Source: Kineococcus endophyticus (GTDB lineage: Bacteria > Actinomycetota > Actinomycetes > Actinomycetales > Kineococcaceae). From it: DNA of 64,000 bases. The notes beneath the pieces were generated by a model. That model had not been told where the DNA came from, searched no databases, and saw only the letters and a list, made by a program, of their open reading frames with translations. A program made the translations under genes and the position numbers. Of the stretch, positions 1 through 64,000 are shown one piece after another. Each line of letters begins with the position of its first letter. Within the stretch, counting starts at the first letter, position 1. The stretch lies in NCBI RefSeq assembly GCF_040796495.1, contig NZ_JBFNQN010000001.1:186001-250000 (forward strand), read 5' to 3'.

Positions 1-371
1 GGAGCGCCGAACCCGCGTTCGCGTCCGGGGCGGGCGGGCTCGTCGGGACGGTGGCGGACTGGCACGCCTTCGCGCGTGAACTCCTGCACCCCGGTCGCGT
101 GCTGAGCGCGGAGTCGGTGCGGCTCGTGACCACCGACCAGCTGGGCCCGGGCCGCGACGTGGAGGCCGGGCTGTTCCTGGACGGCGCCGGGTGGGGCTGC
201 GGCGGGTCCGTCGACCCCGCCACCGGACGGTACGGCTGGGTCGGCGGGACGGGCACGAGCGCGCACGTCCTGCCGTCCGACGGTTCCGTGGCCGTCCTCA
301 TGACCCAGACGCTGGTCGACTCCCCGCGGCCGCCGGTGTTCCTGCAGGAGTTCTGGTCGGTCGCCTGGTAG
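1..371 (+). CDS. Serine hydrolase (beta-lactamase family), C-terminal fragment
   Basis: The reading frame is open from base 3 and its start lies left of the window. The visible 122 residues match the end of class C beta-lactamase/D-Ala-D-Ala carboxypeptidase-like serine hydrolases: a Gly-rich 'GAGGLVGTVADWHAFARELL' segment, as in family members just after the active-site region, then a 'GWVGGTGTS' stretch near the third catalytic motif and a closing 'VAVLMTQ' strand. The SxxK and YxN motifs would be upstream and cannot be checked. Substrate is unknown. The gene is convergent with the histidine phosphatase, whose stop is 3 bases away. Confidence 0.75.
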   Translation, partial: SAEPAFASGAGGLVGTVADWHAFARELLHPGRVLSAESVRLVTTDQLGPGRDVEAGLFLDGAGWGCGGSVDPATGRYGWVGGTGTSAHVLPSDGSVAVLMTQTLVDSPRPPVFLQEFWSVAW

Positions 372-374
372 GGC

Positions 375-974
375 TCAGGCCCGCTGCGGCGCGCGGGCCA
401 GCCGCCAGTCCTGCCCGGCGCCCTCGACGACGACGGACGTCGCGTTCGCCATGCGCGCCAGCTCGACACCGGCCAGGCCCTCCACCGTCGCGCGCAGCAG
501 CGTCCCGTGGGCCACGACGACGAGCGGGACGTCGCCGTGCTCGGCGCGCAGCCGGCGCAGGGCACCTGCCCCGCGCGCGACGAGGTCCTCCCACGGTTCC
601 TGGCCCGGCCGTTCGCCGTTCGGGTACCGGGCCGTCAGCTCGGCGAGGTTCCCGCCCTCGGCCTCGCCGAAGTGCCGCTCGACGAGGTCGTCGTGCGGCG
701 CCAGCAACTCCAGGCCGAGGCGGTCGGCGATGATCTGCGCCGTCTCGCGGGCGCGGGACAGCGGCGAGGACGTGACCGCGGCCCAGGGGGTGTCGCCCAG
801 CGGGTCGGCGAGCTGCTCGGCCAGGGCCCGCGCCTGTGCGCGACCGGTGTCGTTGAGCGGGATGTCCGTGCGGCCCTGGAGGCGCCCGTCGCGGTTCCAG
901 TCGGTCTCGCCGTGGCGCACGAGGGCGGTCCGGGCAGGGGTGGGGGAGGTCACGTGGTCGGGCACGTGCCCCAT
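375..974 (-). CDS. Histidine phosphatase family protein (phosphoglycerate mutase-like)
   Basis: About 199 residues. The catalytic '[10 protein letters not shown]' (RHG motif) lies near the N-terminus, followed by '[11 protein letters not shown]' and the second catalytic histidine in '[11 protein letters not shown]', the set expected of the branch 1 histidine phosphatase superfamily. Substrate cannot be told from sequence; actinobacterial members include broad-range acid phosphatases. ATG at 974 has AGGTGG five bases upstream; a GTG at 953 is an alternative. It is divergent from uppS with only about 24 bases between the starts, so the promoters must overlap the coding ends. Confidence 0.85.
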
Positions 975-998
975 GGTCCCACCTGGCACCCTGGTGCC

Positions 999-1883
999 GT
1001 GCCCGTGACCGGACCCCGACGACGCCGTTCCGCCCCGACCCCCGCGCGCGCGGCGCGACCCGTCGTCGCCCCGCCGCCGCACCCGTCGGGCGCCCGGCCG
1101 CCGCAGCTGCCGGCCGAGCTCGTGCCCAAGCACGTCGCGATCGTCATGGACGGCAACGGCCGCTGGGCGAACCAGCGGGGCCTGTCGCGCATCGAGGGCC
1201 ACAAGATGGGGGAGGCGTCCCTGCTGGACGTCGTCGCTGGCGCGGTCGAGATCGGCGTCACCCACGTCTCGGCGTACGCGTTCTCGACGGAGAACTGGCG
1301 GCGCAGCCCCGAGGAGGTCAAGTTCCTCATGGGGTTCAACCGCGACGTCATCCGGCGGCGCCGGGACGTCATGGACTCCTGGGGCGTCCGCGTCCGCTGG
1401 GCCGGGCGGCGTCCCCGGCTGTGGCGCAGCGTCATCAGCGAGCTCGAGACGGCCGAGGAGATGACGCGGGAGAACACCGTCTGCACGTTGACGATGTGCG
1501 TGAACTACGGCGGCCGCGCCGAGATCGCCGACGCCGCACGGGCTCTGGCCCAGGACGTCGCGGCCGGGGTCGTGAACCCCGACCGGATCGACGAGCGCAC
1601 GTTCGCCCGCTACCTCGACGAACCCGACATGCCGGACGTCGACCTGTTCTGGCGTTCGTCGGGGGAGCAGCGGACGTCGGGGTTCCTGCCGTGGCAGTCG
1701 ACCTACGCCGAGATGGTGTTCTCCGACGTGCTGTGGCCCGACGTGGACCGCCGCGCCCTGTGGGCCGCGATCGAGACGTACGCGACCCGCAACCGCCGCT
1801 ACGGCGGGGCGGCGGACGCCCCGGACCCGACGGACGCCGCGGACCCCACGAACGAGACGGCGGCGGTCACCCCGCAGGAGTGA
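999..1883 (+). CDS. uppS: Isoprenyl (polyprenyl) diphosphate synthase, UppS family
   Basis: A cis-prenyltransferase that extends farnesyl- or geranyl-type diphosphates with isopentenyl diphosphate to make the polyprenyl carrier lipid for cell-wall synthesis. Signature motifs are present: '[13 protein letters not shown]' (catalytic Asp and phosphate binding), '[11 protein letters not shown]', and '[17 protein letters not shown]' near the C-terminus. Length is 294 residues if GTG 999 is used. The first ~40 residues are a basic, Pro-rich extension absent from shorter homologues, so the true start could be further in. The C-terminus has an Asp/Pro/Thr-rich tail after 'ATRNRRYGG'. In Mycobacterium the equivalent gene also lies near glyS and the zinc-uptake repressor, which supports orthology. 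Confidence 0.9.
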
Positions 1884-1911
1884 CCGCCGCCGCAGAGTGC
1901 CTCGGTCGGTG

Positions 1912-4758
1912 TCAGCCGGTGTTGCGCATCCCCGCGGCGATCCCGTTGATCGTCAGCAGGAGGGCGCGGCGCAGGGCGGGGTCGACCTCGTCGCCGCTCG
2001 CGCGGGAACGGGCGAGCAGCGTCACCTGCAGGGCGTGCAGCGGGGCGAGGTAGGCGTCGCGCAGTTCCAGGGTGCGACGCAGGACCGGGGCGGACTCGAG
2101 GAGCTCGTCCTGGCCCGTCAGCCACAGGACCTGCTCCAGCGTCGTGGCGTGCTCGGCGCGGATCGTCTCGAAGGCCCCGCGCGCGTCGGCGCCGACGAGT
2201 TCCTCGACGTAGTGCGCGGCGATGCCGAGGTCGGTCTTGGCCAGCGTCATCTGGACGTTGGAGACGAAGCTGCGGAAGAACGCCCAGTCGGCGTACATCG
2301 CGCGCAGGTCGTCCTCGTGGCCGGCCTCGCGAGCCGCGCGCAGGCCGGACCCGACCCCGAACCACCCCGGCACGTTGATGCGGCTCTGCGTCCACCCGAA
2401 CACCCACGGGATCGCCCGCAGGTCCTCCAGGCCACCGGTGCCGCCGGGGCGGCGCGAGGGACGGGACCCGATGTTGAGGTTCCCGAGCTCCTCGACCGGC
2501 GTCGCGGACAGGAAGAACGGCACGAGACCGGGGTCGCGGACGAGCGCGCGGTAGGCCTGCTGGCCCGCGGCGGCCACGGCGGACATCGTCTCGTCCCACC
2601 CGTCGAGGACCTCGCGCGGCTGCAACGGCGTGCGGTGCAACGTGGACGCCTCGAGCGCGGCCGACAGGGCGACCTCGAGGTTGTGGCGGGCCAGGCGCGG
2701 CTGGACGTACTTGTCCGAGATGACCTCGCCCTGCTCGGTGACCTTGATGGGGCCGTCGAGCGTGCCGTAGGGCTGGGCCAGGATCGCCTCGCCGGTCGGA
2801 CCGCCCCCGCGGCCGACGGACCCGCCGCGGCCGTGGAACAGCCGCAGGGTCACGCCGTGGCGCAGGGCCACGTCGCGCAGCGCGCGCTGGGCGCGGTGGA
2901 TCTGCCAGCGGGAGGCGGCGATCCCGGCGTCCTTGGAGGAGTCGGAGTAGCCGAGCATGATCTCCTGCACGTCCCCGCGGGCGGCGACGACGCGGCGGTA
3001 GGAGGGGTCGGACAGCAGCCCCTCGAGGAGTTCCTCGGCGTTCTCGAGCTCGGTGACCGTCTCGAACAGCGGCGCGAACCCGATGCGCGCCACGTCGTTC
3101 GCACCCGGCGTCTCCGCGAGGTCGACGAGCCCGACCTCCCGGGCCAGGACGACGACGGCGAAGATGTCGTCGATCCCCTTGGTCATGGAGACGATGTACG
3201 TCTCGATGACGTCGTCGCCGTAGCGGTCCAGCGAGGTGCGGATCGTGGAGAACAGCTGCAGCACGCGGGCCGGGGTGTCGGTGAGGGTGCGGGCGGCGGA
3301 ACCGATGAGGGGGCGGTGCCCCGTGAGCTCCTTCGACAGCAGCTTCGTTCGCGCCGTGCGGTCCAGGTCGGCGTACGGCGTGATGAGCTCGCCGAGACGG
3401 TCGTAGATCGCGGCGAGGGCGGTGTGGTGCTTGCCGGCGTCCTCGCGGACGTCGAGGGTGGCCAGGCCGAACCCGACGGCGCGGGCCACCCGCAGGAGGC
3501 GGGCGACGGCCCCGTCGGCGACGAGGTCACCGTCGTTGGCGCGCAACGAGTCCTGCAGCATCTGGATCTCGGCGGTGTACTCCTCGATGCCGGCGTAGTC
3601 ACGGCCCGGGACGTGCTCGGCGCCGCTGTGCAGGCGGGCGCGGGTGCCCTCCAGCCGGGCCAGGACGTACGACAGCTTGAACCGGTACGGCTCCTCGCCG
3701 TTCAGGTGCTCGCGGGCGGCCCGCACCCGGGGCAGGGCCTGGGCGTCCGCCTCGAGGGAGGCCAGCAGCTCGTCGGAGAACCCGACGATCTGGGTCGAGG
3801 CCGCGAGTTCGGTCATGAGGTCGCGCGTGGCGGCGGCCAGGACGTCGAGCGCGGCGTCGTGCTGCATGCCGAGGACCTCGGCCGTCACCTCGGGGGTGAC
3901 GTTCGGGTTGCCGTCGCGGTCACCGCCGACCCAGTTGCCGAAGCGCAGCGGCTGGGCCCGCTCGGGCAGTTCCAGGCCGAGTTCGGCGAGCCCGACGGCC
4001 AGGTCCTCGAGCAGGTCCGGCAGCACGGTGGAGGTGAGGTTGCGCAGGTAGTGCAGCGCCGAGCGGGCCTCGTCGGCCGGGCGCGGGCGCAGGACCCGCA
4101 GCTCGTCCGTCTGCCACAGCTCGTCGACGAGCTCGGCGAGGCGGCGCTGGCCCCGGCGGGCCTCCAGCGGGCGCTGCGAGCCGTCCTCGGACGCCTCGAC
4201 GATCGTCGTGATGCGCAGCAGCAGGTCCAGCACGGACCGGCGGCTGGACTCGGTGGGGTGGGCCGTGAACACCGGGCGCAGCTGCAGCCGGCCGAGGATC
4301 TCCTGGGCCGTGCCCTGGTCCAGGTCCCCCGACCGCAGGGCCTCGCCCAGCCGCTCGAGGGTGCCGTCCAGGCCGCCGGCCGAGGCGCGGGAGAGCTCCA
4401 GGCCGCGGTGCAGCTGCTCGGAGGCGTTGGCGAGCTGGAAGTAGGCGGTGAAGGCGCGGGCGAGGTTGATCGCGGTGGCGTCGTCGACGCCGGACAGCAG
4501 CGCGGCGAGGTCGGCGACGTCGTCGGGACGGCGGGCCAGCTTCCGGACCTGCTCGACGAGGTCGAGCAGTTCGCGGCCCTCGTGCCGGGTGAGGGACTCC
4601 CCGAGGAGTTCACCGAGCTTGCGGACCGACGCCCGCAGCGCGGCGTGCCCCTCGTCGGAGGAGACCCCGTCGACCGTGAGCACGTCGCGTGACGTGCGGG
4701 TGGTCCCGGGCGGGGTCTGCAGGTCGGGCTGCAGTCCTTCGTCCGTCGGTGCGCTCAT
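1912..4758 (-). CDS. ppc: Phosphoenolpyruvate carboxylase
   Basis: Carboxylates phosphoenolpyruvate with bicarbonate to oxaloacetate, refilling the TCA cycle. At 948 residues it has the family's usual length. Catalytic landmarks are intact: 'FTAHPTESSRR' (active-site His), 'GNWVGGDRDGNPNV', 'MLGYSDSSKDAG', the glycine loop 'FHGRGGSVGRGGGPTG', 'WTQSRINVPGWFGVG', and the conserved C-terminal 'INGIAAGMRNTG', where the final residues reach the active site/effector region. The first ~25 residues are a non-conserved leader. It is convergent with uppS (28 bases apart) and appears monocistronic, with about 150 bases between its start and the HU gene. Confidence 0.97.
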   Translation of the reverse strand: MSAPTDEGLQPDLQTPPGTTRTSRDVLTVDGVSSDEGHAALRASVRKLGELLGESLTRHEGRELLDLVEQVRKLARRPDDVADLAALLSGVDDATAINLARAFTAYFQLANASEQLHRGLELSRASAGGLDGTLERLGEALRSGDLDQGTAQEILGRLQLRPVFTAHPTESSRRSVLDLLLRITTIVEASEDGSQRPLEARRGQRRLAELVDELWQTDELRVLRPRPADEARSALHYLRNLTSTVLPDLLEDLAVGLAELGLELPERAQPLRFGNWVGGDRDGNPNVTPEVTAEVLGMQHDAALDVLAAATRDLMTELAASTQIVGFSDELLASLEADAQALPRVRAAREHLNGEEPYRFKLSYVLARLEGTRARLHSGAEHVPGRDYAGIEEYTAEIQMLQDSLRANDGDLVADGAVARLLRVARAVGFGLATLDVREDAGKHHTALAAIYDRLGELITPYADLDRTARTKLLSKELTGHRPLIGSAARTLTDTPARVLQLFSTIRTSLDRYGDDVIETYIVSMTKGIDDIFAVVVLAREVGLVDLAETPGANDVARIGFAPLFETVTELENAEELLEGLLSDPSYRRVVAARGDVQEIMLGYSDSSKDAGIAASRWQIHRAQRALRDVALRHGVTLRLFHGRGGSVGRGGGPTGEAILAQPYGTLDGPIKVTEQGEVISDKYVQPRLARHNLEVALSAALEASTLHRTPLQPREVLDGWDETMSAVAAAGQQAYRALVRDPGLVPFFLSATPVEELGNLNIGSRPSRRPGGTGGLEDLRAIPWVFGWTQSRINVPGWFGVGSGLRAAREAGHEDDLRAMYADWAFFRSFVSNVQMTLAKTDLGIAAHYVEELVGADARGAFETIRAEHATTLEQVLWLTGQDELLESAPVLRRTLELRDAYLAPLHALQVTLLARSRASGDEVDPALRRALLLTINGIAAGMRNTG

Positions 4759-4908
4759 GCGACGCCTCGCCTCCCTGCCGAGTGCTCGGAGGTCGACGCT
4801 GACTCCTGTGCACGTGCTGACTGCTTCTCGCGGGGCAGTCTGGCCTGTCGCCCCCCGGAAGCGAAACCGAGGGGGTGCTCCGGCAGGGAGCCGAGGCGGC
4901 GCGGGGGC

Positions 4909-5187
4909 TCAGCTGCCGTTCGCGGCGGCCTTGAGCTTGGAGCCGGCGGTCAGCTTGGCGCCGTAGGAGGCGGCGATCTCCATGGTCTCGCCCGTGCGCG
5001 GGTTGCGGCCGGTGCGGGCGGCGCGCTCGACGCGCTCGACGGTGAGCAGGCCCGGCAGCTTGACGGGCTCGCCCTTGCCGACGGCCTCGACGAGGACGTC
5101 GCCGAGCGCGTTGATGACGGAGTCGGTGTCGGACTGCGTCAGGCCGGCGCGCTGGGCGACGGCGGTGACGAGCTCGGAGCGGTTCAC
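4909..5187 (-). CDS. HU-family DNA-binding protein
   Basis: Small basic nucleoid protein of 92 residues with the whole HU fold: N-terminal 'MNRSELVTAVAQRAGL', dimerisation helices, and the DNA-bending beta-arm 'ARTGRNPRTGETMEIAAS'. It lacks the long Lys/Ala-rich C-terminal tail of the mycobacterial/streptomycete HupB/HupS type, so it is the short HU form. It binds and bends DNA non-specifically. It lies alone between ppc (same strand) and the divergent COG0523 gene. Confidence 0.93.
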   Translation of the reverse strand: MNRSELVTAVAQRAGLTQSDTDSVINALGDVLVEAVGKGEPVKLPGLLTVERVERAARTGRNPRTGETMEIAASYGAKLTAGSKLKAAANGS

Positions 5188-5294
5188 GGGTACTCCCGGT
5201 GGGTGTCGACAACGGTGGTTGCAGGGCGACGTTACCGGGGGTCACCGCCCGTGCTCAGCACGTGGGAGGGCGTGGGGCGCGTCGGGGTGTCTGC

Positions 5295-5324
5295 TACCGT
5301 CGCTCTTCTTGAGAACGGATCTCA
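5295..5324 (+). promoter_or_regulatory. Promoter -10 and Zur-type palindrome
   Basis: A possible extended -10 (TACCGT at 5295-5300 preceded by TG) is followed at 5310-5324 by TGAGAACGGATCTCA, with TGAGA/TCTCA arms around a 5-base centre. The spacing and A/T-flanked layout resemble actinobacterial Zur boxes (TGAAAAT-centre-ATTTTCA type), although more GC-rich. It sits just upstream of the ribosome site of a COG0523 gene and one gene away from a Fur-family repressor, so zinc control by that repressor is the natural inference. Confidence 0.55.
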
Positions 5325-5337
5325 TCAAGGAGTGCCC

Positions 5338-6408
5338 GTGGGACTGCCCGTGACCCTGCTGACCTCGATGGACCCGGTGCTGCGCGACAGCGCGACCGCT
5401 GCCGCCCTGTGGGGCGGGCCCGGGACCGTGCTGCTGCGCTACGACCTCGCCCCGGACCGGCTGCACCGCCTGGCCGCCGAGTTCGACCGCGTGCTGGAGG
5501 ACGTGGAGGTGCCGCTCGAGCACGCCTGCCTCGGCTGCGCCCTGCGCGAGGACGTCCTGCCGACCGTCGCCGCGATCGCCCGCGCCGGGCGGGCCGAGCG
5601 CCTCGTGCTCGCCCTGCCCGTGACGGCCGAACCGCTCGCGGTGCTGCAGGCCCTCACCCTCGGCACGGACGGTGCGGACGACCTCGCCGACCTCGTCACG
5701 GTGGCCGGCGTGGTCTCCGTCGTCCACGGTCCCGGCCTGCTCGACGACCTGCTCGGCGACGAGCTCGTCACCGACGGCGACGGGCAGGAGACCGACCGCG
5801 CGGTGGGGGAGGTGCTGGCCCACCAGCTCGACGAGGCGGACCTCGTGCTCGTCGACGATGAGCTGCCCGCCCGGTCCTCGGTGCTGCTCGACCACGTCAC
5901 CGCGCCCGGCTGCGTCGTCGCCGATCTGCTCGCCGCCGACGCCCCCGACCTGCTGGCGCCCCGCCGCCTCGCCACAGCCGCTCCCGCGGAACCGTTGCGC
6001 CGCAGCGATCTGCGGGCTGCCCGACCCAGCGGCGCCGACGACCGTCTGGGCGTGTTCACCCTCGACCTGCGCACCCCCGCCGCCTTCCACCCCGGTCGGC
6101 TCCTGGAGGAGATCGAGGCCGTCGGCGCGGGCCGCCTGCGCGCCCGCGGGTTCTTCTGGGTGCCGTCGCGCCCCGACGTCGTCTGCGCGTGGGACGGTGC
6201 CGGCGGGCAGTTGAGCATCGGCACCATCGGGACCTGGGACGCGCGCCGCGGGGAGCGCCCCCGCACGCGCCTGGTCGTCACCGGTGTCGACGAGGGCGAC
6301 GCCGAACGCGTCAGCGCGGCCTTCGAGCGCATCCTCGCCACCCCCGCCGAGAGCGCTGCGTGGACGGCGCCGGAGGACGGCCTGGAGCCCTGGCTCGGGG
6401 ACCGCTGA
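5338..6408 (+). CDS. COG0523 (CobW/YjiA-like) metal-homeostasis protein lacking the GTPase P-loop
   Basis: 356 residues starting at GTG 5338, with AAGGAG five bases upstream. The layout follows COG0523 metallochaperones: N-terminal beta-strand 'LPVTLLTSMDP', a metal-site-like 'HACLGCALREDVLP' (the family's C-x-C-C/CxxC-LRED element), and a C-terminal CobW_C domain with 'FHPGRLLEEIEAVG', 'ARGFFWVPSRPDVV' and 'GGQLSIGTIGTW'. The canonical Walker A GxxGAGKTT after the first strand is absent (it reads 'DPVLRDSATAAAL'), so GTP hydrolysis is unlikely. Zinc-linked function is inferred from the Zur-type box and the neighbouring Fur-family gene. It is convergent with that gene across a strong hairpin. 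Confidence 0.75.
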   Translation: MGLPVTLLTSMDPVLRDSATAAALWGGPGTVLLRYDLAPDRLHRLAAEFDRVLEDVEVPLEHACLGCALREDVLPTVAAIARAGRAERLVLALPVTAEPLAVLQALTLGTDGADDLADLVTVAGVVSVVHGPGLLDDLLGDELVTDGDGQETDRAVGEVLAHQLDEADLVLVDDELPARSSVLLDHVTAPGCVVADLLAADAPDLLAPRRLATAAPAEPLRRSDLRAARPSGADDRLGVFTLDLRTPAAFHPGRLLEEIEAVGAGRLRARGFFWVPSRPDVVCAWDGAGGQLSIGTIGTWDARRGERPRTRLVVTGVDEGDAERVSAAFERILATPAESAAWTAPEDGLEPWLGDR

Positions 6409-6437
6409 CACCCCGGCGCACGACCCCGGGCCCGCGT

Positions 6438-6495
6438 GGAAAACACACTTTCCGCCCTCAGAACACGCTTTCCGAGGGCGGAAAGTGTGTTTTCC
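6438..6495. repeat. Perfect 22-bp inverted repeat (bidirectional terminator or REP-like element)
   Basis: Arms 6438-6459 and 6474-6495 are exact reverse complements over 22 bases, separated by a 14-base loop. The loop itself holds another near-copy of the arm core (AACACGCTTTCCG against AACACACTTTCCG), so the core occurs three times. It lies between two convergent genes, where a bidirectional terminator is expected. The length, perfection and A/T-rich ends in a very GC-rich genome also fit a dispersed REP-like palindrome. No classic U-tract follows. Confidence 0.7.
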
Positions 6496-6542
6496 GCCCC
6501 CAGGCGGGGCGCGTCGCAGCGGGAGGGTGAGGTCGAGCGGGC

Positions 6543-6944
6543 TCAGTCGCGGGCGCTGCAGGCGGCGCAGACGCCGAAGACCTCGACGACGTGCTGGACG
6601 GCCGTGAAGCCGTGCTCGGCGCCGATGCGGCGGGCCCAGGCCTCGACCTGCGGGCCCTCCACCTCGACGGTCGCGCCGCAGCGGCGGCAGACGAGGTGGT
6701 GGTGGTGGCCGGTGCTGCACCGGCGGTACACGGCCTCGCCGCCGTCGTCGGTGCGCAGGACGTCGACGTCCCCGTCCTCGGCGAGCACCTGCAGCGCGCG
6801 GTAGACGGTGGCCAGGCCGACGTTCTCCCCGCGCTCGCGCAGCCGGGCGTGCAGGTCCTGGGCCGACATGAACGCGTCCGCCTCGTCGAGGACCGCCGAC
6901 ACGGCCGACCGCTGCTTCGTGGACCGACGGGCGGGCGCCGACAC
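6543..6944 (-). CDS. zur: Fur-family transcriptional repressor, probably Zur
   Basis: About 133 residues. N-terminal winged helix ('[25 protein letters not shown]', recognition helix around '[15 protein letters not shown]') is followed by the metal-binding half with a His-run '[14 protein letters not shown]' and a C-terminal '[11 protein letters not shown]', giving the two CxxC pairs of the structural zinc site. The HHHH stretch and the adjacent COG0523 gene with a Zur-like box favour Zur over Fur; glyS next door matches the mycobacterial zur-glyS neighbourhood. GTG 6944 is preceded by GAGGA; GTG 6956 is possible, but its ribosome site would touch the start codon. Confidence 0.85.
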
Positions 6945-7135
6945 CGTTCCTCGCACTCCTCAGGTCGGGCCCGGTGCGGCCCGGGCGGGTCGGCTCAGCC
7001 TACGTCGGCTGGGCCGTCCGGGCCGAACGCCCGCGACCCGTCGGCACCGGTGCTCGCTCAGCGCGTAACCTCACAGAGGTCCGCGCCGCCAGTGCGCGGA
7101 CGCCGCCGACACCCAGCCGGACAGGAGACCCCAGC

Positions 7136-8518
7136 GTGGCCGCATCCCGCCTCGACGCCGTCATCAACCTCGCCAAGCGGCGGGGCTTCGTGTTCCCGTC
7201 GGGGGAGATCTACGGCGGTACCCGCTCGGCCTGGGACTACGGACCCCTCGGCGTGGAGCTGAAGGAGAACATCAAGCGCCAGTGGTGGCGCCGGATGGTC
7301 ACGACCCGCGAGGACGTCGTGGGCCTGGACTCCTCGGTCATCCTGCCGCGCCGCGTGTGGGAGGCCTCCGGTCACGTCGCCGTCTTCACCGACCCCCTCG
7401 TGGAGTCCCTGCAGACCCACAAGCGCTACCGCGCCGACCACCTCCTCGAGGCGTACGAGGCCAAGCACGGCCACCCGCCGGAGAACGGCCTGGCCGACGT
7501 GCCCGACCCCGACACCGGGGTGCGGGGGCAGTGGACCGAACCGCGCGACTTCTCCGGCCTCATGAAGACCTACCTCGGCGCCGTCGACAACGAGGAGGGC
7601 CTGCACTACCTGCGGCCCGAGACGGCCCAGGGCATCTTCGTGAACTTCGCCAACGTCATGGGCTCGGCGCGCAAGAAGCCGCCGTTCGGCATCGGCCAGA
7701 TCGGCAAGAGCTTCCGCAACGAGATCACGCCGGGGAACTTCATCTTCCGCACGCGCGAGTTCGAGCAGATGGAGATGGAGTTCTTCGTCGAACCCGGCAC
7801 GGACGAGGAGTGGCACCAGTACTGGCTCGACGAGCGCATGTCCTGGTACACGGGCCTGGGCATCGACGCCGGCAACCTGCGCTTCTACGAGCACGCGCAG
7901 GAGAAGCTGTCGCACTACTCCAAGCGCACCGTGGACATCGAGTACCGGTTCGGGTTCCAGGGTTCGGAGTGGGGGGAGCTGGAGGGCATCGCCAACCGCA
8001 CCGACTACGACCTCACGACGCACGGCAAGGAGTCCGGCGTCGACCTGTCGTACTTCGACCAGACCAAGGGCGAGCGCTGGGTGCCCTACGTCATCGAGCC
8101 CGCAGCGGGTCTGACCCGGTCGCTCATGGCGTTCCTCGTCGACGCGTACACCGAGGACGAGGCCCCGAACACCAAGGGCGGCGTGGACAAGCGCACGGTC
8201 CTGCGCCTGGACCACCGCCTCGCCCCCGTCAAGGCGGCCGTCTTCCCGCTCTCGCGCAACGAACAGCTCTCGCCCAAGGCCAAGGACCTCGCCGCGGAGC
8301 TGCGCACGTACTGGAACGTCGAGTTCGACGACGCCGGCGCCATCGGCCGCCGGTACCGCCGCCACGACGAGGTCGGTACGCCGTACTGCATCACCGTGGA
8401 CTTCGACACCCTCGAGGACCAGGCCGTGACGATCCGCGAACGCGACACCATGGCCCAGGAGCGCGTCGGGCTCGGCCAGGTGGCCGACTGGCTGGGGGCC
8501 CGTCTCCTCGGCGCCTGA
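7136..8518 (+). CDS. glyS: Glycyl-tRNA synthetase (eukaryote/archaea-type homodimer)
   Basis: 460 residues; attaches glycine to tRNA-Gly. It is the single-chain alpha2 class II form: '[28 protein letters not shown]' opening, motif 2 region '[27 protein letters not shown]', '[13 protein letters not shown]', motif 3 '[16 protein letters not shown]', then the C-terminal anticodon-binding domain ('[15 protein letters not shown]', '[17 protein letters not shown]'). GTG 7136 has AGGAGA seven bases upstream; residues encoded further upstream are not conserved. It is divergent from zur, with a candidate -10 TAACCT near 7065. Confidence 0.96.
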
Positions 8519-8526
8519 CGACCCCG

Positions 8527-9702
8527 GTGGGTGAGACCACGCCCGGCCCGCTCAGCCAGCCGCTGACGGCCGGGGCGGTCGCCTCCGTCACCGGCTTCGC
8601 GTCCTCGTTCGTGCTCGTCCTCGCCGGCCTCGCGGCCGTCGGGGCGAGCCCGGCGCAGGCCGCGTCCGGGCTGCTGGCGCTGTGCCTGGCGCAATTCGTC
8701 CTCGCCGCGCTCCTGTCGTGGCGCACGAGACTGCCGCTGTCCTTCGTCTGGTCGACCCCGGGCGCCGCGCTCCTCGTGGCCGCCCAGGGGCGCACCGGTT
8801 CGCTCGCGGCGGCCGTCGGCGCGTTCCTGCTGTGCGCGCTGCTGGTCGTCGTCACCGGCGCCTGGCCCGCCCTGGCCCGGTGGGTGCGCCGCGTGCCGAC
8901 CCCCGTGGCGGGCGCGCTGCTGGCCGGGGTGCTGTTCCCGCTGTGCCTGGCGCCGGTGACGGCGGTGCGCCGCACGCCCGTCGTCGCCCTGCTCGTCGTC
9001 CTCGTGTGGCTCGCGCTGCGGCGCTGGCGACCGGTGCTCGCCGTGCCCGCGGCGATGGTCGTCGCGCTCGCCGCGACCGTCGCGGACCTGCCGAGCAGCG
9101 CTGCGCTGCACTGGGTCCCGACGCTGACCCCCGTCCTGCCGCAGTTCGAGCCCTACGTCCTCGTCTCCCTCGGCGTGCCGCTGTACGTGGTGACGATGGC
9201 CGGCCAGAACATCCCCGGGTTCACGATCCTCGAGCAGCTCGGGTACCGGGACGTGCCGACCGGGCGCGTCCTCGTCGGCGCGGGTCTGGGCACCGGAGCG
9301 GCCGCCCTCTTCGGCGGGCACAGCGTCAACCTCTCGGCGCTCGCGGCCGGCATCATCGCCGGGCCCGGAGCCGACCGGGACCCCGGCCGCCGCTGGGTCG
9401 CCGCCGTCGCCGGGGGGAGCGGCTACCTCGTGCTCGGGCTGCTCGCCGCCCCCATCGCGGGGCTCGTGGGCGGCACCGACCCCGTGCTCGTCGAGGCCGT
9501 CGCGGGTCTGGCGCTGCTGGACTCCTTCGTCGGCGGCCTCGTCTCGGCCCTCGCGGACACCGCGCACCGCGTGACGGCCGGCGCGACCTTCGCCGTCGTG
9601 GCCTCGGGGCTGACGTTCGCCGGGATCGGCAGCGCGTTCTGGGGGCTGCTGGCCGGGCTGGTCGTGTTCGCCGCGCTCCACCGGCCCCGCGCGCGGGCAT
9701 GA
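8527..9702 (+). CDS. BenE-family (benzoate/H+ symporter-like) membrane transporter
   Basis: 391 residues, strongly hydrophobic with about 12 predicted membrane segments. The sequence resembles BenE: an N-terminal segment 'VTGFASSFVLVLAGLAAVGASPAQAASG', a central 'PLYVVTMAGQNIPGFTILEQLGY', and 'FGGHSVNLSALAAGIIAGPGADRDPGRRW'. Aromatic-acid import coupled to protons is the family role, but no catabolic genes lie nearby, so the substrate here is open. GTG 8527 begins 9 bases after the glyS stop, so it may be transcribed with glyS. Confidence 0.85.
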   Translation: MGETTPGPLSQPLTAGAVASVTGFASSFVLVLAGLAAVGASPAQAASGLLALCLAQFVLAALLSWRTRLPLSFVWSTPGAALLVAAQGRTGSLAAAVGAFLLCALLVVVTGAWPALARWVRRVPTPVAGALLAGVLFPLCLAPVTAVRRTPVVALLVVLVWLALRRWRPVLAVPAAMVVALAATVADLPSSAALHWVPTLTPVLPQFEPYVLVSLGVPLYVVTMAGQNIPGFTILEQLGYRDVPTGRVLVGAGLGTGAAALFGGHSVNLSALAAGIIAGPGADRDPGRRWVAAVAGGSGYLVLGLLAAPIAGLVGGTDPVLVEAVAGLALLDSFVGGLVSALADTAHRVTAGATFAVVASGLTFAGIGSAFWGLLAGLVVFAALHRPRARA

Positions 9703-9707
9703 CATCC

Positions 9708-9726
9708 GTCACCCCCGGGGGGTGAC
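9708..9726 (+). terminator. Hairpin after the BenE-like gene
   Basis: GTCACCCC and GGGGTGAC form a perfect 8-bp stem with a 3-base loop, 5 bases after the transporter stop and ahead of the ABC operon. No U-run follows, so this is a probable but not classical terminator. Confidence 0.5.
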
Positions 9727-9771
9727 GCGGGGTCGAGGTCCCCCTCCCGCGTCCCCGCCACGGTGGTGGGC

Positions 9772-10722
9772 ATGGAGATCAGCACCCCGGCAGCGCCGGC
9801 CCGGTCCACCGCTCCCGCGGTGACCACGCCCGCGATCGCCATCGAGTCCCTGCACAAGCGCTTCGGCCAGGTGGAGGCCGTCGACGGGCTGGACCTCGTC
9901 GTCCGGCCCGGCGAGGTCGTCGCGTTCCTCGGCCCCAACGGGGCGGGCAAGACGTCGACCATCGACGTGGTGCTGGGCCTGTCCCAGCCGACCTCGGGGA
10001 CGGTGAGCGTCTACGGCACGAGCCCGCGCGACGCCGTCGCGCACGGCTGGGTGTCCGCCGTCATGCAGAGCGGCGGGCTCCTCAAGGACCTCACCGTCCG
10101 CGAGACCGTGCAGATGACGGCCTCGCTCTTCGCCCGGACCCAGCCCGTCGACGTGGTCCTCGAGCGGGCCGGCATCACCGCCATCGCCGGCCGGCGCGTC
10201 GGGAAGTGCTCCGGCGGTGAGCAGCAGCGGCTGCGCTTCGCCATGGCCCTGCTGCCCGACCCGCGCCTCCTCGTGCTCGACGAACCCACCACCGGGATGG
10301 ACGTCGAGGGCCGCCGGGCGTTCTGGGGCGCCATCCGCGACGACGCCCGCCGGGGGCGGACCGTCGTGTTCGCCACCCACTACCTCGAGGAGGCGGACAC
10401 CTACGCCGACCGCATCGTCCTCGTGGCGCACGGGAAGGTGGTCGCCGACGGGACGCCGTCGCAGATCAAGGCCCTGTCCGCGGGCCGACTCGTCCGGGCC
10501 ACGTGGCCCGGCGCCCGCCTGGCCGACCTCGAGGGCCTGCCGGGCGTCGACGAGCTCGAGCTCAACGGCGACCAGGTCCTCGTGCACGCCAACGACTCCG
10601 ACGCCGTCGCACGGTTCCTGCTGACCAGCACCCCGGCCACGGACCTCGAGATCACCGCGCGCGGGCTCGAGGACGCGTTCGTCTCCCTCACCAGCGCCAC
10701 CACCCCGGAGGTCTCCCGATGA
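9772..10722 (+). CDS. ABC transporter ATP-binding protein
   Basis: 316 residues. Nucleotide-binding domain with Walker A 'GPNGAGKTST', a Q-loop region 'VMQSGGLLKDLTV', signature 'CSGGEQQRLRFA' (Cys replaces the usual Leu), Walker B 'LLVLDEPTTGMD' and switch His 'VFATHYLEEAD'. The short C-terminal domain is typical of drug/lipid exporter ATPases (DrrA/NatA type). Its stop overlaps the permease start (ATGA), so the two are translationally coupled. Start set at ATG 9772; GTG 9763 and 9766 lie just upstream in frame. Confidence 0.93.
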   Translation: MEISTPAAPARSTAPAVTTPAIAIESLHKRFGQVEAVDGLDLVVRPGEVVAFLGPNGAGKTSTIDVVLGLSQPTSGTVSVYGTSPRDAVAHGWVSAVMQSGGLLKDLTVRETVQMTASLFARTQPVDVVLERAGITAIAGRRVGKCSGGEQQRLRFAMALLPDPRLLVLDEPTTGMDVEGRRAFWGAIRDDARRGRTVVFATHYLEEADTYADRIVLVAHGKVVADGTPSQIKALSAGRLVRATWPGARLADLEGLPGVDELELNGDQVLVHANDSDAVARFLLTSTPATDLEITARGLEDAFVSLTSATTPEVSR

Positions 10723-11486
10723 GCACGCTGTCCCTCGCCCCCAGCACCGCCCCCGAGGTCCCGCGGGGCCTGGTCAACCCGCTCTACGTCCAGCTCGACA
10801 TCCGCCGCGTGCTGCGCAACCGGCGGACGCTGGTCTTCACGCTCGTCATGCCCGTCGTCTTCTACTTCTCCTTCGGCGCCTCGCAGGCCGGGGCCGACGC
10901 CAAGGCCTACGTGATGCTCAGCTTCGCCGTGTACGGGGCGATGGTCGCCGCCACGAGCGTCGGGGCGTCGGTCGCCGTCGAACGCGCGAGCGGGTGGAGC
11001 CGGCAGCTGCGGCTGACCCCCATGCGCCCGGCGACCTACGTCGCCAGCAAGGTCATCGCAGCAGCGAGCATCGCCGTCATCCCCGTCGCGGTGGAACTGC
11101 TCATCGGTGCCGTGACGGGCGCACGGATGCGCGCCTCGGCCTGGGTCGTCGGCGGGCTCGTGGCCTGGATCGGCTCGCTCGTCTTCGCCGCGCTCGGCCT
11201 GGCCATCGGCTACCTCGTGCCGTCGGAGAACGCCATGCAGGTCATGGGCCCGGTATTGGCGCTGCTCGCCCTGCTCGGCGGCCTGTTCGTGCCGCTGAAC
11301 ATCTTCAGCCACACCCTGCAGACGGTCGCCTCCTTCACCCCCGCCTACGGGGTCGGTGTGCTGGCCCACTGGCAGCTCGCCCACGACGGGTCGTTCGTCG
11401 GGGCGGTCGTCAACCTCGTCGTGTGGACGGCGGTCTTCGCGACGGGCGCAGCGCTGCTGTTCCGCCGGGACACCGGGCGCGTGTGA
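10719..11486 (+). CDS. ABC-2 type exporter permease
   Basis: 255 residues with six predicted membrane spans. Cytoplasmic N-terminus 'QLDIRRVLRNRRTLVFTLVMPVVFYF', then 'SGWSRQLRLTPMRPATYVASK' between spans 2 and 3 and 'GGLFVPLNIFSHTLQTVASFTPAYGV' before the last span, all typical of ABC-2 permeases. It partners the upstream ATPase as an efflux pump. The downstream sensor/regulator pair suggests the pump responds to a membrane-active compound, as in other operons of this layout; the ligand is unknown. Confidence 0.9.
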   Translation: MSTLSLAPSTAPEVPRGLVNPLYVQLDIRRVLRNRRTLVFTLVMPVVFYFSFGASQAGADAKAYVMLSFAVYGAMVAATSVGASVAVERASGWSRQLRLTPMRPATYVASKVIAAASIAVIPVAVELLIGAVTGARMRASAWVVGGLVAWIGSLVFAALGLAIGYLVPSENAMQVMGPVLALLALLGGLFVPLNIFSHTLQTVASFTPAYGVGVLAHWQLAHDGSFVGAVVNLVVWTAVFATGAALLFRRDTGRV

Positions 11487-11533
11487 ACCTGCGGACGAGG
11501 ACCACGGGCGCGGCGGCGTGGGAGGGTGCTCCC

Positions 11534-12649
11534 GTGCCGTCGCGCGACCCGTTGCCGCCCATGGCGGTCCCGCGGATGCGGGGTTCGGGGTACCTCTTCG
11601 CCGGGGTCTGGCTGCTCATCCTCGTCCAGACCGTCGAGGACGCGTGGGGCAACCCCGACCGCCGTCTCGGGACGCTCTCGATCGTCGCCACCGTCGGCTT
11701 CGGCGTCCTGTACTTCCTCCTGCTGTCCCGCGGCTGGGGCCGGATGCGGGTCGCCGGCCGCCTCGAGGTCGCCCACCGCGAGGCCGTGCTCGGCCTGGTC
11801 GCGCTGAGCCTCCTGACGGTGCTCATGGTCCCCGGGGCGGGCACCAGCGGGTTCAACAGCGTCTTCTTCGTCTGCGCCTACGCCGCCTTCGCCCTGCCCT
11901 TCCGGCAGGCGGTGGCCGTGGCCGTCGCCCTCATCCTCGCGGTGGCGCTGCTCGGGCGGCTCGTGCCGGGCTGGGACGGGCTCGAGGGCACGGCCATCGG
12001 GGCCTTCTTCGCCACGGCGGCGACGCTCGGGACCACCCGGCTCGTCGCCCGCGGGCACCAGCTCGCGGTGGCCCAGCAGGACCTGGCCCGGCTCGCCGTC
12101 GCCGAGGAGCGCAGCAGGTTCTCCCGGGACCTGCACGACCTGCTCGGGCACTCCCTCACGGTCATCACGCTCAAGGCCGAGCTCGCGGGTCGTCTCCTGG
12201 ACGCCGATCCCGACCGCGCCCGCGCCGAGGTGGCCGACGTGGAGCGGTTGGCGCGCACCGCGCTGAGCGACGTCCGCGCTGCGCTCGAGGGGTTCCGCGA
12301 CGTCTCCCTGGGCACCGAGCTGGCGGGCGCCCGGCAGGCCCTGGCCGCCGCCGGGATCACCGCCCACCTGCCGCGCTCCGTCGACGAGGTGGACCCCGAG
12401 CTGCAGGAGCTGTTCGGCTGGGTCGTCCGCGAGGGCGTGACGAACGTGGTGCGGCACTCCGGCGCCCGCACCTGCTGGGTGCACGTCGAGCCCGGCGAGG
12501 TCGTCGTCGCCGACGACGGGACCGGACCCCGGCCGGGGGAGCGGGGCTCGGGGCTCGCCGGGTTGTCGGCCCGCGCGCAGGCCGTCGGCGGGGCCGTCAC
12601 GGTGGGGCGTTCCAAGCACGGCGGCTTCGAACTGGCAGTGCGCGTGTGA
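11534..12649 (+). CDS. Sensor histidine kinase (DesK/LiaS-like)
   Basis: 371 residues from GTG 11534, chosen because GGAGG at 11521-11525 sits 8 bases upstream; GTG 11483 overlapping the permease stop is an alternative. The N-terminal half carries about five membrane segments with no large extracellular loop (intramembrane-sensing type). The kinase core begins at 'EERSRFSRDLHDLLGHSLTVITLKAEL' (HisKA_3, phosphorylated His in RDLHDLLGH), with the N-box-like 'VVREGVTNVVRHS' and G-box 'RGSGLAGLSARAQ'. Together with the next gene it forms a two-component system that probably controls the adjacent exporter. Confidence 0.92.
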   Translation: MPSRDPLPPMAVPRMRGSGYLFAGVWLLILVQTVEDAWGNPDRRLGTLSIVATVGFGVLYFLLLSRGWGRMRVAGRLEVAHREAVLGLVALSLLTVLMVPGAGTSGFNSVFFVCAYAAFALPFRQAVAVAVALILAVALLGRLVPGWDGLEGTAIGAFFATAATLGTTRLVARGHQLAVAQQDLARLAVAEERSRFSRDLHDLLGHSLTVITLKAELAGRLLDADPDRARAEVADVERLARTALSDVRAALEGFRDVSLGTELAGARQALAAAGITAHLPRSVDEVDPELQELFGWVVREGVTNVVRHSGARTCWVHVEPGEVVVADDGTGPRPGERGSGLAGLSARAQAVGGAVTVGRSKHGGFELAVRV

Positions 12650-13251
12650 TCCGGCTGCTGCTCGCCGACGACCAGGCGCTCGTGCGCGGAGCCCTCGCCG
12701 CCCTGCTCTCGCTCGAGGGCGACCTGGAGGTCGTGGGGGAGGTCTCCCGCGGCGACGAGGTCGCCGAGGCGTGCCGGACCCTGCGCCCTGACGTCGTGCT
12801 CATGGACATCGAGATGCCCGGGCTGGACGGGATCGCGGCCACCGCCGCCGTCCGCCGCGCCGTCCCCGGCACCCGCGTGCTCGTCGTCACCACCTTCGGG
12901 CGCCCGGGGTACCTGCGCCGGGCCATGGAGGCGGGCGCCGCGGGCTTCGTCGTCAAGGACACCCCGGCTCGCGAGCTCGCCGACGTCGTCCGCCGGGTCG
13001 CCGCCGGGCTGCGGGTCGTCGACCCGGCGCTCGCGGCCGAGTCCCTCGCCGCGGGCCTCACGCCCCTCACCGACCGGGAGACGGAGGTCCTGCGCGCGGC
13101 CCGCGACGGCGGCACGGTCGCCGACCTCGCCGCGACCCTGCACCTGTCCGAGGGCACGGTGCGCAACCACCTGTCCGCGGCCATCGGCAAGACGGGGGCG
13201 CGCACGCGCGCCGAAGCCGTGCGGCTGGCGGACACGAACGGCTGGCTCTGA
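12646..13251 (+). CDS. NarL/LuxR-type response regulator
   Basis: 201 residues. Receiver domain: acidic pair 'LLADDQALVRGAL', phosphoacceptor Asp in 'VVLMDIEMPGLDGI', 'VVTTFGR' and 'FVVKDTP' with the conserved Lys. C-terminal LuxR helix-turn-helix 'LTDRETEVLRAARDG...LSEGTVRNHLSAAI'. Its GTG start overlaps the kinase stop, so it is co-translated. It likely binds the promoter of the upstream ABC operon; no operator is evident from inspection. Confidence 0.94.
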   Translation: MIRLLLADDQALVRGALAALLSLEGDLEVVGEVSRGDEVAEACRTLRPDVVLMDIEMPGLDGIAATAAVRRAVPGTRVLVVTTFGRPGYLRRAMEAGAAGFVVKDTPARELADVVRRVAAGLRVVDPALAAESLAAGLTPLTDRETEVLRAARDGGTVADLAATLHLSEGTVRNHLSAAIGKTGARTRAEAVRLADTNGWL

Positions 13252-13288
13252 GGTCAGCGCCGGGGACGGGTGCGCTGGGTCGGGCGGG

Positions 13289-13347
13289 GGTTTGGGCGCG
13301 GGGTCACCCGGTGCGCGGTGATCGGGTGAGGGGTCACCCCGTGCGCG
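13289..13347. repeat. 59-bp direct repeat, left copy
   Basis: Matches 14454-14512 in the same orientation with 54 of 59 bases identical and no gaps. Each copy contains two GGGGTCACCC-type units about 30 bases apart. The two copies bracket the DUF559-type gene at 13363-14328. Confidence 0.85.
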
Positions 13348-13362
13348 CTGGTGGGGTACCGA

Positions 13363-14328
13363 TCACAGCGCGCCGGTCGGCAAGCCCTGGGCTGCGACGC
13401 GTCGAGACGCCCGCTCGAGCGTCGCTCGGACGAGTTCGAGGAAGGCCTCGGGGTCGCGCAGGATGTCCTGCGGCGTCACCGACAGCACCAGCAGACCCGC
13501 TGCGGCGTAGCGACGCTGCTTCTCCTGGGTCCTCCGGATGTCCGCCGGAGTGGAGTGCCACCGCAGCCCGTCGATCTCCAGCACGACCCCGAGATCCGGC
13601 CACCACGCGTCGCCCGTGCCGATCCACCGCCCGTCGACGAGCACCTCCTCGTTCCACAGCGGCTGCGGGAGGTCGGAGCGCCCGATGAGGACGAAGGCCC
13701 GTCCCTCGGCGGCGCTGCGGGAACCGCCGTCGACCTCCCGCAGCACCTGGCGCGCCGCCGCCGTCCGTTGCCGCGGCCCGGTCAGCACCTCCCGGCGCAG
13801 TTCCTCCGGTGTGCCGCGGTTCTGCTGCAGGACGGCGCCGAAGATCTCCCGCACCTGGTCGAGGTCCACTCCGGCCTGCCGAGCGGCGTCGGCCGCCGCG
13901 CGCACGGGAGAGGCGACCGGCAACCCGCCCCGTCGGCGGGCCGTCGGCATCCGCCTGGTGCGCTCGACCACCACGAAGTCCGCTGAGGTCCGCTGTTCCG
14001 AGTGCGGGACGAGCAGCAGCACCGTGGGGTCGAGGGCGAGGCGAGTCCCCAGGAGGTCGTGGAGCGCCAGCGCGTGCGTACCGGTGATCACCGCGGACGG
14101 ACCCGCGAAGGTGATCGCCGCGAGCCGGCGCTCCCTGGTGCTCGGGGCGGCTCGGTGGTGGAGCACGACGCCGGGCAGGATGCGCTGCCACGGGCCGTGC
14201 TGGGCCCACCGGACGATCGTCGAACGCGACAGACCCAGGTGCAGGAGGTCGGCGTGCGTCGCCACCCCACCCCGGGCTCGGAGGTAGGCGTCGACGGCTG
14301 CGGAGTCGAACTGGCGAGGGCGAGGCAC
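13363..14328 (-). CDS. DUF559 domain protein with AbiEi-like N-terminus (putative endonuclease-fold protein)
   Basis: 321 residues. The N-terminal ~60 residues ('VDAYLRARGGVATHADLLHLGLSRSTIVRWA') look like the winged-helix module seen in AbiEi-type antitoxins. The C-terminal part has the DUF559/Vsr-like restriction-endonuclease fold: 'WPDLGVVLEIDGLRWHS' supplies the D...ExD core, followed by 'DIRRTQEKQRRYAAAGLLVLSVTPQDI'. Such proteins are frequent, patchily distributed and uncharacterised in actinobacteria. The gene stands alone and is framed by the 59-bp direct repeats, which suggests it arrived or moves as a cassette (inference). Confidence 0.75.
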   Translation of the reverse strand: MPRPRQFDSAAVDAYLRARGGVATHADLLHLGLSRSTIVRWAQHGPWQRILPGVVLHHRAAPSTRERRLAAITFAGPSAVITGTHALALHDLLGTRLALDPTVLLLVPHSEQRTSADFVVVERTRRMPTARRRGGLPVASPVRAAADAARQAGVDLDQVREIFGAVLQQNRGTPEELRREVLTGPRQRTAAARQVLREVDGGSRSAAEGRAFVLIGRSDLPQPLWNEEVLVDGRWIGTGDAWWPDLGVVLEIDGLRWHSTPADIRRTQEKQRRYAAAGLLVLSVTPQDILRDPEAFLELVRATLERASRRVAAQGLPTGAL

Positions 14329-14453
14329 GCTGGCAGCCTGGTGGGCGGAGGCGCCGCGGCGGCCCGGGGCGCCCGCTGGCTGTGGACGGCGAGGCCCACG
14401 GGGAGCCTGTGGAGCCCGGTCCGACCTCGAGCGGCGTCATCCCCGGGGGTCGC

Positions 14454-14512
14454 GGTTCGGGCGCGGGGTCACCCCGTGCGCGGTGATGGGGTGCGGGGTC
14501 ACCCCGTGCCCG
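14454..14512. repeat. 59-bp direct repeat, right copy
   Basis: Same-orientation partner of 13289-13347 (5 mismatches in 59 bases). It ends about 40 bases before the dusB start, next to that gene's probable promoter. Confidence 0.85.
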
Positions 14513-14553
14513 CCTCGGCCCGGTCCGGCCGCGTCACGGGTCACAATGGGTGC

Positions 14554-15720
14554 GTGAGTGCACCCACGTCGACCGCCGTCCGGCCGCTGAGGATCGGGTC
14601 CCTCGTCTCGGCGACCCCGGTCGTCCTGGCGCCGATGGCCGGCATCACCAACACCGCCTACCGCCAGCTGTGCCGTGAGCAGGGCGAGGGCTTCTACGTC
14701 AGCGAGATGATCACGTCGCGCGCGCTCGTCGAGCGCACGCCGGAGACGATGCGGCTCATCTCCTTCACCCCGGCCGAGCGGCCCCGCAGCCTGCAGCTGT
14801 ACGGCGTGGACCCGCTCACCGTCTCCAAGGCCGTCGAGATGATCGTCGCCGAGGACCTGGCCGACCACGTCGACCTGAACTTCGGCTGCCCCGTGCCGAA
14901 GGTGACCCGCAAGGGCGGTGGGTCGGCGCTGCCGTGGAAGGCGGACCTGTTCCGCGACATCGTCCGCGGCGCCGTCACCACGGCGTCCAGGGGCGGCATC
15001 CCGGTGACGGTGAAGATGCGCAAGGGCATCGACGACGACCACCTGACGTACCTGCAGGCCGGTCGCACGGCCGAGCAGGAGGGCGTCGCGGCGGTCGCGC
15101 TGCACGGGCGGACCGCCTCGCAGCACTACTCCGGGCACGCCGACTGGGAGGCCATCGCGCGTCTGCGCGACACCGTCACCTCCATCCCGGTCCTCGGCAA
15201 CGGCGACATCTGGAGCGCGGAGGACGCACTGGACATGGTGCAGCGCACCGGGGTCGACGGGGTCGTCGTCGGCCGCGGCTGCCTCGGCCGGCCGTGGTTG
15301 TTCGCCGACCTCGAGGCCGGGTTCGCCGGCCGTCCCGAGCGGGTGCGGCCCGGGCTGCGCCAGGTGACGCAGGTCCTGCGCCGGCACGCCGAGCTGCTCT
15401 GCGAGTTCTACGAGGACGAGCTGCGGGGCTGCCGCGACATCCGCAAGCACATCTCCTGGTACTTCAAGGGGTACGCCGTCGGCGGGGACATGCGGGCCCG
15501 GCTCGGTCTCGTCGACACCCTCGAGGCGCTCGACGAGCTCATCGCCGACCTCGACCTCGACCAGCCGTACCCCGGCGCCGCGGCCGAGGGGTCGCGGGGG
15601 CGGGCCGGGTCACCGCAGGCGCGGGTCGCGCTGCCGGAGGGCTGGCTGGACTCCCAGGAGCTCACCGGCGCGGCCGCGGAGATGATCCGCCAGGCCGAGC
15701 TGTCGGTGTCCGGCGGATGA
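14554..15720 (+). CDS. dusB: tRNA-dihydrouridine synthase
   Basis: 388 residues; FMN enzyme that reduces uridines in tRNA D-loops using NADPH. Family marks: '[17 protein letters not shown]', '[13 protein letters not shown]', '[21 protein letters not shown]' with the catalytic Cys, 'VTVKMRKGI', '[17 protein letters not shown]' and '[13 protein letters not shown]'. No ribosome site is visible; CACAAT at 14542-14547 lies 6 bases before GTG, which fits a leaderless transcript. The stop overlaps the next start (ATGA), coupling it to dgt. Confidence 0.94.
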
Positions 15721-16991
15721 GCGGCTACGGCCCGGCGGACGTCGAGCGGTGGGCGACCGAACCCCCGAAGACCCACGGCCGCAGCGCGTTCATGCGCGAC
15801 CGCGCCCGCGTCCTGCACTCCTCGGCGCTGCGCCGCCTCGCGGCCAAGACGCAGGTCGTCGGCCCCGGGACGGACGACTTCGTGCGCAACCGGCTGACGC
15901 ACTCCCTCGAGGTCGCGCAGGTCGGGCGTGAACTGGGCGCCGCCCTGGGCTGCGACCCCGACGTCGTCGACACCGCGTGCCTGGCCCACGACCTCGGTCA
16001 CCCGCCCTTCGGGCACAACGGGGAACGCGCCCTGGCCGAGGCCGCCGCCGGCATCGGGGGTTTCGAGGGCAACGCCCAGACGCTGCGCATCCTCACCCGC
16101 CTGGAACCCAAGTCGGTCGCCGCGGACGGCTCCCCGGTGGGGCTGAACCTCACCCGGGCCAGCCTCGACGCCGCGACGAAGTACCCGTGGCTGCACGGCA
16201 AGGCACCCCGGGCGACGTCGAAGTTCGGCGCCTACGCCGACGACGCCGAGGTGTTCGCCTGGCTGCGCGGCGGTGAGCCGGGGGCGCCGGAGAACCGGCC
16301 GTGCGTGGAGGCGCAGGTCATGGACTTCGCCGACGACGTGGCCTACTCCGTCCACGACGTCGAGGACGCCGTCGTGGCGGGGCACGTCCGCCTCGACTGG
16401 CTCGAGCAGGCCGAGATCCGTGCTCGCGTGGCCGCGCAGGTCCGGGACTGGTACGTCCCGGACGCCTCCGACGACGCGGTCGACGCTGCGCTGCAACGGC
16501 TCTCCTCCTCCGGTTTCTGGGCCGCCGAGCGGCCCGGCGAGGTGTTCGGCGGACGGCGGCACCTCGCGGCGCTCAAGGACATGACCTCCCAGCTCATCGG
16601 CCGGTTCGCGAACGCGACCGAGCGGGCGACGCGGGAACGGCACGGCGACGGCCGGCTCACCCGGTACGCGGCCGACGTCGTGGTGCCCCAGGAGACGGCC
16701 CTCGAGGTCGCCGTCCTGAAGGGCGTGGCAGCGACGTTCGTCATGAGCGCGCAGGAACGGCAGCCGTTCTACGCCCGGCAGCGTGAACTGCTGCACGAAC
16801 TGCTCGACGCCCTCGTCGCCGGCGGGCCGGACGTGCTCGAACCCCCGTTCCGCGAGGACCACGCCCTCGCCGCCGACGACGCCGCGAGGCTGCGCGTCGT
16901 CGTGGACCAGGTCGCCTCGCTGACCGACGTGTCCGCGTTGGCCTGGCACGAGAAGCTCGCCGTCTCGTCCGCGCGCTCACTCGAACGGTAG
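15717..16991 (+). CDS. dgt: Deoxyguanosinetriphosphate triphosphohydrolase-like protein
   Basis: 424 residues of the HD-domain dNTPase family, which splits dNTPs to nucleosides and triphosphate. Metal-site residues are intact: '[17 protein letters not shown]' (His), '[16 protein letters not shown]' (HD pair) and '[18 protein letters not shown]' (distal Asp). The opening '[29 protein letters not shown]' is typical. The dusB-dgt-dnaG neighbourhood is widespread in actinobacteria. The last 15 bases overlap the convergent gene that follows. Confidence 0.94.
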
Positions 16992-17477
16992 GGGCGGGGA
17001 CGGCGGACGCAGGTCGCCCGCGGTCAGGGAGCCCACCAGCGGGACGCGCCGGGGTGCGACGAGGAGGCACGTCACGCGGTCGTCCTGCCGGGCGACCTCC
17101 GCGGAGGGGTACAGCGAGGCGTAGGTGAACAGCGCCGGCCGCAGGTCGGCGGCGAGGACGGTCACGGTGCGGGCGCACACGGCGTCCGCCGCCCAGCGCC
17201 GCAGGTCCTCGGTGGGCACGCTCCCGGGGTCGGTGATCGCCACGACCTCGGCGTCGTGCCCGTCGGCGCACGGGGCTGCCCGGTCCTCGCGCAGGCAGGT
17301 GCCCACGGGCCAGGGCGGCGGTGAGTCCAGCTCCCGCGCCACCGGTGGGTTCACGGTCGTCTCGTGGTCGTCGCCGTCGGTCGCGACGGCGTGGGCGACG
17401 AGCCCGAGCCCGGCGGCGCACTGCACGGCGATGACGCCGCCGGCGCCGAGCGCCACCCAGGGGAGTCGTCTGATCAT
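16977..17477 (-). CDS. Membrane-anchored protein with septum-formation-like domain
   Basis: 166 residues: one N-terminal membrane span ('[25 protein letters not shown]') followed by an extracytoplasmic domain. The motif '[26 protein letters not shown]' resembles Septum_form/DUF4190-associated domains, in which two Cys and an HDAEV element recur. The role is unknown. ATG 17477 is preceded at 7 bases by TAGCGT, so the transcript is probably leaderless. The gene's 3' end overlaps dgt by 15 bases in opposite orientation. Confidence 0.65.
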
Positions 17478-17562
17478 GCCCGGGACGCTAGGCGGCCTCG
17501 CCGGACGTCGGGCGGGCCCGCGAACCGGCTGTGGACGACGCGGGCCTGTGGAGCCCGCGTCG

Positions 17563-18150
17563 TCAGCGGGACCGGCGTCGCGCGGAGATCACCCCGGTGT
17601 CGAACCCGGCGAGGTGCAGCCCGCCGTGGAACCGGGCGTGCTCGATCTTCAGGCAGCGGTTCATGACGACGGTGACTCCGTGCTCGGCGCCGCGCCGGGC
17701 GACGGCCTCGTCGGCCAGCCCGAGCTGCATCCACATCACGGGCGAACCGACGGCGATCACGTCGTCGAGGACGGCGTCGAGTTCGCTCGGCCGGCGGAAC
17801 ACGTCGACGAGGTCCGGAACCCCGGGCAGTTCCGCGAGCGAGGGGTAGGCCGGGCGGCCCAGGACCTCGGTCTCGTTCGGGTTGACGAACCAGAGTTCGA
17901 AGTCGGAGTCGGCCAGCAGGTACGTCTCGACGAAGTAGGACGCGCGGGACGGCTTGTTGGACGCCCCGAGGATCGCGACGGTCTTGGTGCGGCGCAGGAT
18001 GCGCAGCCGTTCCCCGGCCGAGGGGGCCTTCCACGTCGTGGCGGGAGCGTCCTTCGACCCGGTCGCCGCGGGCTGTTCCCGCAGGTTCTCCGGGCACGCC
18101 ACCGTGCCGGTGTCGGAGGCGCTCGTCGTCGTGGTCTGCGGGTCGGTCAC
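17563..18150 (-). CDS. CoA-binding (YccU-type) protein
   Basis: 195 residues with a Rossmann-type CoA-binding domain: 'RTKTVAILGASNKPSRASYFVETYL', 'DFELWFVNPNETEVLGRPAYPSL', 'DLVDVFRRPSEL' and 'VVMNRCLKIEHARFHGGL'. The last element is diagnostic of the YccU/COG1832 group, whose function is unsettled. Residues 1-45 are a low-complexity Thr/Ser/Ala extension. GTG 18150 has AAGGGG upstream and overlaps the metY stop (GTGA), so it is translated from the metY mRNA. Confidence 0.88.
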   Translation of the reverse strand: MTDPQTTTTSASDTGTVACPENLREQPAATGSKDAPATTWKAPSAGERLRILRRTKTVAILGASNKPSRASYFVETYLLADSDFELWFVNPNETEVLGRPAYPSLAELPGVPDLVDVFRRPSELDAVLDDVIAVGSPVMWMQLGLADEAVARRGAEHGVTVVMNRCLKIEHARFHGGLHLAGFDTGVISARRRSR

Positions 18151-19460
18151 GAGTTCCCCTTCACGGCCGCGGCGAGGGCCTGGTCGAGGTCCCACAGGAC
18201 GTCCTCGACGTCCTCGAGGCCGACGCTGATGCGGATGAGGTCTGCGGGAACCCCCGCGGCCTGGAGCTGGTCGGCGGACAGCTGCTGGTGCGTCGTGGAC
18301 GCGGGGTGCAGCACGAGCGTGCGCGCGTCGCCGATGTTCGCCAGGTGCGAGCACAACTGGACCGAGTCGATGAAGCGTTCTCCTGCAGCGCGTCCGCCGG
18401 CGACGCCGAAGGAGAACACGGCGCCGGGCCCCTCGGGCAGGTACTGCTGGGCGAGGGCGTGGTGGGAGTGCGACGGCAGGCCGGAGTACCGCACCCAGGA
18501 CACCCGCTCGTCGGCCTCGAGCCACGCCGCGACGCGCTGGGCGTTGGCGACGTGCTCGCGCATCCGCTGCGGCAGCGTCTCCACGCCCATGAGCAGCAGG
18601 AACGCCGAGTGCGGGGAGAGGGTCGCGCCGATGTCGCGCAGCTGCTCGCTGCGCAGCTTGGTGAGGAACCCGTACTCCGCGAAGTTCCCCCACCACGACA
18701 GGCCGCCGTAGGAGGCGACCGGTTCGGTCATGGCCGGAAACTTCCCGTTGTCCCAGGGGAAGGTGCCCGCGTCCACGACGACGCCCCCCAGGGTCGTCCC
18801 GTGCCCGCCGAGGAACTTGGTGGCGGAGTGGATGACGATGTCCGCGCCGTGCTCGATCGGCCGGCACAGGTAGGGCGTCGCGGTGGTGGCGTCGACGATG
18901 AGCGGGATCCCGGCCTCGTGCGCCACGTCGGCCAGACCGCGGACGTCCGCCACGACGGTGGAGGGGTTCGCGACGAGCTCGGTGAAGACGAAGCGGGTCT
19001 TCTCGGTGATGGCGGCGCGGACCGACTCCGGGGTCGGGTCGACGAAGACGGTGTCGACACCGAAGCGGCGCATGGTCACGTCGAGCTGGGTGACGGTGCC
19101 GCCGTACAGGTTGTTGGACGCCACGACGTGGTCGCCGGCACCCGCGAGGGCCGCGAACGTCAGGAACTCCGCGGACTGCCCGCTGGCGCAGGCCAGGGCC
19201 CCGAGCCCGCCCTCGAGGGAGGCGATGCGCTCCTCGAACGCGGCGACGGTCGGGTTGGAGATGCGCGAGTAGATGTTGCCGTACTTCTGCAGCGCGAAGA
19301 GGTTCGCGGCGTCGGCGGCGTCCTCGAAGACGAAGCTCGTCGTCTGGAAGATCGGGACGGCCCGGGCCCCGGTGGTGGGCTCGGGGACGGCGCCCGCGTG
19401 CACGGCGCGGGTGCGGAAGCCCCAGGTGCGGTCGTCGCCGCTGCTCTGCTCGCTGCTCAC
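18147..19460 (-). CDS. metY: O-acetylhomoserine (thiol)-lyase
   Basis: 437-residue PLP enzyme (Cys/Met metabolism family) that makes homocysteine from O-acetylhomoserine and sulfide. Features: 'RAVHAGAVPEPTTGARAVPIFQTTSF', 'YSRISNPTVAAFEERIASLEGG', 'ASGQSAEF', 'NLYGGTVTQL', 'VDATTATPYLCRP' and the PLP lysine in 'VIHSATKFLGGHGTTLGG'. The C-terminal 'RTLVLHPASTTHQQLS' and 'IRISVGLEDVEDV' complete the fold. Divergent from dnaG; GTG 19460 is used because upstream codons run into the dnaG promoter. Confidence 0.95.
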   Translation of the reverse strand: MSSEQSSGDDRTWGFRTRAVHAGAVPEPTTGARAVPIFQTTSFVFEDAADAANLFALQKYGNIYSRISNPTVAAFEERIASLEGGLGALACASGQSAEFLTFAALAGAGDHVVASNNLYGGTVTQLDVTMRRFGVDTVFVDPTPESVRAAITEKTRFVFTELVANPSTVVADVRGLADVAHEAGIPLIVDATTATPYLCRPIEHGADIVIHSATKFLGGHGTTLGGVVVDAGTFPWDNGKFPAMTEPVASYGGLSWWGNFAEYGFLTKLRSEQLRDIGATLSPHSAFLLLMGVETLPQRMREHVANAQRVAAWLEADERVSWVRYSGLPSHSHHALAQQYLPEGPGAVFSFGVAGGRAAGERFIDSVQLCSHLANIGDARTLVLHPASTTHQQLSADQLQAAGVPADLIRISVGLEDVEDVLWDLDQALAAAVKGNS

Positions 19461-19521
19461 GGGGCGATCCTGCCACCCGCCGCCCGCGGGACGCGTCGGC
19501 ACCGGCGCCTACACTCCACCC

Positions 19522-21408
19522 GTGGCCGGGCGCATCCATCCAGACGACCTCCAGGCCGTCAAGGAGCGCGTCCGCCTCGACGAGGTCGTGGGCGAGCAGG
19601 TGACGCTGCGCTCCGGTGGCGTCGGCTCCTTCAAGGGCCTGTGCCCCTTCCACGACGAGCGCACGCCGAGCTTCACCGTCCGGCCCGCGACGGGTCGCTG
19701 GCGGTGCTTCGGGTGCGGGGAGTCCGGCGACGCCATCGAGTTCGTCATGAAGATCGACGGCCTCGGTTTCGCCGACGCCGTCGAGCGCCTGGCCCAGCGC
19801 GCCGGCATCCAGCTGCGCTACGTCGACGACGGCGGTCGCACCGCCCAGCGCCCGGCGGGCAACGCCGGTCAGCGCCAGCGGCTGCTGCAGATGCACGAGG
19901 TGGCGGAGGAGTTCTACGCCCGCCAGCTCGAGGCGCCCGGCCCGGCCGAGACGGCCCGGCAGTTCCTGGCCGCCCGGGGTTTCAGCCGTGAGGACGCGGC
20001 GCGCTTCGGCGTGGGGTTCGCCCCGAACACGGGCGACGCGCTGCTGCGGCAGTTGCGCGCCAAGGGGTTCGGCGAGGAGGACCTCGTGACCTCGGGGTTG
20101 GCGGGGCAGAGCCAGCGCGGGCTGTACGACCGGTTCCGCGGGCGGTTGGTCTGGCCGATCCGTGACGTCAGCGGGCACACGGTCGCCTTCGGGGCGCGAC
20201 GCCTCTTCGACGACGACCGCATCGAGGCGAAGTACCTCAACTCACCCGAGACCCCCGTCTACAAGAAGTCGCAGGCCCTCTACGGCCTCGACCTGGCCAA
20301 GCGGGAGATCTCCCGCACCAAGCGCGTCGTCGTCGTCGAGGGCTACACCGACGTCATGGCCTGCCACCTCGCCGGGGTGGGCACGGCCGTCGCGACGTGC
20401 GGGACCGCGTTCGGCGAGGAGCACGCCCGGATCGCGCAGCGGATGCTCGGTGGCGCCGACGTCGCGGCCGAGGTCGTCTTCACCTTCGACGGGGACGCCG
20501 CCGGTCAGAAGGCCGCGATGAAGGCCTACGAGCTCGACCAGCGGTTCAGCGCGCAGACCTACGTCGCGGTCGCCCCGGGCGGGCAGGACCCGTGCGAGCT
20601 GCGGCTGTCGGCGGGGGACGAGGCGGTGCGTCAGCTCGTCGACGGCCGCGTGCCGCTGTTCGAGTTCGCCATCCGCTCCACGATCGAGCGGTACGACCTG
20701 GACTCCGAGAGCGGCCGGCTCGCCGCGCTCGACGCCGCCGCCCCGATCATCGGGGCGATCCGCGACCGCGGGTTGCAGCAGCGGTACGCGATCAACCTCG
20801 ACCGGTGGACCGGGTTCCTCGACGAGCGCTTCGTCCTGGACCGCGTGCGACGGCACTCCGGCGGACCGGGCCCGGGCGCCCCCCGACCGCAGGCCGCACC
20901 GCCACCGCCACCGCCGCGTCCCTCCGTCGACCTCAACGACCCCGTCGCCCAGCTGGAGCGCCGCGTGCTCTCGTGCGCGCTGCAGGCGCCCTGGTCGGTG
21001 GCCGAGGTGTTCGACGCCCTCGAGGCGGACGCCTTCGGGGCGCCGGGGCACCGCGCCGTGCACGACGCCGTCGTCGCCGCCGGGGGACCGGCCGAGGCAC
21101 CGCAGGGTCCGGCCTGGCTGACGCGGGTGCTCGACTACGCCGACGGCCCCGTGGCCTCGCTCGTGGACGAGCTCGCGGCCGTCGACCTGCCCGTCTCCAG
21201 CGAGGAGGAGCTCGAGCGGTGGGGGCGCTCGCTCGTGGCGGCCCTCGCCGGCCAGGCCGCGACGCGGGCCGTCGCCGACGCCCGGCGTGCGCTCATGCGC
21301 CTGGACCCCTCGAGCCAGGCCGAGGAGTACCAGGCCGCCTCCGCCGAGCTGTTCCGCCTCGAGCAGGCCCGCCGGACCTGGCAGGAACGGGCCCAGGGCG
21401 GGGCGTGA
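19522..21408 (+). CDS. dnaG: DNA primase
   Basis: 628 residues; makes RNA primers at the replication fork. N-terminal CHC2 zinc finger ('CPFHDERTPSF...WRCFGCGESGDAI'), catalytic core with Toprim motifs 'VVVVEGYTDVMACHLAGV' and 'FTFDGDAAGQKAAMKAY', and a C-terminal helicase-binding region after a Pro-rich linker (7 prolines in 'PQAAPPPPPPRPSVDL'). There is no ribosome site; TACACT at 19510-19515 ends 6 bases before GTG 19522, so the message is probably leaderless. Confidence 0.96.
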   Translation: MAGRIHPDDLQAVKERVRLDEVVGEQVTLRSGGVGSFKGLCPFHDERTPSFTVRPATGRWRCFGCGESGDAIEFVMKIDGLGFADAVERLAQRAGIQLRYVDDGGRTAQRPAGNAGQRQRLLQMHEVAEEFYARQLEAPGPAETARQFLAARGFSREDAARFGVGFAPNTGDALLRQLRAKGFGEEDLVTSGLAGQSQRGLYDRFRGRLVWPIRDVSGHTVAFGARRLFDDDRIEAKYLNSPETPVYKKSQALYGLDLAKREISRTKRVVVVEGYTDVMACHLAGVGTAVATCGTAFGEEHARIAQRMLGGADVAAEVVFTFDGDAAGQKAAMKAYELDQRFSAQTYVAVAPGGQDPCELRLSAGDEAVRQLVDGRVPLFEFAIRSTIERYDLDSESGRLAALDAAAPIIGAIRDRGLQQRYAINLDRWTGFLDERFVLDRVRRHSGGPGPGAPRPQAAPPPPPPRPSVDLNDPVAQLERRVLSCALQAPWSVAEVFDALEADAFGAPGHRAVHDAVVAAGGPAEAPQGPAWLTRVLDYADGPVASLVDELAAVDLPVSSEEELERWGRSLVAALAGQAATRAVADARRALMRLDPSSQAEEYQAASAELFRLEQARRTWQERAQGGA

Positions 21409-21510
21409 TCGGACGGTCGCGGGCGTCCACGGGTGTGCGCGAGGACGCCTGAGGGGCTGGTACGGTTGGACAGTCGTCACGGCGGGTTCACCGCTATGAC
21501 GTGGAGTGGT

Positions 21511-21583
21511 CCCGCATAGCTCAATTGGCAGAGCAGCCGGCTGTTAACCGGCAGGTTGTTGGTTCGAGTCCAACTGCGGGAGC
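21511..21583 (+). tRNA. tRNA-Asn (GTT)
   Basis: 73 bases. The acceptor stem TCCCGCA/TGCGGGA pairs perfectly, the D-arm reads AGCTCAATTGGCAGAGC, the anticodon loop is CTGTTAA with anticodon GTT, and the T-arm contains GGTTCGAGTCC. CCA is not encoded. It lies 103 bases after dnaG. Confidence 0.97.
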
Positions 21584-21706
21584 TTTCCTTCGAAGGGCGC
21601 GCCGGCTCGGGTGCGCCCTTCGGCGTTCCGGGGGTGGCTCGTCGTTGCGGGACGGGCCACCGATTTTCACCGAGCGGTGCTGCCGGGCCCGACCCACGAT
21701 GAGAGC

Positions 21707-22384
21707 GTGCTCCTGCGACTGCCCGGCACGTACCCCGCTCAGGGCGACACCCGGCTCCTCACCCGCACCCTGGTGGACCTCGACCTCGCCGACGGGCGCG
21801 ACGTGCTGGACGTGTGCACCGGTGGTGGCGCCCTCGCGCTCGCCGCGGCGCGGGCCGGCGCCCGCAGCGTCACCGCCGTCGACCTGTCCTTCCGGTCGGT
21901 GCTGACGGCCCGCGCCAACGCGGTGCTGGCGGGGGTACCGGTCGACGTGCGGCGCGGCGACCTCTTCGCGCCGGTCCGAGGACGCCGTTTCGACCTCGTC
22001 CTCGCCAACCCGCCGTACGTGCCCGCGGCGACCGACCGCCTGCCCCGGCACGGTCCCGGCCGGTCGTGGGACGCGGGCCTCGACGGCCGGGCGGTGCTGG
22101 ACCGGATCTGCGACGACGTGCACCGGGTGCTGGCGCCCGGGGGGCAGCTGCTGCTGACGCAGTCCGTCCTCGCCGACGCCGACCGGACCGTGGAGCGGAT
22201 GGGCGCAGCGGGTCTGCAGGCCCGCGTCGTGGCCCGCGCGCCGGAACCGTTCGGCCCCGTCATGCGCCGGCGCGCCGAGCTCCTGCGGTCCCGGGGCCTG
22301 CTGCTGCCGGACCAGGACCACGAGGAACTCGTCGTCGTCCGCGCGGAACTGCCCGACGCGGCGGAGGTGCGTCGTGTCGCCTGA
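21707..22384 (+). CDS. HemK/PrmC-type N5-glutamine-like methyltransferase
   Basis: 225 residues. SAM-binding motif I 'DVLDVCTGGGALALAAARAGA', 'AVDLSFRSVLTARANA' and the catalytic 'LVLANPPYVPA' (NPPY) place it with Gln/Asn or nucleic-acid methyltransferases of the HemK group. It lacks the N-terminal helical domain of true PrmC, so its target is uncertain. CACGAT lies 6 bases before GTG 21707, suggesting a leaderless start. The next gene starts inside its 3' end, so the three genes here are one operon. Confidence 0.8.
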   Translation: MLLRLPGTYPAQGDTRLLTRTLVDLDLADGRDVLDVCTGGGALALAAARAGARSVTAVDLSFRSVLTARANAVLAGVPVDVRRGDLFAPVRGRRFDLVLANPPYVPAATDRLPRHGPGRSWDAGLDGRAVLDRICDDVHRVLAPGGQLLLTQSVLADADRTVERMGAAGLQARVVARAPEPFGPVMRRRAELLRSRGLLLPDQDHEELVVVRAELPDAAEVRRVA

Positions 22385-22592
22385 CGACCCGGCCCAGCGC
22401 GTCGTCGTCACCGGCGACGGTCCGTTGCTGGTGGAGGGTCCCGTCGAGGTCGACCTGCCCGACGGGACGACGGTGAGGTCCGAGCGGCCGGTCGTCGCGC
22501 TGTGCGTCTGCCGGCGCAGTTCCATCCAGCCCTGGTGCGACACAAGCCACCGCCGTCGCGCCCGCAGGAAACCCCCGGAGGAGACCCCGTGA
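22374..22592 (+). CDS. CDGSH-type iron-sulfur protein
   Basis: 72 residues. The motif 'CVCRRSSIQPWCDTSH' matches the mitoNEET/CDGSH 2Fe-2S consensus C-x-C-x2-S-x3-P-x-C-D-x-S-H, with three Cys and one His as ligands. The family transfers clusters or electrons. It overlaps the methyltransferase upstream by 11 bases and the next gene by GTGA, so it is tightly coupled to an iron-redox protein. Confidence 0.85.
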   Translation: MSPDDPAQRVVVTGDGPLLVEGPVEVDLPDGTTVRSERPVVALCVCRRSSIQPWCDTSHRRRARRKPPEETP

Positions 22593-23638
22593 GCACCTCG
22601 ACCACCGACACGACCCAGGAGTCCGTCCGCACCCGTCCCGCCCTGCCGGGGTCCCGTGGTCCCCTGAGCACGGCCGTGCTGGCGAGGTTGCACGGCGATG
22701 CCCTGCCGGCCGTGGACGTCGCGGCCGCCGACCCCTGGGGCGAGGACCTGCAGCTCGCGCTGTACCTCTGCTACGAGTTGCACTACCGGGGTTTCGCCGA
22801 CGTGGACGACGACCTCGAGTGGGACCCGGCGCTGCTCGCGCTGCGGGGCGAGCTGGAGCGGTCCTTCTGCGCCGCAGTCCGTTCCGTCGTGGCCGGCGGT
22901 GACGACCTCGACGGTGAGATCGCCGGTCTCCTCGTCGCGAGCGACGGCGAGGGCGGGACCTCGCACTTCCTGCGCGAGCAGGGGGAGGTCGAGCAGTTCC
23001 GCGAGTACATCGCCCTGCGCTCGGTCTACCACCTGAAGGAGGCCGACCCGCAGGCGTGGGCGATCCCGCGGTTGGAGGGCGCCGCGAAGGCCGCACTCGT
23101 CACGGTCGAGCACGACGAGTACGGCGCCGGACGCGGCGACCGCATGCACGCCGGGTTGTTCGCGGCCATGATGCGCGAACTCGGGCTGAGCGACGCCTAC
23201 GGCGAGTTCCTCGACGTCGCGCCCGCCGAGGTCCTGGCCGAGGTGAACCTCATGTCCCTGTTCGGCCTGCACCGCAGCCTGCGGGGCGCCCTGGTCGGGC
23301 AGTTCGCCGTGGTGGAACTCACCTCGTCACCGGGGTCGCAACGCCTCGTCGACGCCGCGCAGCGGCTGGGGTGCGGGCCCGCGACGGAACACTTCTACGC
23401 CGAGCACGTCGAGGCCGACGCCGTGCACGAACAACTCGTCCGGCACGGTGTCATCGCCCCGCTCGTCGCGTCCGACCCCGCGATGGCCGCGGACGTCGTG
23501 TTCGGGATCCAGGCCGCCGTCGCCCTCGACGAGCGGCTGGGGCGGCACGTCCTCGGGGCGTGGACGCAGGGCCGCTCGGCGCTGGCCGGCGGGTCGGGGC
23601 TCGGTCCGCGAGGTGCGCGACCTGCCGGGAACCGCTGA
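22589..23638 (+). CDS. Iron-containing redox enzyme family protein (haem-oxygenase fold)
   Basis: 349 residues from GTG 22589, with GGAGGAG five bases upstream. Helical, haem-oxygenase-like diiron family: 'LYLCYELHYRGFADVDDDLEW', 'LVTVEHDEYGAGRGDRMHAGLFAAMMRELG' (E-H-D-E-Y and H as likely iron ligands), and 'FYAEHVEADAVHEQL' (second Glu/His set). Members oxidise or cleave small molecules, but the substrate here is unknown. Coupled translation with the CDGSH protein suggests that protein supplies its electrons (inference). Confidence 0.75.
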   Translation: MSTSTTDTTQESVRTRPALPGSRGPLSTAVLARLHGDALPAVDVAAADPWGEDLQLALYLCYELHYRGFADVDDDLEWDPALLALRGELERSFCAAVRSVVAGGDDLDGEIAGLLVASDGEGGTSHFLREQGEVEQFREYIALRSVYHLKEADPQAWAIPRLEGAAKAALVTVEHDEYGAGRGDRMHAGLFAAMMRELGLSDAYGEFLDVAPAEVLAEVNLMSLFGLHRSLRGALVGQFAVVELTSSPGSQRLVDAAQRLGCGPATEHFYAEHVEADAVHEQLVRHGVIAPLVASDPAMAADVVFGIQAAVALDERLGRHVLGAWTQGRSALAGGSGLGPRGARPAGNR

Positions 23639-23639
23639 G

Positions 23640-23839
23640 CGCCCGGACCCGTGGCCCCAGCGGGCCAGCACCCGGACGACGGCGGGCGCGCCCGGTGGGT
23701 TCGAGGAGTGGACGACGACGCAGCCGATCTCGTACGGCACGCCGTCGAACGCGGCCCGCTCCAGCACCTCGACGACCGACCAGATCGTGTCGTCCCCACC
23801 GAGGTCGTGGTCCAACCACAGGTCGTCGATGCGTTCCAC
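23640..23839 (-). pseudogene. Remnant of a cyclic-phosphate-processing receiver-type protein
   Basis: In this frame the sequence 'VERIDDLWLDHDLGGDDTIW' followed by 'SVVEVLERAAFDGVPYEIG' and 'VVVHSSNPPGAPAVVRVLARWG' is strongly protein-like and resembles the small receiver-type proteins (LDHDLGGDD and HSSNP motifs) annotated as cyclic-phosphate processing. The expected N-terminal 'VDD' strand is not found in frame upstream, where the frame reads Arg-rich noise. No stop occurs after 'RWG': the frame runs on antisense through the preceding gene to 23327. Both ends therefore look damaged. Bases 23840-24003 hold nothing else recognisable. Confidence 0.5.
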
Positions 23840-24003
23840 CCGGTGGGCGGTGCCGCGTCCCGCACGGCGCCTGCGTCGCGCTCGTCGTTCCCCGGGAGGG
23901 GTTCGCGCGACCGGACGTGGACGCTCGCCGGGTGCCGAACGGGCCCAGGTAGGCTCCCGGGCGAGGGGACCGGCGGGCGTCGACTCGCCTGCCGGCCTCG
24001 TCG

Positions 24004-24077
24004 GGGGCGGTAGCTCAGTCGGTCAGAGCAGGGAACTCATAATTCCTCGGTCGTGGGTTCGAGCCCCACCCGCCCCA
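24004..24077 (+). tRNA. tRNA-Met (CAT), elongator type
   Basis: 74 bases. Acceptor stem GGGGCGG/CCGCCCC pairs, the D-arm is AGCTCAGTCGGTCAGAGC, the anticodon loop contains CTCATAA (CAT) and the T-arm is GTGGGTTCGAGCCCCAC. The first base pair is matched, which excludes the initiator. A CAT anticodon could also be the lysidine-modified tRNA-Ile2; the body is closer to elongator Met. Confidence 0.9.
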
Positions 24078-24423
24078 CCTGCTGTTCGGAGTCCGGCCCG
24101 ACGCTGGCGTCGACCACGCGGCCGACGAGCCGTTGGGCGAGCTGCGGCGGGAGGGCCAGCAGGCGTTCCTGCACGGACCCGTGGGTGCGGAGCAGGGCCA
24201 CGAGGGCGTCGAGGCTGAGGCCGTCGCCCTGGACGACGAGACCGTCGTCGCGGCCGTGCTCGTCGTCGCTGTGGACGGCATCGGTCATGACGGTCTGGAC
24301 CGGGTCGGCCGACGGGGGGAGTTCGTCACCCCACATCTCCTCCAGCGAGGTCACGACGTGCCGGGCGCGGCGCGCGGCGGAGGTCACGTCGGCGACCGAG
24401 GGGATCCGTTCCACGGGGGTCAC
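24037..24423 (-). CDS. Hypothetical protein whose 3' end is antisense to tRNA-Met
   Basis: 128 residues from GTG 24423. No recognised domain: an acidic middle ('DAVHSDDEHGRDDG') and a helical C-terminal half ('LSLDALVALLRTHGSVQERLLALPPQLAQRLVG'). The last residues 'GRVGLEPTTEEL' are simply the antisense of the tRNA T-arm and variable region, and the stop lies across the anticodon loop. Codon bias over the first 110 residues looks normal for the genome, so translation is plausible. Confidence 0.5.
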   Translation of the reverse strand: MTPVERIPSVADVTSAARRARHVVTSLEEMWGDELPPSADPVQTVMTDAVHSDDEHGRDDGLVVQGDGLSLDALVALLRTHGSVQERLLALPPQLAQRLVGRVVDASVGPDSEQQVGRVGLEPTTEEL

Positions 24424-24456
24424 ATCGACCGTGGTGCCCGGAACTCGAGGAGAACG

Positions 24457-24477
24457 GTCCCCCCTCTTCCGGGGGAC
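24457..24477 (-). terminator. Hairpin between two minus-strand genes
   Basis: GTCCCCC and GGGGGAC form a 7-bp stem with a 7-base loop, just after the stop of the 50-residue protein at 24493. The following U-content is poor. Confidence 0.4.
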
Positions 24478-24492
24478 GGTCCCTGAAACCTC

Positions 24493-24645
24493 TCAGACGG
24501 ACGGCTTCGCCTGCAGCACCGCCAGCATCCGCCCGCGAGGGGACCGGCGACCCGCCGGGCGCACGACGTCGGTGGCCGGGCGCGAGGCGACCGGGGTGCG
24601 GCGGGCCGGGGTGGTGCTGCTCGACGGGGCGGGACGTGCGGGCAT
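24493..24645 (-). CDS. Small basic protein of unknown function
   Basis: 50 residues, rich in Arg, Pro, Ser and Ala, ending in 'GRMLAVLQAKPSV'. ATG 24645 is preceded by GAGGAG at a distance of 9 bases and the gene is followed by a hairpin, which is why it is reported despite its size. No similarity is recognised. Confidence 0.45.
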   Translation of the reverse strand: MPARPAPSSSTTPARRTPVASRPATDVVRPAGRRSPRGRMLAVLQAKPSV

Positions 24646-24719
24646 GCGGCGGGACTCCTCGAGCGCGGTGGGGTGTCCCAGAGACGTCGGCCGCGCACCG
24701 GCCGGTGCCGAGCCGCTGT

Positions 24720-24998
24720 TCAGGTGACACCCGTCCGGGGGAGCGCCCCGGCGACGGCGGCCAGCAGGTGCGGCAGGGTCGGCGCGCCCGTGGCGCGGAA
24801 GACCTCGCGGCCGTCGTCGTCGCGCAGCACCACCGTGGGTGTCCCCGCGATGCCTTCCGCCGCAGTCCGTTCCACGTCGTCGGCCACGTCGACCTCCACC
24901 GTGCGCAGGTCCGGCACGAGGTCGGCCGCCCGCTGCACGACGCGCCGCGCGCTCCGGCACGGCGCGCAGAACGCCGACGTCCACAGTTCGACCACCAC
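24720..24998 (-). CDS. Thioredoxin-fold protein
   Basis: About 92 residues: strand 'VVELWTSAFCAPCRSARRVVQRAAD' with the redox CxxC as CAPC, 'LRTVEVDVADD', and the cis-proline loop 'GTPTVVLRDDDGREVFRATG'. It lacks the extra N-terminal strand of full thioredoxins, and CAPC differs from the usual CGPC. It follows ilvA by 38 bases on the same strand. The start (GTG 24998) is chosen from the fold, as no good ribosome site is visible. Confidence 0.8.
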   Translation of the reverse strand: MVVELWTSAFCAPCRSARRVVQRAADLVPDLRTVEVDVADDVERTAAEGIAGTPTVVLRDDDGREVFRATGAPTLPHLLAAVAGALPRTGVT

Positions 24999-25036
24999 GA
25001 GAGGGACAACGCCGGGAGGAGGCCCCGGCTTCCGCG

Positions 25037-26353
25037 TCAGAGCAGGTAGCGGTACAGCGGGTCGTCCGCGGTGATCTTGTCGAAGGTCGGGGGAGCGGCG
25101 TCCATCCGCGCGAGCAGCCCCGGGAGGTCCTCCTTGGTGGGGATCTCGATGCCCACCAGGGCCGGGCCGAACTCGCGGTTGCTGCGCTTGACGTACTCGA
25201 AGAGCGTGATGTCGTCGTCCGGGCCGAGCACCTCGTCGAGGAACCGCCGCAGCGCACCGGGTTCCTGCGGGAACTCCACGAGGAAGTAGTGCTTGCGGCC
25301 CTCGTGCACGAGGGCGCGCTCGATGATCTCGGCGTACCGGGAGATGTCGTTGTTGCCGCCGGAGACGATGGCGACGACGCTCTGGCCGGGCTCCACCCGC
25401 ACGTACCCGGCGAGCGCAGCGGTCGCCAGCGCACCGGCGGGCTCGGCGATGATCCCGTCGGTCTGGTACATCGCCAGCATCTCGACGCAGATCGCCCCCT
25501 CCGGGACCGCGACCAGCTCCACCGGGTGCTGCTCCACGACGGCGTGCGTCACGTCCCCGACGCGGCGGACGGAGGCGCCGTCGACGAACGTGTCGAGGTC
25601 GCCGAGGCGGACCGGTCGTCCCGCGGCGAGGGCGGCGGCCATCGAGGAGGCACCCGCCGGCTCGACCCCGACGACCCGCACGTGCGGGTGCCGTTCGCGC
25701 ACCCACGTGAGGACGCCGGCGAGCAGTCCGCCGCCGCCGACGGGGACGACGAGCACGTCCGGGGGAATCTCGCCGAGGGCGGCCAGCTGCTCGACGACCT
25801 CCACGGCCACCGTGCCCTGGCCGCAGACGGTGCGGACGTCGTCGAACGCGGGCACCATCGTGGCGCCGGTCCGCGCGGCGTCCTGCGCGGCCGCGGCGGC
25901 GGCGTCGTCGTAGGTGTCGCCGAGCACGATGGTCTCGACGAACTCCTGGCCGAGGGCGGCGATGCGGTCGCGCTTCTGCCGCGGCGTCGTCCGGGGGACG
26001 TAGATCCGTCCGCGCACGCGCAGGGCGGCGCACGCGTACGCCAGGCCCTGCGCGTGGTTCCCGGCGCTCGCGGTGACGACCCCGTGACCCCGCTGCTCGG
26101 CGTCGAGCTGGGCGACGAGGTTGTAGGCGCCGCGCAGCTTGTAGGACCGGACGGCCTGCAGGTCCTCCCGCTTGACCCGCACGTGGGCGTCGAGCTCGGC
26201 GGACCAGCGGCTGTTGGTCGCCAGTGGGGTGCGCGTGACGACCTTCGCCAGGCGCGCGGCCGCGTCCTCGACGTCGGCGGCCGTGGGCAGGGCGATCGGC
26301 TCCCGCTCCGGCTCGCGCGCGGACTCCAGGGACGGCACGGCGTCGATCGACAT
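25037..26353 (-). CDS. ilvA: Threonine ammonia-lyase (threonine deaminase)
   Basis: 438-residue PLP enzyme converting threonine to 2-oxobutanoate, the first step of isoleucine synthesis. 'VRVKREDLQAVRSYKLRGAYN' carries the PLP lysine, 'TASAGNHAQGLAYA' binds substrate and 'VPVGGGGLLAGVL' binds phosphate. The C-terminal ~95 residues ('HYFLVEFPQEPGALRRFLDEVL') form one ACT-like regulatory domain, as in the short corynebacterial-type enzymes regulated by isoleucine. ATG 26353 has GGAGG about 9 bases upstream. Other ilv genes are not in the window. Confidence 0.94.
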   Translation of the reverse strand: MSIDAVPSLESAREPEREPIALPTAADVEDAAARLAKVVTRTPLATNSRWSAELDAHVRVKREDLQAVRSYKLRGAYNLVAQLDAEQRGHGVVTASAGNHAQGLAYACAALRVRGRIYVPRTTPRQKRDRIAALGQEFVETIVLGDTYDDAAAAAAQDAARTGATMVPAFDDVRTVCGQGTVAVEVVEQLAALGEIPPDVLVVPVGGGGLLAGVLTWVRERHPHVRVVGVEPAGASSMAAALAAGRPVRLGDLDTFVDGASVRRVGDVTHAVVEQHPVELVAVPEGAICVEMLAMYQTDGIIAEPAGALATAALAGYVRVEPGQSVVAIVSGGNNDISRYAEIIERALVHEGRKHYFLVEFPQEPGALRRFLDEVLGPDDDITLFEYVKRSNREFGPALVGIEIPTKEDLPGLLARMDAAPPTFDKITADDPLYRYLL

Positions 26354-26504
26354 GGGCACGATCCTCCACCGCGCGCGGACCGCGTGGCCACCAGGGTCGT
26401 GCACAGGAGGGTCTCAACGTGGGGCCCGGTACCGAGTTCCCGACGCGGATGTGAAGTGAGACACATGTGGCGGCCGCGGCGGTTCCGGTCAGGTGAGGCG
26501 GCGC

Positions 26505-26527
26505 TATCTTCGGCGAGGCTCACCTCA
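26505..26527 (+). promoter_or_regulatory. efeUOB promoter with IdeR/DtxR-like iron box
   Basis: A -10-like TATCTT (26505-26510) is followed by TTCGGCGAGGCTCACCTCA at 26509-26527. This matches the IdeR/DtxR consensus TTAGGTTAGGCTAACCTAA at 14 of 19 positions, including the AGGCT-ACCT core. Placement right after the -10 fits iron-dependent repression of the importer downstream. Confidence 0.65.
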
Positions 26528-26566
26528 CCGGAGGAGCCGTGGACCATCGCGTGGAGGAGGTGCGCC

Positions 26567-27397
26567 GTGCTCGCGACGTTCGTCATCGGGCTGCGGGAAG
26601 GCCTGGAGGCGTCGCTGATCGTCGGCATCGTCTCGGCCTTCCTCGTCCAGCGCGGGGAGCGGCGCGCGCTGCGGTTCGTCTGGGTGGGGGTGGTGGCCGC
26701 CGTGGTGCTGTGCGTCGGCGTGGCCGCCGCGCTGCAGGCGGCGACGCAGTCCCTGCCCCAGCGCGAGCAGGAGCAGCTGGAGACCGTGCTCGCCCTCGTG
26801 GCCGTCGCGATGGTCACGTGGATGGTCGTCTGGACCACCCGGAACGCCCGGACCCTGCGCACCGACCTGGAGACCTCGGTCTCCTCGGCGCTCGCGCGGG
26901 GTTCCTCGTGGGCCCTGGTCGCCATGGCCTTCCTCGCCGTCCTGCGCGAGGGGCTCGAGACCTCGGTCTTCCTGCTGGCGACCTACCAGGCCTCCGGCAG
27001 CAGCGCCACGGGCGCTCTCGGGGCGACCCTGGGCATCGCGCTGGCGGTCGTCCTCGGCTACCTCCTCTACCGCGGCGGGGTGCGCATCGACCTCGCCCGG
27101 CTCTTCCGCGTCACCGGCGTCGTGCTCGTCCTCGTCGCCGCGGGCCTGGTGATGTCCGCCGCGCACACCGCCTACGAGGCGGGCTGGCTCCTCGCCGGCC
27201 AGGAGAAGGTCCTCGACCTCACCGCCGTCGTCGCCCCCGGCACCGTCCGCTCGGCGCTGCTCACCGGGGTCCTCGGCTGGCAGCCCCGGCCCACGAAGGC
27301 CGAGCTCGTCGGCTGGCTCGTCTACCTCGTCCCCATGCTCGTCGTCGTCCTGCGGCCCCGGACGCGCAGCGCCGCCCCGCAACGCGTCGCCGCCTGA
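26567..27397 (+). CDS. efeU: Iron permease EfeU (FTR1 family)
   Basis: 276 residues, seven membrane segments. The two ferric-binding motifs REGLE occur in 'VIGLREGLEASLIVG' and 'LAVLREGLETSVFLL', the hallmark of FTR1/EfeU permeases that pass Fe across the cytoplasmic membrane. GTG 26567 is preceded by GGAGGAGG. It is the first gene of the efeUOB operon and is divergent from ilvA. Confidence 0.94.
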   Translation: MLATFVIGLREGLEASLIVGIVSAFLVQRGERRALRFVWVGVVAAVVLCVGVAAALQAATQSLPQREQEQLETVLALVAVAMVTWMVVWTTRNARTLRTDLETSVSSALARGSSWALVAMAFLAVLREGLETSVFLLATYQASGSSATGALGATLGIALAVVLGYLLYRGGVRIDLARLFRVTGVVLVLVAAGLVMSAAHTAYEAGWLLAGQEKVLDLTAVVAPGTVRSALLTGVLGWQPRPTKAELVGWLVYLVPMLVVVLRPRTRSAAPQRVAA

Positions 27398-27423
27398 GTC
27401 CCCTGCACCCCCGAGAGGTCCCC

Positions 27424-28575
27424 GTGATCCGCACGTCCCGCCCCCTGCTCGCGCTCGCCGCGGCCCCGCTGCTCCTCCTGGTCGCCTGCAGCGGCGGTTC
27501 CACCGCGGCCGACGACTCCGCCTCGGGCGGCGCGGCGAGCGGGGCCGTCAAGGTCACGCTCACCGACGACGGGTGCACCGCGGAACCGAACTCGGTCCCG
27601 GCCGGCGCCGCCTCGTTCGAGGTCGTCAACTCCGGCGCGAGCGCCGTGACCGAGGCCGAGCTGGTGAACTCCGGCGGCCGGATCCTCGGGGAGCGGGAGA
27701 ACCTGACCCCGGGCCTGAGGGGGAAGTTCTCGCTGAAGCTCGAGGCGGGGGAGTACACGATCCAGTGCCCCAACGCCGCCACCGAGACCTCGACGTTCAC
27801 GGTGACCGGCTCGGCGCCGAGCAGCACCGAGGACCCGTTGTTCGCCGCCGCCACCAGCGGCTACCAGACCTACGTCAAGCAGCAGGTCGCCGACCTCGTC
27901 ACGGCCACGGGCGCCTTCGCCGCGGCCGTCGAGGCCGGGGACGTCGCCAAGGCCAAGGAGCTCTACGGTCCGGCGCGCGCCCCCTACGAGCGCATCGAAC
28001 CCGTGGCCGAGAGCTTCGGCGACCTCGACCCGAAGATCGACGTGCGCATCGCCGACGTGGCCGACCCCTCGACCTGGACGGGTTTCCACCGCATCGAGCA
28101 GGCGCTGTTCGAGAAGGGCACCACGGAGGGGATGGCCCCGGTCGCCCAGCAGCTCGTCGCCGACGTCGGGCAGCTGAACACGCTCGTGCAGACGACGACG
28201 TACCAGCCGGCCGACCTCGCCAACGGCGCCTCCGGCCTGCTCGACGAGGTCGCCAAGTCCAAGGTCACGGGGGAGGAGGAGGCCTACTCCCACCTCGACC
28301 TGCTCGACTTCGCGGCGAACGTCGAGGGGTCGCGGAAGGCGTTCGACCTGCTCACCCCGGCCCTGCAGGTCACCGACGCCGACCTCGTCACGACGATCCA
28401 GGGCCGCTTCGACGACGTGCAGACGGCCCTGCAGCCGTACCGCCGCGGCGACGGGTACGCCCTCTACACCGAGCTGACGCCGGACCAGGTCAAGGACCTC
28501 GCCACGGCCGTCGACGCCCTCGCCGAACCCCTCTCCCAGGTGTCCGGCAAGGTCGTCGGCGCCGCGAACCAGTGA
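27424..28575 (+). CDS. efeO: EfeO lipoprotein (cupredoxin plus imelysin domains)
   Basis: 383 residues. A lipoprotein signal ends at 'LLLLVACSGG' (lipobox VAC). Residues ~40-125 form a cupredoxin-like domain ('LTDDGCTAEPNSVPAG...YTIQCPNAATETSTFTV') and ~130-383 an imelysin/M75 domain with the metal motif HxxE in 'WTGFHRIEQALFE' near residue 221. It captures periplasmic-side iron for EfeU. It starts 26 bases after efeU, with GAGAGG upstream of GTG. Confidence 0.93.
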   Translation: MIRTSRPLLALAAAPLLLLVACSGGSTAADDSASGGAASGAVKVTLTDDGCTAEPNSVPAGAASFEVVNSGASAVTEAELVNSGGRILGERENLTPGLRGKFSLKLEAGEYTIQCPNAATETSTFTVTGSAPSSTEDPLFAAATSGYQTYVKQQVADLVTATGAFAAAVEAGDVAKAKELYGPARAPYERIEPVAESFGDLDPKIDVRIADVADPSTWTGFHRIEQALFEKGTTEGMAPVAQQLVADVGQLNTLVQTTTYQPADLANGASGLLDEVAKSKVTGEEEAYSHLDLLDFAANVEGSRKAFDLLTPALQVTDADLVTTIQGRFDDVQTALQPYRRGDGYALYTELTPDQVKDLATAVDALAEPLSQVSGKVVGAANQ

Positions 28576-28585
28576 GGTCCCGTCC

Positions 28586-29845
28586 GTGAGCGCGGTCCGT
28601 CCCAGCCGTCGTGGCGTCCTGACGAGCGCCGCGGTCGTGGGTGCCGCCGGGATCGGCGCGGGCGTCAGTGCCGTCGCGTCCCGACCGGCCGCCGCCGGCT
28701 CGCCCACCGCGTCGCGCACCGTCCCGTTCCACGGAACCCGCCAGGCCGGCGTCACCACACCGGCGCAGGACTCCCTCGTCTTCGCCGCCCTCGACGTCAC
28801 GACGAAGCGGGCGGGTGACCTCGCCGACGTGCTGCAGCGCTGGAGCGCCGCCGCCGCGACGATGACGACGGGCGTCCCCGTCGGCGGGCCGGGCGGCCTC
28901 GGCGGGGCGGGCGACGAACCGCCGCAGGACACCGGCGAGGCCCACGAACTGCCGGCCGCGAACCTCACCGTGACCCTCGGGTACGGGCCGTCCCTGTTCG
29001 ACGAGCGGTTCGGCCTGGCCGACCGCCGGCCCGCGGCGCTGGAGGAGCTGCCGGCCCTGCCGGGGGAGCAGCTCGACCCGACCAAGGTGGGCGGGGACCT
29101 GTGCCTGCAGGCGTGCGCGGACGACCCGCAGGTGGCGTTCCACGCCGTCCGCAACCTCGTCCGCATCGGCCGCGGGACCGTCCGCGTGCGCTGGATGCAG
29201 CTCGGTTTCGGACGCACCTCGACGACCTCGACCACGCAGTCCACCCCCCGCAACCTCATGGGCTTCAAGGACGGCACCGCCAACCTGCGCGCCGAGGACA
29301 CCGCGGACCTCGAGAAGTTCGTGTGGGTCGGCGGACAGGGCGCTCCCGCGGCGGACCAGGACTGGATGCGCGGCGGGACCTACCTCGTGGCGCGCCGCAT
29401 CCGGATGCTCATCGAGTCCTGGGACCGCGCCTCCCTCGGGGAGCAGGAGCGCGTCATCGGCCGCGCCAAGGAGTCCGGTGCGCCGCTGTCGGGGACGCAG
29501 GAGTTCGACGCCCTCGACCTGGACAAGACCGTCCACGGCAAGCCCGCCATCGACGTCGCGGCACACGTCCGCCTCGCGGCCCCGGACACCAACGGCGGCG
29601 TCAAGATGCTGCGACGCGGGTACTCCTACACCGATGGCCTCGACGTCGCGACGGGCCAGCTCGACGCCGGCCTGTTCTTCATCGTGTTCGGCAACGACCC
29701 GCACCAGCAGTTCGTCCCGGTGCAGCGCAGGCTCGGCACGCACGACGCCCTGACCGAGTACCTCAAGCACACCGGGTCGGGGATCTTCGCCTGCCCGCCC
29801 GGCGTGCAGCGGGACGGCGCCTGGGGCGAGGGGTTGTTCATCTGA
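28586..29845 (+). CDS. efeB: Dye-decolorizing-type haem peroxidase EfeB
   Basis: 419 residues. A Tat signal 'SRRGVLTSAAVVGAAGIG' exports the folded protein. DyP family marks are the GxxDG motif in 'LMGFKDGTANLRAED', the proximal haem His in 'DVAAHVRLAAP', and 'KMLRRGYSYTDG' with the distal-pocket Arg. EfeB works with EfeO/EfeU in Fe(II) oxidation or haem iron use. It is the last gene of the operon, followed by a terminator. Confidence 0.95.
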   Translation: MSAVRPSRRGVLTSAAVVGAAGIGAGVSAVASRPAAAGSPTASRTVPFHGTRQAGVTTPAQDSLVFAALDVTTKRAGDLADVLQRWSAAAATMTTGVPVGGPGGLGGAGDEPPQDTGEAHELPAANLTVTLGYGPSLFDERFGLADRRPAALEELPALPGEQLDPTKVGGDLCLQACADDPQVAFHAVRNLVRIGRGTVRVRWMQLGFGRTSTTSTTQSTPRNLMGFKDGTANLRAEDTADLEKFVWVGGQGAPAADQDWMRGGTYLVARRIRMLIESWDRASLGEQERVIGRAKESGAPLSGTQEFDALDLDKTVHGKPAIDVAAHVRLAAPDTNGGVKMLRRGYSYTDGLDVATGQLDAGLFFIVFGNDPHQQFVPVQRRLGTHDALTEYLKHTGSGIFACPPGVQRDGAWGEGLFI

Positions 29846-29881
29846 AGGTGCGCCGGACCGGGAAGCGCCTCACGGCGCACG

Positions 29882-29904
29882 GCCGCTCGTAGCGGCTTCA
29901 ATTT
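29882..29904 (+). terminator. Rho-independent terminator after efeB
   Basis: GCCGCT-CGT-AGCGGC stem-loop followed by TTCAATTT, one of the few T-rich tails in this window, 37 bases past the efeB stop. Confidence 0.75.
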
Positions 29905-29976
29905 GGGACCCGGGGCTACCGCGGCCCGACGCCCCTCCATTGTAACGACGGGTCCGCGCCCGGTGCAGCCCCCGGG

Positions 29977-30630
29977 TCAGCCGAGTTCGCCGGCCCGCCA
30001 CCGGACGGCGACGTGCTCGAGCTGCTCCGCGGTCCGCACGAGCCGTGCGGCGGAACGGGTCAGGGCCGCTCCCGCGTCGTCGGCGGCGTGCTCGGAGTCG
30101 GTCCAGCCCGCGTCGGCGTGGTGGGCCCGGCCGATCGCGAGGATCCGGCAGAACGCCGCGGCCCGTTCCAGCGTCACGGCGAAGTCGCCCTCGGCCACCC
30201 CCCGCAGGACCTGGTCGACGACGGTCGCGACCTCCTGCGGGCCCGGCGGGTCGGCGACCCCGGCCACGACCTCCAGGACCGGGGCGTGGCGACGGCCCTC
30301 GGCGAACTGGCGGGACACGGCGACGGGCTGGCGGTGCACCCAGGTCCGCAGCACGTAGAGGCGCCACAGGGCACCGGCGAGGGAGTCGGCCGGGGCGTCG
30401 GCCCACAGGTCCGCGATGACCTCCAGGCCCTCGTCCTGGGCGAGCCGGACGACGCGGCGCGTGACCTCGGCGTCCTGGGCGCTGCGGGCGCCGTGGACGA
30501 GGGCGCTGGCGGCGGCGTGCGCGGCCTCCTGGACGGCGGAGGGGTCGACGCCCCCGGCGAGGCTGACGATCGCCTCGTCACCGGGCAGAGCGGGTCGGTG
30601 GTGCCGGCGGGGTGGGACGGGATCGGGCAC
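29977..30630 (-). CDS. Conserved actinobacterial protein of unknown function
   Basis: 217 residues, soluble and mostly helical. It opens with 'LPGDEAIVSLAGGVDPSAVQEAAHAAASALVHG', continues with 'APADSLAGALWRLYVLRTWVHRQP' and 'VAGVADPPGPQEVATVVDQVLRGVAEGDFAVTLERAAAFCRILAIGRA'. The pattern is familiar as a conserved actinobacterial hypothetical, but no function is known to me. The GTG start at 30630 has no clear ribosome site. It follows the next minus-strand gene by 33 bases. Confidence 0.75.
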   Translation of the reverse strand: MPDPVPPRRHHRPALPGDEAIVSLAGGVDPSAVQEAAHAAASALVHGARSAQDAEVTRRVVRLAQDEGLEVIADLWADAPADSLAGALWRLYVLRTWVHRQPVAVSRQFAEGRRHAPVLEVVAGVADPPGPQEVATVVDQVLRGVAEGDFAVTLERAAAFCRILAIGRAHHADAGWTDSEHAADDAGAALTRSAARLVRTAEQLEHVAVRWRAGELG

Positions 30631-30663
30631 CAGGAGATGGTGCCACCGCTCGCAGCGGTCCGC

Positions 30664-31089
30664 TCAGCCCCGGAAGGGCGGCGGAGGCGTCGACATCGTC
30701 GCGCGCGGGCAGTCCCGCAGGCGCAGGCCGCCGTGGCCCAGCGCCTCGTCGCAGAGCGACTCCACGCTCCAGCCGAGCTGGCTGCCGAAGAGCGTCACGG
30801 TGACGCGGTAGATCGTGATCTCGTACTTCGTGGGGGTGCCGTAGGCGACGTGGATGCGCCCGATGAGCTCGGCGCCCGCGGCGTTGTCCGGGCCGTGCCA
30901 GGGGCGGTCGAAGCGGCTCCACAGCGAGGGACCGGCCTGCCAGACACCACCGTTCTGCACGTCGCGCAGGGCCAGCTCGACGAGGACCGAGCGGGCGGCC
31001 TCCTCGGGGACGATCGCCGCGGGCCGGATGACCTCGGAGATCTCGCCCGCGGCCGAGCGCGTCGCGGGCTGGGTGAGCTGGTCGTCCAC
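30664..31089 (-). CDS. Conserved hypothetical protein
   Basis: 141 residues from GTG 31089, with GGAGG 8 bases upstream. A mixed alpha/beta domain is suggested by 'ARSVLVELALRDVQNGGVWQAGPSLWSRFDRPW' and 'GRIHVAYGTPTKYEITIYRVTVTLFGSQLGWSVESLCDEAL'; the tail 'STPPPPFRG' is Pro-rich. Function is not recognised. Probably co-transcribed with the 217-residue protein downstream. Confidence 0.7.
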   Translation of the reverse strand: MDDQLTQPATRSAAGEISEVIRPAAIVPEEAARSVLVELALRDVQNGGVWQAGPSLWSRFDRPWHGPDNAAGAELIGRIHVAYGTPTKYEITIYRVTVTLFGSQLGWSVESLCDEALGHGGLRLRDCPRATMSTPPPPFRG

Positions 31090-31337
31090 GCGGGATCCCT
31101 CCGTCGTCTGCTGCCTCGGGCCGGCCGTTCTCCGACAGTGGTCCATCGACACCCGGGCGGGGGACTTGAGCGTGGAGGAGTTGTGGACACCGGTGGTCCC
31201 GGGCGTGATCCGTGGGGCATGATGGGCGCGTACGGAGCAGCACTACGTGTAGTCGAAGCATCACAGCCAGTCGTTCTGCGTGACGTGAGGTCGTAGGGGA
31301 AGACGTTCCTCACACCGACGCAGAAGGAGACAACGGC

Positions 31338-31844
31338 ATGTCCGGTGCGACGACCCGCGGCGTGCTCTTCGTGCACTCCGCACCGCGAGCGCTCGTCCCG
31401 CACATCGAGTGGGCAGCCGGCGGTGTCCTCGGCGTGCGCGCGTCCTTCGACTGGACGAGCCAGCCGATCGCTCCCGGCTGCCTGCGCGCGGAGTACTCCT
31501 GGCAGGCGCCGCAGGGGACCGGGGCGCTGCTGGCCTCCGCCCTGCGCGGCTGGGCCCACCTCCGCTTCGAGGTCACCGAGGAACCGTCCCAGGGGTGCGA
31601 CGGGGGCCGGTGGAGCCACACGCCCGCGCTCGGCATCTTCCACGCCGCCACGGACGTGCACGGCAACGTGCAGGTCCCCGAGGACCGCGTGCACGCCGCC
31701 ATGGACCTGCTCAGCACCGGTGACGCCGCGGGGGCTCGTCGCGCCCTCTCCCTCGCCGTCGGGGAGGCCTGGGACTGCGAGCTCGAGGCTTTCCGCCACG
31801 CCGGCGACGACACCCCCGTCCGCTGGCTGCACCAGGTCGGCTGA
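31338..31844 (+). CDS. DUF3145 protein
   Basis: 168 residues. 'TRGVLFVHSAPRALVPHIEWAAGGVLG' and 'RAEYSWQAPQGTGALLASALRGWAHLRFEVTEEPS' mark the actinobacterial DUF3145 family, which is regularly found beside the fabD-fabH-acpP-fabF cluster; its role is unknown. AAGGAGA lies 7 bases before the ATG. The 248-base upstream region contains an ACTAC-GT-GTAGT inverted repeat at 31242-31253 that could be a regulator site. Confidence 0.88.
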   Translation: MSGATTRGVLFVHSAPRALVPHIEWAAGGVLGVRASFDWTSQPIAPGCLRAEYSWQAPQGTGALLASALRGWAHLRFEVTEEPSQGCDGGRWSHTPALGIFHAATDVHGNVQVPEDRVHAAMDLLSTGDAAGARRALSLAVGEAWDCELEAFRHAGDDTPVRWLHQVG

Positions 31845-31865
31845 CGGCCCCGGGCCGGGGACGAC

Positions 31866-31895
31866 GGAAGGCCCGCCGCGAACGACGGGCCTTCC
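31866..31895. terminator. Bidirectional terminator between DUF3145 gene and fabF
   Basis: GGAAGGCCCG and CGGGCCTTCC are perfect 10-bp arms around a 10-base loop, placed exactly between two convergent genes. Confidence 0.8.
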
Positions 31896-31909
31896 GGGGA
31901 CGGAACGGG

Positions 31910-33190
31910 TCAGCGCGAGGCGAACACCGCGCTGACGTTGTGGCCGCCGAAGCCGAACGCGTTGTTCAGGCCGTAGAGCGTGCCGGTCGCGGGCAGCGGC
32001 CGCGGGTCCTTGCGGACGACGTCCAGCGTCACCTCGGGGTCGAGGTCGTCGACGTTGATCGTCGGCGGGGCCATCCGGTCGCGCAGGGCCAGGATCGTGA
32101 AGATGCTCTCCACCGCGCCGGCCGCGCCGAGCAGGTGACCGGTCATCGACTTCGTCGCGGACACCGCGATCCCGTCGACGGCGTCGCCCAGGGCGAGCCG
32201 CAGCCCCTTGTCCTCGGCCACGTCGCCGACCGGGGTCGAGGTCGCGTGGGCGTTGACGTGGGCGATGTCGGAGGCCTGCAGCCCGGCCTGCTGCAACCCG
32301 TCGAGGATCGCGCGGCTGACGCCCGCACCCTCGGGCTCGGGGGCGGCGACGTGGTACGCGTCGGCCGACAGGCCCGTGCCCAGGACGTCGGCGTAGACGC
32401 GGGCACCGCGGGCCTGGGCGTGCTCCTCGGACTCCAGGACGAGGATGCCGGCGCCCTCGCCGAGGACGAAGCCGTCGCGGGCGGTGTCGAAGGGCCGCGA
32501 GGCGCGCTCGGGGTCCTCGTTCCGCTTGGACATGGCGTGCATCGAGGTGAAGGAGGCGATGGGCAGCGGGTGGATGGCCGCCTCGGTGCCGCCGCAGAGG
32601 ACGATGTCGGCGCGGCCGGAACGGATCATCTCCGCGCCGTAGGCGATGGCCTCGGCGCCGGAGGCGCACGCGCTGACGGGGGTGTGCGCCCCGGCGCGGG
32701 CGGTGAACTCGATGCTGATGGCGGCCGTCGGGCCGTTGGCCATGAGCATGGGGACGGTGAGGGGCAGGACGCGGCGCGCACCCTTCTCCTTCAGCGTGTC
32801 GTACGCCGTCAGGAGGGTCCAGATGCCGCCGATGCCGGTGGCCACGACCGAGCCGAGGCGCAGCGGGTCCACCTCGGGGGAGCCGGCGTCGGCCCACGCC
32901 TCGCGGGCGGCGATGACGGCGAACTGCTGGGAGGGGTCGAGCCGCTTGATCTCGCGACGCTCCAGCACGCTGTCGGCGCGCACGGCGGCCGTGGCGGCGA
33001 ACGTCACGGGCAGCTCGAACTCGTTGATCCAGTCGTCGGTGATGGGACGCGCCCCCGAGCGGCCGGCGAGCGCGGCCTCCCAGCTGGTGCGGACGTCGCC
33101 GCCGAGCGGTGTCGTGGCGCCCAGCCCGGTGACGACGACGCGGCGCGACGAGGTCGTCGCGGTCGACGGGGTCGACGGGGTCGTGGTCAT
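31910..33190 (-). CDS. fabF: Beta-ketoacyl-ACP synthase II
   Basis: 426 residues; elongating condensing enzyme of type II fatty-acid synthesis. The Cys-His-His triad is intact: 'TPVSACASGAEAIAYG' (Cys), 'HVNAHATSTPVGD' (His) and 'KSMTGHLLGAAG' (His), plus the C-terminal 'NNAFGFGGHNVSAVF'. Residues 1-15 are a Thr/Ser-rich leader. Last gene of the fabD-fabH-acpP-fabF run; about 100 bases separate it from acpP. Confidence 0.96.
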   Translation of the reverse strand: MTTTPSTPSTATTSSRRVVVTGLGATTPLGGDVRTSWEAALAGRSGARPITDDWINEFELPVTFAATAAVRADSVLERREIKRLDPSQQFAVIAAREAWADAGSPEVDPLRLGSVVATGIGGIWTLLTAYDTLKEKGARRVLPLTVPMLMANGPTAAISIEFTARAGAHTPVSACASGAEAIAYGAEMIRSGRADIVLCGGTEAAIHPLPIASFTSMHAMSKRNEDPERASRPFDTARDGFVLGEGAGILVLESEEHAQARGARVYADVLGTGLSADAYHVAAPEPEGAGVSRAILDGLQQAGLQASDIAHVNAHATSTPVGDVAEDKGLRLALGDAVDGIAVSATKSMTGHLLGAAGAVESIFTILALRDRMAPPTINVDDLDPEVTLDVVRKDPRPLPATGTLYGLNNAFGFGGHNVSAVFASR

Positions 33191-33288
33191 GTCGGTCAGC
33201 TCCTCCTGGAACTCAGACGGCGTGCGAGGGTCCTGCGGGTGGCCGGCCCGCCGCGGCGGGCCGGCCGGGTGCTGCTGGTCGGGCGTGC

Positions 33289-33534
33289 TCAGCCCTGGGC
33301 CTGGGAGATGTAGGCGACGGCGTCGCCCACGGTCCGCAGGTTCTTGACGTCCTCGTCCGGGATCCGGACGCCGAACTTCTCCTCGGCGTTGACGACGATC
33401 GTCATCATCGACAGCGAGTCGATGTCGAGGTCGTCGGTGAACGACTTGTCCGCGAGGACGCTGTCGGTGGGCAGGCCCGTCTCCTCGTTGACGATCTCGG
33501 CGAGACCGCTGAGGATCTCCTGCTCACTGGCCAT
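33289..33534 (-). CDS. acpP: Acyl carrier protein
   Basis: 81 residues, acidic. 'DDLDIDSLSMMTIVVNAEEKFGVRIPDEDV' carries the phosphopantetheine-accepting Ser in DSL. It carries acyl chains between FabD, FabH and FabF, whose genes flank it. ATG 33534 has GGAGGAG upstream; an in-frame ATG 7 codons earlier lacks a site. Confidence 0.96.
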   Translation of the reverse strand: MASEQEILSGLAEIVNEETGLPTDSVLADKSFTDDLDIDSLSMMTIVVNAEEKFGVRIPDEDVKNLRTVGDAVAYISQAQG

Positions 33535-33621
33535 GCGTGGCTCCTCCATGTGCACGGTGGTCCGCCTGGACCACCGGAACGACCTGACCGCGGGGGTTCG
33601 CGACCAGGAGAACGCAGCCGG

Positions 33622-34668
33622 CTACGGGAGCCGGACGACCTGGGCGGCGTAGGACAGGCCTGCGCCGTAGCCGATCAGCAGCGCGAGGCCACCGGACGGG
33701 GCGTCCCCGTCGGCCATCGCGCGCTCGAGGGCGAGCGGGATCGAGGCGGCCGAGGTGTTGCCCATGTCGACGATGTCGCGGGCGACGTGGACGCTCTCGG
33801 GCAGCTTGAGCTGCTTGACCATCGCGTCGATGATGCGGGCGTTGGCCTGGTGCGGCACGAACACGTCGATGTCCTCGGCGCTCACCCCGGCGGCGTCGAG
33901 CGCGGCCTGCGCGACGGGTGCCATCTGCCACACGGCCCAGCGGAAGACCGACTGCCCCTGCTGCTCCAGGTAGGGCCAGCGCTCCACGTCGCCGACCTCG
34001 GCCGGGTCCTCGGCGACGAGGGCGGCGTCGGTCTGCTGGGCCGAGCGCAGCTCCAGCCAGGAGAACTTCGACTTGATGAGCTCGGCCTGCCCGCCGTCGG
34101 ACCCCCACACCGTGGGGCCGACACCGGCTTCGTCGCCGACCCCGATGACCGCGGCGCCCGCGCCGTCGGCGAAGAGGAACGCGGTCGAGCGGTCGTGCTG
34201 GTCGGTGAAGTCCGACAGCTTCTCGGCCCCCACGACGAGGACGTTGCGCGCGGTCCCGCCGCGGACGAGGTCGGCGGCGACCGCGACCCCGTGGCAGAAG
34301 CCCGCGCAGCCCGCGGAGACGTCGAAGGCGGCGGCAGGCGTGGCGCCGAGGCGGTGCGCGACGACCGCGGCGGCAGCGGGTGTCTGGTAGGGGTGGGAGA
34401 CGGTCGCCAGGAGGACGGCGTCGATGTCGGAGCCCGTCAGCCCGGCCTGCGCCAGCGCCTTCGCGGCGGCGTCCTCGCTCATGTCGACGACGGAGACGTC
34501 CGGGGCCGCCCAGCGGCGGGTCCGGATCCCGGTGCGCTGCTGGATCCACTCGTCGGAGGAGTCGATCCAGGTGCACACCTCCTCGTTGTCGATGACGCGC
34601 GGCGGGCGGTGGGCGCCCACGCCGAGCAGGCGCGCCTCGCGGGTCGGGGCGGTCTTGATCGCGGTCAC
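33622..34668 (-). CDS. fabH: Beta-ketoacyl-ACP synthase III
   Basis: 348 residues; starts fatty-acid synthesis by condensing an acyl-CoA primer with malonyl-ACP. The catalytic triad is visible: Cys in 'DVSAGCAGFCHGVAV', His in 'VPHQANARIIDAMV' and Asn in 'MGNTSAASIPLAL'. Its start overlaps the fabD stop (ATGA), so translation is coupled. Confidence 0.96.
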   Translation of the reverse strand: MTAIKTAPTREARLLGVGAHRPPRVIDNEEVCTWIDSSDEWIQQRTGIRTRRWAAPDVSVVDMSEDAAAKALAQAGLTGSDIDAVLLATVSHPYQTPAAAAVVAHRLGATPAAAFDVSAGCAGFCHGVAVAADLVRGGTARNVLVVGAEKLSDFTDQHDRSTAFLFADGAGAAVIGVGDEAGVGPTVWGSDGGQAELIKSKFSWLELRSAQQTDAALVAEDPAEVGDVERWPYLEQQGQSVFRWAVWQMAPVAQAALDAAGVSAEDIDVFVPHQANARIIDAMVKQLKLPESVHVARDIVDMGNTSAASIPLALERAMADGDAPSGGLALLIGYGAGLSYAAQVVRLP

Positions 34669-35630
34669 AGGGCGGCCTCCGTGGTGGTCAGCGTCGCGGC
34701 CACGCCACCGTGCTCGGTGATCATGGTCCGGGCCTTGTCCAGGTCGTCCGGCGTCTTCAGGGCCAGGACGTCCACACCCTTCAGTGTGCGCTTGGCCAGG
34801 TTGGTCAACGTCCCCGCGGGGGGCACCTCGACCAGCCCGGTCACCCCGAGGCGGGCGAACGCCTCCGTCACGAGGTCCCAGCGCACCGGACGACTGACCT
34901 GCGCGACGAGCCGCTGCAGGAACTGCGCGCCGTCGGTGACCAGCTCACCGTCGGCGTTCGCCGCGATCGGCACGCTCGCCGTGCCCGGGTCGATCCCGGC
35001 GGCGAGCTGCTCCAGGGCGCCGACGGCGGGGGCCATGTGCTCGGTGTGGAAGGCGCCGGCGACCTGCAGCGGGATGACGCGCGCCTTGGCGGGCGGGTCG
35101 GCGGCGAGGGCGGCGAGGGCCTCGGTCGTGCCGGCGGCGACGGTCTGCCCGCCGCCGTTCGCGTTGGCGGGCGTCAAGTCGAGCGCGGCGAGCTTCGCGG
35201 CGACCTCGTCGGGGTCCCCGCCGAGGACGGCGCTCATGCCGGTGGGCCGGGCCGCGGCGGCCGCGGCCATGCCCCGGCCGCGCTCGCGGACCAGGACGAG
35301 GGCCTGCTCGGGGGTCAGCGCGCCGGTCGCCGCGGCGGCCGTCAGCTCACCCACGGAGTGACCCGCCACGGCCCCCGACACGGCGGCGAGGTCGGCGGGG
35401 GAGGCGACGAGCTCGCGCAGCCCCAGGAGGCCGGCGGCGACGATGAGCGGCTGCGCCACGGCGGTGTCGCGCAGGGTGTCGGCGTCCGAGACGGTGCCGT
35501 GCGCCACGAGGTCGTCCCCGACGACGGCGGAGGCCCAGCGCAGACGGTCCGCGACACCGGGCAGTTCGAGCCACGGAGCGAGGAAGCCGGGCGACTGTGA
35601 GCCCTGACCGGGGAAGACGAAGACGAGCAC
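34665..35630 (-). CDS. fabD: Malonyl-CoA:ACP transacylase
   Basis: 321 residues; loads malonyl onto ACP. The nucleophile elbow is 'VAGHSVGELTAAA' (GHSVG), preceded by 'FPGQGSQSPGFL', with the catalytic His in 'VAGAFHTEHMAP'. First gene of the fatty-acid operon. Start is GTG 35630; the 145 bases upstream separate it from the FasR-like regulator and should contain the operon promoter. Confidence 0.95.
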   Translation of the reverse strand: MLVFVFPGQGSQSPGFLAPWLELPGVADRLRWASAVVGDDLVAHGTVSDADTLRDTAVAQPLIVAAGLLGLRELVASPADLAAVSGAVAGHSVGELTAAAATGALTPEQALVLVRERGRGMAAAAAARPTGMSAVLGGDPDEVAAKLAALDLTPANANGGGQTVAAGTTEALAALAADPPAKARVIPLQVAGAFHTEHMAPAVGALEQLAAGIDPGTASVPIAANADGELVTDGAQFLQRLVAQVSRPVRWDLVTEAFARLGVTGLVEVPPAGTLTNLAKRTLKGVDVLALKTPDDLDKARTMITEHGGVAATLTTTEAAL

Positions 35631-35775
35631 CGGCTCAGCCTGCCCGTCGGGACCCGCGGATCACGGTCACGACGCTCACCGACTTCGCGCCCGTGTCTTG
35701 TAGGGATCCTCCAAGTGGACCGCCGGAGGCCGGGGGACGTCCCGTGACCGGACGGGCACGCTGCGTCGATGCAGG

Positions 35776-36990
35776 TCAGCGCCCGCTGCCGGTCGACTCG
35801 GCGCGGGATGCCGCTCCCCCCTGCGACAACCGGCCCAACGCGAGGGCCGTCTGCAGCACGAACCGCTCCCGCGGCGCCGACGGCGTCCACCCTGACACCT
35901 CGGCCACCCGACGCAGCCGGTAGCGGACGGTGTTGGCGTGGACGTACAGCGAGCGCGCGCACGCCTCGAGGGACCCGCCGTGGGCGAGGTAGGCCGTGAG
36001 CGTCTCCAGCAGGGCCCCGCCCGCGTCGGCCAGCGGGGCGTACGCGCGGTCGACGAGGGCCCGTCGGGCCGTGGCGTCCCCCGACAGGGCGCGCTCGGGC
36101 AGCAGGTCGTCGGCCAGCACGGGCCGCGGCGCCTCCGGCCACGCCCGGGCGGCGACGATCCCCGCCTGCGCCGCGCGTGCCGATCGGGCGGCCACGGGCA
36201 GGCTGCCCACGGTCGGCCCGACGACGACGGGACCCGGCCCGAACTCCGTGCGCGCCAGCCGGTCCGCCGTCGCCCCGACGTCGAGGTCACCGGTCAGCAG
36301 GACGACCAGGCGGTCGCCCTGCACCCCGACGAGCGCCTCGCCGCCGGCCTCGCGGGCCAGGGAACGGACACGGGCGACCGCGCCGGCCGAGGCCTGCTCG
36401 CCCGAAGGTCCGATGACGACGGTCGTCGGCGCGTCGAGCGTCCAGCCCAGGGCCGCGGCGCGCGAGGCGATCGTGTCCTCGCCGTCCCCGCGCAGCACGG
36501 CGTCCACGACGAGGGCCTCCAGGCGGGCGTCCCAGGCGCCGCGGGACTCCGCCGCGCGGGCGTAGACGGCGGCGGCGGCGAAGGCCACCTCGCGGGAGTA
36601 GCGCAGCAACGCCTCGCGGGCCGCGACCTGCTCGCCCGGTTCGCCGTCGCCGACGACGGCGTCCAGCCCCTCCTCGACGACCGTGATCGCGGTCCGCACG
36701 AGCTCGACGGTCTGCTGCAGGGTCACCGAGCGCATCAGCTCGCGCGGGGCCGTCCCGAAGACCGCCGTGCCGGCGAGGACGTCGGGGTCCGGTTCGGACA
36801 GCCAGCGCAGGAAGTCGCCGAACCCGGCCTGCGCGACCAGGCCCACCCAGGACCGCTCGTCCGCCGGCAGCTGCGCGTACCAGGGGTGCGCGGAGTCCAT
36901 CCGGGCCGTGATCGCGGAGGCGAAGGAGCCCTGTGCCTGCTCGAGCCGGTGGACCGTCGCGGGCGACAGCTCGGTCGGTTCCTTCGGCAC
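35776..36990 (-). CDS. PucR/CdaR-family regulator, FasR-like
   Basis: 404 residues. The C-terminal PucR-type helix-turn-helix reads 'GGSLEACARSLYVHANTVRYRLRRVAEVSG'; the N-terminal and central parts are a GGDEF-like regulatory domain of this family ('AATTVVIGPSGE'-type region around 'LDAPTTVVIGPSG'). Position directly upstream of fabD matches Streptomyces FasR, an activator of the fab operon, and the mycobacterial regulator between aceE and fabD. A similar activating role is inferred. Confidence 0.85.
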   Translation of the reverse strand: MPKEPTELSPATVHRLEQAQGSFASAITARMDSAHPWYAQLPADERSWVGLVAQAGFGDFLRWLSEPDPDVLAGTAVFGTAPRELMRSVTLQQTVELVRTAITVVEEGLDAVVGDGEPGEQVAAREALLRYSREVAFAAAAVYARAAESRGAWDARLEALVVDAVLRGDGEDTIASRAAALGWTLDAPTTVVIGPSGEQASAGAVARVRSLAREAGGEALVGVQGDRLVVLLTGDLDVGATADRLARTEFGPGPVVVGPTVGSLPVAARSARAAQAGIVAARAWPEAPRPVLADDLLPERALSGDATARRALVDRAYAPLADAGGALLETLTAYLAHGGSLEACARSLYVHANTVRYRLRRVAEVSGWTPSAPRERFVLQTALALGRLSQGGAASRAESTGSGR

Positions 36991-37140
36991 TCCGGAAGCC
37001 TAGGGGGTGGTGCCGGTGCGGGCGTCGGACGGAGCAGCCGGCGACCGGGCCGACGTCGCCCGTCTGCACTAGGGTCGGCGACGGGTGACCCGCCGAAGAT
37101 CCCGAGGAGTCGCCTCGGAGGGACGCGCGGAAGGGGACGC

Positions 37141-37818
37141 ATGGGACTGCTCGACCGGTGGCGCAAACCGACGCCGGGGGGCGCCACGTCCGGGCCCGGG
37201 ACCCGCCCGCCGGGGCGCCGGTCCCGTCGGCGCGCCCGACGCGCCGACCCCGTCGTCAACGAGGCCCAGCTGCGCGAGCAGCTGCGGGAGGATCCCAACG
37301 ACCCGGCCGCCTTCGACGCCCTCGGTGAGCTGGTCCGGACCCGCGCCGCCCTCGCCCGCGAGGAGGACGCCGGCGGGACGCCCGACCCCGACGAGGTCCG
37401 CCGCGCGGCGGACAACGCCGAGTGGGCCCTGGCCGAGGAGATGGCGCAGAGCCCGCAGGCGTGGCGACCGCTGCTGGTCCTGGGGCGCCTGTCGCTGGCC
37501 GACGACCGGGAGGCCGCGCTGAGGCGCCTGGGCATCGCCGCCGAACGCGACGCGTCGGGCACCGGCCTGGCGGCCGCACTGGGCGTCCTGCGCGAGGCCG
37601 GCATGAACGACGAGGCCCTGTCGCTCGGGGTGGGGCACTGGCGTCCGCGGGAGCACGACCTGGAGGCTGGTCGGCACCTCGTCGCCGCCGCCATCGACGC
37701 CGGGCGGCTGTCCGAGGCCCGCCGCCACCTCAAGGCGCTGGGGATGCACCCCGACTCCGCCCGCGTGGACAGCCTGCGCGCCGAGCTGGAGCACCAGATC
37801 GCCCGCGCCTCCCGCTGA
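37141..37818 (+). CDS. Hypothetical helical-repeat protein
   Basis: 225 residues. After a very basic N-terminus ('RPPGRRSRRRARRAD') comes a run of paired helices: 'NEAQLREQLREDPNDPAAFDALGELV', 'DNAEWALAEEMAQSPQAWRPLLVLGRLSL', 'LSEARRHLKALGMHPDS'. The spacing resembles tetratricopeptide repeats, so it may be a scaffold. AAGGGG precedes the ATG. It is divergent from the FasR-like gene and convergent with the membrane gene after it. Confidence 0.7.
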   Translation: MGLLDRWRKPTPGGATSGPGTRPPGRRSRRRARRADPVVNEAQLREQLREDPNDPAAFDALGELVRTRAALAREEDAGGTPDPDEVRRAADNAEWALAEEMAQSPQAWRPLLVLGRLSLADDREAALRRLGIAAERDASGTGLAAALGVLREAGMNDEALSLGVGHWRPREHDLEAGRHLVAAAIDAGRLSEARRHLKALGMHPDSARVDSLRAELEHQIARASR

Positions 37819-37838
37819 GGCGGGTCAGGGAGCGGCGT

Positions 37839-38276
37839 TCACCACACCGGGACGAGGTAGGGCGCGAGGCACCAGCGCACGGTGGCGCGGGCGGCCACGG
37901 CCGAGAGCGAGACGGCCGCCACGACCCCCGCGAACCCGAGGTCCGGCGGCAACGAGGAGCTCACCGCCAGCGCGACGGCCCCCGACCCCAGGACGGGCGG
38001 CAGGAGGGCCGTGCGCAGGACGGTGTCCCACTGCACCCTGCGGTGCACGACGTGCACCACCAGGGCGGTGACGGCCTGGGTCAGCAGGCCGGCGAGGAAA
38101 CCGGTGAGCACACCGAGGTAGACGAACACGGCGTCCCACGACCCGAGCGTGCCGCCCGAGCCGAGGACCGCCCCGGTGGCGCCGCCGACGACGCCTCCGG
38201 CTGCGAGCCCCACGAGCAGCAGCCGCCCGAGGACGGTGACACCGACCTCCTCGGGCAGCAGCTGCCGCGGGCTCAC
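37839..38276 (-). CDS. Small four-helix membrane protein downstream of aceE
   Basis: 145 residues with about four hydrophobic segments ('LLLVGLAAGGVVGGATGAVLG', 'FVYLGVLTGFLAGLLTQAVTALVV', 'TALLPPVLGSGAVALAV', 'GFAGVVAAVSLSAVA'). The GTG start follows the aceE stop by a single base, so it is read from the same mRNA. Function unknown. Confidence 0.7.
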   Translation of the reverse strand: MSPRQLLPEEVGVTVLGRLLLVGLAAGGVVGGATGAVLGSGGTLGSWDAVFVYLGVLTGFLAGLLTQAVTALVVHVVHRRVQWDTVLRTALLPPVLGSGAVALAVSSSLPPDLGFAGVVAAVSLSAVAARATVRWCLAPYLVPVW

Positions 38277-38277
38277 G

Positions 38278-41031
38278 TCAGCTCTCGCCGCCCGCGTTCC
38301 CGCTGCGGCCCGCCCGCACGTCGTGGAGCTGGTACTTCTCGATCGCCTGACCCGGCGCGCGCCAGTCGACCTCGCCGCGACGGGCGAGCATCTCCAGGGC
38401 GCGGACCGCCACCGACGGACCGTCGATGTGGAAGTACCGGCGCGCCGCCGCACGGGTGTCGGACAGACCGAACCCGTCCGCGCCCAGGGAGGCGAACTCG
38501 CCCGGGACCCACTGCGCGATCTGGTCGGGGACCTGGCGCATCCAGTCGCTCACGGCCACGACCGGACCGGGGGCGTCCTTGAGCTTCTGCGCGACGTACG
38601 GGGTGCGCGCGTCCTCGCCCGGGTTGAGGAAGGCGTGCTCGTCGCAGGCCAGACCGTCGCGGCGCAGCTCGTTCCAGCTGGTCACCGACCACACGTCGGC
38701 CACGACCCCGAAGTCGTCCTTGAGGAGCTGCTGGGCCTCCAGGGCCCACGGCACCCCGACCCCGGAGGCGAGGAGCTGGGTCCGGGGACCGTCGCCCTCA
38801 CCGACGGAGATGCGGTGCATCCCGCGCAGGATCCCCTCGACGTCGACGCCCTCGGGCTCGGCGGGCATGACCATCGGCTCGTTGTAGACCGTCAGGTAGT
38901 AGATGAGGTTCTCGGGGTCCTCGCCGTACATCCGGCGCAGACCGTCCTTGACGATGTGGCCGATCTCGTAGGCGTAGGCGGGGTCGTAGGAGACGACCGC
39001 CGGGTTCGTCGCCGCGAGCAGCAGCGAGTGCCCGTCCGCGTGCTGCAGACCCTCACCCGTCAGGGTCGTCCGGCCCGCGGTCGCACCGATCATGAACCCG
39101 CGCGCCATGGTGTCGGTGGCGGCCCAGATGTTGTCGCCCGTGCGCTGGAACCCGAACATCGAGTAGAAGACGTAGATCGGGACCATCGGCTGGCCGTGGG
39201 TCGCGTAGGACGACCCGGCCGCCGTGAAGGCCGCGATCGAACCGCCCTCGTTGATGCCCACGTGCAGGATCTGGCCGTCGGTGGCCTCCTTGTAGGCGAG
39301 CATCAGCTCGCGGTCCACCGACGTGTAGTTCTGCCCGTGCGGGTTGTAGATCTTGATCGTCGGGAAGAGCGAGTCCATCCCGAAGGTGCGGGCCTCGTCG
39401 GGGATGATCGGCACGACGCGGGCTCCGAACTCCTTGTCCCGCATGAGGTCCTTGAGCAGCCGGACGAACGCCATCGTCGTGGCGATCTCCTGCTTGCCCG
39501 AGCCCTTGGCCGCGATCTTGTACGACTCGTCGGCCGGCAGGTGCAGCGGCGCGTGCTGGACGCGGCGCTGGGGGACCGGCCCACCGAGGTCGGCGCGGCG
39601 CTTGCGCAGGTACTGGATCGCCTCGTCGCCGTCCCCGGGGTGGAAGTACGGCGGGCGGTACGGGTCCTTCTCCAGCTGCTCGTCGCTGATCGGGATCCGC
39701 AGGGAGTCGCGCAGGAGCTTGAGGTCCTCCAGCGTCAGCTTCTTCATCTGGTGCGTGGCGTTGCGCCCGGCGAAGTGCGGGCCCAGGCCGTAGCCCTTGA
39801 TGGTCTTGGCCAGGATGACCGTCGGCTGCCCGGTGTGGTTCATCGCCGCCTGGTACGCCGCGAACACCTTGCGGTAGTCGTGGCCGCCGCGCTTGAGGTT
39901 CCAGACCTCGTCGTCGGACATGCCCTCGACGAGCTTGGCGGTCCGCGGGTCGCGGCCGAAGAAGTTCTCCTTGACGAAGGCGCCGTTCTCGGCCTTGAAC
40001 GTCTGGTAGTCCCCGTCCGGGGTGGCGTTCATGAGGTTCACGAGCGCGCCCTGGTTGTCCTGGGCCAGCAGCGTGTCCCACTCCCGGCCCCACAGGACCT
40101 TGATGACGTTCCAGCCCGCACCGCGGAAGAACGCCTCGAGCTCCTGGACGATCTTGCCGTTGCCGCGCACCGGACCGTCGAGGCGCTGCAGGTTGCAGTT
40201 CACGACGAACGTGAGGTTGTCGAGCTCCTCGTACGCCGCGAGCTGGGCGAAGCCGCGCGACTCCGGCTCGTCCATCTCCCCGTCGCCGAGGAAGGCCCAC
40301 ACGTGCTGCTGCGAGGTGTCCTTGAACCCGCGGTTGTGCAGGTACTTGTTGAACTGAGCCTGGTAGATGGCGTTGGCCGGGCCCAGGCCCATCGACACCG
40401 TCGGGAACTCCCAGAAGTCCGGCATGAGCCGGGGGTGGGGGTAGGACGACAGCCCGTTGGGGGCCTTGGAGACCTCCTGGCGGAAGCCGTCGAGCTGCTC
40501 AGTGCTCAGGCGGCCCTCGAGGAAGGCGCGCGCGTAGACGCCGGGGGAGGCGTGGCCCTGGATGAAGACCTGGTCACCGCCGCCCGCGTGGTCCTTGCCG
40601 CGGAAGAAGTGGTTGAAGCCCACCTCGTACAGCGTCGCCGACGAGGCGTACGTCGAGATGTGACCGCCGACGCCGATGCCGGGCTGCTGGGCGCGGTGCA
40701 CCATGACCGCGGCGTTCCAGCGGATCCACGCGCGGTAGCGGCGCTCGACCTCCTCGTCCCCGGGGAACCACGGTTCGGACTCGGGGCCGATGGTGTTGAT
40801 GTAGTCGGTCGCGGTGAGGCTGGGGACGCCGACCTGGCGCTCGCGGGCCCGCTGCAGCAGCTGCAGCATGAGGTAGCGCGCGCGGTTCTGCCCGCGTTCG
40901 TCGACGATCCCGTCCAGGGAGGCCAGCCACTCGGCCGTCTCCTCGGGGTCGATGTCCGGCAACTGCGACGGCAGGCCGTTGAGGATGGGGCCCTTGCCGG
41001 CGGGCGCGCCCGCTTCATCGCGTCTGGCCAC
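38278..41031 (-). CDS. aceE: Pyruvate dehydrogenase E1, homodimeric
   Basis: 917 residues; decarboxylates pyruvate and passes the acetyl group to E2 lipoate, feeding acetyl-CoA to the TCA cycle and to the fatty-acid genes nearby. Typical stretches: '[29 protein letters not shown]', the TPP/Mg motif '[14 protein letters not shown]' with '[20 protein letters not shown]', and the pyrimidine-binding half '[22 protein letters not shown]'. E2 and E3 genes are not in the window. The gene order aceE - regulator - fabD is conserved in actinobacteria. Confidence 0.97.
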
Positions 41032-41118
41032 GGTGGTGGTCCTCCCGCATCGGTCGTGGGTCCGCGTCGCCCGGTCCGTGGTGTCGGACCGGTGGGCGCC
41101 GGGACCCGGCTGGTGGGA

Positions 41119-42015
41119 TCAGGTTAGGACGGACGTCGGACACGGACCCACCCCGGTCCCTCCGGCGCCCCGCTGGTCCGTGCCGCCGACGTCCACGCGG
41201 TGGCCACCGGCGTAGACGTTGGCGCGGGGCGGGCGCACGAAGCCGAGCAGCGTCATGCCCACCTCGCGCGCGAGGGACACCGCGAGGGAGGACGGCGCCG
41301 AGACCGCGACGAGGACCGGGACGCCGGCCACCGCCGCCTTCTGCACGAGCTCGAAGGAGGCGCGGCCGGAGACGACGAGGACGGTGCCGCGCAACGGCAG
41401 CCGGCTCTCCCGGAGACCCCAGCCGACCACCTTGTCGACGGCGTTGTGGCGTCCGACGTCCTCGCGCACGCACAGCAGCTCGCCGTCGGCGGAGAACAGG
41501 CCCGCCGCGTGCAGGCCGCCCGTGCGGTCGAAGGTCGGCTGGGCGGCGCGCAGGGCGTCGGGCAGGCCGGCGAGCACGTCGGCCCGCACCCTGACGTCGT
41601 CGTCGTGCACCGGGTCCGGCACCCGTGCCACGACCTCCTCGACGCTCGCCGACCCGCAGACCCCGCACGCCGACGTCGTCGTGAACGGCCGCGCGACCCG
41701 GTCCCCGGCCAGCCGGCTGCCCGGGCGGGCGCTGATCCGCAGCAGGTTGTACGTGGGCTCCCCGTCCGGGCCGACGTCCGTGCAGTGCCGCATCGCCACG
41801 ACGTCGCCGGCATCGCGGAGCAGGCCCTCGGCGTGCAGGAAGCCCAGCGCGAGCTCGACGTCGTGGCCCGGCGTGCGCATCGTGACCGTCAGCTGCTCCC
41901 CGTCCACCTCGAGCTGGAGGGGCTCCTCGACGGCCAGGGTGTCCGCGCGCTCCGTGGCCGACCCGGCGTCGAGGTCGAGGCGGGTCGTGCGCGTTCGGGT
42001 CGACGCGGTGGGCAC
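41119..42015 (-). CDS. fdhD: Sulfurtransferase FdhD
   Basis: 298 residues; moves sulfur from a cysteine desulfurase to the Mo-cofactor of formate dehydrogenase. The key loop 'TTTSACGVCGSASVEEV' holds the CxxC pair. 'AGLFSADGELLCVREDVGRHNAVDKVVG' and 'VSGRASFELVQKAAVAGVPVLVAVSAPSSLAV' are family signatures. No formate dehydrogenase lies in this window, so the partner is elsewhere. The C-terminal 25 residues are Gly/Thr-rich and probably disordered. Confidence 0.95.
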   Translation of the reverse strand: MPTASTRTRTTRLDLDAGSATERADTLAVEEPLQLEVDGEQLTVTMRTPGHDVELALGFLHAEGLLRDAGDVVAMRHCTDVGPDGEPTYNLLRISARPGSRLAGDRVARPFTTTSACGVCGSASVEEVVARVPDPVHDDDVRVRADVLAGLPDALRAAQPTFDRTGGLHAAGLFSADGELLCVREDVGRHNAVDKVVGWGLRESRLPLRGTVLVVSGRASFELVQKAAVAGVPVLVAVSAPSSLAVSLAREVGMTLLGFVRPPRANVYAGGHRVDVGGTDQRGAGGTGVGPCPTSVLT

Positions 42016-42199
42016 CCCGGCAGCCTCTCACCCTTCCCCGGTGGGGGCTCCGTGGACGCCGCGCGCCGGCTCGTGGACGGTTCGTGACCGGTCCGTGGCG
42101 CGGTTCGTCTTGCGCAGGACACCGCTTCTCCGCTCCACTAGGAGGTCAGGACTGTCGTAGAGCCCCGCCTCCAGGGGTTTCGAGGAAGGTAGGACATCA

Positions 42200-42628
42200 G
42201 TGGGTGCGACCGCGGACCCTGCGGCGGATGTGGCTGCAGCGGCCAAGCTGGGCTTCAAGTCCGGGCAACTGGTCCAGGAGTACGGCTGGGACGAGCAGGT
42301 CGACGAGGACTTCCGGGAGGCGGTCGAGGAGCTCGTCGGCTCCGAGCTCCTGGACGAGGACGCCGACGACGTCGCGGACGTGGTGATCTGCTGGTACCGG
42401 GAGGGTGACGGGGACCTCGTCGACGCCCTGGTGGACGCCATCACCAACCTCGCCGACGGCGGGATCGTCTGGCTCCTGACGCCGAAGAAGGGGCGGCCCG
42501 GCCACGTGCCCGCCGCCGAGATCGACGAAGCGGCTCCCACCGCGGGTCTGCACGCCACCTCCAGCGTGAGCGCGTGCGCGAACTGGGCCGGGACCCGCAT
42601 GACGACGCCGAAGAACGGCCGCCGCTGA
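42200..42628 (+). CDS. DUF3052 family protein
   Basis: 142 residues: 'AAAKLGFKSGQLVQEYGWDEQVDEDFREAVEEL', then 'DDVADVVICWYREGDGDLVDALVDAITNLADGGIVWLLTPKKGRPG' and 'SVSACANWAGTRMTTPKNGRR', the standard actinobacterial DUF3052 layout. Function unknown; it is usually found between aceE and a peroxiredoxin gene, as here. The 184 bases upstream hold its promoter. Confidence 0.9.
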   Translation: MGATADPAADVAAAAKLGFKSGQLVQEYGWDEQVDEDFREAVEELVGSELLDEDADDVADVVICWYREGDGDLVDALVDAITNLADGGIVWLLTPKKGRPGHVPAAEIDEAAPTAGLHATSSVSACANWAGTRMTTPKNGRR

Positions 42629-43095
42629 GCCTGGAGGTCGGGCTGCAGGTCGGGGACGCCTTCCCGGCGCCCGACGCGGTCCTGCCCGACCAGCACGGGG
42701 AGCGGCTCCCGCTCCGCGAGCTGTGGGAGAACGGTCCCGCGCTCCTGGTCTGCGTCCCCGCCGCCTTCTCGACGCACTGCACCGCCGAGCTCGGGGCCCT
42801 GGCCTTCGAGGTCGACCGGTTCGACGCGGCGGGGGTCCAGCTCGCGGCGCTGTCCTGCGACCCGGTGCCCGCGCTGCGGGCCTGGGCCGACGACCGCGTC
42901 CTGCCGTTCCCGCTGCTGAGCGACTTCTGGCCCCACGGCGACGTCGCCCGCACCCTCGGGGCCTTCGACGAGGAGCTCGGGGTCGCCCAGCGGCTGTCGC
43001 TCGTCGTCGAGGACGGCCGGGTGCGGTGGCTGCTTCGCGGCGAGCACGGGGCGCCGCGGTCGCTGGCCGCGCACCTGGCCTGCCTGGAGCGGTGA
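42574..43095 (+). CDS. AhpE-like peroxiredoxin
   Basis: 173 residues from GTG 42574, overlapping DUF3052 by 55 bases. Thiol peroxidase fold with the peroxidatic Cys near residue 69 in 'CVPAAFSTHCTAELGALAFEVDRF' (P-x3-(T/S)-x2-C pattern), followed by 'VQLAALSCDPVPALRAWADD' and 'FPLLSDFWPHGDVARTLGAFDEELGVAQRLSLVV'. No resolving Cys is obvious at the C-terminus except C168 in 'HLACLER', so it is probably a one-Cys type like AhpE. The start is uncertain because no good site lies closer to the fold. Confidence 0.85.
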   Translation: MRELGRDPHDDAEERPPLSLEVGLQVGDAFPAPDAVLPDQHGERLPLRELWENGPALLVCVPAAFSTHCTAELGALAFEVDRFDAAGVQLAALSCDPVPALRAWADDRVLPFPLLSDFWPHGDVARTLGAFDEELGVAQRLSLVVEDGRVRWLLRGEHGAPRSLAAHLACLER

Positions 43096-43105
43096 GCGGG
43101 CCGTC

Positions 43106-44155
43106 GTGACGGCCGCGCCGGTCTGGGTCACGGGTGGGCGGCACTGCGAGACGACGGCGCTCGCCGTGCTCCTCCACGACCGTGGTGCGCAGGTGTCCGA
43201 GCCGCTCCTCTTCGGCCTCGGGGCCGGCCTGTCCTTCGTCCACTGGGACACGCGGTCAGCGCCCTTCCCGTTCCTCGGCGGGCGGGTCAAGCCCTTCGAG
43301 CTGACCCGGCGCCTGGCCGCGCGCACCGGGCTGCGGCTCTCGGTGCGCGAGACGCGGTCCGCGCGGGCGGCCCTGGCGCACCTGCGGGACGGCCTGGCCA
43401 CCGGGTCGCCGGTGGGTCTGCAGCTCGACAGCAGCCTGCTGCCGTACTTCACGAGCTCGGCGCCGTTCCCCGGACACGTGGTCGCCGCGACCGCGCTCGA
43501 CGGCGACCTCGTCCACCTCGTCGACACCGCCCAGCAGGGCGGGCGGGTGAGCGTGAGCCTCGACGACGTCGCGGCCGCCCGGGCCGCGCGCGGCCCGATG
43601 TCCGCCCCGCACCGCTCGTTCACCCTGGACGTGCCGGACGGCAGCCCGCTGCGGACGGGCGACCTCGTCCCCGCGCTCGTCGACGCCGTCGTCACCTGCG
43701 CCCGGGAGTTCCTCGACCCGCCGATCGCGAACGTCGGCCACCGGGGTCTGCGGCTGGCGGCACAGCGGCTCCCCACGTGGTTCGACCGCGTCCACGACCC
43801 GGCGCGCGACCTCGTGACCGCCGGGACGCTCGTCGAACGGGCCGGCACCGGCGGCGGTCTCTTCCGCCTGGTGCACAGCGAGTTCCTCGCCGACGGCGTC
43901 GAGCGCTGCAGGGGGCGGCTGCCCGCTGCGGACGTCGACCGGCTGGCCCGGGGCCGAGACCTGTACGCGCGGGCGGCCGACGGCTGGACGCGGGTGGCCG
44001 GGCTGCTCGAGGCCGCGGGACGGCAGCTCGACCCGCGGCCGTTGCAGGACGCCGGACGGGTCCTGCACGAGGTCGCCGACCTGGAGACGGCGGCCGCGGA
44101 ACTCCTGCGGGAGGTGGGCCCGGCCGGGTTCGAACCGACGACAGCCGCGGTGTAA
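43106..44155 (+). CDS. BtrH-like protein (papain-fold N-terminal domain), 3' end antisense to tRNA-Val
   Basis: 349 residues. The opening 'GGRHCETTALAVLLHDRGAQVSEPLLFGLGAGLSF' matches the BtrH N-terminal domain, an acyltransferase/cysteine-protease-like fold with the HC dyad; later 'FPGHVVAATALDGDLVHLVDTAQQ' would supply the second His. In butirosin synthesis BtrH transfers an acyl group from ACP. No biosynthetic cluster lies here, so function is unknown. The last ~13 residues ('GPAGFEPTTAAV') are antisense of the tRNA-Val T-arm, and the stop lies in the tRNA anticodon region. Confidence 0.7.
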   Translation: MTAAPVWVTGGRHCETTALAVLLHDRGAQVSEPLLFGLGAGLSFVHWDTRSAPFPFLGGRVKPFELTRRLAARTGLRLSVRETRSARAALAHLRDGLATGSPVGLQLDSSLLPYFTSSAPFPGHVVAATALDGDLVHLVDTAQQGGRVSVSLDDVAAARAARGPMSAPHRSFTLDVPDGSPLRTGDLVPALVDAVVTCAREFLDPPIANVGHRGLRLAAQRLPTWFDRVHDPARDLVTAGTLVERAGTGGGLFRLVHSEFLADGVERCRGRLPAADVDRLARGRDLYARAADGWTRVAGLLEAAGRQLDPRPLQDAGRVLHEVADLETAAAELLREVGPAGFEPTTAAV

Positions 44156-44187
44156 ACGCGGTGCTCTACCAGCTGAGCTACAGGCCC
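44115..44187 (-). tRNA. tRNA-Val (TAC)
   Basis: 73 bases. Acceptor GGGCCTG/CGGGCCC pairs with one wobble, D-arm is AGCTCAGCTGGTAGAGC, the anticodon arm CCGCG-TTTACAC-CGCGG gives anticodon TAC, and the T-arm is GTCGG-TTCGAAC-CCGGC. It overlaps the 3' end of the BtrH-like gene on the other strand by 41 bases. Confidence 0.95.
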
Positions 44188-44254
44188 CACGCCGTCCCCA
44201 GCCGGGTCCGGCGGCACCACGGTAGCCGCCCGTGACCCGTTAGTGTTCGCCTCC

Positions 44255-45130
44255 GTGATCCCTGCGGCCCCCTCGTCCGGCGCGGACGCGCCCACCCTCC
44301 AGCAGGTGACCGACGCGCTGGAGGCCATGCACCCCCTCGACTGGGCGCAGTCGTGGGACGCTGTCGGGCTGGTCTGCGGGGACCCGGCCGCCCCCGTGCG
44401 GCGGATCCACTTCGCCGTCGACCCCACCACCGAGGTCGTCGAGGAGGCCATCGCCGCCGGCGCCGACCTGCTCGTGACGCACCACCCGCTGCTGCTGCGG
44501 CCGGTGAACTCGGTGGCGGCGACGACGTTCAAGGGCGGCGTCGTGCACCGCGCGATCACCGCCGGGCTCGCCGTCTACGTCGCCCACACCAACGCCGACG
44601 CGGGCGCTCCGGGGGTGTCCGACGCCCTCGCCCGGGTCCTGGACCTCGACGAACTCGTCCCGCTCGACCCGCTGCCGGGCCGGCCCGACCTCGGCATCGG
44701 GCGCGTCGGGGTGCTCGCCGCCCCCGAACGGCTCGGCGACTTCGCCGACCGGGTCGCGGCCGCGCTGCCCGAGACCGAGCAAGGGGTCCGCGTCGCGGGG
44801 GACCCCGACGCCCTCGTCCGGCGCGTCGCCGTCTGCGGCGGGTCCGGGGACAGCCTCTTCGAGCAGGTGCGCGCCAGCGGTGCCGACGTCTACGTGACGG
44901 CCGACCTGCGCCACCACCCCGCCTCGGAGGCCCGCGAGCGCGCCGCCTTCGAGGACGGGCGCCCGCACCTCGTCGACCTCGCGCACTGGGCGAGCGAGTG
45001 GCCGTGGCTGGCCGGCTGCGCCGACCGCCTCGTCGTCGCGCTGTCCGCGGGCGGCCGTACCGTTGAGGCCCACGTGTCCACCACGCGCACCGATCCCTGG
45101 ACGTTGCGCGTCCCCAGCCGAGGAGAGTGA
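44255..45130 (+). CDS. Nif3-like dinuclear metal centre protein
   Basis: 291 residues. 'HPLDWAQSWDAVGLVCGDP', 'ADLLVTHHPLLLRPVNSV' (metal-binding HH), 'LAVYVAHTNADAGAPGV' and the distal 'ADVYVTADLRHHPASEARE' are all Nif3/GTP-cyclohydrolase-like signatures; the enzyme role is unsettled. TAGTGT lies 8 bases before GTG 44255, which fits a leaderless start (GTG 44243 is an alternative). It heads an operon with the zinc-ribbon and RNase H genes, an order also found in Mycobacterium. Confidence 0.92.
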   Translation: MIPAAPSSGADAPTLQQVTDALEAMHPLDWAQSWDAVGLVCGDPAAPVRRIHFAVDPTTEVVEEAIAAGADLLVTHHPLLLRPVNSVAATTFKGGVVHRAITAGLAVYVAHTNADAGAPGVSDALARVLDLDELVPLDPLPGRPDLGIGRVGVLAAPERLGDFADRVAAALPETEQGVRVAGDPDALVRRVAVCGGSGDSLFEQVRASGADVYVTADLRHHPASEARERAAFEDGRPHLVDLAHWASEWPWLAGCADRLVVALSAGGRTVEAHVSTTRTDPWTLRVPSRGE

Positions 45131-45138
45131 GCGGGGCG

Positions 45139-45882
45139 ATGCCCAAGGCTCCGGCGATCGACCAGCAGCGCCTGCTGGACCTGCAAGCCGTCGACACGCG
45201 TCTGGCGCAGCTCGCGCACCGCCGCGGGACGCTGCCCGAGCAGACCGAGCTCGACGCTCTGGAGAAGGAGCGGCGCCGGTCCGGCGACATGCTCGTCGCC
45301 GCGCGCACCCTCGTCGGCGACGTCGAGCGGCAGGTGGCCAAGGCCGAGGCCGACGTCGCGCAGGTCCGCGACCGCGCCGCCCGCAACACCAAGCGCCTGG
45401 AGTCCGGGACGGGCTCGGCCAAGGACCTGCAGGGTCTGCAGCACGAGCTGGAGTCCCTCGCCCGCCGGCAGGGCGTGCTGGAGGACGAGGAGCTCGTCGT
45501 CATGGAACGCCTGGAGCAGGTGCAGTTCGCGGCGGCCGAGCTCACCACGACGGACACCGAGCTCGCCGAGCAGATCGCCGACGTCACCGCCCGGCGGGAC
45601 GCGTCCCTGGGCGAGGTGGCGCAGGAGGAGACGGCCGTCCTGGCCCGCCGTCAGGCGATCGTCATGGGCATCGACGACGCGCTCGTCGCGCTCTACGAGA
45701 AGGTCCGGGCCCCGCGCGGGGGTGTGGGTGCGGCGCTGCTGCGCTCGCGCCGCTGCGGCGGGTGCCAGCTCGAGCTCAACGCCTCCGACCTCGCCGAGAT
45801 CCGCGGGGCGGCCTCGGACGACGTGGTGTTCTGCGAGGAGTGCGGGCGCATCCTGGTGCGCACGGAGGAATCCGGGCTGTGA
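45139..45882 (+). CDS. Zinc-ribbon coiled-coil protein (CT398-like)
   Basis: About 247 residues. A long coiled coil from ~10 to 190 ('LDALEKERRRSGDMLVAARTLVG', 'SAKDLQGLQHELESLARRQGVLEDEEL') is followed by a C4 zinc ribbon: 'RRCGGCQLELN' and 'VFCEECGRILV'. Members may act as RNA- or protein-binding adaptors; the role is not established. It starts 9 bases after the Nif3 stop and its stop overlaps the next start (GTGA). GTG 45127 is an alternative start. Confidence 0.88.
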   Translation: MPKAPAIDQQRLLDLQAVDTRLAQLAHRRGTLPEQTELDALEKERRRSGDMLVAARTLVGDVERQVAKAEADVAQVRDRAARNTKRLESGTGSAKDLQGLQHELESLARRQGVLEDEELVVMERLEQVQFAAAELTTTDTELAEQIADVTARRDASLGEVAQEETAVLARRQAIVMGIDDALVALYEKVRAPRGGVGAALLRSRRCGGCQLELNASDLAEIRGAASDDVVFCEECGRILVRTEESGL

Positions 45883-46976
45883 GCCGCGTCCTGCGGATCG
45901 AGGCCGACGGCGGCTCGCGCGGGAACCCCGGCCCCGCCGGGTTCGGCGCCGTCGTGAAGGACGCGGCGACGGGCGAGGTCCTCGCCGAGGTCGCCGAGTC
46001 CATCGGCAAGGCGACCAACAACGTCGCCGAGTACCGCGGTCTCATCGCCGGACTCCGTGCGGCGCAGGCGATCGACCCCGGCGCCCGGGTCGAGGTCCGG
46101 ATGGACTCCAAGCTCGTCGTCGAGCAGATGTCGGGGCGCTGGCAGGTCAAGCACGCCGACATGCGCGTCCTGGCCCAGGAGGCGCGCTCGCTGGCCGGGT
46201 CCCACGTCGACTACGGCTGGATCCCGCGCGCGCAGAACTCCCACGCCGACCGCCTCGCCAACGAGGCCATGGACGCCGCCGCTGCGGGGCGGCAGTGGCA
46301 GCGGGCGACGACGGAACCCGCGGCTGCAGCCGGCTCGTCGTCGGCAGCCTCCCGGGCCGTCGACCCCGACGGGCCGCCGACGACGATCGTCCTCGTGCGG
46401 CACGGCTCGACCCCGCTGACCGAGCAGCGCCGCGTCTCGGGCCGCTACGGCGAGGACCCGGAGCTCTCGGAGCGCGGCGTGGTCGAGGCGGCCGCGGCCG
46501 CGGCGTGCCGGGAGGTGGAGGGCGCCGACGTCGTCGTGTCCTCGACGATGCGCCGCTCGCGGCAGACGGCGGACGCGATCGCCGAGCGCCTGGGCGTGCG
46601 CGTCGTCGTCGACCCGCAGTGGGACGAGACGGACTTCGGTGACTGGGACGGGCTGACGTCCGCGGAGGTCGTCAAGCGGTGGCCGCGGGAGTTCGCGGCC
46701 TGGAACGACTCCGGCGACGCGGCCCCGCCCGGTGGGGAGTCCCTGCGGACGGTGGAGCGGCGCGTCCTCGCCGCGCGCGACGAGGTGCTGCGCCGGTGGG
46801 CCGGGCAGCGGGTCGTCCTCGTCACGCACGGCGACCCGCTGCGCGTCCTGCTGCGCTCGGTGCTCGGGGCCGGGCCGCAGGTGCAGCGGCGCATCCACGT
46901 CGACCCCGGCTCCCGGACGCTCCTGCGCTACCGCGCCGACGGCTCCTCGGAGGTGCTCGCGGTCAACCGCGTCTGA
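45879..46976 (+). CDS. Bifunctional RNase HI / histidine phosphatase
   Basis: 365 residues in two domains. Residues 1-135 form RNase H: 'RIEADGGSRGNPGPAGFG' (D), 'NNVAEYRGLIAGL' (E), 'VRMDSKLVVEQMSG' (D), 'NSHADRLANEAMD' (D). After an Ala/Ser linker, residues ~165-365 are a histidine phosphatase: 'TTIVLVRHGSTPLTEQRR', 'SSTMRRSRQTADAIAE', 'VLVTHGDPLRVLLRS'. The fusion is characteristic of actinobacteria (mycobacterial RNase H/acid phosphatase with a CobC-like domain). GTG 45879 has GGAGGAA upstream. Its 3' end overlaps the convergent MMPL gene by 49 bases. Confidence 0.94.
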   Translation: MSRVLRIEADGGSRGNPGPAGFGAVVKDAATGEVLAEVAESIGKATNNVAEYRGLIAGLRAAQAIDPGARVEVRMDSKLVVEQMSGRWQVKHADMRVLAQEARSLAGSHVDYGWIPRAQNSHADRLANEAMDAAAAGRQWQRATTEPAAAAGSSSAASRAVDPDGPPTTIVLVRHGSTPLTEQRRVSGRYGEDPELSERGVVEAAAAAACREVEGADVVVSSTMRRSRQTADAIAERLGVRVVVDPQWDETDFGDWDGLTSAEVVKRWPREFAAWNDSGDAAPPGGESLRTVERRVLAARDEVLRRWAGQRVVLVTHGDPLRVLLRSVLGAGPQVQRRIHVDPGSRTLLRYRADGSSEVLAVNRV

Positions 46977-48985
46977 GCGCGGTGCTGGCCCCCCGCGCCG
47001 GGGGAGTCCAGCCGGCTGGGCCACCACACGCGGTGGCCCAGCAGCGCGAACAGCGCCGGGACGAGCACCGTCCGCACGAGCAGCGTGTCCAGCAGGACGC
47101 CGATGCCGACGACGACGCCGATCTGCGTCAGGACGATGAGCGGCAGCACGCCCAGCACGGCGAAGACGGCCGCGAGCAGGATCCCGGCGCTCGTGATGAC
47201 CCCGCCGGTGACGGCGACGCCGACCCGGACGGCCTCGCGGGTGCCGTGCGCCGGGGTCTCCTCGCGGATGCGGGTGACGAGGAAGATGTTGTAGTCCACC
47301 CCGAGCGCGACGAGGAACAGCAGCGACAGCAGCGGGACCTGGGTGTCCAGGGCCGGCATCCCGGCCAGCTGCGTGAACACCAGGTAGGCCGCGCCGAGGG
47401 CCGCCACGTACGTCGCGAGCACCGTGGCCACCAGCAGCAGCGGTGCGACGAGCGAGCGCAGCAGCACGACCAGGACGACCAGCACGATGAGGACGATGAG
47501 CGGCGTCACGACCTGCAGGTCGCGGACCGTCGCCGTCCGCACGTCCAGCGCCTCGGCCTCGGTGCCGCCGACGAGCGTGCCCGGCGCGGCGGCGTGCACG
47601 GCCTCGCGCAGGGCCTTGACGGTGTCGCGGCTGGCGGCCGTGCCCGGGTCGGCCCCGAGGCGGGCCAGCAGTTCGGTGGTGCCGTCCGCGGTGCGGCCGA
47701 CGGTGACCCCGTCGACCCCCCGCACGCCCTCGGCCGCGGCCTGGACGGCGGCGACGTCCCCGCCCCGGACCAGGACCTGGGCCGGCTCGGCGGCGGCGCC
47801 GGGGAAGTGCTCGGACAGGGTCCTCGACCCGTCCACGGACTCGGCGCTGACGCGGAACTGCTCGGTCTGGGACAGCCCGAGGGAGGCCCCGGTCAGTCCG
47901 GCCCCCATGATCCCCAGCAGCACGACCGAGCCGACGACGATGCGGACGGGTCGGGCCAGGACGGCGCCGGCGATGCGGGCCCAGACGCCGGTGCGCGTGG
48001 TGTCGGTGGACCCGACCGTCGGCACGAACGGCCAGAACAGCTTTCGGCCGCAGACGACGAGGGCGCTGGGCAGCACGAAGAGACCGAAGACGAAGGCGAC
48101 GACGATGCCGATGGCGGCGTCGCGCCCGATCGTCCTGTCGCTCGGCAGGACGGCCGCCTGCAGCGTCAGCAGGGCGAGGACGACGGTGACGGCGCTGGCG
48201 GCGATGGCGGGCCCGGCCCCACGCAGGGCGGCGCGCATGGCGGCGCGCCGGTCGGGTTCGCGGCGCAGCTCCTCTCGGTAGCGGGCGATGAGCAGGAGCG
48301 CGTAGTCGGTCCCGGCACCGAAGACCAGGACGCTCGTGATGCCCGTGGCGGACGGGTCGACGGGGGTCTCGGTGAGGCGTCCGACGAGTTCGAGCAGGCG
48401 CGTCGTGACCTGGTCGGCGATGCCCACGACGGCCAGCGGCACGAGCCACAGGACCGGGGAGCGGTAGGTGACGAGCAGCAGCAGCGCCACCACGCCGGCC
48501 GTCACGAGCAGCAGGCGGGTGTTGGCGCCGGAGAACGAGTCGGCGATGTCGACGCTGAACGCCGGCCCGCCGGTGACCTCGACCTGCAGGCCGGCGGGCA
48601 GGTCCTGGCGGGCCTGGTTCCGCAGGTCCTCGACGGTGCTCGCGAGCTCCTCGCGCGGGACGTCGACGCGGACGGTGCGGGTGACGAGCGCGGCCTCCCC
48701 GTCCTGCGCGGGGACCGGGCGGCCCAGGCGGGAGGCGGCGGCGAGGTCGGCGTCGGTGAGGCCGCCGTCGCGGGAGTAGACGACGAGCAGGGCGCCCTGC
48801 CCGTCGTCGGGGAGCCGGTCGGCGAGCGCGGCCGCCCGCACGGACTCCGCCGAGGCCGGGGGGCCGCCGGTCGCGGCCGAGGTGCCGTCAGGAGCCGAGC
48901 CGGCCACCCCGTTGACGAGGCCGGTGAACGCGACGGCCGCGAGCAGCACGAGCCAGGCCGTGATGCGGCCGGTGAGGAGTCGCAC
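46928..48985 (-). CDS. MMPL-family membrane transporter
   Basis: 685 residues, about 12 membrane spans arranged as two repeats, each after an extracytoplasmic loop domain. Family marks: 'GTDYALLLIARYREELRR' in the first half and 'GVDYNIFLVTRIREETPAHGTREAVRVGV' in the second, both carrying the Asp-Tyr pair that relays protons. It exports lipids or drugs by proton motive force; the cargo is unknown. It is divergent from a MarR gene with an operator between them, so it is probably the regulated pump. Confidence 0.92.
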   Translation of the reverse strand: MRLLTGRITAWLVLLAAVAFTGLVNGVAGSAPDGTSAATGGPPASAESVRAAALADRLPDDGQGALLVVYSRDGGLTDADLAAASRLGRPVPAQDGEAALVTRTVRVDVPREELASTVEDLRNQARQDLPAGLQVEVTGGPAFSVDIADSFSGANTRLLLVTAGVVALLLLVTYRSPVLWLVPLAVVGIADQVTTRLLELVGRLTETPVDPSATGITSVLVFGAGTDYALLLIARYREELRREPDRRAAMRAALRGAGPAIAASAVTVVLALLTLQAAVLPSDRTIGRDAAIGIVVAFVFGLFVLPSALVVCGRKLFWPFVPTVGSTDTTRTGVWARIAGAVLARPVRIVVGSVVLLGIMGAGLTGASLGLSQTEQFRVSAESVDGSRTLSEHFPGAAAEPAQVLVRGGDVAAVQAAAEGVRGVDGVTVGRTADGTTELLARLGADPGTAASRDTVKALREAVHAAAPGTLVGGTEAEALDVRTATVRDLQVVTPLIVLIVLVVLVVLLRSLVAPLLLVATVLATYVAALGAAYLVFTQLAGMPALDTQVPLLSLLFLVALGVDYNIFLVTRIREETPAHGTREAVRVGVAVTGGVITSAGILLAAVFAVLGVLPLIVLTQIGVVVGIGVLLDTLLVRTVLVPALFALLGHRVWWPSRLDSPGAGGQHRAQTRLTASTSEEPSAR

Positions 48986-49006
48986 GAGAACCTCTTCCAG
49001 TTGATC

Positions 49007-49021
49007 TCTCAGTCACTGAGA
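49007..49021. promoter_or_regulatory. Perfect 15-bp palindrome, probable MarR operator
   Basis: TCTCAGTCACTGAGA is a 7-1-7 perfect palindrome in the 69-base gap between the divergent MMPL exporter and MarR genes. A -10-like TAGGAT lies near 49040, just ahead of the MarR start. One dimer here could repress both genes. Confidence 0.65.
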
Positions 49022-49054
49022 AGTCTGGCGCGCGAGAGGTAGGATGGCAAACCG

Positions 49055-49537
49055 ATGAGCATGTACCGACCGCGCGACACCCCGCGGGCCCGCCTGGAGC
49101 AGGACGTCGTCGAGGAGCTGCGGGACCTGGCCGCCACGTCCCAGCGGATCGCCGACGTCTTCGCCGCCCGTCACGGCCTGCACCCCACGGACCTGCAGGC
49201 CCTCATCCACGTCATGCGCCGTGAGGTCGCCGACGACCCGCTGACGGCGGGGGAGCTGGCGGGCCTGCTCAACGTCACGACGGGCGCGGCGACGGGCGTC
49301 GTCGACCGGCTCGAGAAGAAGGGCCACCTGCGCCGGGACCGCAGCGAGACCGACCGCCGCAAGGTGTTCCTGCGCTACGGCGACCCCGGTCAGGAGCTCG
49401 CGACGGCGTTCTTCGGACCCCTCGGCCGGCGCAGCGGTACGGTCATGGGGGAGTTCGACGACTCAGACCTCGAGGTCGTCCGCCGCTTCCTCGTCGGCAT
49501 GCGGGCGGCCTTCGATGAGCACCACCGCGAGCTGTGA
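49055..49537 (+). CDS. MarR-family transcriptional regulator
   Basis: 160 residues. A winged helix-turn-helix spans ~45-110: 'LHPTDLQALIHVMRREVADDPLTAGELAGLLNVTTGAATGVVDRLEKKGHLRRDRSETDRRKVFL', where the wing 'RDRSETDRR' is typical. It likely senses a small hydrophobic molecule and controls the divergent exporter and itself through the palindrome at 49007-49021. Confidence 0.93.
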   Translation: MSMYRPRDTPRARLEQDVVEELRDLAATSQRIADVFAARHGLHPTDLQALIHVMRREVADDPLTAGELAGLLNVTTGAATGVVDRLEKKGHLRRDRSETDRRKVFLRYGDPGQELATAFFGPLGRRSGTVMGEFDDSDLEVVRRFLVGMRAAFDEHHREL

Positions 49538-49540
49538 ACC

Positions 49541-50689
49541 TCAGCGGGTGAGCTGGAGGGCCGCGGTCGCGGCGCTCACGCAGACGACGGCACCGACCAG
49601 CCCGAGGAGGGCGAAGCGCGGGAGCGAGATCGCCACCCCGCGCGCCTTGCAGCGGTCCAGCCACAGGAGCGTGGCCAGCGATGCCCACGGCGTCACGAGG
49701 GGCCCGAGGTTCACGCCGACGAGGACCGCCAGCAGCCGGTGGGCGCTGCCGGCCAGCGGTTCCACGGCCAGGTAGGCGGGCAGGTTGTCCGCGACGTTCG
49801 CCGTGAGGGCGGCCGTCCCGGCCAGCTGCAGGTGGTCGGTGAAACTCTCGCCGGTCCCGGCCAACGGCCGGAGGAGGTTCTCGAGCCCGTGGACCTGCGC
49901 CGCCTCGACGACGAGGAACAACCCGCTGACGAGGACCACCGTCTGCCAGGGCAGGAGCGTGACGGACAGCGCTTCACGCCGGCGGACGGCGAACACCGCG
50001 ACGAGCACGACGGCCGCGACGGCCGCCGGGATCGCCGGCGTCACCCCGCTGACGAAGGCCGGCGCGAGCAGCAGGCAGACGACGGCCGAGGTGCGGAAGA
50101 GGACCGGGTCGCGGTCGGGAGCGGGCGGCGGCTCCTCGTAGCTCCCGCGCAGCCGCCGCCGGTAGGTCAGACCCAGGACGAGGACCGCTCCCAGCAGGCC
50201 GGCCAGGAACGGCGCCCACGACAGGGACGTGAACCCCACCGTCCCGCGGACGCCGAAGTCGCGCAGGGTGTCCAGCGCGATGAGGTTCGTCAGGTTCGAG
50301 ACCGGCAGCAGCAGCGAGGCCGTGTTCGCCAGCCACACCGTCGTGACGGCGAAGGGCAGCGGGTCCAGCCGCAGCTGCGCCGCCAGCGCGAGCACCACCG
50401 GGGTCAGCAGGACCGCCGTCGTGTCGAGCGACAGGACGACGGTGGACAGCGTGCCGAGCACCACCACCAGCAGCCAGAGAAGCCACGTCCGCCCCCGGCC
50501 GATCCGCGCCGCAAGCCGCGCGGCCGCGTCGAACACCCCGGCCGCGTCGGCGAGTTCGGCGACGACCGTCACCGCGAGCAGGAAAGCCAGGACGGGCCCG
50601 GCCCGCCCCGCGACCTCGGCGATGTCGTCGCGGCCCAGCAGGCCCGTGACGACGACGACGACCCCGGCGATCCCGCACACCCACCACAC
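49541..50689 (-). CDS. ArsB/NhaD-type (SLC13-like) ion transporter
   Basis: 382 residues, about 11 membrane segments. 'LSLDTTAVLLTPVVLALAAQLRLDPLPFAVTTVWLANTASLLLPVSNLTNLIAL' and the second-half repeat 'TAALTANVADNLPAYLAVEPL...GVNLGPLVTPWASLATLLWL' are the paired substrate loops of the ArsB/ion-transporter family. Arsenite or an organic anion is possible; no ars genes are nearby. GTG 50689 begins one base after the yaaA stop, so the two are co-transcribed. Confidence 0.85.
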   Translation of the reverse strand: MWWVCGIAGVVVVVTGLLGRDDIAEVAGRAGPVLAFLLAVTVVAELADAAGVFDAAARLAARIGRGRTWLLWLLVVVLGTLSTVVLSLDTTAVLLTPVVLALAAQLRLDPLPFAVTTVWLANTASLLLPVSNLTNLIALDTLRDFGVRGTVGFTSLSWAPFLAGLLGAVLVLGLTYRRRLRGSYEEPPPAPDRDPVLFRTSAVVCLLLAPAFVSGVTPAIPAAVAAVVLVAVFAVRRREALSVTLLPWQTVVLVSGLFLVVEAAQVHGLENLLRPLAGTGESFTDHLQLAGTAALTANVADNLPAYLAVEPLAGSAHRLLAVLVGVNLGPLVTPWASLATLLWLDRCKARGVAISLPRFALLGLVGAVVCVSAATAALQLTR

Positions 50690-50690
50690 G

Positions 50691-51434
50691 TCAGGCCGCC
50701 TCGACTTCCAGCGTCCAGGACGCGCCGCGGCGCGCCGGTTCCAGCAGCTTCGCGTCGAAGTCCTGCGCCACCGCGTCGAGCAGCGCGCCCGGGTCCTTCG
50801 GCGGCCGGCCCCCGCGCACCAGCAGAGCGCGCGCCACGAGCCCGCGGGTGTGCTTGGCGTTGTGCGAGACGACCTTGCCGCCCGACAGGACGCGGACGGC
50901 GACCGTGCGGGCCGCGGTGGCGGCGTCCGGGACCCACGCCGCGGCGTACGTGCTGGAACGGCAGTCCACGACGACCCCCGCGGGGTGCAGGACCTCGGTG
51001 AGGTGCCGCCGCCAGAACGCGGCCAGCGGCCCGATCCCCGGCAACGACGTGCCCATCGACAACCGGTACCCGGGAACGCGGTCGCGCGGTTGCAGGACCC
51101 CCCACAGCGCCGAGACGACGAGGACGCGCCGCGCGGCGCTCGCGGGCAGGGTCGGGAGGTCGAGCGCGTCGTACAGGACGCCCGTGTAGACCTGTGCGGC
51201 CTTCGCCGCGGGGCGCGTCCGCAGCGTCGTGTTCGCGGCGACGACGTCGGCCAGGCTCGCCCCGGCCCCCAGCAGCTCCGTCGCGTCCGGCCGAGCCGAG
51301 ACCTCGACGAGCGCGTCGAGCACCTGCTCGCGCGCCGCCGTCAGCTCGGGGTGGGAGAGGGCGTCGAGGCGGACCGGGGCACCGCGTCGCGGCCCCGCCC
51401 ACTTGGTCTCCGACGGCGGGAGCAGCACGAGCAC
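50691..51434 (-). CDS. yaaA: Peroxide stress protein YaaA (DUF328)
   Basis: 247 residues. 'LVLLPPSETKWAGP' at the N-terminus, 'VYTGVLYDALDLPTLP', 'VVSALWGVLQPRDRVPGYRLSMGTSLPG' and 'VVSHNAKHTRGLVARALL' define the YaaA family, which lowers intracellular iron/peroxide damage in E. coli and has a DNA-binding helix-hairpin-helix-like fold. It is divergent from rnpB, sharing a 60-base promoter region. Confidence 0.9.
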   Translation of the reverse strand: MLVLLPPSETKWAGPRRGAPVRLDALSHPELTAAREQVLDALVEVSARPDATELLGAGASLADVVAANTTLRTRPAAKAAQVYTGVLYDALDLPTLPASAARRVLVVSALWGVLQPRDRVPGYRLSMGTSLPGIGPLAAFWRRHLTEVLHPAGVVVDCRSSTYAAAWVPDAATAARTVAVRVLSGGKVVSHNAKHTRGLVARALLVRGGRPPKDPGALLDAVAQDFDAKLLEPARRGASWTLEVEAA

Positions 51435-51496
51435 GAGGGGGGAGCCTAGGGCCTCGTGGACTCCGGGGCCCTCCGGGATGGCCTACGCTGGCGCTG

Positions 51497-51884
51497 GACG
51501 AGTCGGCCGGGCGACCGCGTCGACCGGGTTCGCCCGGTCGCCGAGGAAAGTCCGGACTCCACAGGGCAGGGTGGTGGGCAACGCCCACCCGGCGTGAGCC
51601 GCGGGACAGTGCCACAGAAAGCAGACCGCCTCCCCGCACCGGGTCTCCCGGGACGGGGCGGTAAGGGTGAAACGGTGGTGCAAGAGACCACCAGCGTGCT
51701 GGGTGACCAGTGCGGCTAGGCAAACCCCACCCGGAGCAAGACCAGACAGGCAGCGTTCGAGGGCGGCCCGCCCGAGCTGCCGGGTAGGTCGCTTGAGGCG
51801 TGCGGCAACGCACGTCCTAGAGGGATGGTCGCCACCGCCGGCAACGGCGGTACAGGATCCGGCTTACAGGCCGGCTCGTCCCCT
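51497..51884 (+). ncRNA. rnpB: RNase P RNA, bacterial class A
   Basis: About 388 bases. P1 pairs 51499-51508 (CGAGTCGGCC) perfectly with 51869-51878 (one G-U). The conserved P4 strands are GAGGAAAGTCCGGACTCC near 51542 and ACAGGATCCGGCTTACAG near 51851; ACAGAAA (51614-51620) and the GTGCAAGAGACCACCAG region are also typical. It processes the 5' ends of tRNA precursors. TACGCT at 51484-51489 is the probable -10. Open frames through this region are not genes. The mobile element begins immediately after its 3' end. Confidence 0.96.
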
Positions 51885-51888
51885 TTCC

Positions 51889-51921
51889 GGCCTCTGACCA
51901 GCGGTGACGCGGTCAGAGGCC
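51889..51921. terminator. Hairpin shared by the rnpB end and the integrase stop
   Basis: GGCCTCTGACC and GGTCAGAGGCC are perfect 11-bp arms around an 11-base loop. The integrase stop codon (51913-51915) lies in the right arm. It can stop both rnpB and the convergent integrase transcript, and it marks the left junction of the element. Confidence 0.7.
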
Positions 51922-53028
51922 GTCTGCAGTCCGCAGAGAGTCCGCAGGAGCGCCGAGGACCTCGTCGATGGCGGACCGCGTTCGATCCTCCGAGTCCGGC
52001 CACAGGTGGCTGTAGGTGTCGAGCGTCTCGCTCGCGCTGGCGTGCCCGAGCCTGGCCTGGACCGTCTTGATCGACTCCCCGTGACGGATCAGCAGGCTCG
52101 CGTAGTAGTGCCGCAGGTGGTGGAACGTGAACGTCGTCGGCAGTCCAGCGGCCTTGATCGCCGGCCGCCACACCCGTGCCGAGAACGCTGTCCGCCGCAT
52201 CGGCTCCCCAGCCGTGTCACGGAAGACGTAGTCGTCGGACGGGTACACCCGCAGGTGCTCCGCCAGCGCCTCCACGACGACCTGGGGGAGGGGGATCGTC
52301 CGCACGCTCGCCGACGTCTTCGGTGGGGCCAGGAACGGCTCCCGACCCTGCACGGTGACGAGCTGTCGGTCCACCGTGAGCTGACGACGGAGGAAGTCGA
52401 CCCTGTCGACCGTCAGGCCCAGGCATTCCCCGTGCCGCATCCCCGTGCCGGCGGACAGCGTGACGAGTGCTCGCCAGGACGGGTCGATCGCTGTCTCGAG
52501 CGCACGCACCTGCTCCGTCGTCGGCGGCTGCACCTTCGCCCGGTGCACCTTCGGCAGCTTCGTCCCGGTGCACGGGTTCGCCACCACGCGGCGGTCGCGG
52601 ACGGCCGAGCGGAAGATGCCAGAGACGATGCCGTGCACGACGCCCACTGTCGACGGGCTCAGCGGAGCCCGCTCCTCCGATCCGGTCGCCAGCCGCTTCA
52701 CCCAGGACTGCACGTCGCTCGGCAGCACCGACGCCAACGGCCGGTCCCCGAGGACGGGGTAGGCGTGACGGCGGAGCATGGTCTCGGTGTGCGCCTGCGT
52801 CGTGGGGCGGTGCACCTGCGCGGCGCGCCACTGCTCCGCGTACTCCCTAAAGCTCACCTTCCCGGCGTTGGGGTCGACGTACTGCCCGGTTACCACGGAG
52901 GCGGTGACCTCGTCGAGCCACCGCTGGCCGTCCACCTTCCGGTCGAAGTGCCGCGCGTGCTCCTTGCCGCCCGCGTCCCGGTACCGGGCGCGCCAGCGGC
53001 CGTCAGGTCTCTTCTTGATGCTCGCCAC
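51913..53028 (-). CDS. int: Tyrosine-recombinase integrase
   Basis: 371 residues. The N-terminus 'VASIKKRPDGRWRARYRDAGGKEHARHF' is the usual arm-type DNA-binding domain of actinobacterial integrases, followed by a core-binding domain (~60-150). Catalytic residues: Arg in 'GTGMRHGECLGL', HxxR in 'HHLRHYYASLLI', His in 'LGHASASETLD' and the nucleophile Tyr in 'TYSHLW'. GTG 53028 is preferred over 53082 because it gives the standard N-terminus. It is convergent with rnpB, and the attachment site is expected at the rnpB 3' end. Confidence 0.93.
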   Translation of the reverse strand: MASIKKRPDGRWRARYRDAGGKEHARHFDRKVDGQRWLDEVTASVVTGQYVDPNAGKVSFREYAEQWRAAQVHRPTTQAHTETMLRRHAYPVLGDRPLASVLPSDVQSWVKRLATGSEERAPLSPSTVGVVHGIVSGIFRSAVRDRRVVANPCTGTKLPKVHRAKVQPPTTEQVRALETAIDPSWRALVTLSAGTGMRHGECLGLTVDRVDFLRRQLTVDRQLVTVQGREPFLAPPKTSASVRTIPLPQVVVEALAEHLRVYPSDDYVFRDTAGEPMRRTAFSARVWRPAIKAAGLPTTFTFHHLRHYYASLLIRHGESIKTVQARLGHASASETLDTYSHLWPDSEDRTRSAIDEVLGAPADSLRTADGL

Positions 53029-53494
53029 GTGTCCCGTCCTCGTCTTGAAGTAGCCGAGCCGCTGCTCGCGTAACCGCGTCAACCGCCGGCGAGATCAGCA
53101 GGTTGTCGAACATGGCCAACCTCGTCATCTCCGCGTCCAGATCCGCGATGTGGGCTTCAAAGAGCGCCATGGTCTTAACGTGCTCTTGCCTTCTGTCGCT
53201 GAGGTCCTCCAGCACCTTCTGTCGCGACTTCTCCACGTCGATGAAGAGGGGCCAGACGGGTACCTGCAGCGTTAGCGATAGCGCGATCGCCTCTGCAAGG
53301 CGGATGGGGCGCCGCTCATCGTCGTCTCGTTCCATCTTCGCGATGGATGACTGATGCATCGACACGCCCTCGTCCTCCGTGAGTCGGCGAGCGAGCTCAC
53401 GTTGCGACCATCCGAGCTCCTCGCGCCGCTTCCGGCACATCTGCGCGAAGCGTGCCTCCATCTCGAACACGTCAGCACCCGTCTGATTCTCCAC
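53003..53494 (-). CDS. XRE-type phage repressor
   Basis: 163 residues from GTG 53494. The HTH is 'RKRREELGWSQRELARRLTEDEGVSMHQSSIAKMERD', then 'RPIRLAEAIALSLTLQVPVWPLF', and a C-terminal coiled coil ('QKVLEDLSDRRQEHVKTMALFEAHIADLDAEMTRL') likely for oligomerisation. A -35 TTGACT, 17-base spacer, -10 CAGTGT and 7 bases to the GTG give a leaderless start. It overlaps the integrase by 26 bases and is co-transcribed with it, so repressor and integrase are made together in the integrated state. Confidence 0.85.
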   Translation of the reverse strand: MENQTGADVFEMEARFAQMCRKRREELGWSQRELARRLTEDEGVSMHQSSIAKMERDDDERRPIRLAEAIALSLTLQVPVWPLFIDVEKSRQKVLEDLSDRRQEHVKTMALFEAHIADLDAEMTRLAMFDNLLISPAVDAVTRAAARLLQDEDGTRGEHQEET

Positions 53495-53497
53495 GTG

Positions 53498-53548
53498 GTC
53501 AACACTGCCGCACACTGGCTTGACAGTCAACGTGACTGCGCCCATTCT
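53498..53548. promoter_or_regulatory. Divergent promoter switch with shared palindrome
   Basis: TTGACAGTCAA (53520-53530) is a perfect 5-1-5 palindrome. Read rightward its first half is a -35 (TTGACA), 17 bases from CATTCT (53543-53548); read leftward its other half is a -35 (TTGACT), 17 bases from CAGTGT (53507-53502). A third half-site GTCAA lies at 53498-53502. Repressor bound here would cover both promoters. Confidence 0.7.
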
Positions 53549-53585
53549 CGTTGTAGGCACCCCTGCCTACGAGGAGGATCGCAAG

Positions 53586-53777
53586 ATGGATGACTGGCTC
53601 ACCACTGCAGAGACCAGCGCGCTTACTCGCGTCGCCGAGGGCACGCTCCGCTACTACAAGCACATCGGATCGGGCCCGCGCTGCTACAAGGTCGGCAGGC
53701 GCCTCCTCTACAAGCGCTCGGACGTCCTCACCTGGATGGAGTCTCAGGCCGTCGAGCCGCGCACGGCGGCCTCCTGA
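53586..53777 (+). CDS. xis: Excisionase-like HTH protein
   Basis: 63 residues, MerR-like winged helix: 'MDDWLTTAETSALTRVAEGTLRYYKHIGSGPRCYKVGRRLLYKRSDVLTWM'. This is the HTH_17/excisionase layout (TLRYY recognition helix, RLLYKRSDV wing). ATG 53586 has GAGGAGG 8 bases upstream. First gene on the rightward transcript, directly opposite the repressor; probably directs excision. Confidence 0.85.
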   Translation: MDDWLTTAETSALTRVAEGTLRYYKHIGSGPRCYKVGRRLLYKRSDVLTWMESQAVEPRTAAS

Positions 53778-54529
53778 TGACCGCGGAGACCCTCCCGGGC
53801 GGCGTCTCGCCGCTGTCGGAGGCCGACGCCCGCCGCATCGACAACCGCATCCGCATCCTGGCCCCCAGCGTGGGAGAAAGCCTGGCCAAGCTCATGCGCC
53901 TCGTAGATGAGGCCGAGCAGGGGCAGGTGCATGTTGTTCTGGGCTTCCCGTCCTGGACCGCCTATCTCGCGGACGCCCTCAGTCAGTTCCACCTCGCGGT
54001 CGAGCCGGCTATGCGTAAGGAGCTCGTCCCCCAGCTCGCGGAGAAGGGAATGCCCACCCGCGCCATCGCGCACAGCCTCGGCGTGTCCCAGACGACGGTG
54101 GTGAACGACCTGCGCGCTGCGACTGAACAGGAAGTGTTCAGTCGCCCGGCCACGGTGGTGAGCCTTGACGGTCGCCAGCGCCCCGCGTCACAGCCCGCCC
54201 GAGCGTCCGCGGCCGACGAGCTCCGCGAGTTCGAAGCCGGACTGGCCCCGCGGAACAGCCCAACGCAGTACCTCGACGACCGTGAGCATCAGTCGACGGC
54301 TGGAACCTCCACTGCCACTCGCCGCCGGCCCGACATCACCAAGCGGTTCCTCAACCTCGCCGTGGACTTGCGTCGCCTACAGACGAGCCTGCAGAACCTC
54401 CACGACGACGACCGGTACAGCAAGCACAAGGACGACCAGCGTGGTCTGCAGTTTGCCGTCCGACAGATGCTGCAGTTGCTGACTGAGCTCGAGGCCGAGT
54501 TCCCTCCGGAGGCCCACCTTGCCCGATGA
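53777..54529 (+). CDS. HTH-containing early protein
   Basis: 250 residues. N-terminal half: 'EADARRIDNRIRILAPSVGESLAKLMRLVDEAEQGQVHVVLGFPSWTAYLADAL', then a helix-turn-helix 'GMPTRAIAHSLGVSQTTVVNDLRA'. The pattern is common in actinobacterial phages and conjugative elements; a regulatory or partition-like role is plausible but unproven. The C-terminal 'DITKRFLNLAVDLRRLQTSLQNL' is helical. Its start abuts the xis stop. Confidence 0.7.
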   Translation: MTAETLPGGVSPLSEADARRIDNRIRILAPSVGESLAKLMRLVDEAEQGQVHVVLGFPSWTAYLADALSQFHLAVEPAMRKELVPQLAEKGMPTRAIAHSLGVSQTTVVNDLRAATEQEVFSRPATVVSLDGRQRPASQPARASAADELREFEAGLAPRNSPTQYLDDREHQSTAGTSTATRRRPDITKRFLNLAVDLRRLQTSLQNLHDDDRYSKHKDDQRGLQFAVRQMLQLLTELEAEFPPEAHLAR

Positions 54530-54803
54530 GACGCGACAGGGCGGCCCTGCTGACTACAGGACCGCCCCCAGCACGTCGCTCACCGACCCGACCAGCATGC
54601 CACTCGGACTGACGCCCACGCGAGAGGTTCTCGCCGCCGTCAGCAACATTTTCGTCGTCGCCGTCCGTGTCGACGGTGACCACCTTCGACGCCGGATCTA
54701 CCTGAGCCTGTCGGCCGCCCAGCGCGCCGCCGAGCGCGCGGAGGCCCGCGGGAAGACGGCCGACATCATCCTGTGCAAGGTCACGCCGGTGGTGACCCGA
54801 TGA
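54519..54803 (+). CDS. Small element protein
   Basis: 94 residues, beginning at TTG 54519 with GGAGG 6 bases upstream. 'TREVLAAVSNIFVVAVRVDGDHLRRRIYLSLSAAQRAAERAEARGKTADIILCKVTPV' suggests a small alpha/beta protein. No family recognised. It overlaps both neighbours by a few bases, as in the rest of this tightly packed operon. Confidence 0.6.
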   Translation: MPDETRQGGPADYRTAPSTSLTDPTSMPLGLTPTREVLAAVSNIFVVAVRVDGDHLRRRIYLSLSAAQRAAERAEARGKTADIILCKVTPVVTR

Positions 54804-55645
54804 CCTGGGTGAAGCTGGACGACCGCTGGACCGACGAGCCGATGATTCAGCAGCTCTCGTTCCAGAGCCGCTGGCACTACCTCGGGATGCTGTCCTGGTG
54901 CTGTCGAATGGACCAGTACGACGGCATTATGCGCAGCGTCGACGCCTGGCGCGCCAGCGACGTCGATGACCCAATGAAGGCGATCCAGGAGCTGCGCGAC
55001 GTCGGGCTGCTCGAGCCCACCGGGGACAGCAGCATCCGGCTGACGCAAATCGATCGGCACGCGCTGCCGCCGTACCTCAGGGACGCGAACCGCAAGGCCG
55101 CCAGCCGGGAGACCACCAAGAAGTGGCGCCAGCGTCAGCAGAACGACAGTGACGACTCGGGTGACATGTCACTTCCCGAGGATGGTGACGAGTCACTTTC
55201 TCGTCACAGCGGGGTCGGGGTCGGGGTCGGGACGGGAACTGCTCTTACGTCTTCCGATGAGACTTCTAGTGACGACAGCAGGGAGGTCAGCCGCAACCTC
55301 CGGTCGCGGGCGCGAGACGTGCCCGACGACATTCCGCCGGGGGAGACCCGAAATCCCGTGGGCACCCACTCCCGCATCAAGGACCGCGCCTGCCGCCTGG
55401 TCGCCGACGTCCTCGGCAAGAAGACCAACGACGTGCGCAAGCTCGTCAACTGGGGCGACGACGACCTCAGCAACAAGCTCGACGGCCTGATCGAAGAAGT
55501 ACTTCGTCCCGCACTCGTCGCCGGCCAGTCCGACACGACCATCAAGGCAGCCCTCCGGAAGGCCCGCGACGAGAACGGCGACATCACCGAGGCCTGGGAG
55601 TACCTCGAACCCCCGCACGTCGGCGACGGCGGCTGGACCACCTGA
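54800..55645 (+). CDS. Replication-initiation-like (replisome organiser-type) protein
   Basis: 281 residues. N-terminal ~90 residues 'MTWVKLDDRWTDEPMIQQLSFQSRWHYLGMLSWC...AIQELRDVGLLEPTGDSSIRLTQ' form a winged-helix-like domain similar to phage replisome-organiser proteins. A low-complexity Ser/Asp/Gly linker follows ('SGVGVGVGTGTAL', encoded by a short GTCGGG repeat near 55210). The C-terminal part 'SRIKDRACRLVADVLGKKTNDVRKLVNWG' is helical. Function is inferred by architecture only. Confidence 0.6.
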   Translation: MTWVKLDDRWTDEPMIQQLSFQSRWHYLGMLSWCCRMDQYDGIMRSVDAWRASDVDDPMKAIQELRDVGLLEPTGDSSIRLTQIDRHALPPYLRDANRKAASRETTKKWRQRQQNDSDDSGDMSLPEDGDESLSRHSGVGVGVGTGTALTSSDETSSDDSREVSRNLRSRARDVPDDIPPGETRNPVGTHSRIKDRACRLVADVLGKKTNDVRKLVNWGDDDLSNKLDGLIEEVLRPALVAGQSDTTIKAALRKARDENGDITEAWEYLEPPHVGDGGWTT

Positions 55646-55659
55646 GCGAAGGGGACACG

Positions 55660-56001
55660 ATGACCGAGACCGACGGCAACCCGAAGGCCGTGCAGGCACC
55701 CACGTTCCTCACCTGGCTGCAGTACGAGCGGACCCGCCACCGCGCCGACGACGTCGGCTGGATCGCCGGCCACGTCACCACCGACCACGCGGGCGGGTGC
55801 CTCACCGCAACGTCGCCGGCCGCGTTACGACACCACCTCATCAGCGACCACCCCGCCAACCACGAACCACAGCAGCGAGTACTGCGGGCCCTCGACCGCG
55901 CCGAAACCGCCTACGCCCGCAACCTCCAGCAACTGCAAGCAGCCTGCCGACACACCCGCCGAACGTTCATCCCCGCCGACCAGGAGGAACTCGGTTGCTG
56001 A
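55660..56001 (+). CDS. YozE-SAM-like small protein
   Basis: 113 residues. 'APTFLTWLQYERTRHRADDVGWIAGHVTTD' resembles the YozE/SAM-like fold (F-x2-W/F-L-x2-Q-R-x3-D-x-V/I-G). The middle 'SPAALRHHLISDHPANHEPQQRVLRALDRAETAYARNLQQLQAA' is helical. Seen in phage early regions; function unknown. Its stop overlaps the WhiB start region. Confidence 0.6.
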   Translation: MTETDGNPKAVQAPTFLTWLQYERTRHRADDVGWIAGHVTTDHAGGCLTATSPAALRHHLISDHPANHEPQQRVLRALDRAETAYARNLQQLQAACRHTRRTFIPADQEELGC

Positions 56002-56285
56002 ACGTCCCAGATCACGCGCTGCCCGCCTACCGCCTGCTGCTCCAAGCCCTCGCCGGCGTCGCGCCACCGTGCGCGGCGAACCCGGACGCCTGGACCGACC
56101 TGGACCCCCACAACCACGACGATCGTGGGAGAGCCGCCCGGGCGTGCTTCACCTGCCCCGCCTTGATCCCTTGCGGGCGCTACGCCACCCAAGCCGGGGA
56201 ACAGTCCGGCGTGTGGGGTGGCACCGATCGAACTCCCGTTCGCGGCCGACACAAGACCCCCACTACCGAGGAGGCCGCAGCATGA
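55995..56285 (+). CDS. WhiB-family iron-sulfur regulator
   Basis: 96 residues from TTG 55995, with AGGAGG 7 bases upstream. The four cluster Cys are in 'GVAPPCAANPDAW' and 'RACFTCPALIPCGRYA' (C...CxxC...C), followed by the WhiB turn 'SGVWGGTDR'. WhiB proteins bind a 4Fe-4S cluster and sigma factor; phage copies (such as the TM4 phage protein) can alter host WhiB function. The basic 'RGRHK' tail is short, so DNA binding may be weak. Confidence 0.85.
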   Translation: MLNVPDHALPAYRLLLQALAGVAPPCAANPDAWTDLDPHNHDDRGRAARACFTCPALIPCGRYATQAGEQSGVWGGTDRTPVRGRHKTPTTEEAAA

Positions 56286-56590
56286 CCACCCGCGACAACT
56301 GGGCAGAGCTGTCCGAAGTCGCCACCCTCGTCGCCCTCGCCCTCGAGGCCGACGAAGGCCACCGGCTCGACACCCTCGGGGCGATCATCGTCCCCCTCGT
56401 CGAACGAGGTGACGCCGCAACCCTGGCCCACATGCTCAGCCGCGCCATCACCCTGGCCGAACTGCTCGTCACCAAGGAGATGGACACCCGCATCGACGCG
56501 GACCTCAACCCCAGCACCGGCCCCGTCCTCGGCTACCTCCTCAGCCTCTCCGCCGAAGCTGGGAAGCGCGCCGCGCGAGGTGAGCAGTGA
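56282..56590 (+). CDS. Small helical element protein
   Basis: 102 residues: 'TTRDNWAELSEVATLVALALEADEGHRLDTLGAIIVPLVERGDAATLAHMLSRAITLAELLV'. Entirely helical, no known domain. Start overlaps the WhiB stop (ATGA), so it is coupled to it. Confidence 0.6.
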   Translation: MTTRDNWAELSEVATLVALALEADEGHRLDTLGAIIVPLVERGDAATLAHMLSRAITLAELLVTKEMDTRIDADLNPSTGPVLGYLLSLSAEAGKRAARGEQ

Positions 56591-56711
56591 CGCGCCCGGT
56601 AGGGGGTTCCGATCGCCAGGAGCCGCGAGGGGTGAACACCGCCGGGGTGGTGTTCTGTCCCTCCCCCGGACGGCTAGGGGGGGTCGCGCGCGCGAGGGAC
56701 GGGTGGGTCCG

Positions 56712-57080
56712 ATGAGCGGCCGCGATGATCTTCTGGACCTCGCTGCCCAGCTGGTGGCGGGGCAGGTCGAGGAGTCCGCGCTGTTGGCGGACGTCATCGT
56801 GTCCTTGTCAGTCGACGAGCTCCGCCTGTTGGTAGGACTTGTTTCGACAGGTCGAGCTGATGCAGCTGCATCGGAGGGAGGGGTGAGGGTTCAGGCGGAG
56901 GTGTTGGTGGCGCGTGGCCGGGACCTCGTCGTGAAGTGCCCGTGGTGCGCGGCGCATCATCGTCACCTTCGCGGGCATTCTCGGTCGGGGTGGCAGAACC
57001 GGACTCCGCCGTGCGGTCGGGCGCTCTCCGCGGAGCAACGTGCGGCCGGCTACTGGTTCCTGGACGACGGTCGGTCGTGA
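56712..57080 (+). CDS. Small protein with zinc-finger-like C-terminus
   Basis: 122 residues. A helical N-terminal half ('LLDLAAQLVAGQVEESALLADVIVSLSVDELRLLVGL') is joined to 'LVVKCPWCAAHHRHLRGHSRSGWQNRTPPCG', where CPWC, HxH and a last Cys could bind zinc. Function unknown. Last gene before the 347-base gap. A poly-G/Arg-rich stretch of 121 bases separates it from the preceding gene. Confidence 0.6.
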   Translation: MSGRDDLLDLAAQLVAGQVEESALLADVIVSLSVDELRLLVGLVSTGRADAAASEGGVRVQAEVLVARGRDLVVKCPWCAAHHRHLRGHSRSGWQNRTPPCGRALSAEQRAAGYWFLDDGRS

Positions 57081-57427
57081 CTGATTCGCGGAGTGTCGAC
57101 TGCCTGTTCAGAGGGTCCTTCCGGTAGAATCCGCAGTGACGGGAAACGCTCCCGGGCCAAGTCGACGAGGATCCGCAAGGACAAGTTGACGAGGAGCCCC
57201 AGGGTGGGTCGCGTCGGATCCGATGGTTCCGTCGTGGTGACGGGAAGCTCGGTTCTTCGTTCGCAGCAGTTGCCGGGCCAGCGGTAATCCCGGCCGTTAG
57301 GACAGCAGTCAGGTCTGACGGCATCGGTCGAACCCGTCCGCGCGTGTGACGCCGCGAAACTTCATCGTTCGCCGCTGCACGCCCATAGGCGTTGCCGGCT
57401 CCCCCTCATTCGCCCATGGAGGGCACC
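57081..57427. other. 347-base gap between early and capsid genes, with direct repeats
   Basis: No convincing gene. CAAGTCGACGAGGA (57158-57171) and CAAGTTGACGAGGA (57182-57195) repeat with a 24-base period and one mismatch; GTGACGGGAA occurs at 57136-57145 and 57237-57246. TAGAAT at 57125-57130 is the best -10 in the region and could start the late transcript. The terminase-portal-protease block normally sits here. Confidence 0.6.
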
Positions 57428-58648
57428 ATGAACCTGCAGCAAAAGCGAGCCGCCGCGTACCAGGCCGCACTGGCCATCGTCGACGGAGCCAAGGCCGAGG
57501 GCCGCGACCTCACCCCCAGCGAGGTGAGCCGGCTCGAAGCGCACACCGAGGAGGTCCGCATCCACGACGCCGAGATCGCCCGCATCGGGAAGTCCTCGGC
57601 GCTCATCAACTCCCTCGGCCAGCTGGGCTCGAGCGAGTCCACTCCGAGCACCTTCGGCGCGAAGTCCCTGGGGGAGCACTTCGTGAAGGCTGCCGGCTCC
57701 CGCCTCGCGACCGCTAAGTCCACGGAGGGTCGCTTCTCGATCGCCGCGCCGGAGTTCAAGGCTGCCAGCGACGTGCACACGGTCGGAAGCGTCACGGCTC
57801 CTGCCACGACGACGGTCGACACCAACGTCGTCACCGGCTTCCGCCGCTTCCTGCAGGTCGCTGACCTGCTGGCCCAGGGGCAGCTGTCCGGGAATGCCAT
57901 CAGCTACTTCGTGGAGGGCGCGCGTGAGGGGAACTTCACGACGGTGGCGGAGGGCGCGAAGAAGCCGCAGCTGCACTACGCGGACCCGACGGCCGTCACC
58001 GAGTCCCTGAAGAAGATCGCCGGCTTCATCAAGGAGTCCGACGAGATGGTGGAGGATCTTGACTTCCTCGCTTCCGCCATCAACCAGCGCCTCCTGTACG
58101 ACCTGGCCCTGTTCGAGGAGGACCAGCTGCTGTCCGGGTCCGGCTCGGGCACGAACCTGCTGGGCCTGCTGAACCGCTCCGGAATCCAGACGATGGGCGC
58201 CACCACGGACTCCAAGACTGGCAACGCGGACCAGATCTTCAAGGCCATGACCGCCATCCGGACGGTCGCGGCTCTGCGGGCCGACGGCGTCGTCATCAAC
58301 CCGCTGGACTACCAGGCGTTCCGGCTGACGAAGGACGGCAACGGCCAGTACTACGGCGGCGGCTTCTTCGCCGGCCAGTACGGCAACGGGACGCTGCAGG
58401 AGGACCCGCCGCTGTGGTCGGTGCGCACGGTCGTCACCCCCGCCATCGCGCAGGGCACGGTGCTGGTGGGCGCCTTCCAGCAGGCGGCGACGCTGTACCG
58501 CAAGGGCGGTGTGCGGGTGGAAGCGACGAACTCCAACGAGGCCGACTTCACCGAGAACAAGATCACGATCCGGGCAGAGGAGCGGGTGGCGCTGGCCGTG
58601 CGCCGTCCCGCCGGCCTGGTCAAGGTCACCCTCGGCACCGCCAACTGA
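57428..58648 (+). CDS. HK97-type major capsid protein
   Basis: 406 residues, intact. Residues 1-60 form a short helical scaffold (delta) domain ('QQKRAAAYQAALAIVDGAK', 'RLEAHTEEVRIHDAEIARIG'). The rest has the gp5 fold: 'SYFVEGAREGNFTTVAEGAKKPQ', 'KKIAGFIKESDEMVEDLDFLASAINQRLLYDLALFEEDQLLSGSG' and the C-terminal 'RVEATNSNEADFTENKITIRAEERVALAVRRPAGLVKV'. GGAGG lies 5 bases before ATG 57428. HK97-type capsids need a protease, portal and terminase, none of which is encoded upstream here. Confidence 0.92.
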   Translation: MNLQQKRAAAYQAALAIVDGAKAEGRDLTPSEVSRLEAHTEEVRIHDAEIARIGKSSALINSLGQLGSSESTPSTFGAKSLGEHFVKAAGSRLATAKSTEGRFSIAAPEFKAASDVHTVGSVTAPATTTVDTNVVTGFRRFLQVADLLAQGQLSGNAISYFVEGAREGNFTTVAEGAKKPQLHYADPTAVTESLKKIAGFIKESDEMVEDLDFLASAINQRLLYDLALFEEDQLLSGSGSGTNLLGLLNRSGIQTMGATTDSKTGNADQIFKAMTAIRTVAALRADGVVINPLDYQAFRLTKDGNGQYYGGGFFAGQYGNGTLQEDPPLWSVRTVVTPAIAQGTVLVGAFQQAATLYRKGGVRVEATNSNEADFTENKITIRAEERVALAVRRPAGLVKVTLGTAN

Positions 58649-58734
58649 GTCACGCGACAAGCACCATGGGGGATCACTTCGCGTGGTTCCCCATGGGCCA
58701 CGCCCATCCACTGACTCCGCCGAGGGGACCCGAC

Positions 58735-59103
58735 ATGACCAAGATCGAACACCCCGAACTTTTCGCCTTCGCCGTCGCCCTGCTCGAGCAGGCTGTCCAG
58801 GGCAACCACGCCGGCTCCGACGAGGGCCTGGAGCACCACGACCAAGTGCAGCTCGGCATCTTCGGTGTTCTGGGGGAGATGCCGGAGGACACCGAGCACA
58901 ACGTCCGCAGTGTCCTGCTCTACCTCACCCGGATCGCCGCGCAGGGACTGCGCCACGCCGAGGCCATCGAGCCGCGCTTCGACGCCCGTCTGTGGCTGCG
59001 GTCCCTGGCGCCTCAGCTCGCCGCCATCGAGGCGCTCGCCCACCTGCAGTTGGCTGACGAGCCCGACCCGCGCGGCGACGGCGACGAACCGAAGGAGTCC
59101 TGA
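58735..59103 (+). CDS. Small helical protein between capsid and tape measure
   Basis: 122 residues: 'EHPELFAFAVALLEQAVQGNHAGSDEGLEHHDQVQLGIFGVLGEMPEDTEHNVRSVLLYLTRIAAQGLRHAEA' and an acidic tail. Not recognised. By position it could be a tail assembly chaperone, but it lacks any visible slippery frameshift site. Its stop overlaps the tape measure start. Confidence 0.6.
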   Translation: MTKIEHPELFAFAVALLEQAVQGNHAGSDEGLEHHDQVQLGIFGVLGEMPEDTEHNVRSVLLYLTRIAAQGLRHAEAIEPRFDARLWLRSLAPQLAAIEALAHLQLADEPDPRGDGDEPKES

Positions 59104-62100
59104 TGGCCGGGAACGCTGTCGTCGCCGGGACGATCGAGTACCTGATCGGTGTCGACGACACCGCACTCATCCGCGGTCTGCAGCAGGCCGCCGGCAAGGT
59201 CTCCCAGCAGGGCCGATCGCAGGGGGACGCCTTCGGGCGGTCCCTGAACCAGGGACTGACCGGGCAGCTGCAGACGGTGCAGGCGCAGGTTCGCCAGCAG
59301 CTCAGCCGGGCACTGGCGAACCTGCCCACGGTGGAACTGAACGCCGACTCCTCCGACGTGGACAAGGCTCTGGCCGAGGTACGGACCACGATGACGTCGC
59401 TGTCCGGGCAGGACTTGCGGTTGGGCGCCGACACGAGCGAGGCGACCGGTCAGCTGGGGGAGCTGCGCAGTCAGCTGCAGCGCATCGCCGCCGAGCACCC
59501 GGAGGTCGAGGTCCGCGCCTCCGCCGCGCAGGCCACGCAGGAGCTCGGGGCGGTGGAGTCCGCCGCCCGGCACCTGGACGGTCTGCGCGCCGAGATCGAG
59601 GCCCGCGCCGACACCTCCTCGGCTGAGGCCGCCCTGCGCCGCCTGAGCGAGTCCGGCGGCCGGGTCGACGTGGACGTCGACGCGGACACCTCCGCGGCCG
59701 AGGACCGCATCGGCGGCCTGGGTGAGGGTGCCGGCGGCGCGGCCGGGGAACGCATCGGCGGGGACGTCGTCGGTGGCATCACCGGCAAGCTGGGGGTGCT
59801 CGGCGCCGTCGGTGGCCCTGTCGCTGGGGTCCTCGTCGGCGCCGGCGTCGGTCTGGGCGCCCTGTTCGTGAAGGCCATCTCCGATGGGATGGACCAGCGC
59901 GCCGACAACGCCCTGTTCCAGGCCCGCACCGGCCTGGACGACGCCACCGTGGCCAAGTACGCGACCGCGGCGGGGGAGTCCTACGCCTCCAACTTCGGGG
60001 ACTCCCTCTCGGCGAACCTCGAGATCGCCCGCTCGGCGCTGAACACGGGCCTGCTGGGCGGTGACTCCACCTCCGCGCAGATCCAGACGGTCACCAACCA
60101 GCTCGACACGGTCGCGACGCTGCTGGGGGTGGACATCCCCGAAGTCGCCCGCGCCGCCGGGCAGGCCGTGCGCACCGGCCTGGTGAAGGACACCACGCAG
60201 GGCCTGGACCTCATCGCCCGCGCCAGCCAGCTCGGCCTGAACGTGTCCGAGGACCTCCTCGACACCATCACCGAGTACGGCACCCAGTTCCGCCGCGCCG
60301 GCATCGACGGCCAGACCGCCATGGGCCTGATCTCCCAGCTCGTCAAGGGCGGCGCCCGAGACACCGACCTCGCCGCAGACGCGGTGAAGGAGTTCGTCCT
60401 GCGCCTGTCCGACGTCACCAACACCGGCGCGCAGGACGCGCTGACGTCGCTGGGCCTGAACGCCGAGGAGGTGTCCCGCCAGTTCCTGGCCGGCGGGGAC
60501 TCCGCCGACTCAGCCATGCAGCGGGTGGTGCAGGCCATCACCTCGGTCGAGGACCCGGTGGTCCGCAACACCGCGCTGATCAACCTGTTCGGCACCCAGG
60601 CTGAGGACCTCGGTGGGGCCATCAACGCCCTGGACCTGTCCAAGGCCCGGGGTGAGTTCGCTGGGTTCGACGGGACCGTGCAGCGGGCCATGGACACCCT
60701 TGGCTCGACCACCCAGGCCAAGATCGAGACCGCCAAGCGGGGCATCGAGACCGCCACCAACGGGATCAAGGTCGCGCTCGCGGACGCCTTCGCCCCGCAG
60801 ATCGCTGGGGCGGCGGACTGGATCACCACCCACCGAGGGGAGGTGACCCAGTTCCTGTTCACCGTCGGCAACGGGCTGCTGGACCTGGCACGTTCGGCGG
60901 TGGAGACGGCCGCGACGTCGACGGAGGCGTTCGGCCGGTTCGTGGGGACCACCGGCCCGCAGGTGCTGGACATGATCCGCTCGATCATCGCCGGCATGGA
61001 CTCTATCCCGCTGGTGGACCTGAGCGACACCCTCACCCAGTTCGACGCGATGAGCGCTCAGGCCAAGGCGTCGTTCTCCACGGTGGAGTCCTCCACGGCC
61101 GCTGCGGCCGACAAGATCCGCTCCACCGCGATCCCCGCGATCGACGGGGTCCAGGAGCGGTTCAGCGCCCTGGAGATCCCCGCCGTCACGCAGGCCCGGT
61201 TCGCCGACGCCACCAACGCCCTGTCGTTCGGGCTGGCGGGCGTCTCGGACAAGGCCGAGGAGACCCGCGGATCCCTGGACACCGCCGCCGGGACCATCGA
61301 CCGCACTACCGACGCCGGGAAGACCCTGGACGGGCAGCTGCGGACGGTCTCCGCCTCACTGCTGGACCAGGCCGTCCAAGGGGCTGCGCTGGGGCAGACG
61401 CAGGAGGAGCTCACCGGACGCTTCAACGAGGGCCGGGACGCGCTGATCGGGCAGCTGCAGCAGCTCGGGCTCACCCGGGACGCCGCGGAGAAGCTCGCCG
61501 CGCAGTACGGCCTGGTGCCCGGGAAGGTCGACACGATCGTCTCTGACGCCGGCACGGCCGCGTCGGTCAAGGCGGAGGTGGAGCGCCTGAACGGGGAGAT
61601 CGGGCGGGTGCAGGACCGCACCGTCACGATCACCGCGCGCCTCGCCCTCGGATCCTCCGCGGGCAAGACGTCGAACGGCTGGTCCGGTGGGACGGTCGCG
61701 AAGGCCATGGGCGGCTCGGTCCACGGACCCGGCTCCGGCACCTCCGACGACATCCCGGCGTGGCTGTCCAACGGCGAGCACGTCTGGACCGACGCTGAGG
61801 TCCGTGCCGCGGGCGGGCACGAGCGGGTGAAGAACCTGCGCCGCGCGGCCTTGTCTGGGGAGCTCCCAGCGTTCGCGCAGGGCGGGCCGGTGGGTGACAA
61901 CCTGCGGGTCGACATGACTGACCCCGGCGCCTTCCAGCAGTCCGCCGGCTCCGCATGGGACCAGCTCCTCGGCGCGGCGCAGTCCGCGGCTGACTCCGCT
62001 GCCCGCGCCGCTCAGGCCGCCGACGAAGCGGGCGGCGCGACTGCCGGCCCGCCGTCTGGGACGGGTTCGGGGTGGGCGTGGCAGGTTGCCACCATCAAGA

Positions 62101-62627
62101 AGGCGTTCCCGAACATCGCCATCACCTCGACCACCCGGCCGGGCGCGAAGACGGTGTCCGGCAACACCTCGTACCACGCCCGCGGGCGCGCCATCGACAT
62201 GTCCCCGTCGATGGCGGCGTTCAACTGGATCGCCCAGAACTTCCCGAACACCGCTGAGCTGATCTTCTCCCCGGCGGGGGCGCGGCAGTTGAAGAACGGC
62301 CGCTCCCACATCTACTCGGGCGCGGTGAAGGCGATGCACTACAACCACGTCCACTGGGCCTACGACCAGGGCGGTTTGGCGGAGGGGGCCGGCTACCTGC
62401 CGAAGCTCACTCCCAAGCCGGAGCGGGTGCTGTCCCCGCAGCAGACGAAGGACTTCGGTCGCCTCGTCGACGCCCTGACCGCAGGCCAGATCGGCGCAGG
62501 GGGTGGCAAGACCGTCCAGGTCACCAACCACAACCAGTACCAGCTGATGGACGACGCCCAGATCGCCCTGCTGGCCCGTCAGGAGGCGCTGGAGATGGCC
62601 GGGTACCTCGGCATGGCGGGCATCTGA
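59103..62627 (+). CDS. Tail tape measure protein with C-terminal peptidase-like domain
   Basis: 1174 residues. N-terminal ~200 residues carry repeats of the 'VELNADSSDVDKALAEV / LRLGADTSEATGQLGEL / AEIEARADTSSAEAAL / VDVDADTSAAEDRI' type. A hydrophobic Gly/Ala/Val segment (~215-260) and long helices follow. Near residues 1020-1085 'TSYHARGRAIDMSP' and 'MHYNHVHWAYD' supply the H-x6-D and H-x-H metal ligands of M15/VanY-like peptidases, which would cut peptidoglycan during DNA entry. 'GGSVHGPGSGTSDDIPAWLSNGEHVW' is a common tape-measure C-terminal motif. The protein sets tail length in siphophages. Confidence 0.93.
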   Translation: MAGNAVVAGTIEYLIGVDDTALIRGLQQAAGKVSQQGRSQGDAFGRSLNQGLTGQLQTVQAQVRQQLSRALANLPTVELNADSSDVDKALAEVRTTMTSLSGQDLRLGADTSEATGQLGELRSQLQRIAAEHPEVEVRASAAQATQELGAVESAARHLDGLRAEIEARADTSSAEAALRRLSESGGRVDVDVDADTSAAEDRIGGLGEGAGGAAGERIGGDVVGGITGKLGVLGAVGGPVAGVLVGAGVGLGALFVKAISDGMDQRADNALFQARTGLDDATVAKYATAAGESYASNFGDSLSANLEIARSALNTGLLGGDSTSAQIQTVTNQLDTVATLLGVDIPEVARAAGQAVRTGLVKDTTQGLDLIARASQLGLNVSEDLLDTITEYGTQFRRAGIDGQTAMGLISQLVKGGARDTDLAADAVKEFVLRLSDVTNTGAQDALTSLGLNAEEVSRQFLAGGDSADSAMQRVVQAITSVEDPVVRNTALINLFGTQAEDLGGAINALDLSKARGEFAGFDGTVQRAMDTLGSTTQAKIETAKRGIETATNGIKVALADAFAPQIAGAADWITTHRGEVTQFLFTVGNGLLDLARSAVETAATSTEAFGRFVGTTGPQVLDMIRSIIAGMDSIPLVDLSDTLTQFDAMSAQAKASFSTVESSTAAAADKIRSTAIPAIDGVQERFSALEIPAVTQARFADATNALSFGLAGVSDKAEETRGSLDTAAGTIDRTTDAGKTLDGQLRTVSASLLDQAVQGAALGQTQEELTGRFNEGRDALIGQLQQLGLTRDAAEKLAAQYGLVPGKVDTIVSDAGTAASVKAEVERLNGEIGRVQDRTVTITARLALGSSAGKTSNGWSGGTVAKAMGGSVHGPGSGTSDDIPAWLSNGEHVWTDAEVRAAGGHERVKNLRRAALSGELPAFAQGGPVGDNLRVDMTDPGAFQQSAGSAWDQLLGAAQSAADSAARAAQAADEAGGATAGPPSGTGSGWAWQVATIKKAFPNIAITSTTRPGAKTVSGNTSYHARGRAIDMSPSMAAFNWIAQNFPNTAELIFSPAGARQLKNGRSHIYSGAVKAMHYNHVHWAYDQGGLAEGAGYLPKLTPKPERVLSPQQTKDFGRLVDALTAGQIGAGGGKTVQVTNHNQYQLMDDAQIALLARQEALEMAGYLGMAGI

Positions 62628-62695
62628 TGCCGGCCCGCCATGCCGGCCCGACGTCGGCGTGGCGGGCACCACGGGCTCTGGCTAGCCTGCGCGCC

Positions 62696-63133
62696 ATGAC
62701 GCGCTCCACAGCAGACCCCGCCCTCGTCGCCCTCGTGCGCACAGCCCAGGAGCAGGACTTTCCTGCGGCCGTCACGCTGGTAACCGCCGGCGGCACGGTC
62801 AGCGGTGCACTCATCGGCCGTGATGAGTGGGTCGGCAAGTTCTTCGAGCGCTCCGACGCTGGTGAGGGCAGCGAGCCGATCCTTGACGCCCTGCGAGAAG
62901 CCTTCGCCGCCGAGGACACCGCTGGCGGGCCGGATGAACCCATCCAGTACGCCTTCATCCACCTCGAGGGTGCTCGCGTCCACGGCCACGGGCCGGACCT
63001 GGAGAACCCCGAGCCCGACGGTCTGCGGGCCCTGTGGCGTGGCCGGGTCGATCAGGTCGTGGGCTGGTCCATCGGGTCCCCGTCCGGGCCGCCGACCGAG
63101 CAGGAACCGGTCTTCGACAGCTTCCTGGACTGA
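62696..63133 (+). CDS. Accessory (moron-like) hypothetical protein
   Basis: 145 residues. Strands 'AVTLVTAGGTVSGALIGRDEWVGKFF' suggest a small beta-barrel (Sm-like) fold; the C-terminal part is acidic. TAGCCT at 62683-62688 lies 7 bases before ATG 62696, so it has its own leaderless promoter, and a strong terminator follows. Such independent units inside phage late regions are often expressed in the lysogen. Function unknown. Confidence 0.65.
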   Translation: MTRSTADPALVALVRTAQEQDFPAAVTLVTAGGTVSGALIGRDEWVGKFFERSDAGEGSEPILDALREAFAAEDTAGGPDEPIQYAFIHLEGARVHGHGPDLENPEPDGLRALWRGRVDQVVGWSIGSPSGPPTEQEPVFDSFLD

Positions 63134-63184
63134 CCGACCAGCAGGAGTAGCGTTGTGGCTGTCCCTCGGGTCAGGGCGTAGTTA

Positions 63185-63215
63185 GAGGGGGTCGGCGCCG
63201 AGCGCCGACCCCCTC
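63185..63215. terminator. Strong terminator after the late/accessory genes
   Basis: GAGGGGGTCGGCG and CGCCGACCCCCTC are perfect 13-bp arms around a 5-base loop. It ends the rightward transcripts and faces the leftward GNAT gene. Confidence 0.85.
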
Positions 63216-63302
63216 GTCATTCCACGCTCGCCACGAACGGCGACGGCACCCCCGCCCCCTGCACAGAGCGAGGGTGGGGGGGGCAATCGCTTGCCTGCGA
63301 CA

Positions 63303-63824
63303 TCAAGCGACGTAGAAGTCCCTGCTGTATGCCACGTGTCCGTCGGGGAGATCCTGGTCGTCGACTGCTACGAAGCGCATCCGCTCAAGTGCTGTGATCA
63401 TGTCAAGGTTGGTGGCCCGCACGAACCCGGTGACCGAGACGGCAGGCGCCCCGGCCGACAGTGCGTTCACGCCAGCAAACTCCGTGACCCCCTCAATGAG
63501 GGCTCCAGCTACACCTTGCTGCCGATGCGTGAGTGCGACCCCCAGAGCAGGCATGAAGACCTCAGAGGGGTCACCGCGAGTCCGCCAGAGCGCCGCACCG
63601 ACGATGGCGCCGGAGGTATCGTCGACTGCGACAACACGGCTCTCCCCAGGCCAGAGTTGAGGCGCCTTCAGCAGCGACTGGGCCTGGTACTCCCACTCGC
63701 GGCCGTCCCAGTAGACGTAGCGCTTCTGGGTGCGGTGGTATTTTCGGGGCGGCGTGCAGGTGAAGCCCTCAAGTGCGACCCGGTCCGTCTTGCGGTACTC
63801 CCGGACGGTCCAGTCGCGGCTCAC
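63303..63824 (-). CDS. GNAT-family N-acetyltransferase
   Basis: 173 residues from GTG 63824. Acetyl-CoA-binding motif region 'MPALGVALTHRQQGVAGALIEGVTEFAG' (Q-x-x-G-x-A/G loop as RQQGVAG), then 'TGFVRATNLDMITALERMRFV', typical of motif B. N-terminal 'WTVREYRKTDRVALEGFTCTPPRKYHRTQKRYVYW' may bind substrate. The target is unknown. It lies leftward after the terminator, so it is an accessory gene; GTG 63902 is an alternative start overlapping the next gene. Confidence 0.75.
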   Translation of the reverse strand: MSRDWTVREYRKTDRVALEGFTCTPPRKYHRTQKRYVYWDGREWEYQAQSLLKAPQLWPGESRVVAVDDTSGAIVGAALWRTRGDPSEVFMPALGVALTHRQQGVAGALIEGVTEFAGVNALSAGAPAVSVTGFVRATNLDMITALERMRFVAVDDQDLPDGHVAYSRDFYVA

Positions 63825-63858
63825 AGCGAGGGCCGCGGTCGTCTTCGACCGCTGGCCT

Positions 63859-64000
63859 TCACCGGAAGCAGGCCTGAAGCGCCCTGACGGTCTGGCGCCC
63901 ACGCTGGCCGTCGTAAGCCGCCAGGTTGCGCTCGAACAGCTCCCGCGCGCGGGCGGCAGCGAGCGCCTCGCCGTAGGGACCCTCCGGGCCCTCCGACTCG
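63859..64000 (-). CDS. C-terminal fragment of an unknown protein
   Basis: 46 residues are visible and the start is beyond the right edge. 'EALAAARARELFERNLAAYDGQRGRQTVRALQACFR' is helical and charged. Not recognised. It stops 34 bases before the GNAT start, so the two probably form a leftward operon. Confidence 0.5.
   Translation of the reverse strand, partial: ESEGPEGPYGEALAAARARELFERNLAAYDGQRGRQTVRALQACFR

Follow-up and report, generated by a model that had tools for sequence, protein, structure and literature searches.

An integrated element at rnpB of Kineococcus endophyticus with a capsid gene and a tape measure gene as its only recognised virion genes, a probable phage satellite

Among the closest described systems are the PLE satellites, which form chimeric tails with a tape measure that they encode themselves. 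The cited sections of PMC12987554 (March 2026) state that a tape measure had been reported from no other satellite and mention putative tape measures in some capsid-forming PICIs. In the same sections, PLE1, PLE4 and PLE11 of Vibrio cholerae are integrated and encode their own tape measure, and PLEs take most other tail parts from their helper. SaPIbov5 uses a homologue of the phage capsid protein, Ccm, which according to the cited part of PMC8569155 fills the pentamers of a helper-type shell. Capsid-forming PICIs and the Streptomyces satellites MulchRoom and MiniFlayer have a capsid gene of their own and, by description, also carry terminase, portal, protease or scaffold, and connectors (PMC10690885).

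The element described here begins within a window of 64,000 nucleotides, the whole stretch of DNA that was analysed. It resides in an actinomycete, and its only recognised particle genes are those for a tape measure and a capsid. Like the three PLEs it is integrated and has its own tape measure. However, it also has its own capsid gene whereas the capsid proteins in PLE11 virions come from the helper, and the PLEs, as the cited sections of PMC12987554 describe them, encode a chaperone (PLE11 also a baseplate hub), have a contractile tail and occupy a different host. Like SaPIbov5 it encodes a homologue of a phage capsid protein, but this protein aligns over its full length to phage capsids, in contrast to the role given to Ccm in the cited part of PMC8569155, and is accompanied by a tape measure. 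Of the capsid, protease, portal, connectors and terminase that characterise a capsid-forming PICI (PMC10690885), only the capsid was recognised. The circular plasmid pDJL3 of Rhodococcus qingshengii (NZ_CP025962.1; 15,865 bp) resembles the element in its integrase, HTH genes and tape measure (31.9% identical across 48% of the element's tape measure) and encodes a DnaB-N protein. Its annotation includes no capsid, portal or tail tube, and it differs from the element in its terminase, in a DUF7426 gene that precedes the tape measure, and in lacking a capsid gene. Arthrobacter phage Shoya (MN908684), which has the nearest capsid of any named phage, differs in being a complete phage of 37.8 kb.

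Because it carries no more than two recognisable particle genes, the element resembles a parasite of viruses that would depend on another virus for the remaining particle parts. We infer that it is an integrated and probably still mobile phage satellite that would bring its own capsid protein and its own tail-length ruler into a helper's virion, a reading to which we assign a probability of roughly 0.6.

The element occupies 16.5 kb at the 3' end of rnpB, the gene for bacterial class A RNase P RNA (51499-51882, forward strand; Rfam RF00010, 297.3 bits, E 5.8e-97). The end of this gene is overlapped by attL (51858-51885, forward strand), one copy of a perfect 28-bp direct repeat, TCCGGCTTACAGGCCGGCTCGTCCCCTT, and the host rnpB remains intact. 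The second copy, attR, matches attL perfectly and lies 16,495 bp away at L005:4353-4380, which corresponds to 68353-68380 on the window scale, beyond the window. This is the right end that the first-pass annotation had proposed to seek past 64000. When rnpB was aligned to its copy in the genus relative G003, identity extended through 26 of the 28 repeat bases and then ended. The site looks unoccupied in G003 and in a second relative, G010, since only 38 and 71 bp, respectively, separate the end of rnpB from the homologue of the first conserved gene to the right of the element. The element has a G+C content of 69.0%, compared to 74.4% and 73.1% in its flanks.

The left arm encodes a tyrosine integrase (51913-53082, reverse strand; PF00589 E 4.5e-26; phrog_1 E 2e-76), an HTH repressor (53003-53560, reverse strand; PF01381 E 3.9e-7; phrog_3 E 8.4e-8) and, on the forward strand, an excisionase-like HTH protein (53520-53777, likely start 53586; PF12728; phrog_66), so that Pfam and PHROGs agree with the functions initially proposed for these three genes. 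With an integrase, a regulator and att repeats, the element has the discrete integrative form expected of a satellite. The early operon continues on the forward strand with an HTH/ParB-like protein (53777-54529; phrog_29861, of unknown function, E 1.3e-23; phrog_2159 E 1.7e-3) that has relatives in six phage records, followed by a protein weakly resembling a replication initiator (54800-55645; phrog_2447 E 3e-4) that matched none of the phage records searched. A WhiB-like regulator (55995-56285; phrog_9926 E 5.4e-14) and two small genes with no significant match (56282-56590 and 56712-57080) complete this forward-strand series.

The HK97-fold major capsid protein (406 aa; 57428-58648, forward strand) was recognised by both PF05065 (E 1.9e-36) and phrog_10 (E 1e-64), as the first-pass annotation had proposed, and a GGAGG motif does lie five bases 5' of its ATG at 57428. 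The region N-terminal to the capsid domain can likewise be aligned with full phage capsids. The nearest relatives are found in full phages at about 66-67% identity, and the Shoya capsid is 65.6% identical. The protein keeps 48 of the 49 positions that are invariant in the other 14 sequences compared, that is, one change compared to a range of 0-6 among those 14, a measure that reads the same for constraint before and constraint after the presumed gene loss. The gap of about 350 bp before the capsid gene (57081-57427, forward strand) yielded no recognised remnant of a protease, portal or terminase in a blastx comparison with 447 structural proteins (best E 0.74). Repeats in this gap are short ones only.

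The second structural gene encodes a tail tape measure protein of 1174 aa (59103-62627, forward strand), an identification that Pfam and PHROGs also uphold (PF10145 E 7.8e-22; phrog_9228 E 3.8e-39). The overlapping stop and start described before it is present, with the end of a small gene (58735-59103, forward strand) and the start of the tape measure sharing base 59103. This small gene holds the position of a tail assembly chaperone and may be one. It matched nothing in Pfam or PHROGs, in 50,697 phage records at E 0.01, or in the other genomes of a 394-genome set at E 0.001. Folded alone it gave a low-confidence four-helix model (mean pLDDT 57.8), and comparison of this low-confidence model with the PDB returned 75 matches below an E cutoff of 10, none of which reached 0.001. 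Directly 3' of the tape measure is an accessory gene (62627-63133, forward strand, likely start 62696) to which Pfam and PHROGs scans assigned no function and whose predicted fold has a mean pLDDT of 49.9.

The rest of the right arm comprises a GNAT-type acetyltransferase (63303-63902, reverse strand; PF00583 E 2.7e-4) and, from 63903-64000 on to attR via L005:1-4352, small genes among which no virion gene was recognised. These include an excisionase-like HTH protein (L005:1998-2987; phrog_1840) and a small gene that appears HTH-like by eye (L005:3100-3357). Nothing between 62.6 and 68.4 kb was recognised as a gene for a terminase, protease, portal, connector, tail tube or minor tail protein. 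Most genes in this interval were scanned with Pfam and PHROGs and fell into no virion or lysis family, with the GNAT gene covered by Pfam only and L005:3100-3357 and L005:3975-4175 lying outside the coverage of both; lysis genes were covered solely by these scans. When all six frames of the whole element were compared with home-made profiles, built from tens of sequences and therefore prone to miss divergent genes, the only matches were to the integrase and the two structural genes. The absence of terminase, portal, connector and tail tube noted initially is thus reproduced by the home-made profiles, Pfam and PHROGs, and the alternative that such genes lie immediately right of 64000 was rejected because none was recognised up to 68.4 kb. 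Between its att sites the element has no recognised terminase, portal or tail tube, as a complete temperate phage would have, and, as expected of a satellite, no gene set sufficient to build a virion alone was recognised in it.

No close relative with the missing block inserted was found, and full phages carry a related capsid but, where this could be tested, a different tape measure. A related capsid occurs at 14 full-phage loci, and a tape measure was recognised at ten of them, in no case matching that of the element (phmmer, E 0.001). Pointing the other way, three of the full-phage loci (L012-L014) have a 51-residue match in common with the element's tape measure. By sequence comparison, the capsid and the tape measure stem from different phage lineages. 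A profile search of genome contigs with the capsid alignment recovered seven loci, each of which has terminase, portal and protease genes and none of which is a sister element. Searches recovered no relative of the element as a whole, and the upkeep of the capsid and tape measure pair could therefore not be traced over time. A Shoya-like prophage cut twice was discarded as a full explanation, since the tape measure falls outside the Shoya lineage, the Shoya tape measure having no significant similarity to it.

The first-pass annotation had left open a choice between a satellite and a prophage with two internal deletions. The satellite is favoured by the att boundaries, by the integrity of both virion genes and by the four similar elements described below, and double deletion is weakened. 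A simple double deletion is unlikely because the junctions retain no recognisable remnants (no match among 447 structural proteins by blastx, best E 0.33), the capsid conserves nearly all invariant positions and the two lineages differ; it also requires a third loss, in which the minor-tail and lysis genes that follow the tape measure disappeared. In its fuller form, this explanation starts from a complete temperate phage of mosaic make-up from which three blocks were lost (terminase to protease, connector to chaperone, and minor tail to lysis), leaving two virion genes with no current role. Cryptic prophages are common in actinobacteria (cited part of PMC10023795), all 14 compared capsid relatives lie within full phage modules having terminase, portal and protease, and, since phages are mosaic, one ancestor could have combined two lineages. 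In addition, no resident helper was recognised when the genome, the element's own genes aside, was searched with PF05065, PF03354, PF10145 and PF04860. However, at least three losses would have to fall at gene borders and leave no recognisable remnants, the att repeats and lysogeny genes are intact, the capsid shows no visible relaxation, and the same retention of a tape measure with the virion block absent recurs in four other att-bounded elements. We therefore consider such decay unlikely.

Under the satellite reading, growth of a helper phage in the cell would lead the element to excise and replicate. Its capsid protein would then enter or build the shell and its tape measure would take the place of the helper's in the tail, with the helper providing terminase, portal, protease, connectors, tail tube, tail tip and lysis. 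The particles so formed would be chimeric and would favour the small genome over that of the helper. Several points count against a satellite. Neither a cos nor a pac site was identified for the element, the search with four Pfam families recognised no resident helper, and the capsid is of a type from phages that encode a separate protease, which was not recognised in the element.

The capsid and tape measure might instead be made on infection and spoil the invader's particles, so that the host is protected and the element is not carried. A precedent exists in PLE11, whose Rta defends by interfering with tail assembly (cited sections of PMC12987554), and assembly interference appears to be the topic of PMC11364771 and PMC10884400 too. 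However, those sections of PMC12987554 present Rta as a dedicated inhibitor rather than a tape measure, a full integration module surrounds the two genes, and PADLOC found no defence system among ten element proteins other than the capsid and tape measure, its matches being confined to HTH/regulator models (Csa3 E 1.2e-3, CasR E 8.7e-3, mad1 E 3.1e-7). We regard this protective role as improbable. That the two genes are useless passengers acquired by phage recombination, as their different lineages and the lack of a whole relative might suggest, is very improbable given that small elements recurrently carry tape measures and that the capsid residues are conserved.

This recurrence emerged when 394 genomes from the class of the host were surveyed for PF10145 tape measures, which identified 56 loci besides that of the element. 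Fifteen of the 56 had no virion-profile match, and three were removed by hand (L087, on a 4.8-kb contig; L134, with a long phage-like gene run; and L135, with a poor gene map). The 12 loci kept, about one in five of the 56, have no other recognised virion gene; L130, a further locus, gave a single distal-tail match and is not among them. The element is the only one of the 57 loci with a capsid and a tape measure and no other profiled gene. Four of the 12 are bounded by att repeats of 48, 53, 37 and 21 bp at tRNA genes and measure 14,300, 16,224, 16,318 and 9,622 bp, respectively. Each of these four, 9.6-16.3 kb in length, has a tape measure, and neither Pfam nor the home-made profiles recognised other virion genes; none of the 11 families matched by Pfam is a virion family. 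In a PHROGs result that rests on 25 of 52 matched families, one of their 56 scanned proteins, not assigned to a particular element, matches the head scaffolding family phrog_233 (E 4.2e-10). Six of the 12 (L131, L136, L137, L141, L143 and L147) have replication genes, some with FtsK- or GntR-type genes, assignments made in part by eye. These six may belong to the conjugative type of element and not to satellites.

We tentatively propose that actinomycetes might hold a common and undescribed class of satellites that have repeatedly acquired a phage tape measure as their sole virion gene. The present element could then represent a further step, in which both particle ends are reprogrammed together, its own shell setting the head and its own ruler the tail, and the rest is borrowed. 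If some of the 12 loci act as satellites, tail remodelling would be a wider strategy that extends beyond Vibrio, and the reason for a parasite to bring its own ruler would become testable in several separate elements. A lineage of tape measures found only in satellites was not supported: the trees mix satellite-like and phage tape measures, with the phage label checked for only part of the partial loci, and a tape measure by itself is therefore no marker of a satellite. The tape measure of one surveyed locus, L081, has as its best PHROGs match a family labelled as endolysin, followed by many tape-measure families.

The element is real and well bounded. Two perfect copies of a 28-bp repeat, spaced 16,495 bp apart, lie at 51858-51885 and at 4353-4380 of the sequence to the right of the window (L005; 68353-68380 on the window's scale), the latter providing the right end that the first-pass annotation had placed past 64000. 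The window itself comes from a contig of 469,523 bases, in which it occupies positions 186001-250000. The left repeat spans the 3' end of rnpB, the gene for RNase P RNA (RF00010 at 51499-51882, E 5.8e-97), and in an alignment with rnpB of the genus relative G003 identity extends over 26 of the 28 repeat bases and stops thereafter. The first conserved gene to the right of the element is found from L005:4998 onward; 38 bp in G003, and 71 bp in a second relative, G010, separate the repeat core from the homologue of this region. By this comparison, the rnpB ends of both relatives look like unoccupied sites. The G+C content of the element is 69.0%, that of the left flank 74.4% and that of the right flank 73.1%. 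The host's G+C, its WhiB-like genes and the kinship of the virion genes with those of actinophages point to an actinomycete. Between attR and the conserved gene is a segment of ~0.6 kb with a DUF732-like gene (L005:4381-4997). This segment may belong to the host or stem from an earlier insertion; G003, whose junction is compact, leaves no room for a counterpart. The use of the rnpB 3' end for integration was noted from 51499-51885 of the window together with locus L151.

The element begins with an integrase and a repressor on the minus strand and an excisionase-type HTH gene on the plus strand, followed by genes for an HTH/ParB-like protein, a protein weakly matching replication initiators and a WhiB-like protein, and by small early genes. 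Next are the capsid, a 122-aa gene, the tape measure, an unknown gene and a GNAT-type gene; small genes, including an excisionase-like one, make up the right arm. The whole element was searched in six frames with home-made profiles of terminase, portal, protease, capsid, connectors, tail tube, and minor and distal tail proteins, among which only capsid matched; tape-measure and integrase profiles each matched their own gene. Pfam and PHROGs scans covering most element genes recovered no further virion or lysis families. The absence of terminase, portal, connector and tail tube reported in the first-pass annotation thus extends, for these profiles, to attR, and its account of the ribosome site before the capsid and of the stop/start overlap before the tape measure agrees with our reading of the sequence. 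WhiB-like genes recur in elements with a tape measure (55995-56285 in the window, and L081:9059-9400 and L131:6411-6710 at two surveyed loci), immediately adjoining the tape measure in the latter two (read by eye for L131).

Collectively, these observations describe a bounded element with lysogeny genes and an intact capsid and tape measure, in which other virion genes are unrecognised. Most probably it is a satellite that belongs to a known kind but has a novel make-up. The alternative proposed earlier, a prophage cut by two internal deletions, has in its favor that the capsid is, on sequence identity, related to those of full phages (65.6% to Arthrobacter phage Shoya, 64% to viral contig L009, 43-47% to five further viral contigs, and 44-57% to seven genome loci), with terminase, portal and protease adjoining the capsid in 14 of 14 loci with a related capsid. 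A simple double deletion nevertheless fares poorly. The gaps upstream of the capsid, between it and the small gene, and downstream of the tape measure yielded nothing significant in blastx against 447 structural proteins (best E 0.33). A third block, from minor tail to lysis, is absent too, which raises the number of losses required to three or more. Moreover, tape measures of related-capsid loci are unlike the element's where testable: 10 of the 14 have a recognised tape measure (L009 has just the beginning of one), that of Shoya does not match, and phmmer found nothing at E ≤0.001 in any of the 14. By tblastn, three of these loci (L012-L014) share a 51-residue match. The element's tape measure groups (support 100) with those of Gordonia phage TinyDot, viral contig L016, Mycobacterium phage BigNuz, Rhodococcus phage Mbo4, Rhodococcus plasmid pDJL3, and an element of genome G199. 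The capsid genes of TinyDot, BigNuz and Mbo4 are shorter (930-978 bp), and a scaffolding gene is annotated in TinyDot and Mbo4. The capsid is also intact and not visibly relaxed, differing at 1 of 49 columns invariant in the other 14 sequences (those others change 0 to 6); this conservation does not tell time in a full phage from time within the element.

As a satellite, the element would excise and replicate once a helper phage infects the cell. Its capsid protein would join the helper shell or build a shell itself, to be processed and filled by helper protease, portal and terminase, and the helper tail tube would polymerise on the element's tape measure. These roles of the capsid and tape measure are predicted from sequence. 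HK97-type capsids bearing an N-terminal scaffold domain are able to assemble unaided. In the host genome, no second capsid (PF05065), no terminase (PF03354) and no portal (PF04860) of these families was detected, nor any PF10145 match beyond the element's own tape measure; a helper, if one exists, likely comes from outside this genome.

PLE11 virions contain the satellite's own tape measure and not the helper's, and deletion of tmp reduces transduction by roughly 99.9% (PMC12987554). PLE11 thereby demonstrates that a tail swap of the predicted type is possible. In SaPIbov5, the helper shell can be altered by a capsid homologue that the satellite encodes (PMC8569155). The authors of the PLE11 study state that a tape measure is reported in no other satellite, and the legend of its Extended Data Fig. 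10 refers to putative tmp genes in PLE-like elements and cf-PICIs (PMC12987554). MulchRoom and MiniFlayer encode terminase, portal, capsid, scaffold and head-to-tail adaptor (PMC10690885), whereas terminase, portal and connectors were not recognised in the element by home-made profiles. Many actinobacterial prophage elements of <15 kb could be satellites, according to a study whose main text does not use the term 'tape measure' (PMC10023795). Among the open-access papers listed for satellites with tape measures, none could be made out, from title, abstract opening and term counts, as describing such a satellite in an actinomycete; for rnpB as a prophage site, a single cyanophage paper was listed.

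Screening of 394 genomes of the host's class revealed 57 PF10145 matches, including that in the window. When ~20 kb around each of the other 56 (less at contig ends) was searched with home-made virion profiles, 15 had no match; three were removed on gene map or length (L087, L134 and L135), and 12 were kept (L081, L117, L119, L122, L124, L128, L131, L136, L137, L141, L143 and L147). The recognisable parts of L081 are an integrase, a primase, a WhiB-like gene and a tape measure, while L131 has an FtsK-like gene. Since L131 and some others appear partly conjugative, the 12 loci are not of one kind. At L131, L136, L137, L141, L143 and L147 the tape measure lies in elements with primase or helicase genes, some of which carry GntR-type regulators (by eye) or FtsK-like genes and resemble conjugative integrative elements. 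By our own arithmetic from profile matches, the 394 genomes contain 12 pairs in which a tape measure follows a capsid on the same strand at no more than 10 kb. The two matches are 1,355 bp apart in the window's pair and 3,538-6,735 bp apart in the other 11. Only the window's locus, among the 57, has capsid and tape measure without any other profiled gene.

Four of the loci kept are att-bounded elements at tRNA genes, each with an integrase and a tape measure: L117 (48-bp repeats, 14,300 bp apart), L119 (53 bp, 16,224 bp apart), L122 (37 bp, 16,318 bp apart) and L124 (21 bp, 9,622 bp apart). Apart from the tape measure, Pfam and home-made profiles identified no virion protein in these elements of 9.6-16.3 kb. 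Their other predicted proteins (56, shortest omitted) matched 11 Pfam families, mostly HTH, integrase and AAA and none of them virion families; the 25 of 52 PHROGs families listed cover regulators, replication, integrase and unknown function, plus a single match to a head scaffolding family. L117 and L124 share a tRNA-Val site and have tape measures 61% identical over 447 columns, whereas their integrases are just 26% identical. A predicted tRNA-Arg (TCT) gene lies inside the L122 element (L122:4718-4791).

Plasmid pDJL3 (NZ_CP025962.1; 15,865 bp) encodes an integrase, a DnaB-N protein, a DUF7426 gene, a tape measure and a terminase, with capsid, portal and tail tube all absent from its annotation. 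One of its proteins is similar to two encoded by L119, at 40.5% over 79 aa for one and 32.7% over 150 aa for the other. Its tape measure pairs on the tree with that of Mbo4, a possible helper type for this plasmid. In the G199 element, which has a serine-integrase-like gene (by eye), the tape measure precedes terminase, portal, protease, capsid and a connector-like gene, and tail-tube and minor-tail profiles had no matches; in its gene content it is like a capsid-forming PICI that also has a tape measure. Satellite-like and phage rows are intermixed on the tape-measure trees, where 5 of 29 rows are satellite-like in one (five changes needed, four forced by strong branches) and 5 of 19 in the other (four changes needed). 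Neither label clusters beyond shuffles. This mixed pattern suggests that tape measures were captured repeatedly from phages rather than descending in one old satellite lineage. A 14.6-kb plasmid of Vibrio scophthalmi, pVS14 (NZ_CP016311.1), encodes an integrase and RepA, and a tape measure is its only annotated virion gene.
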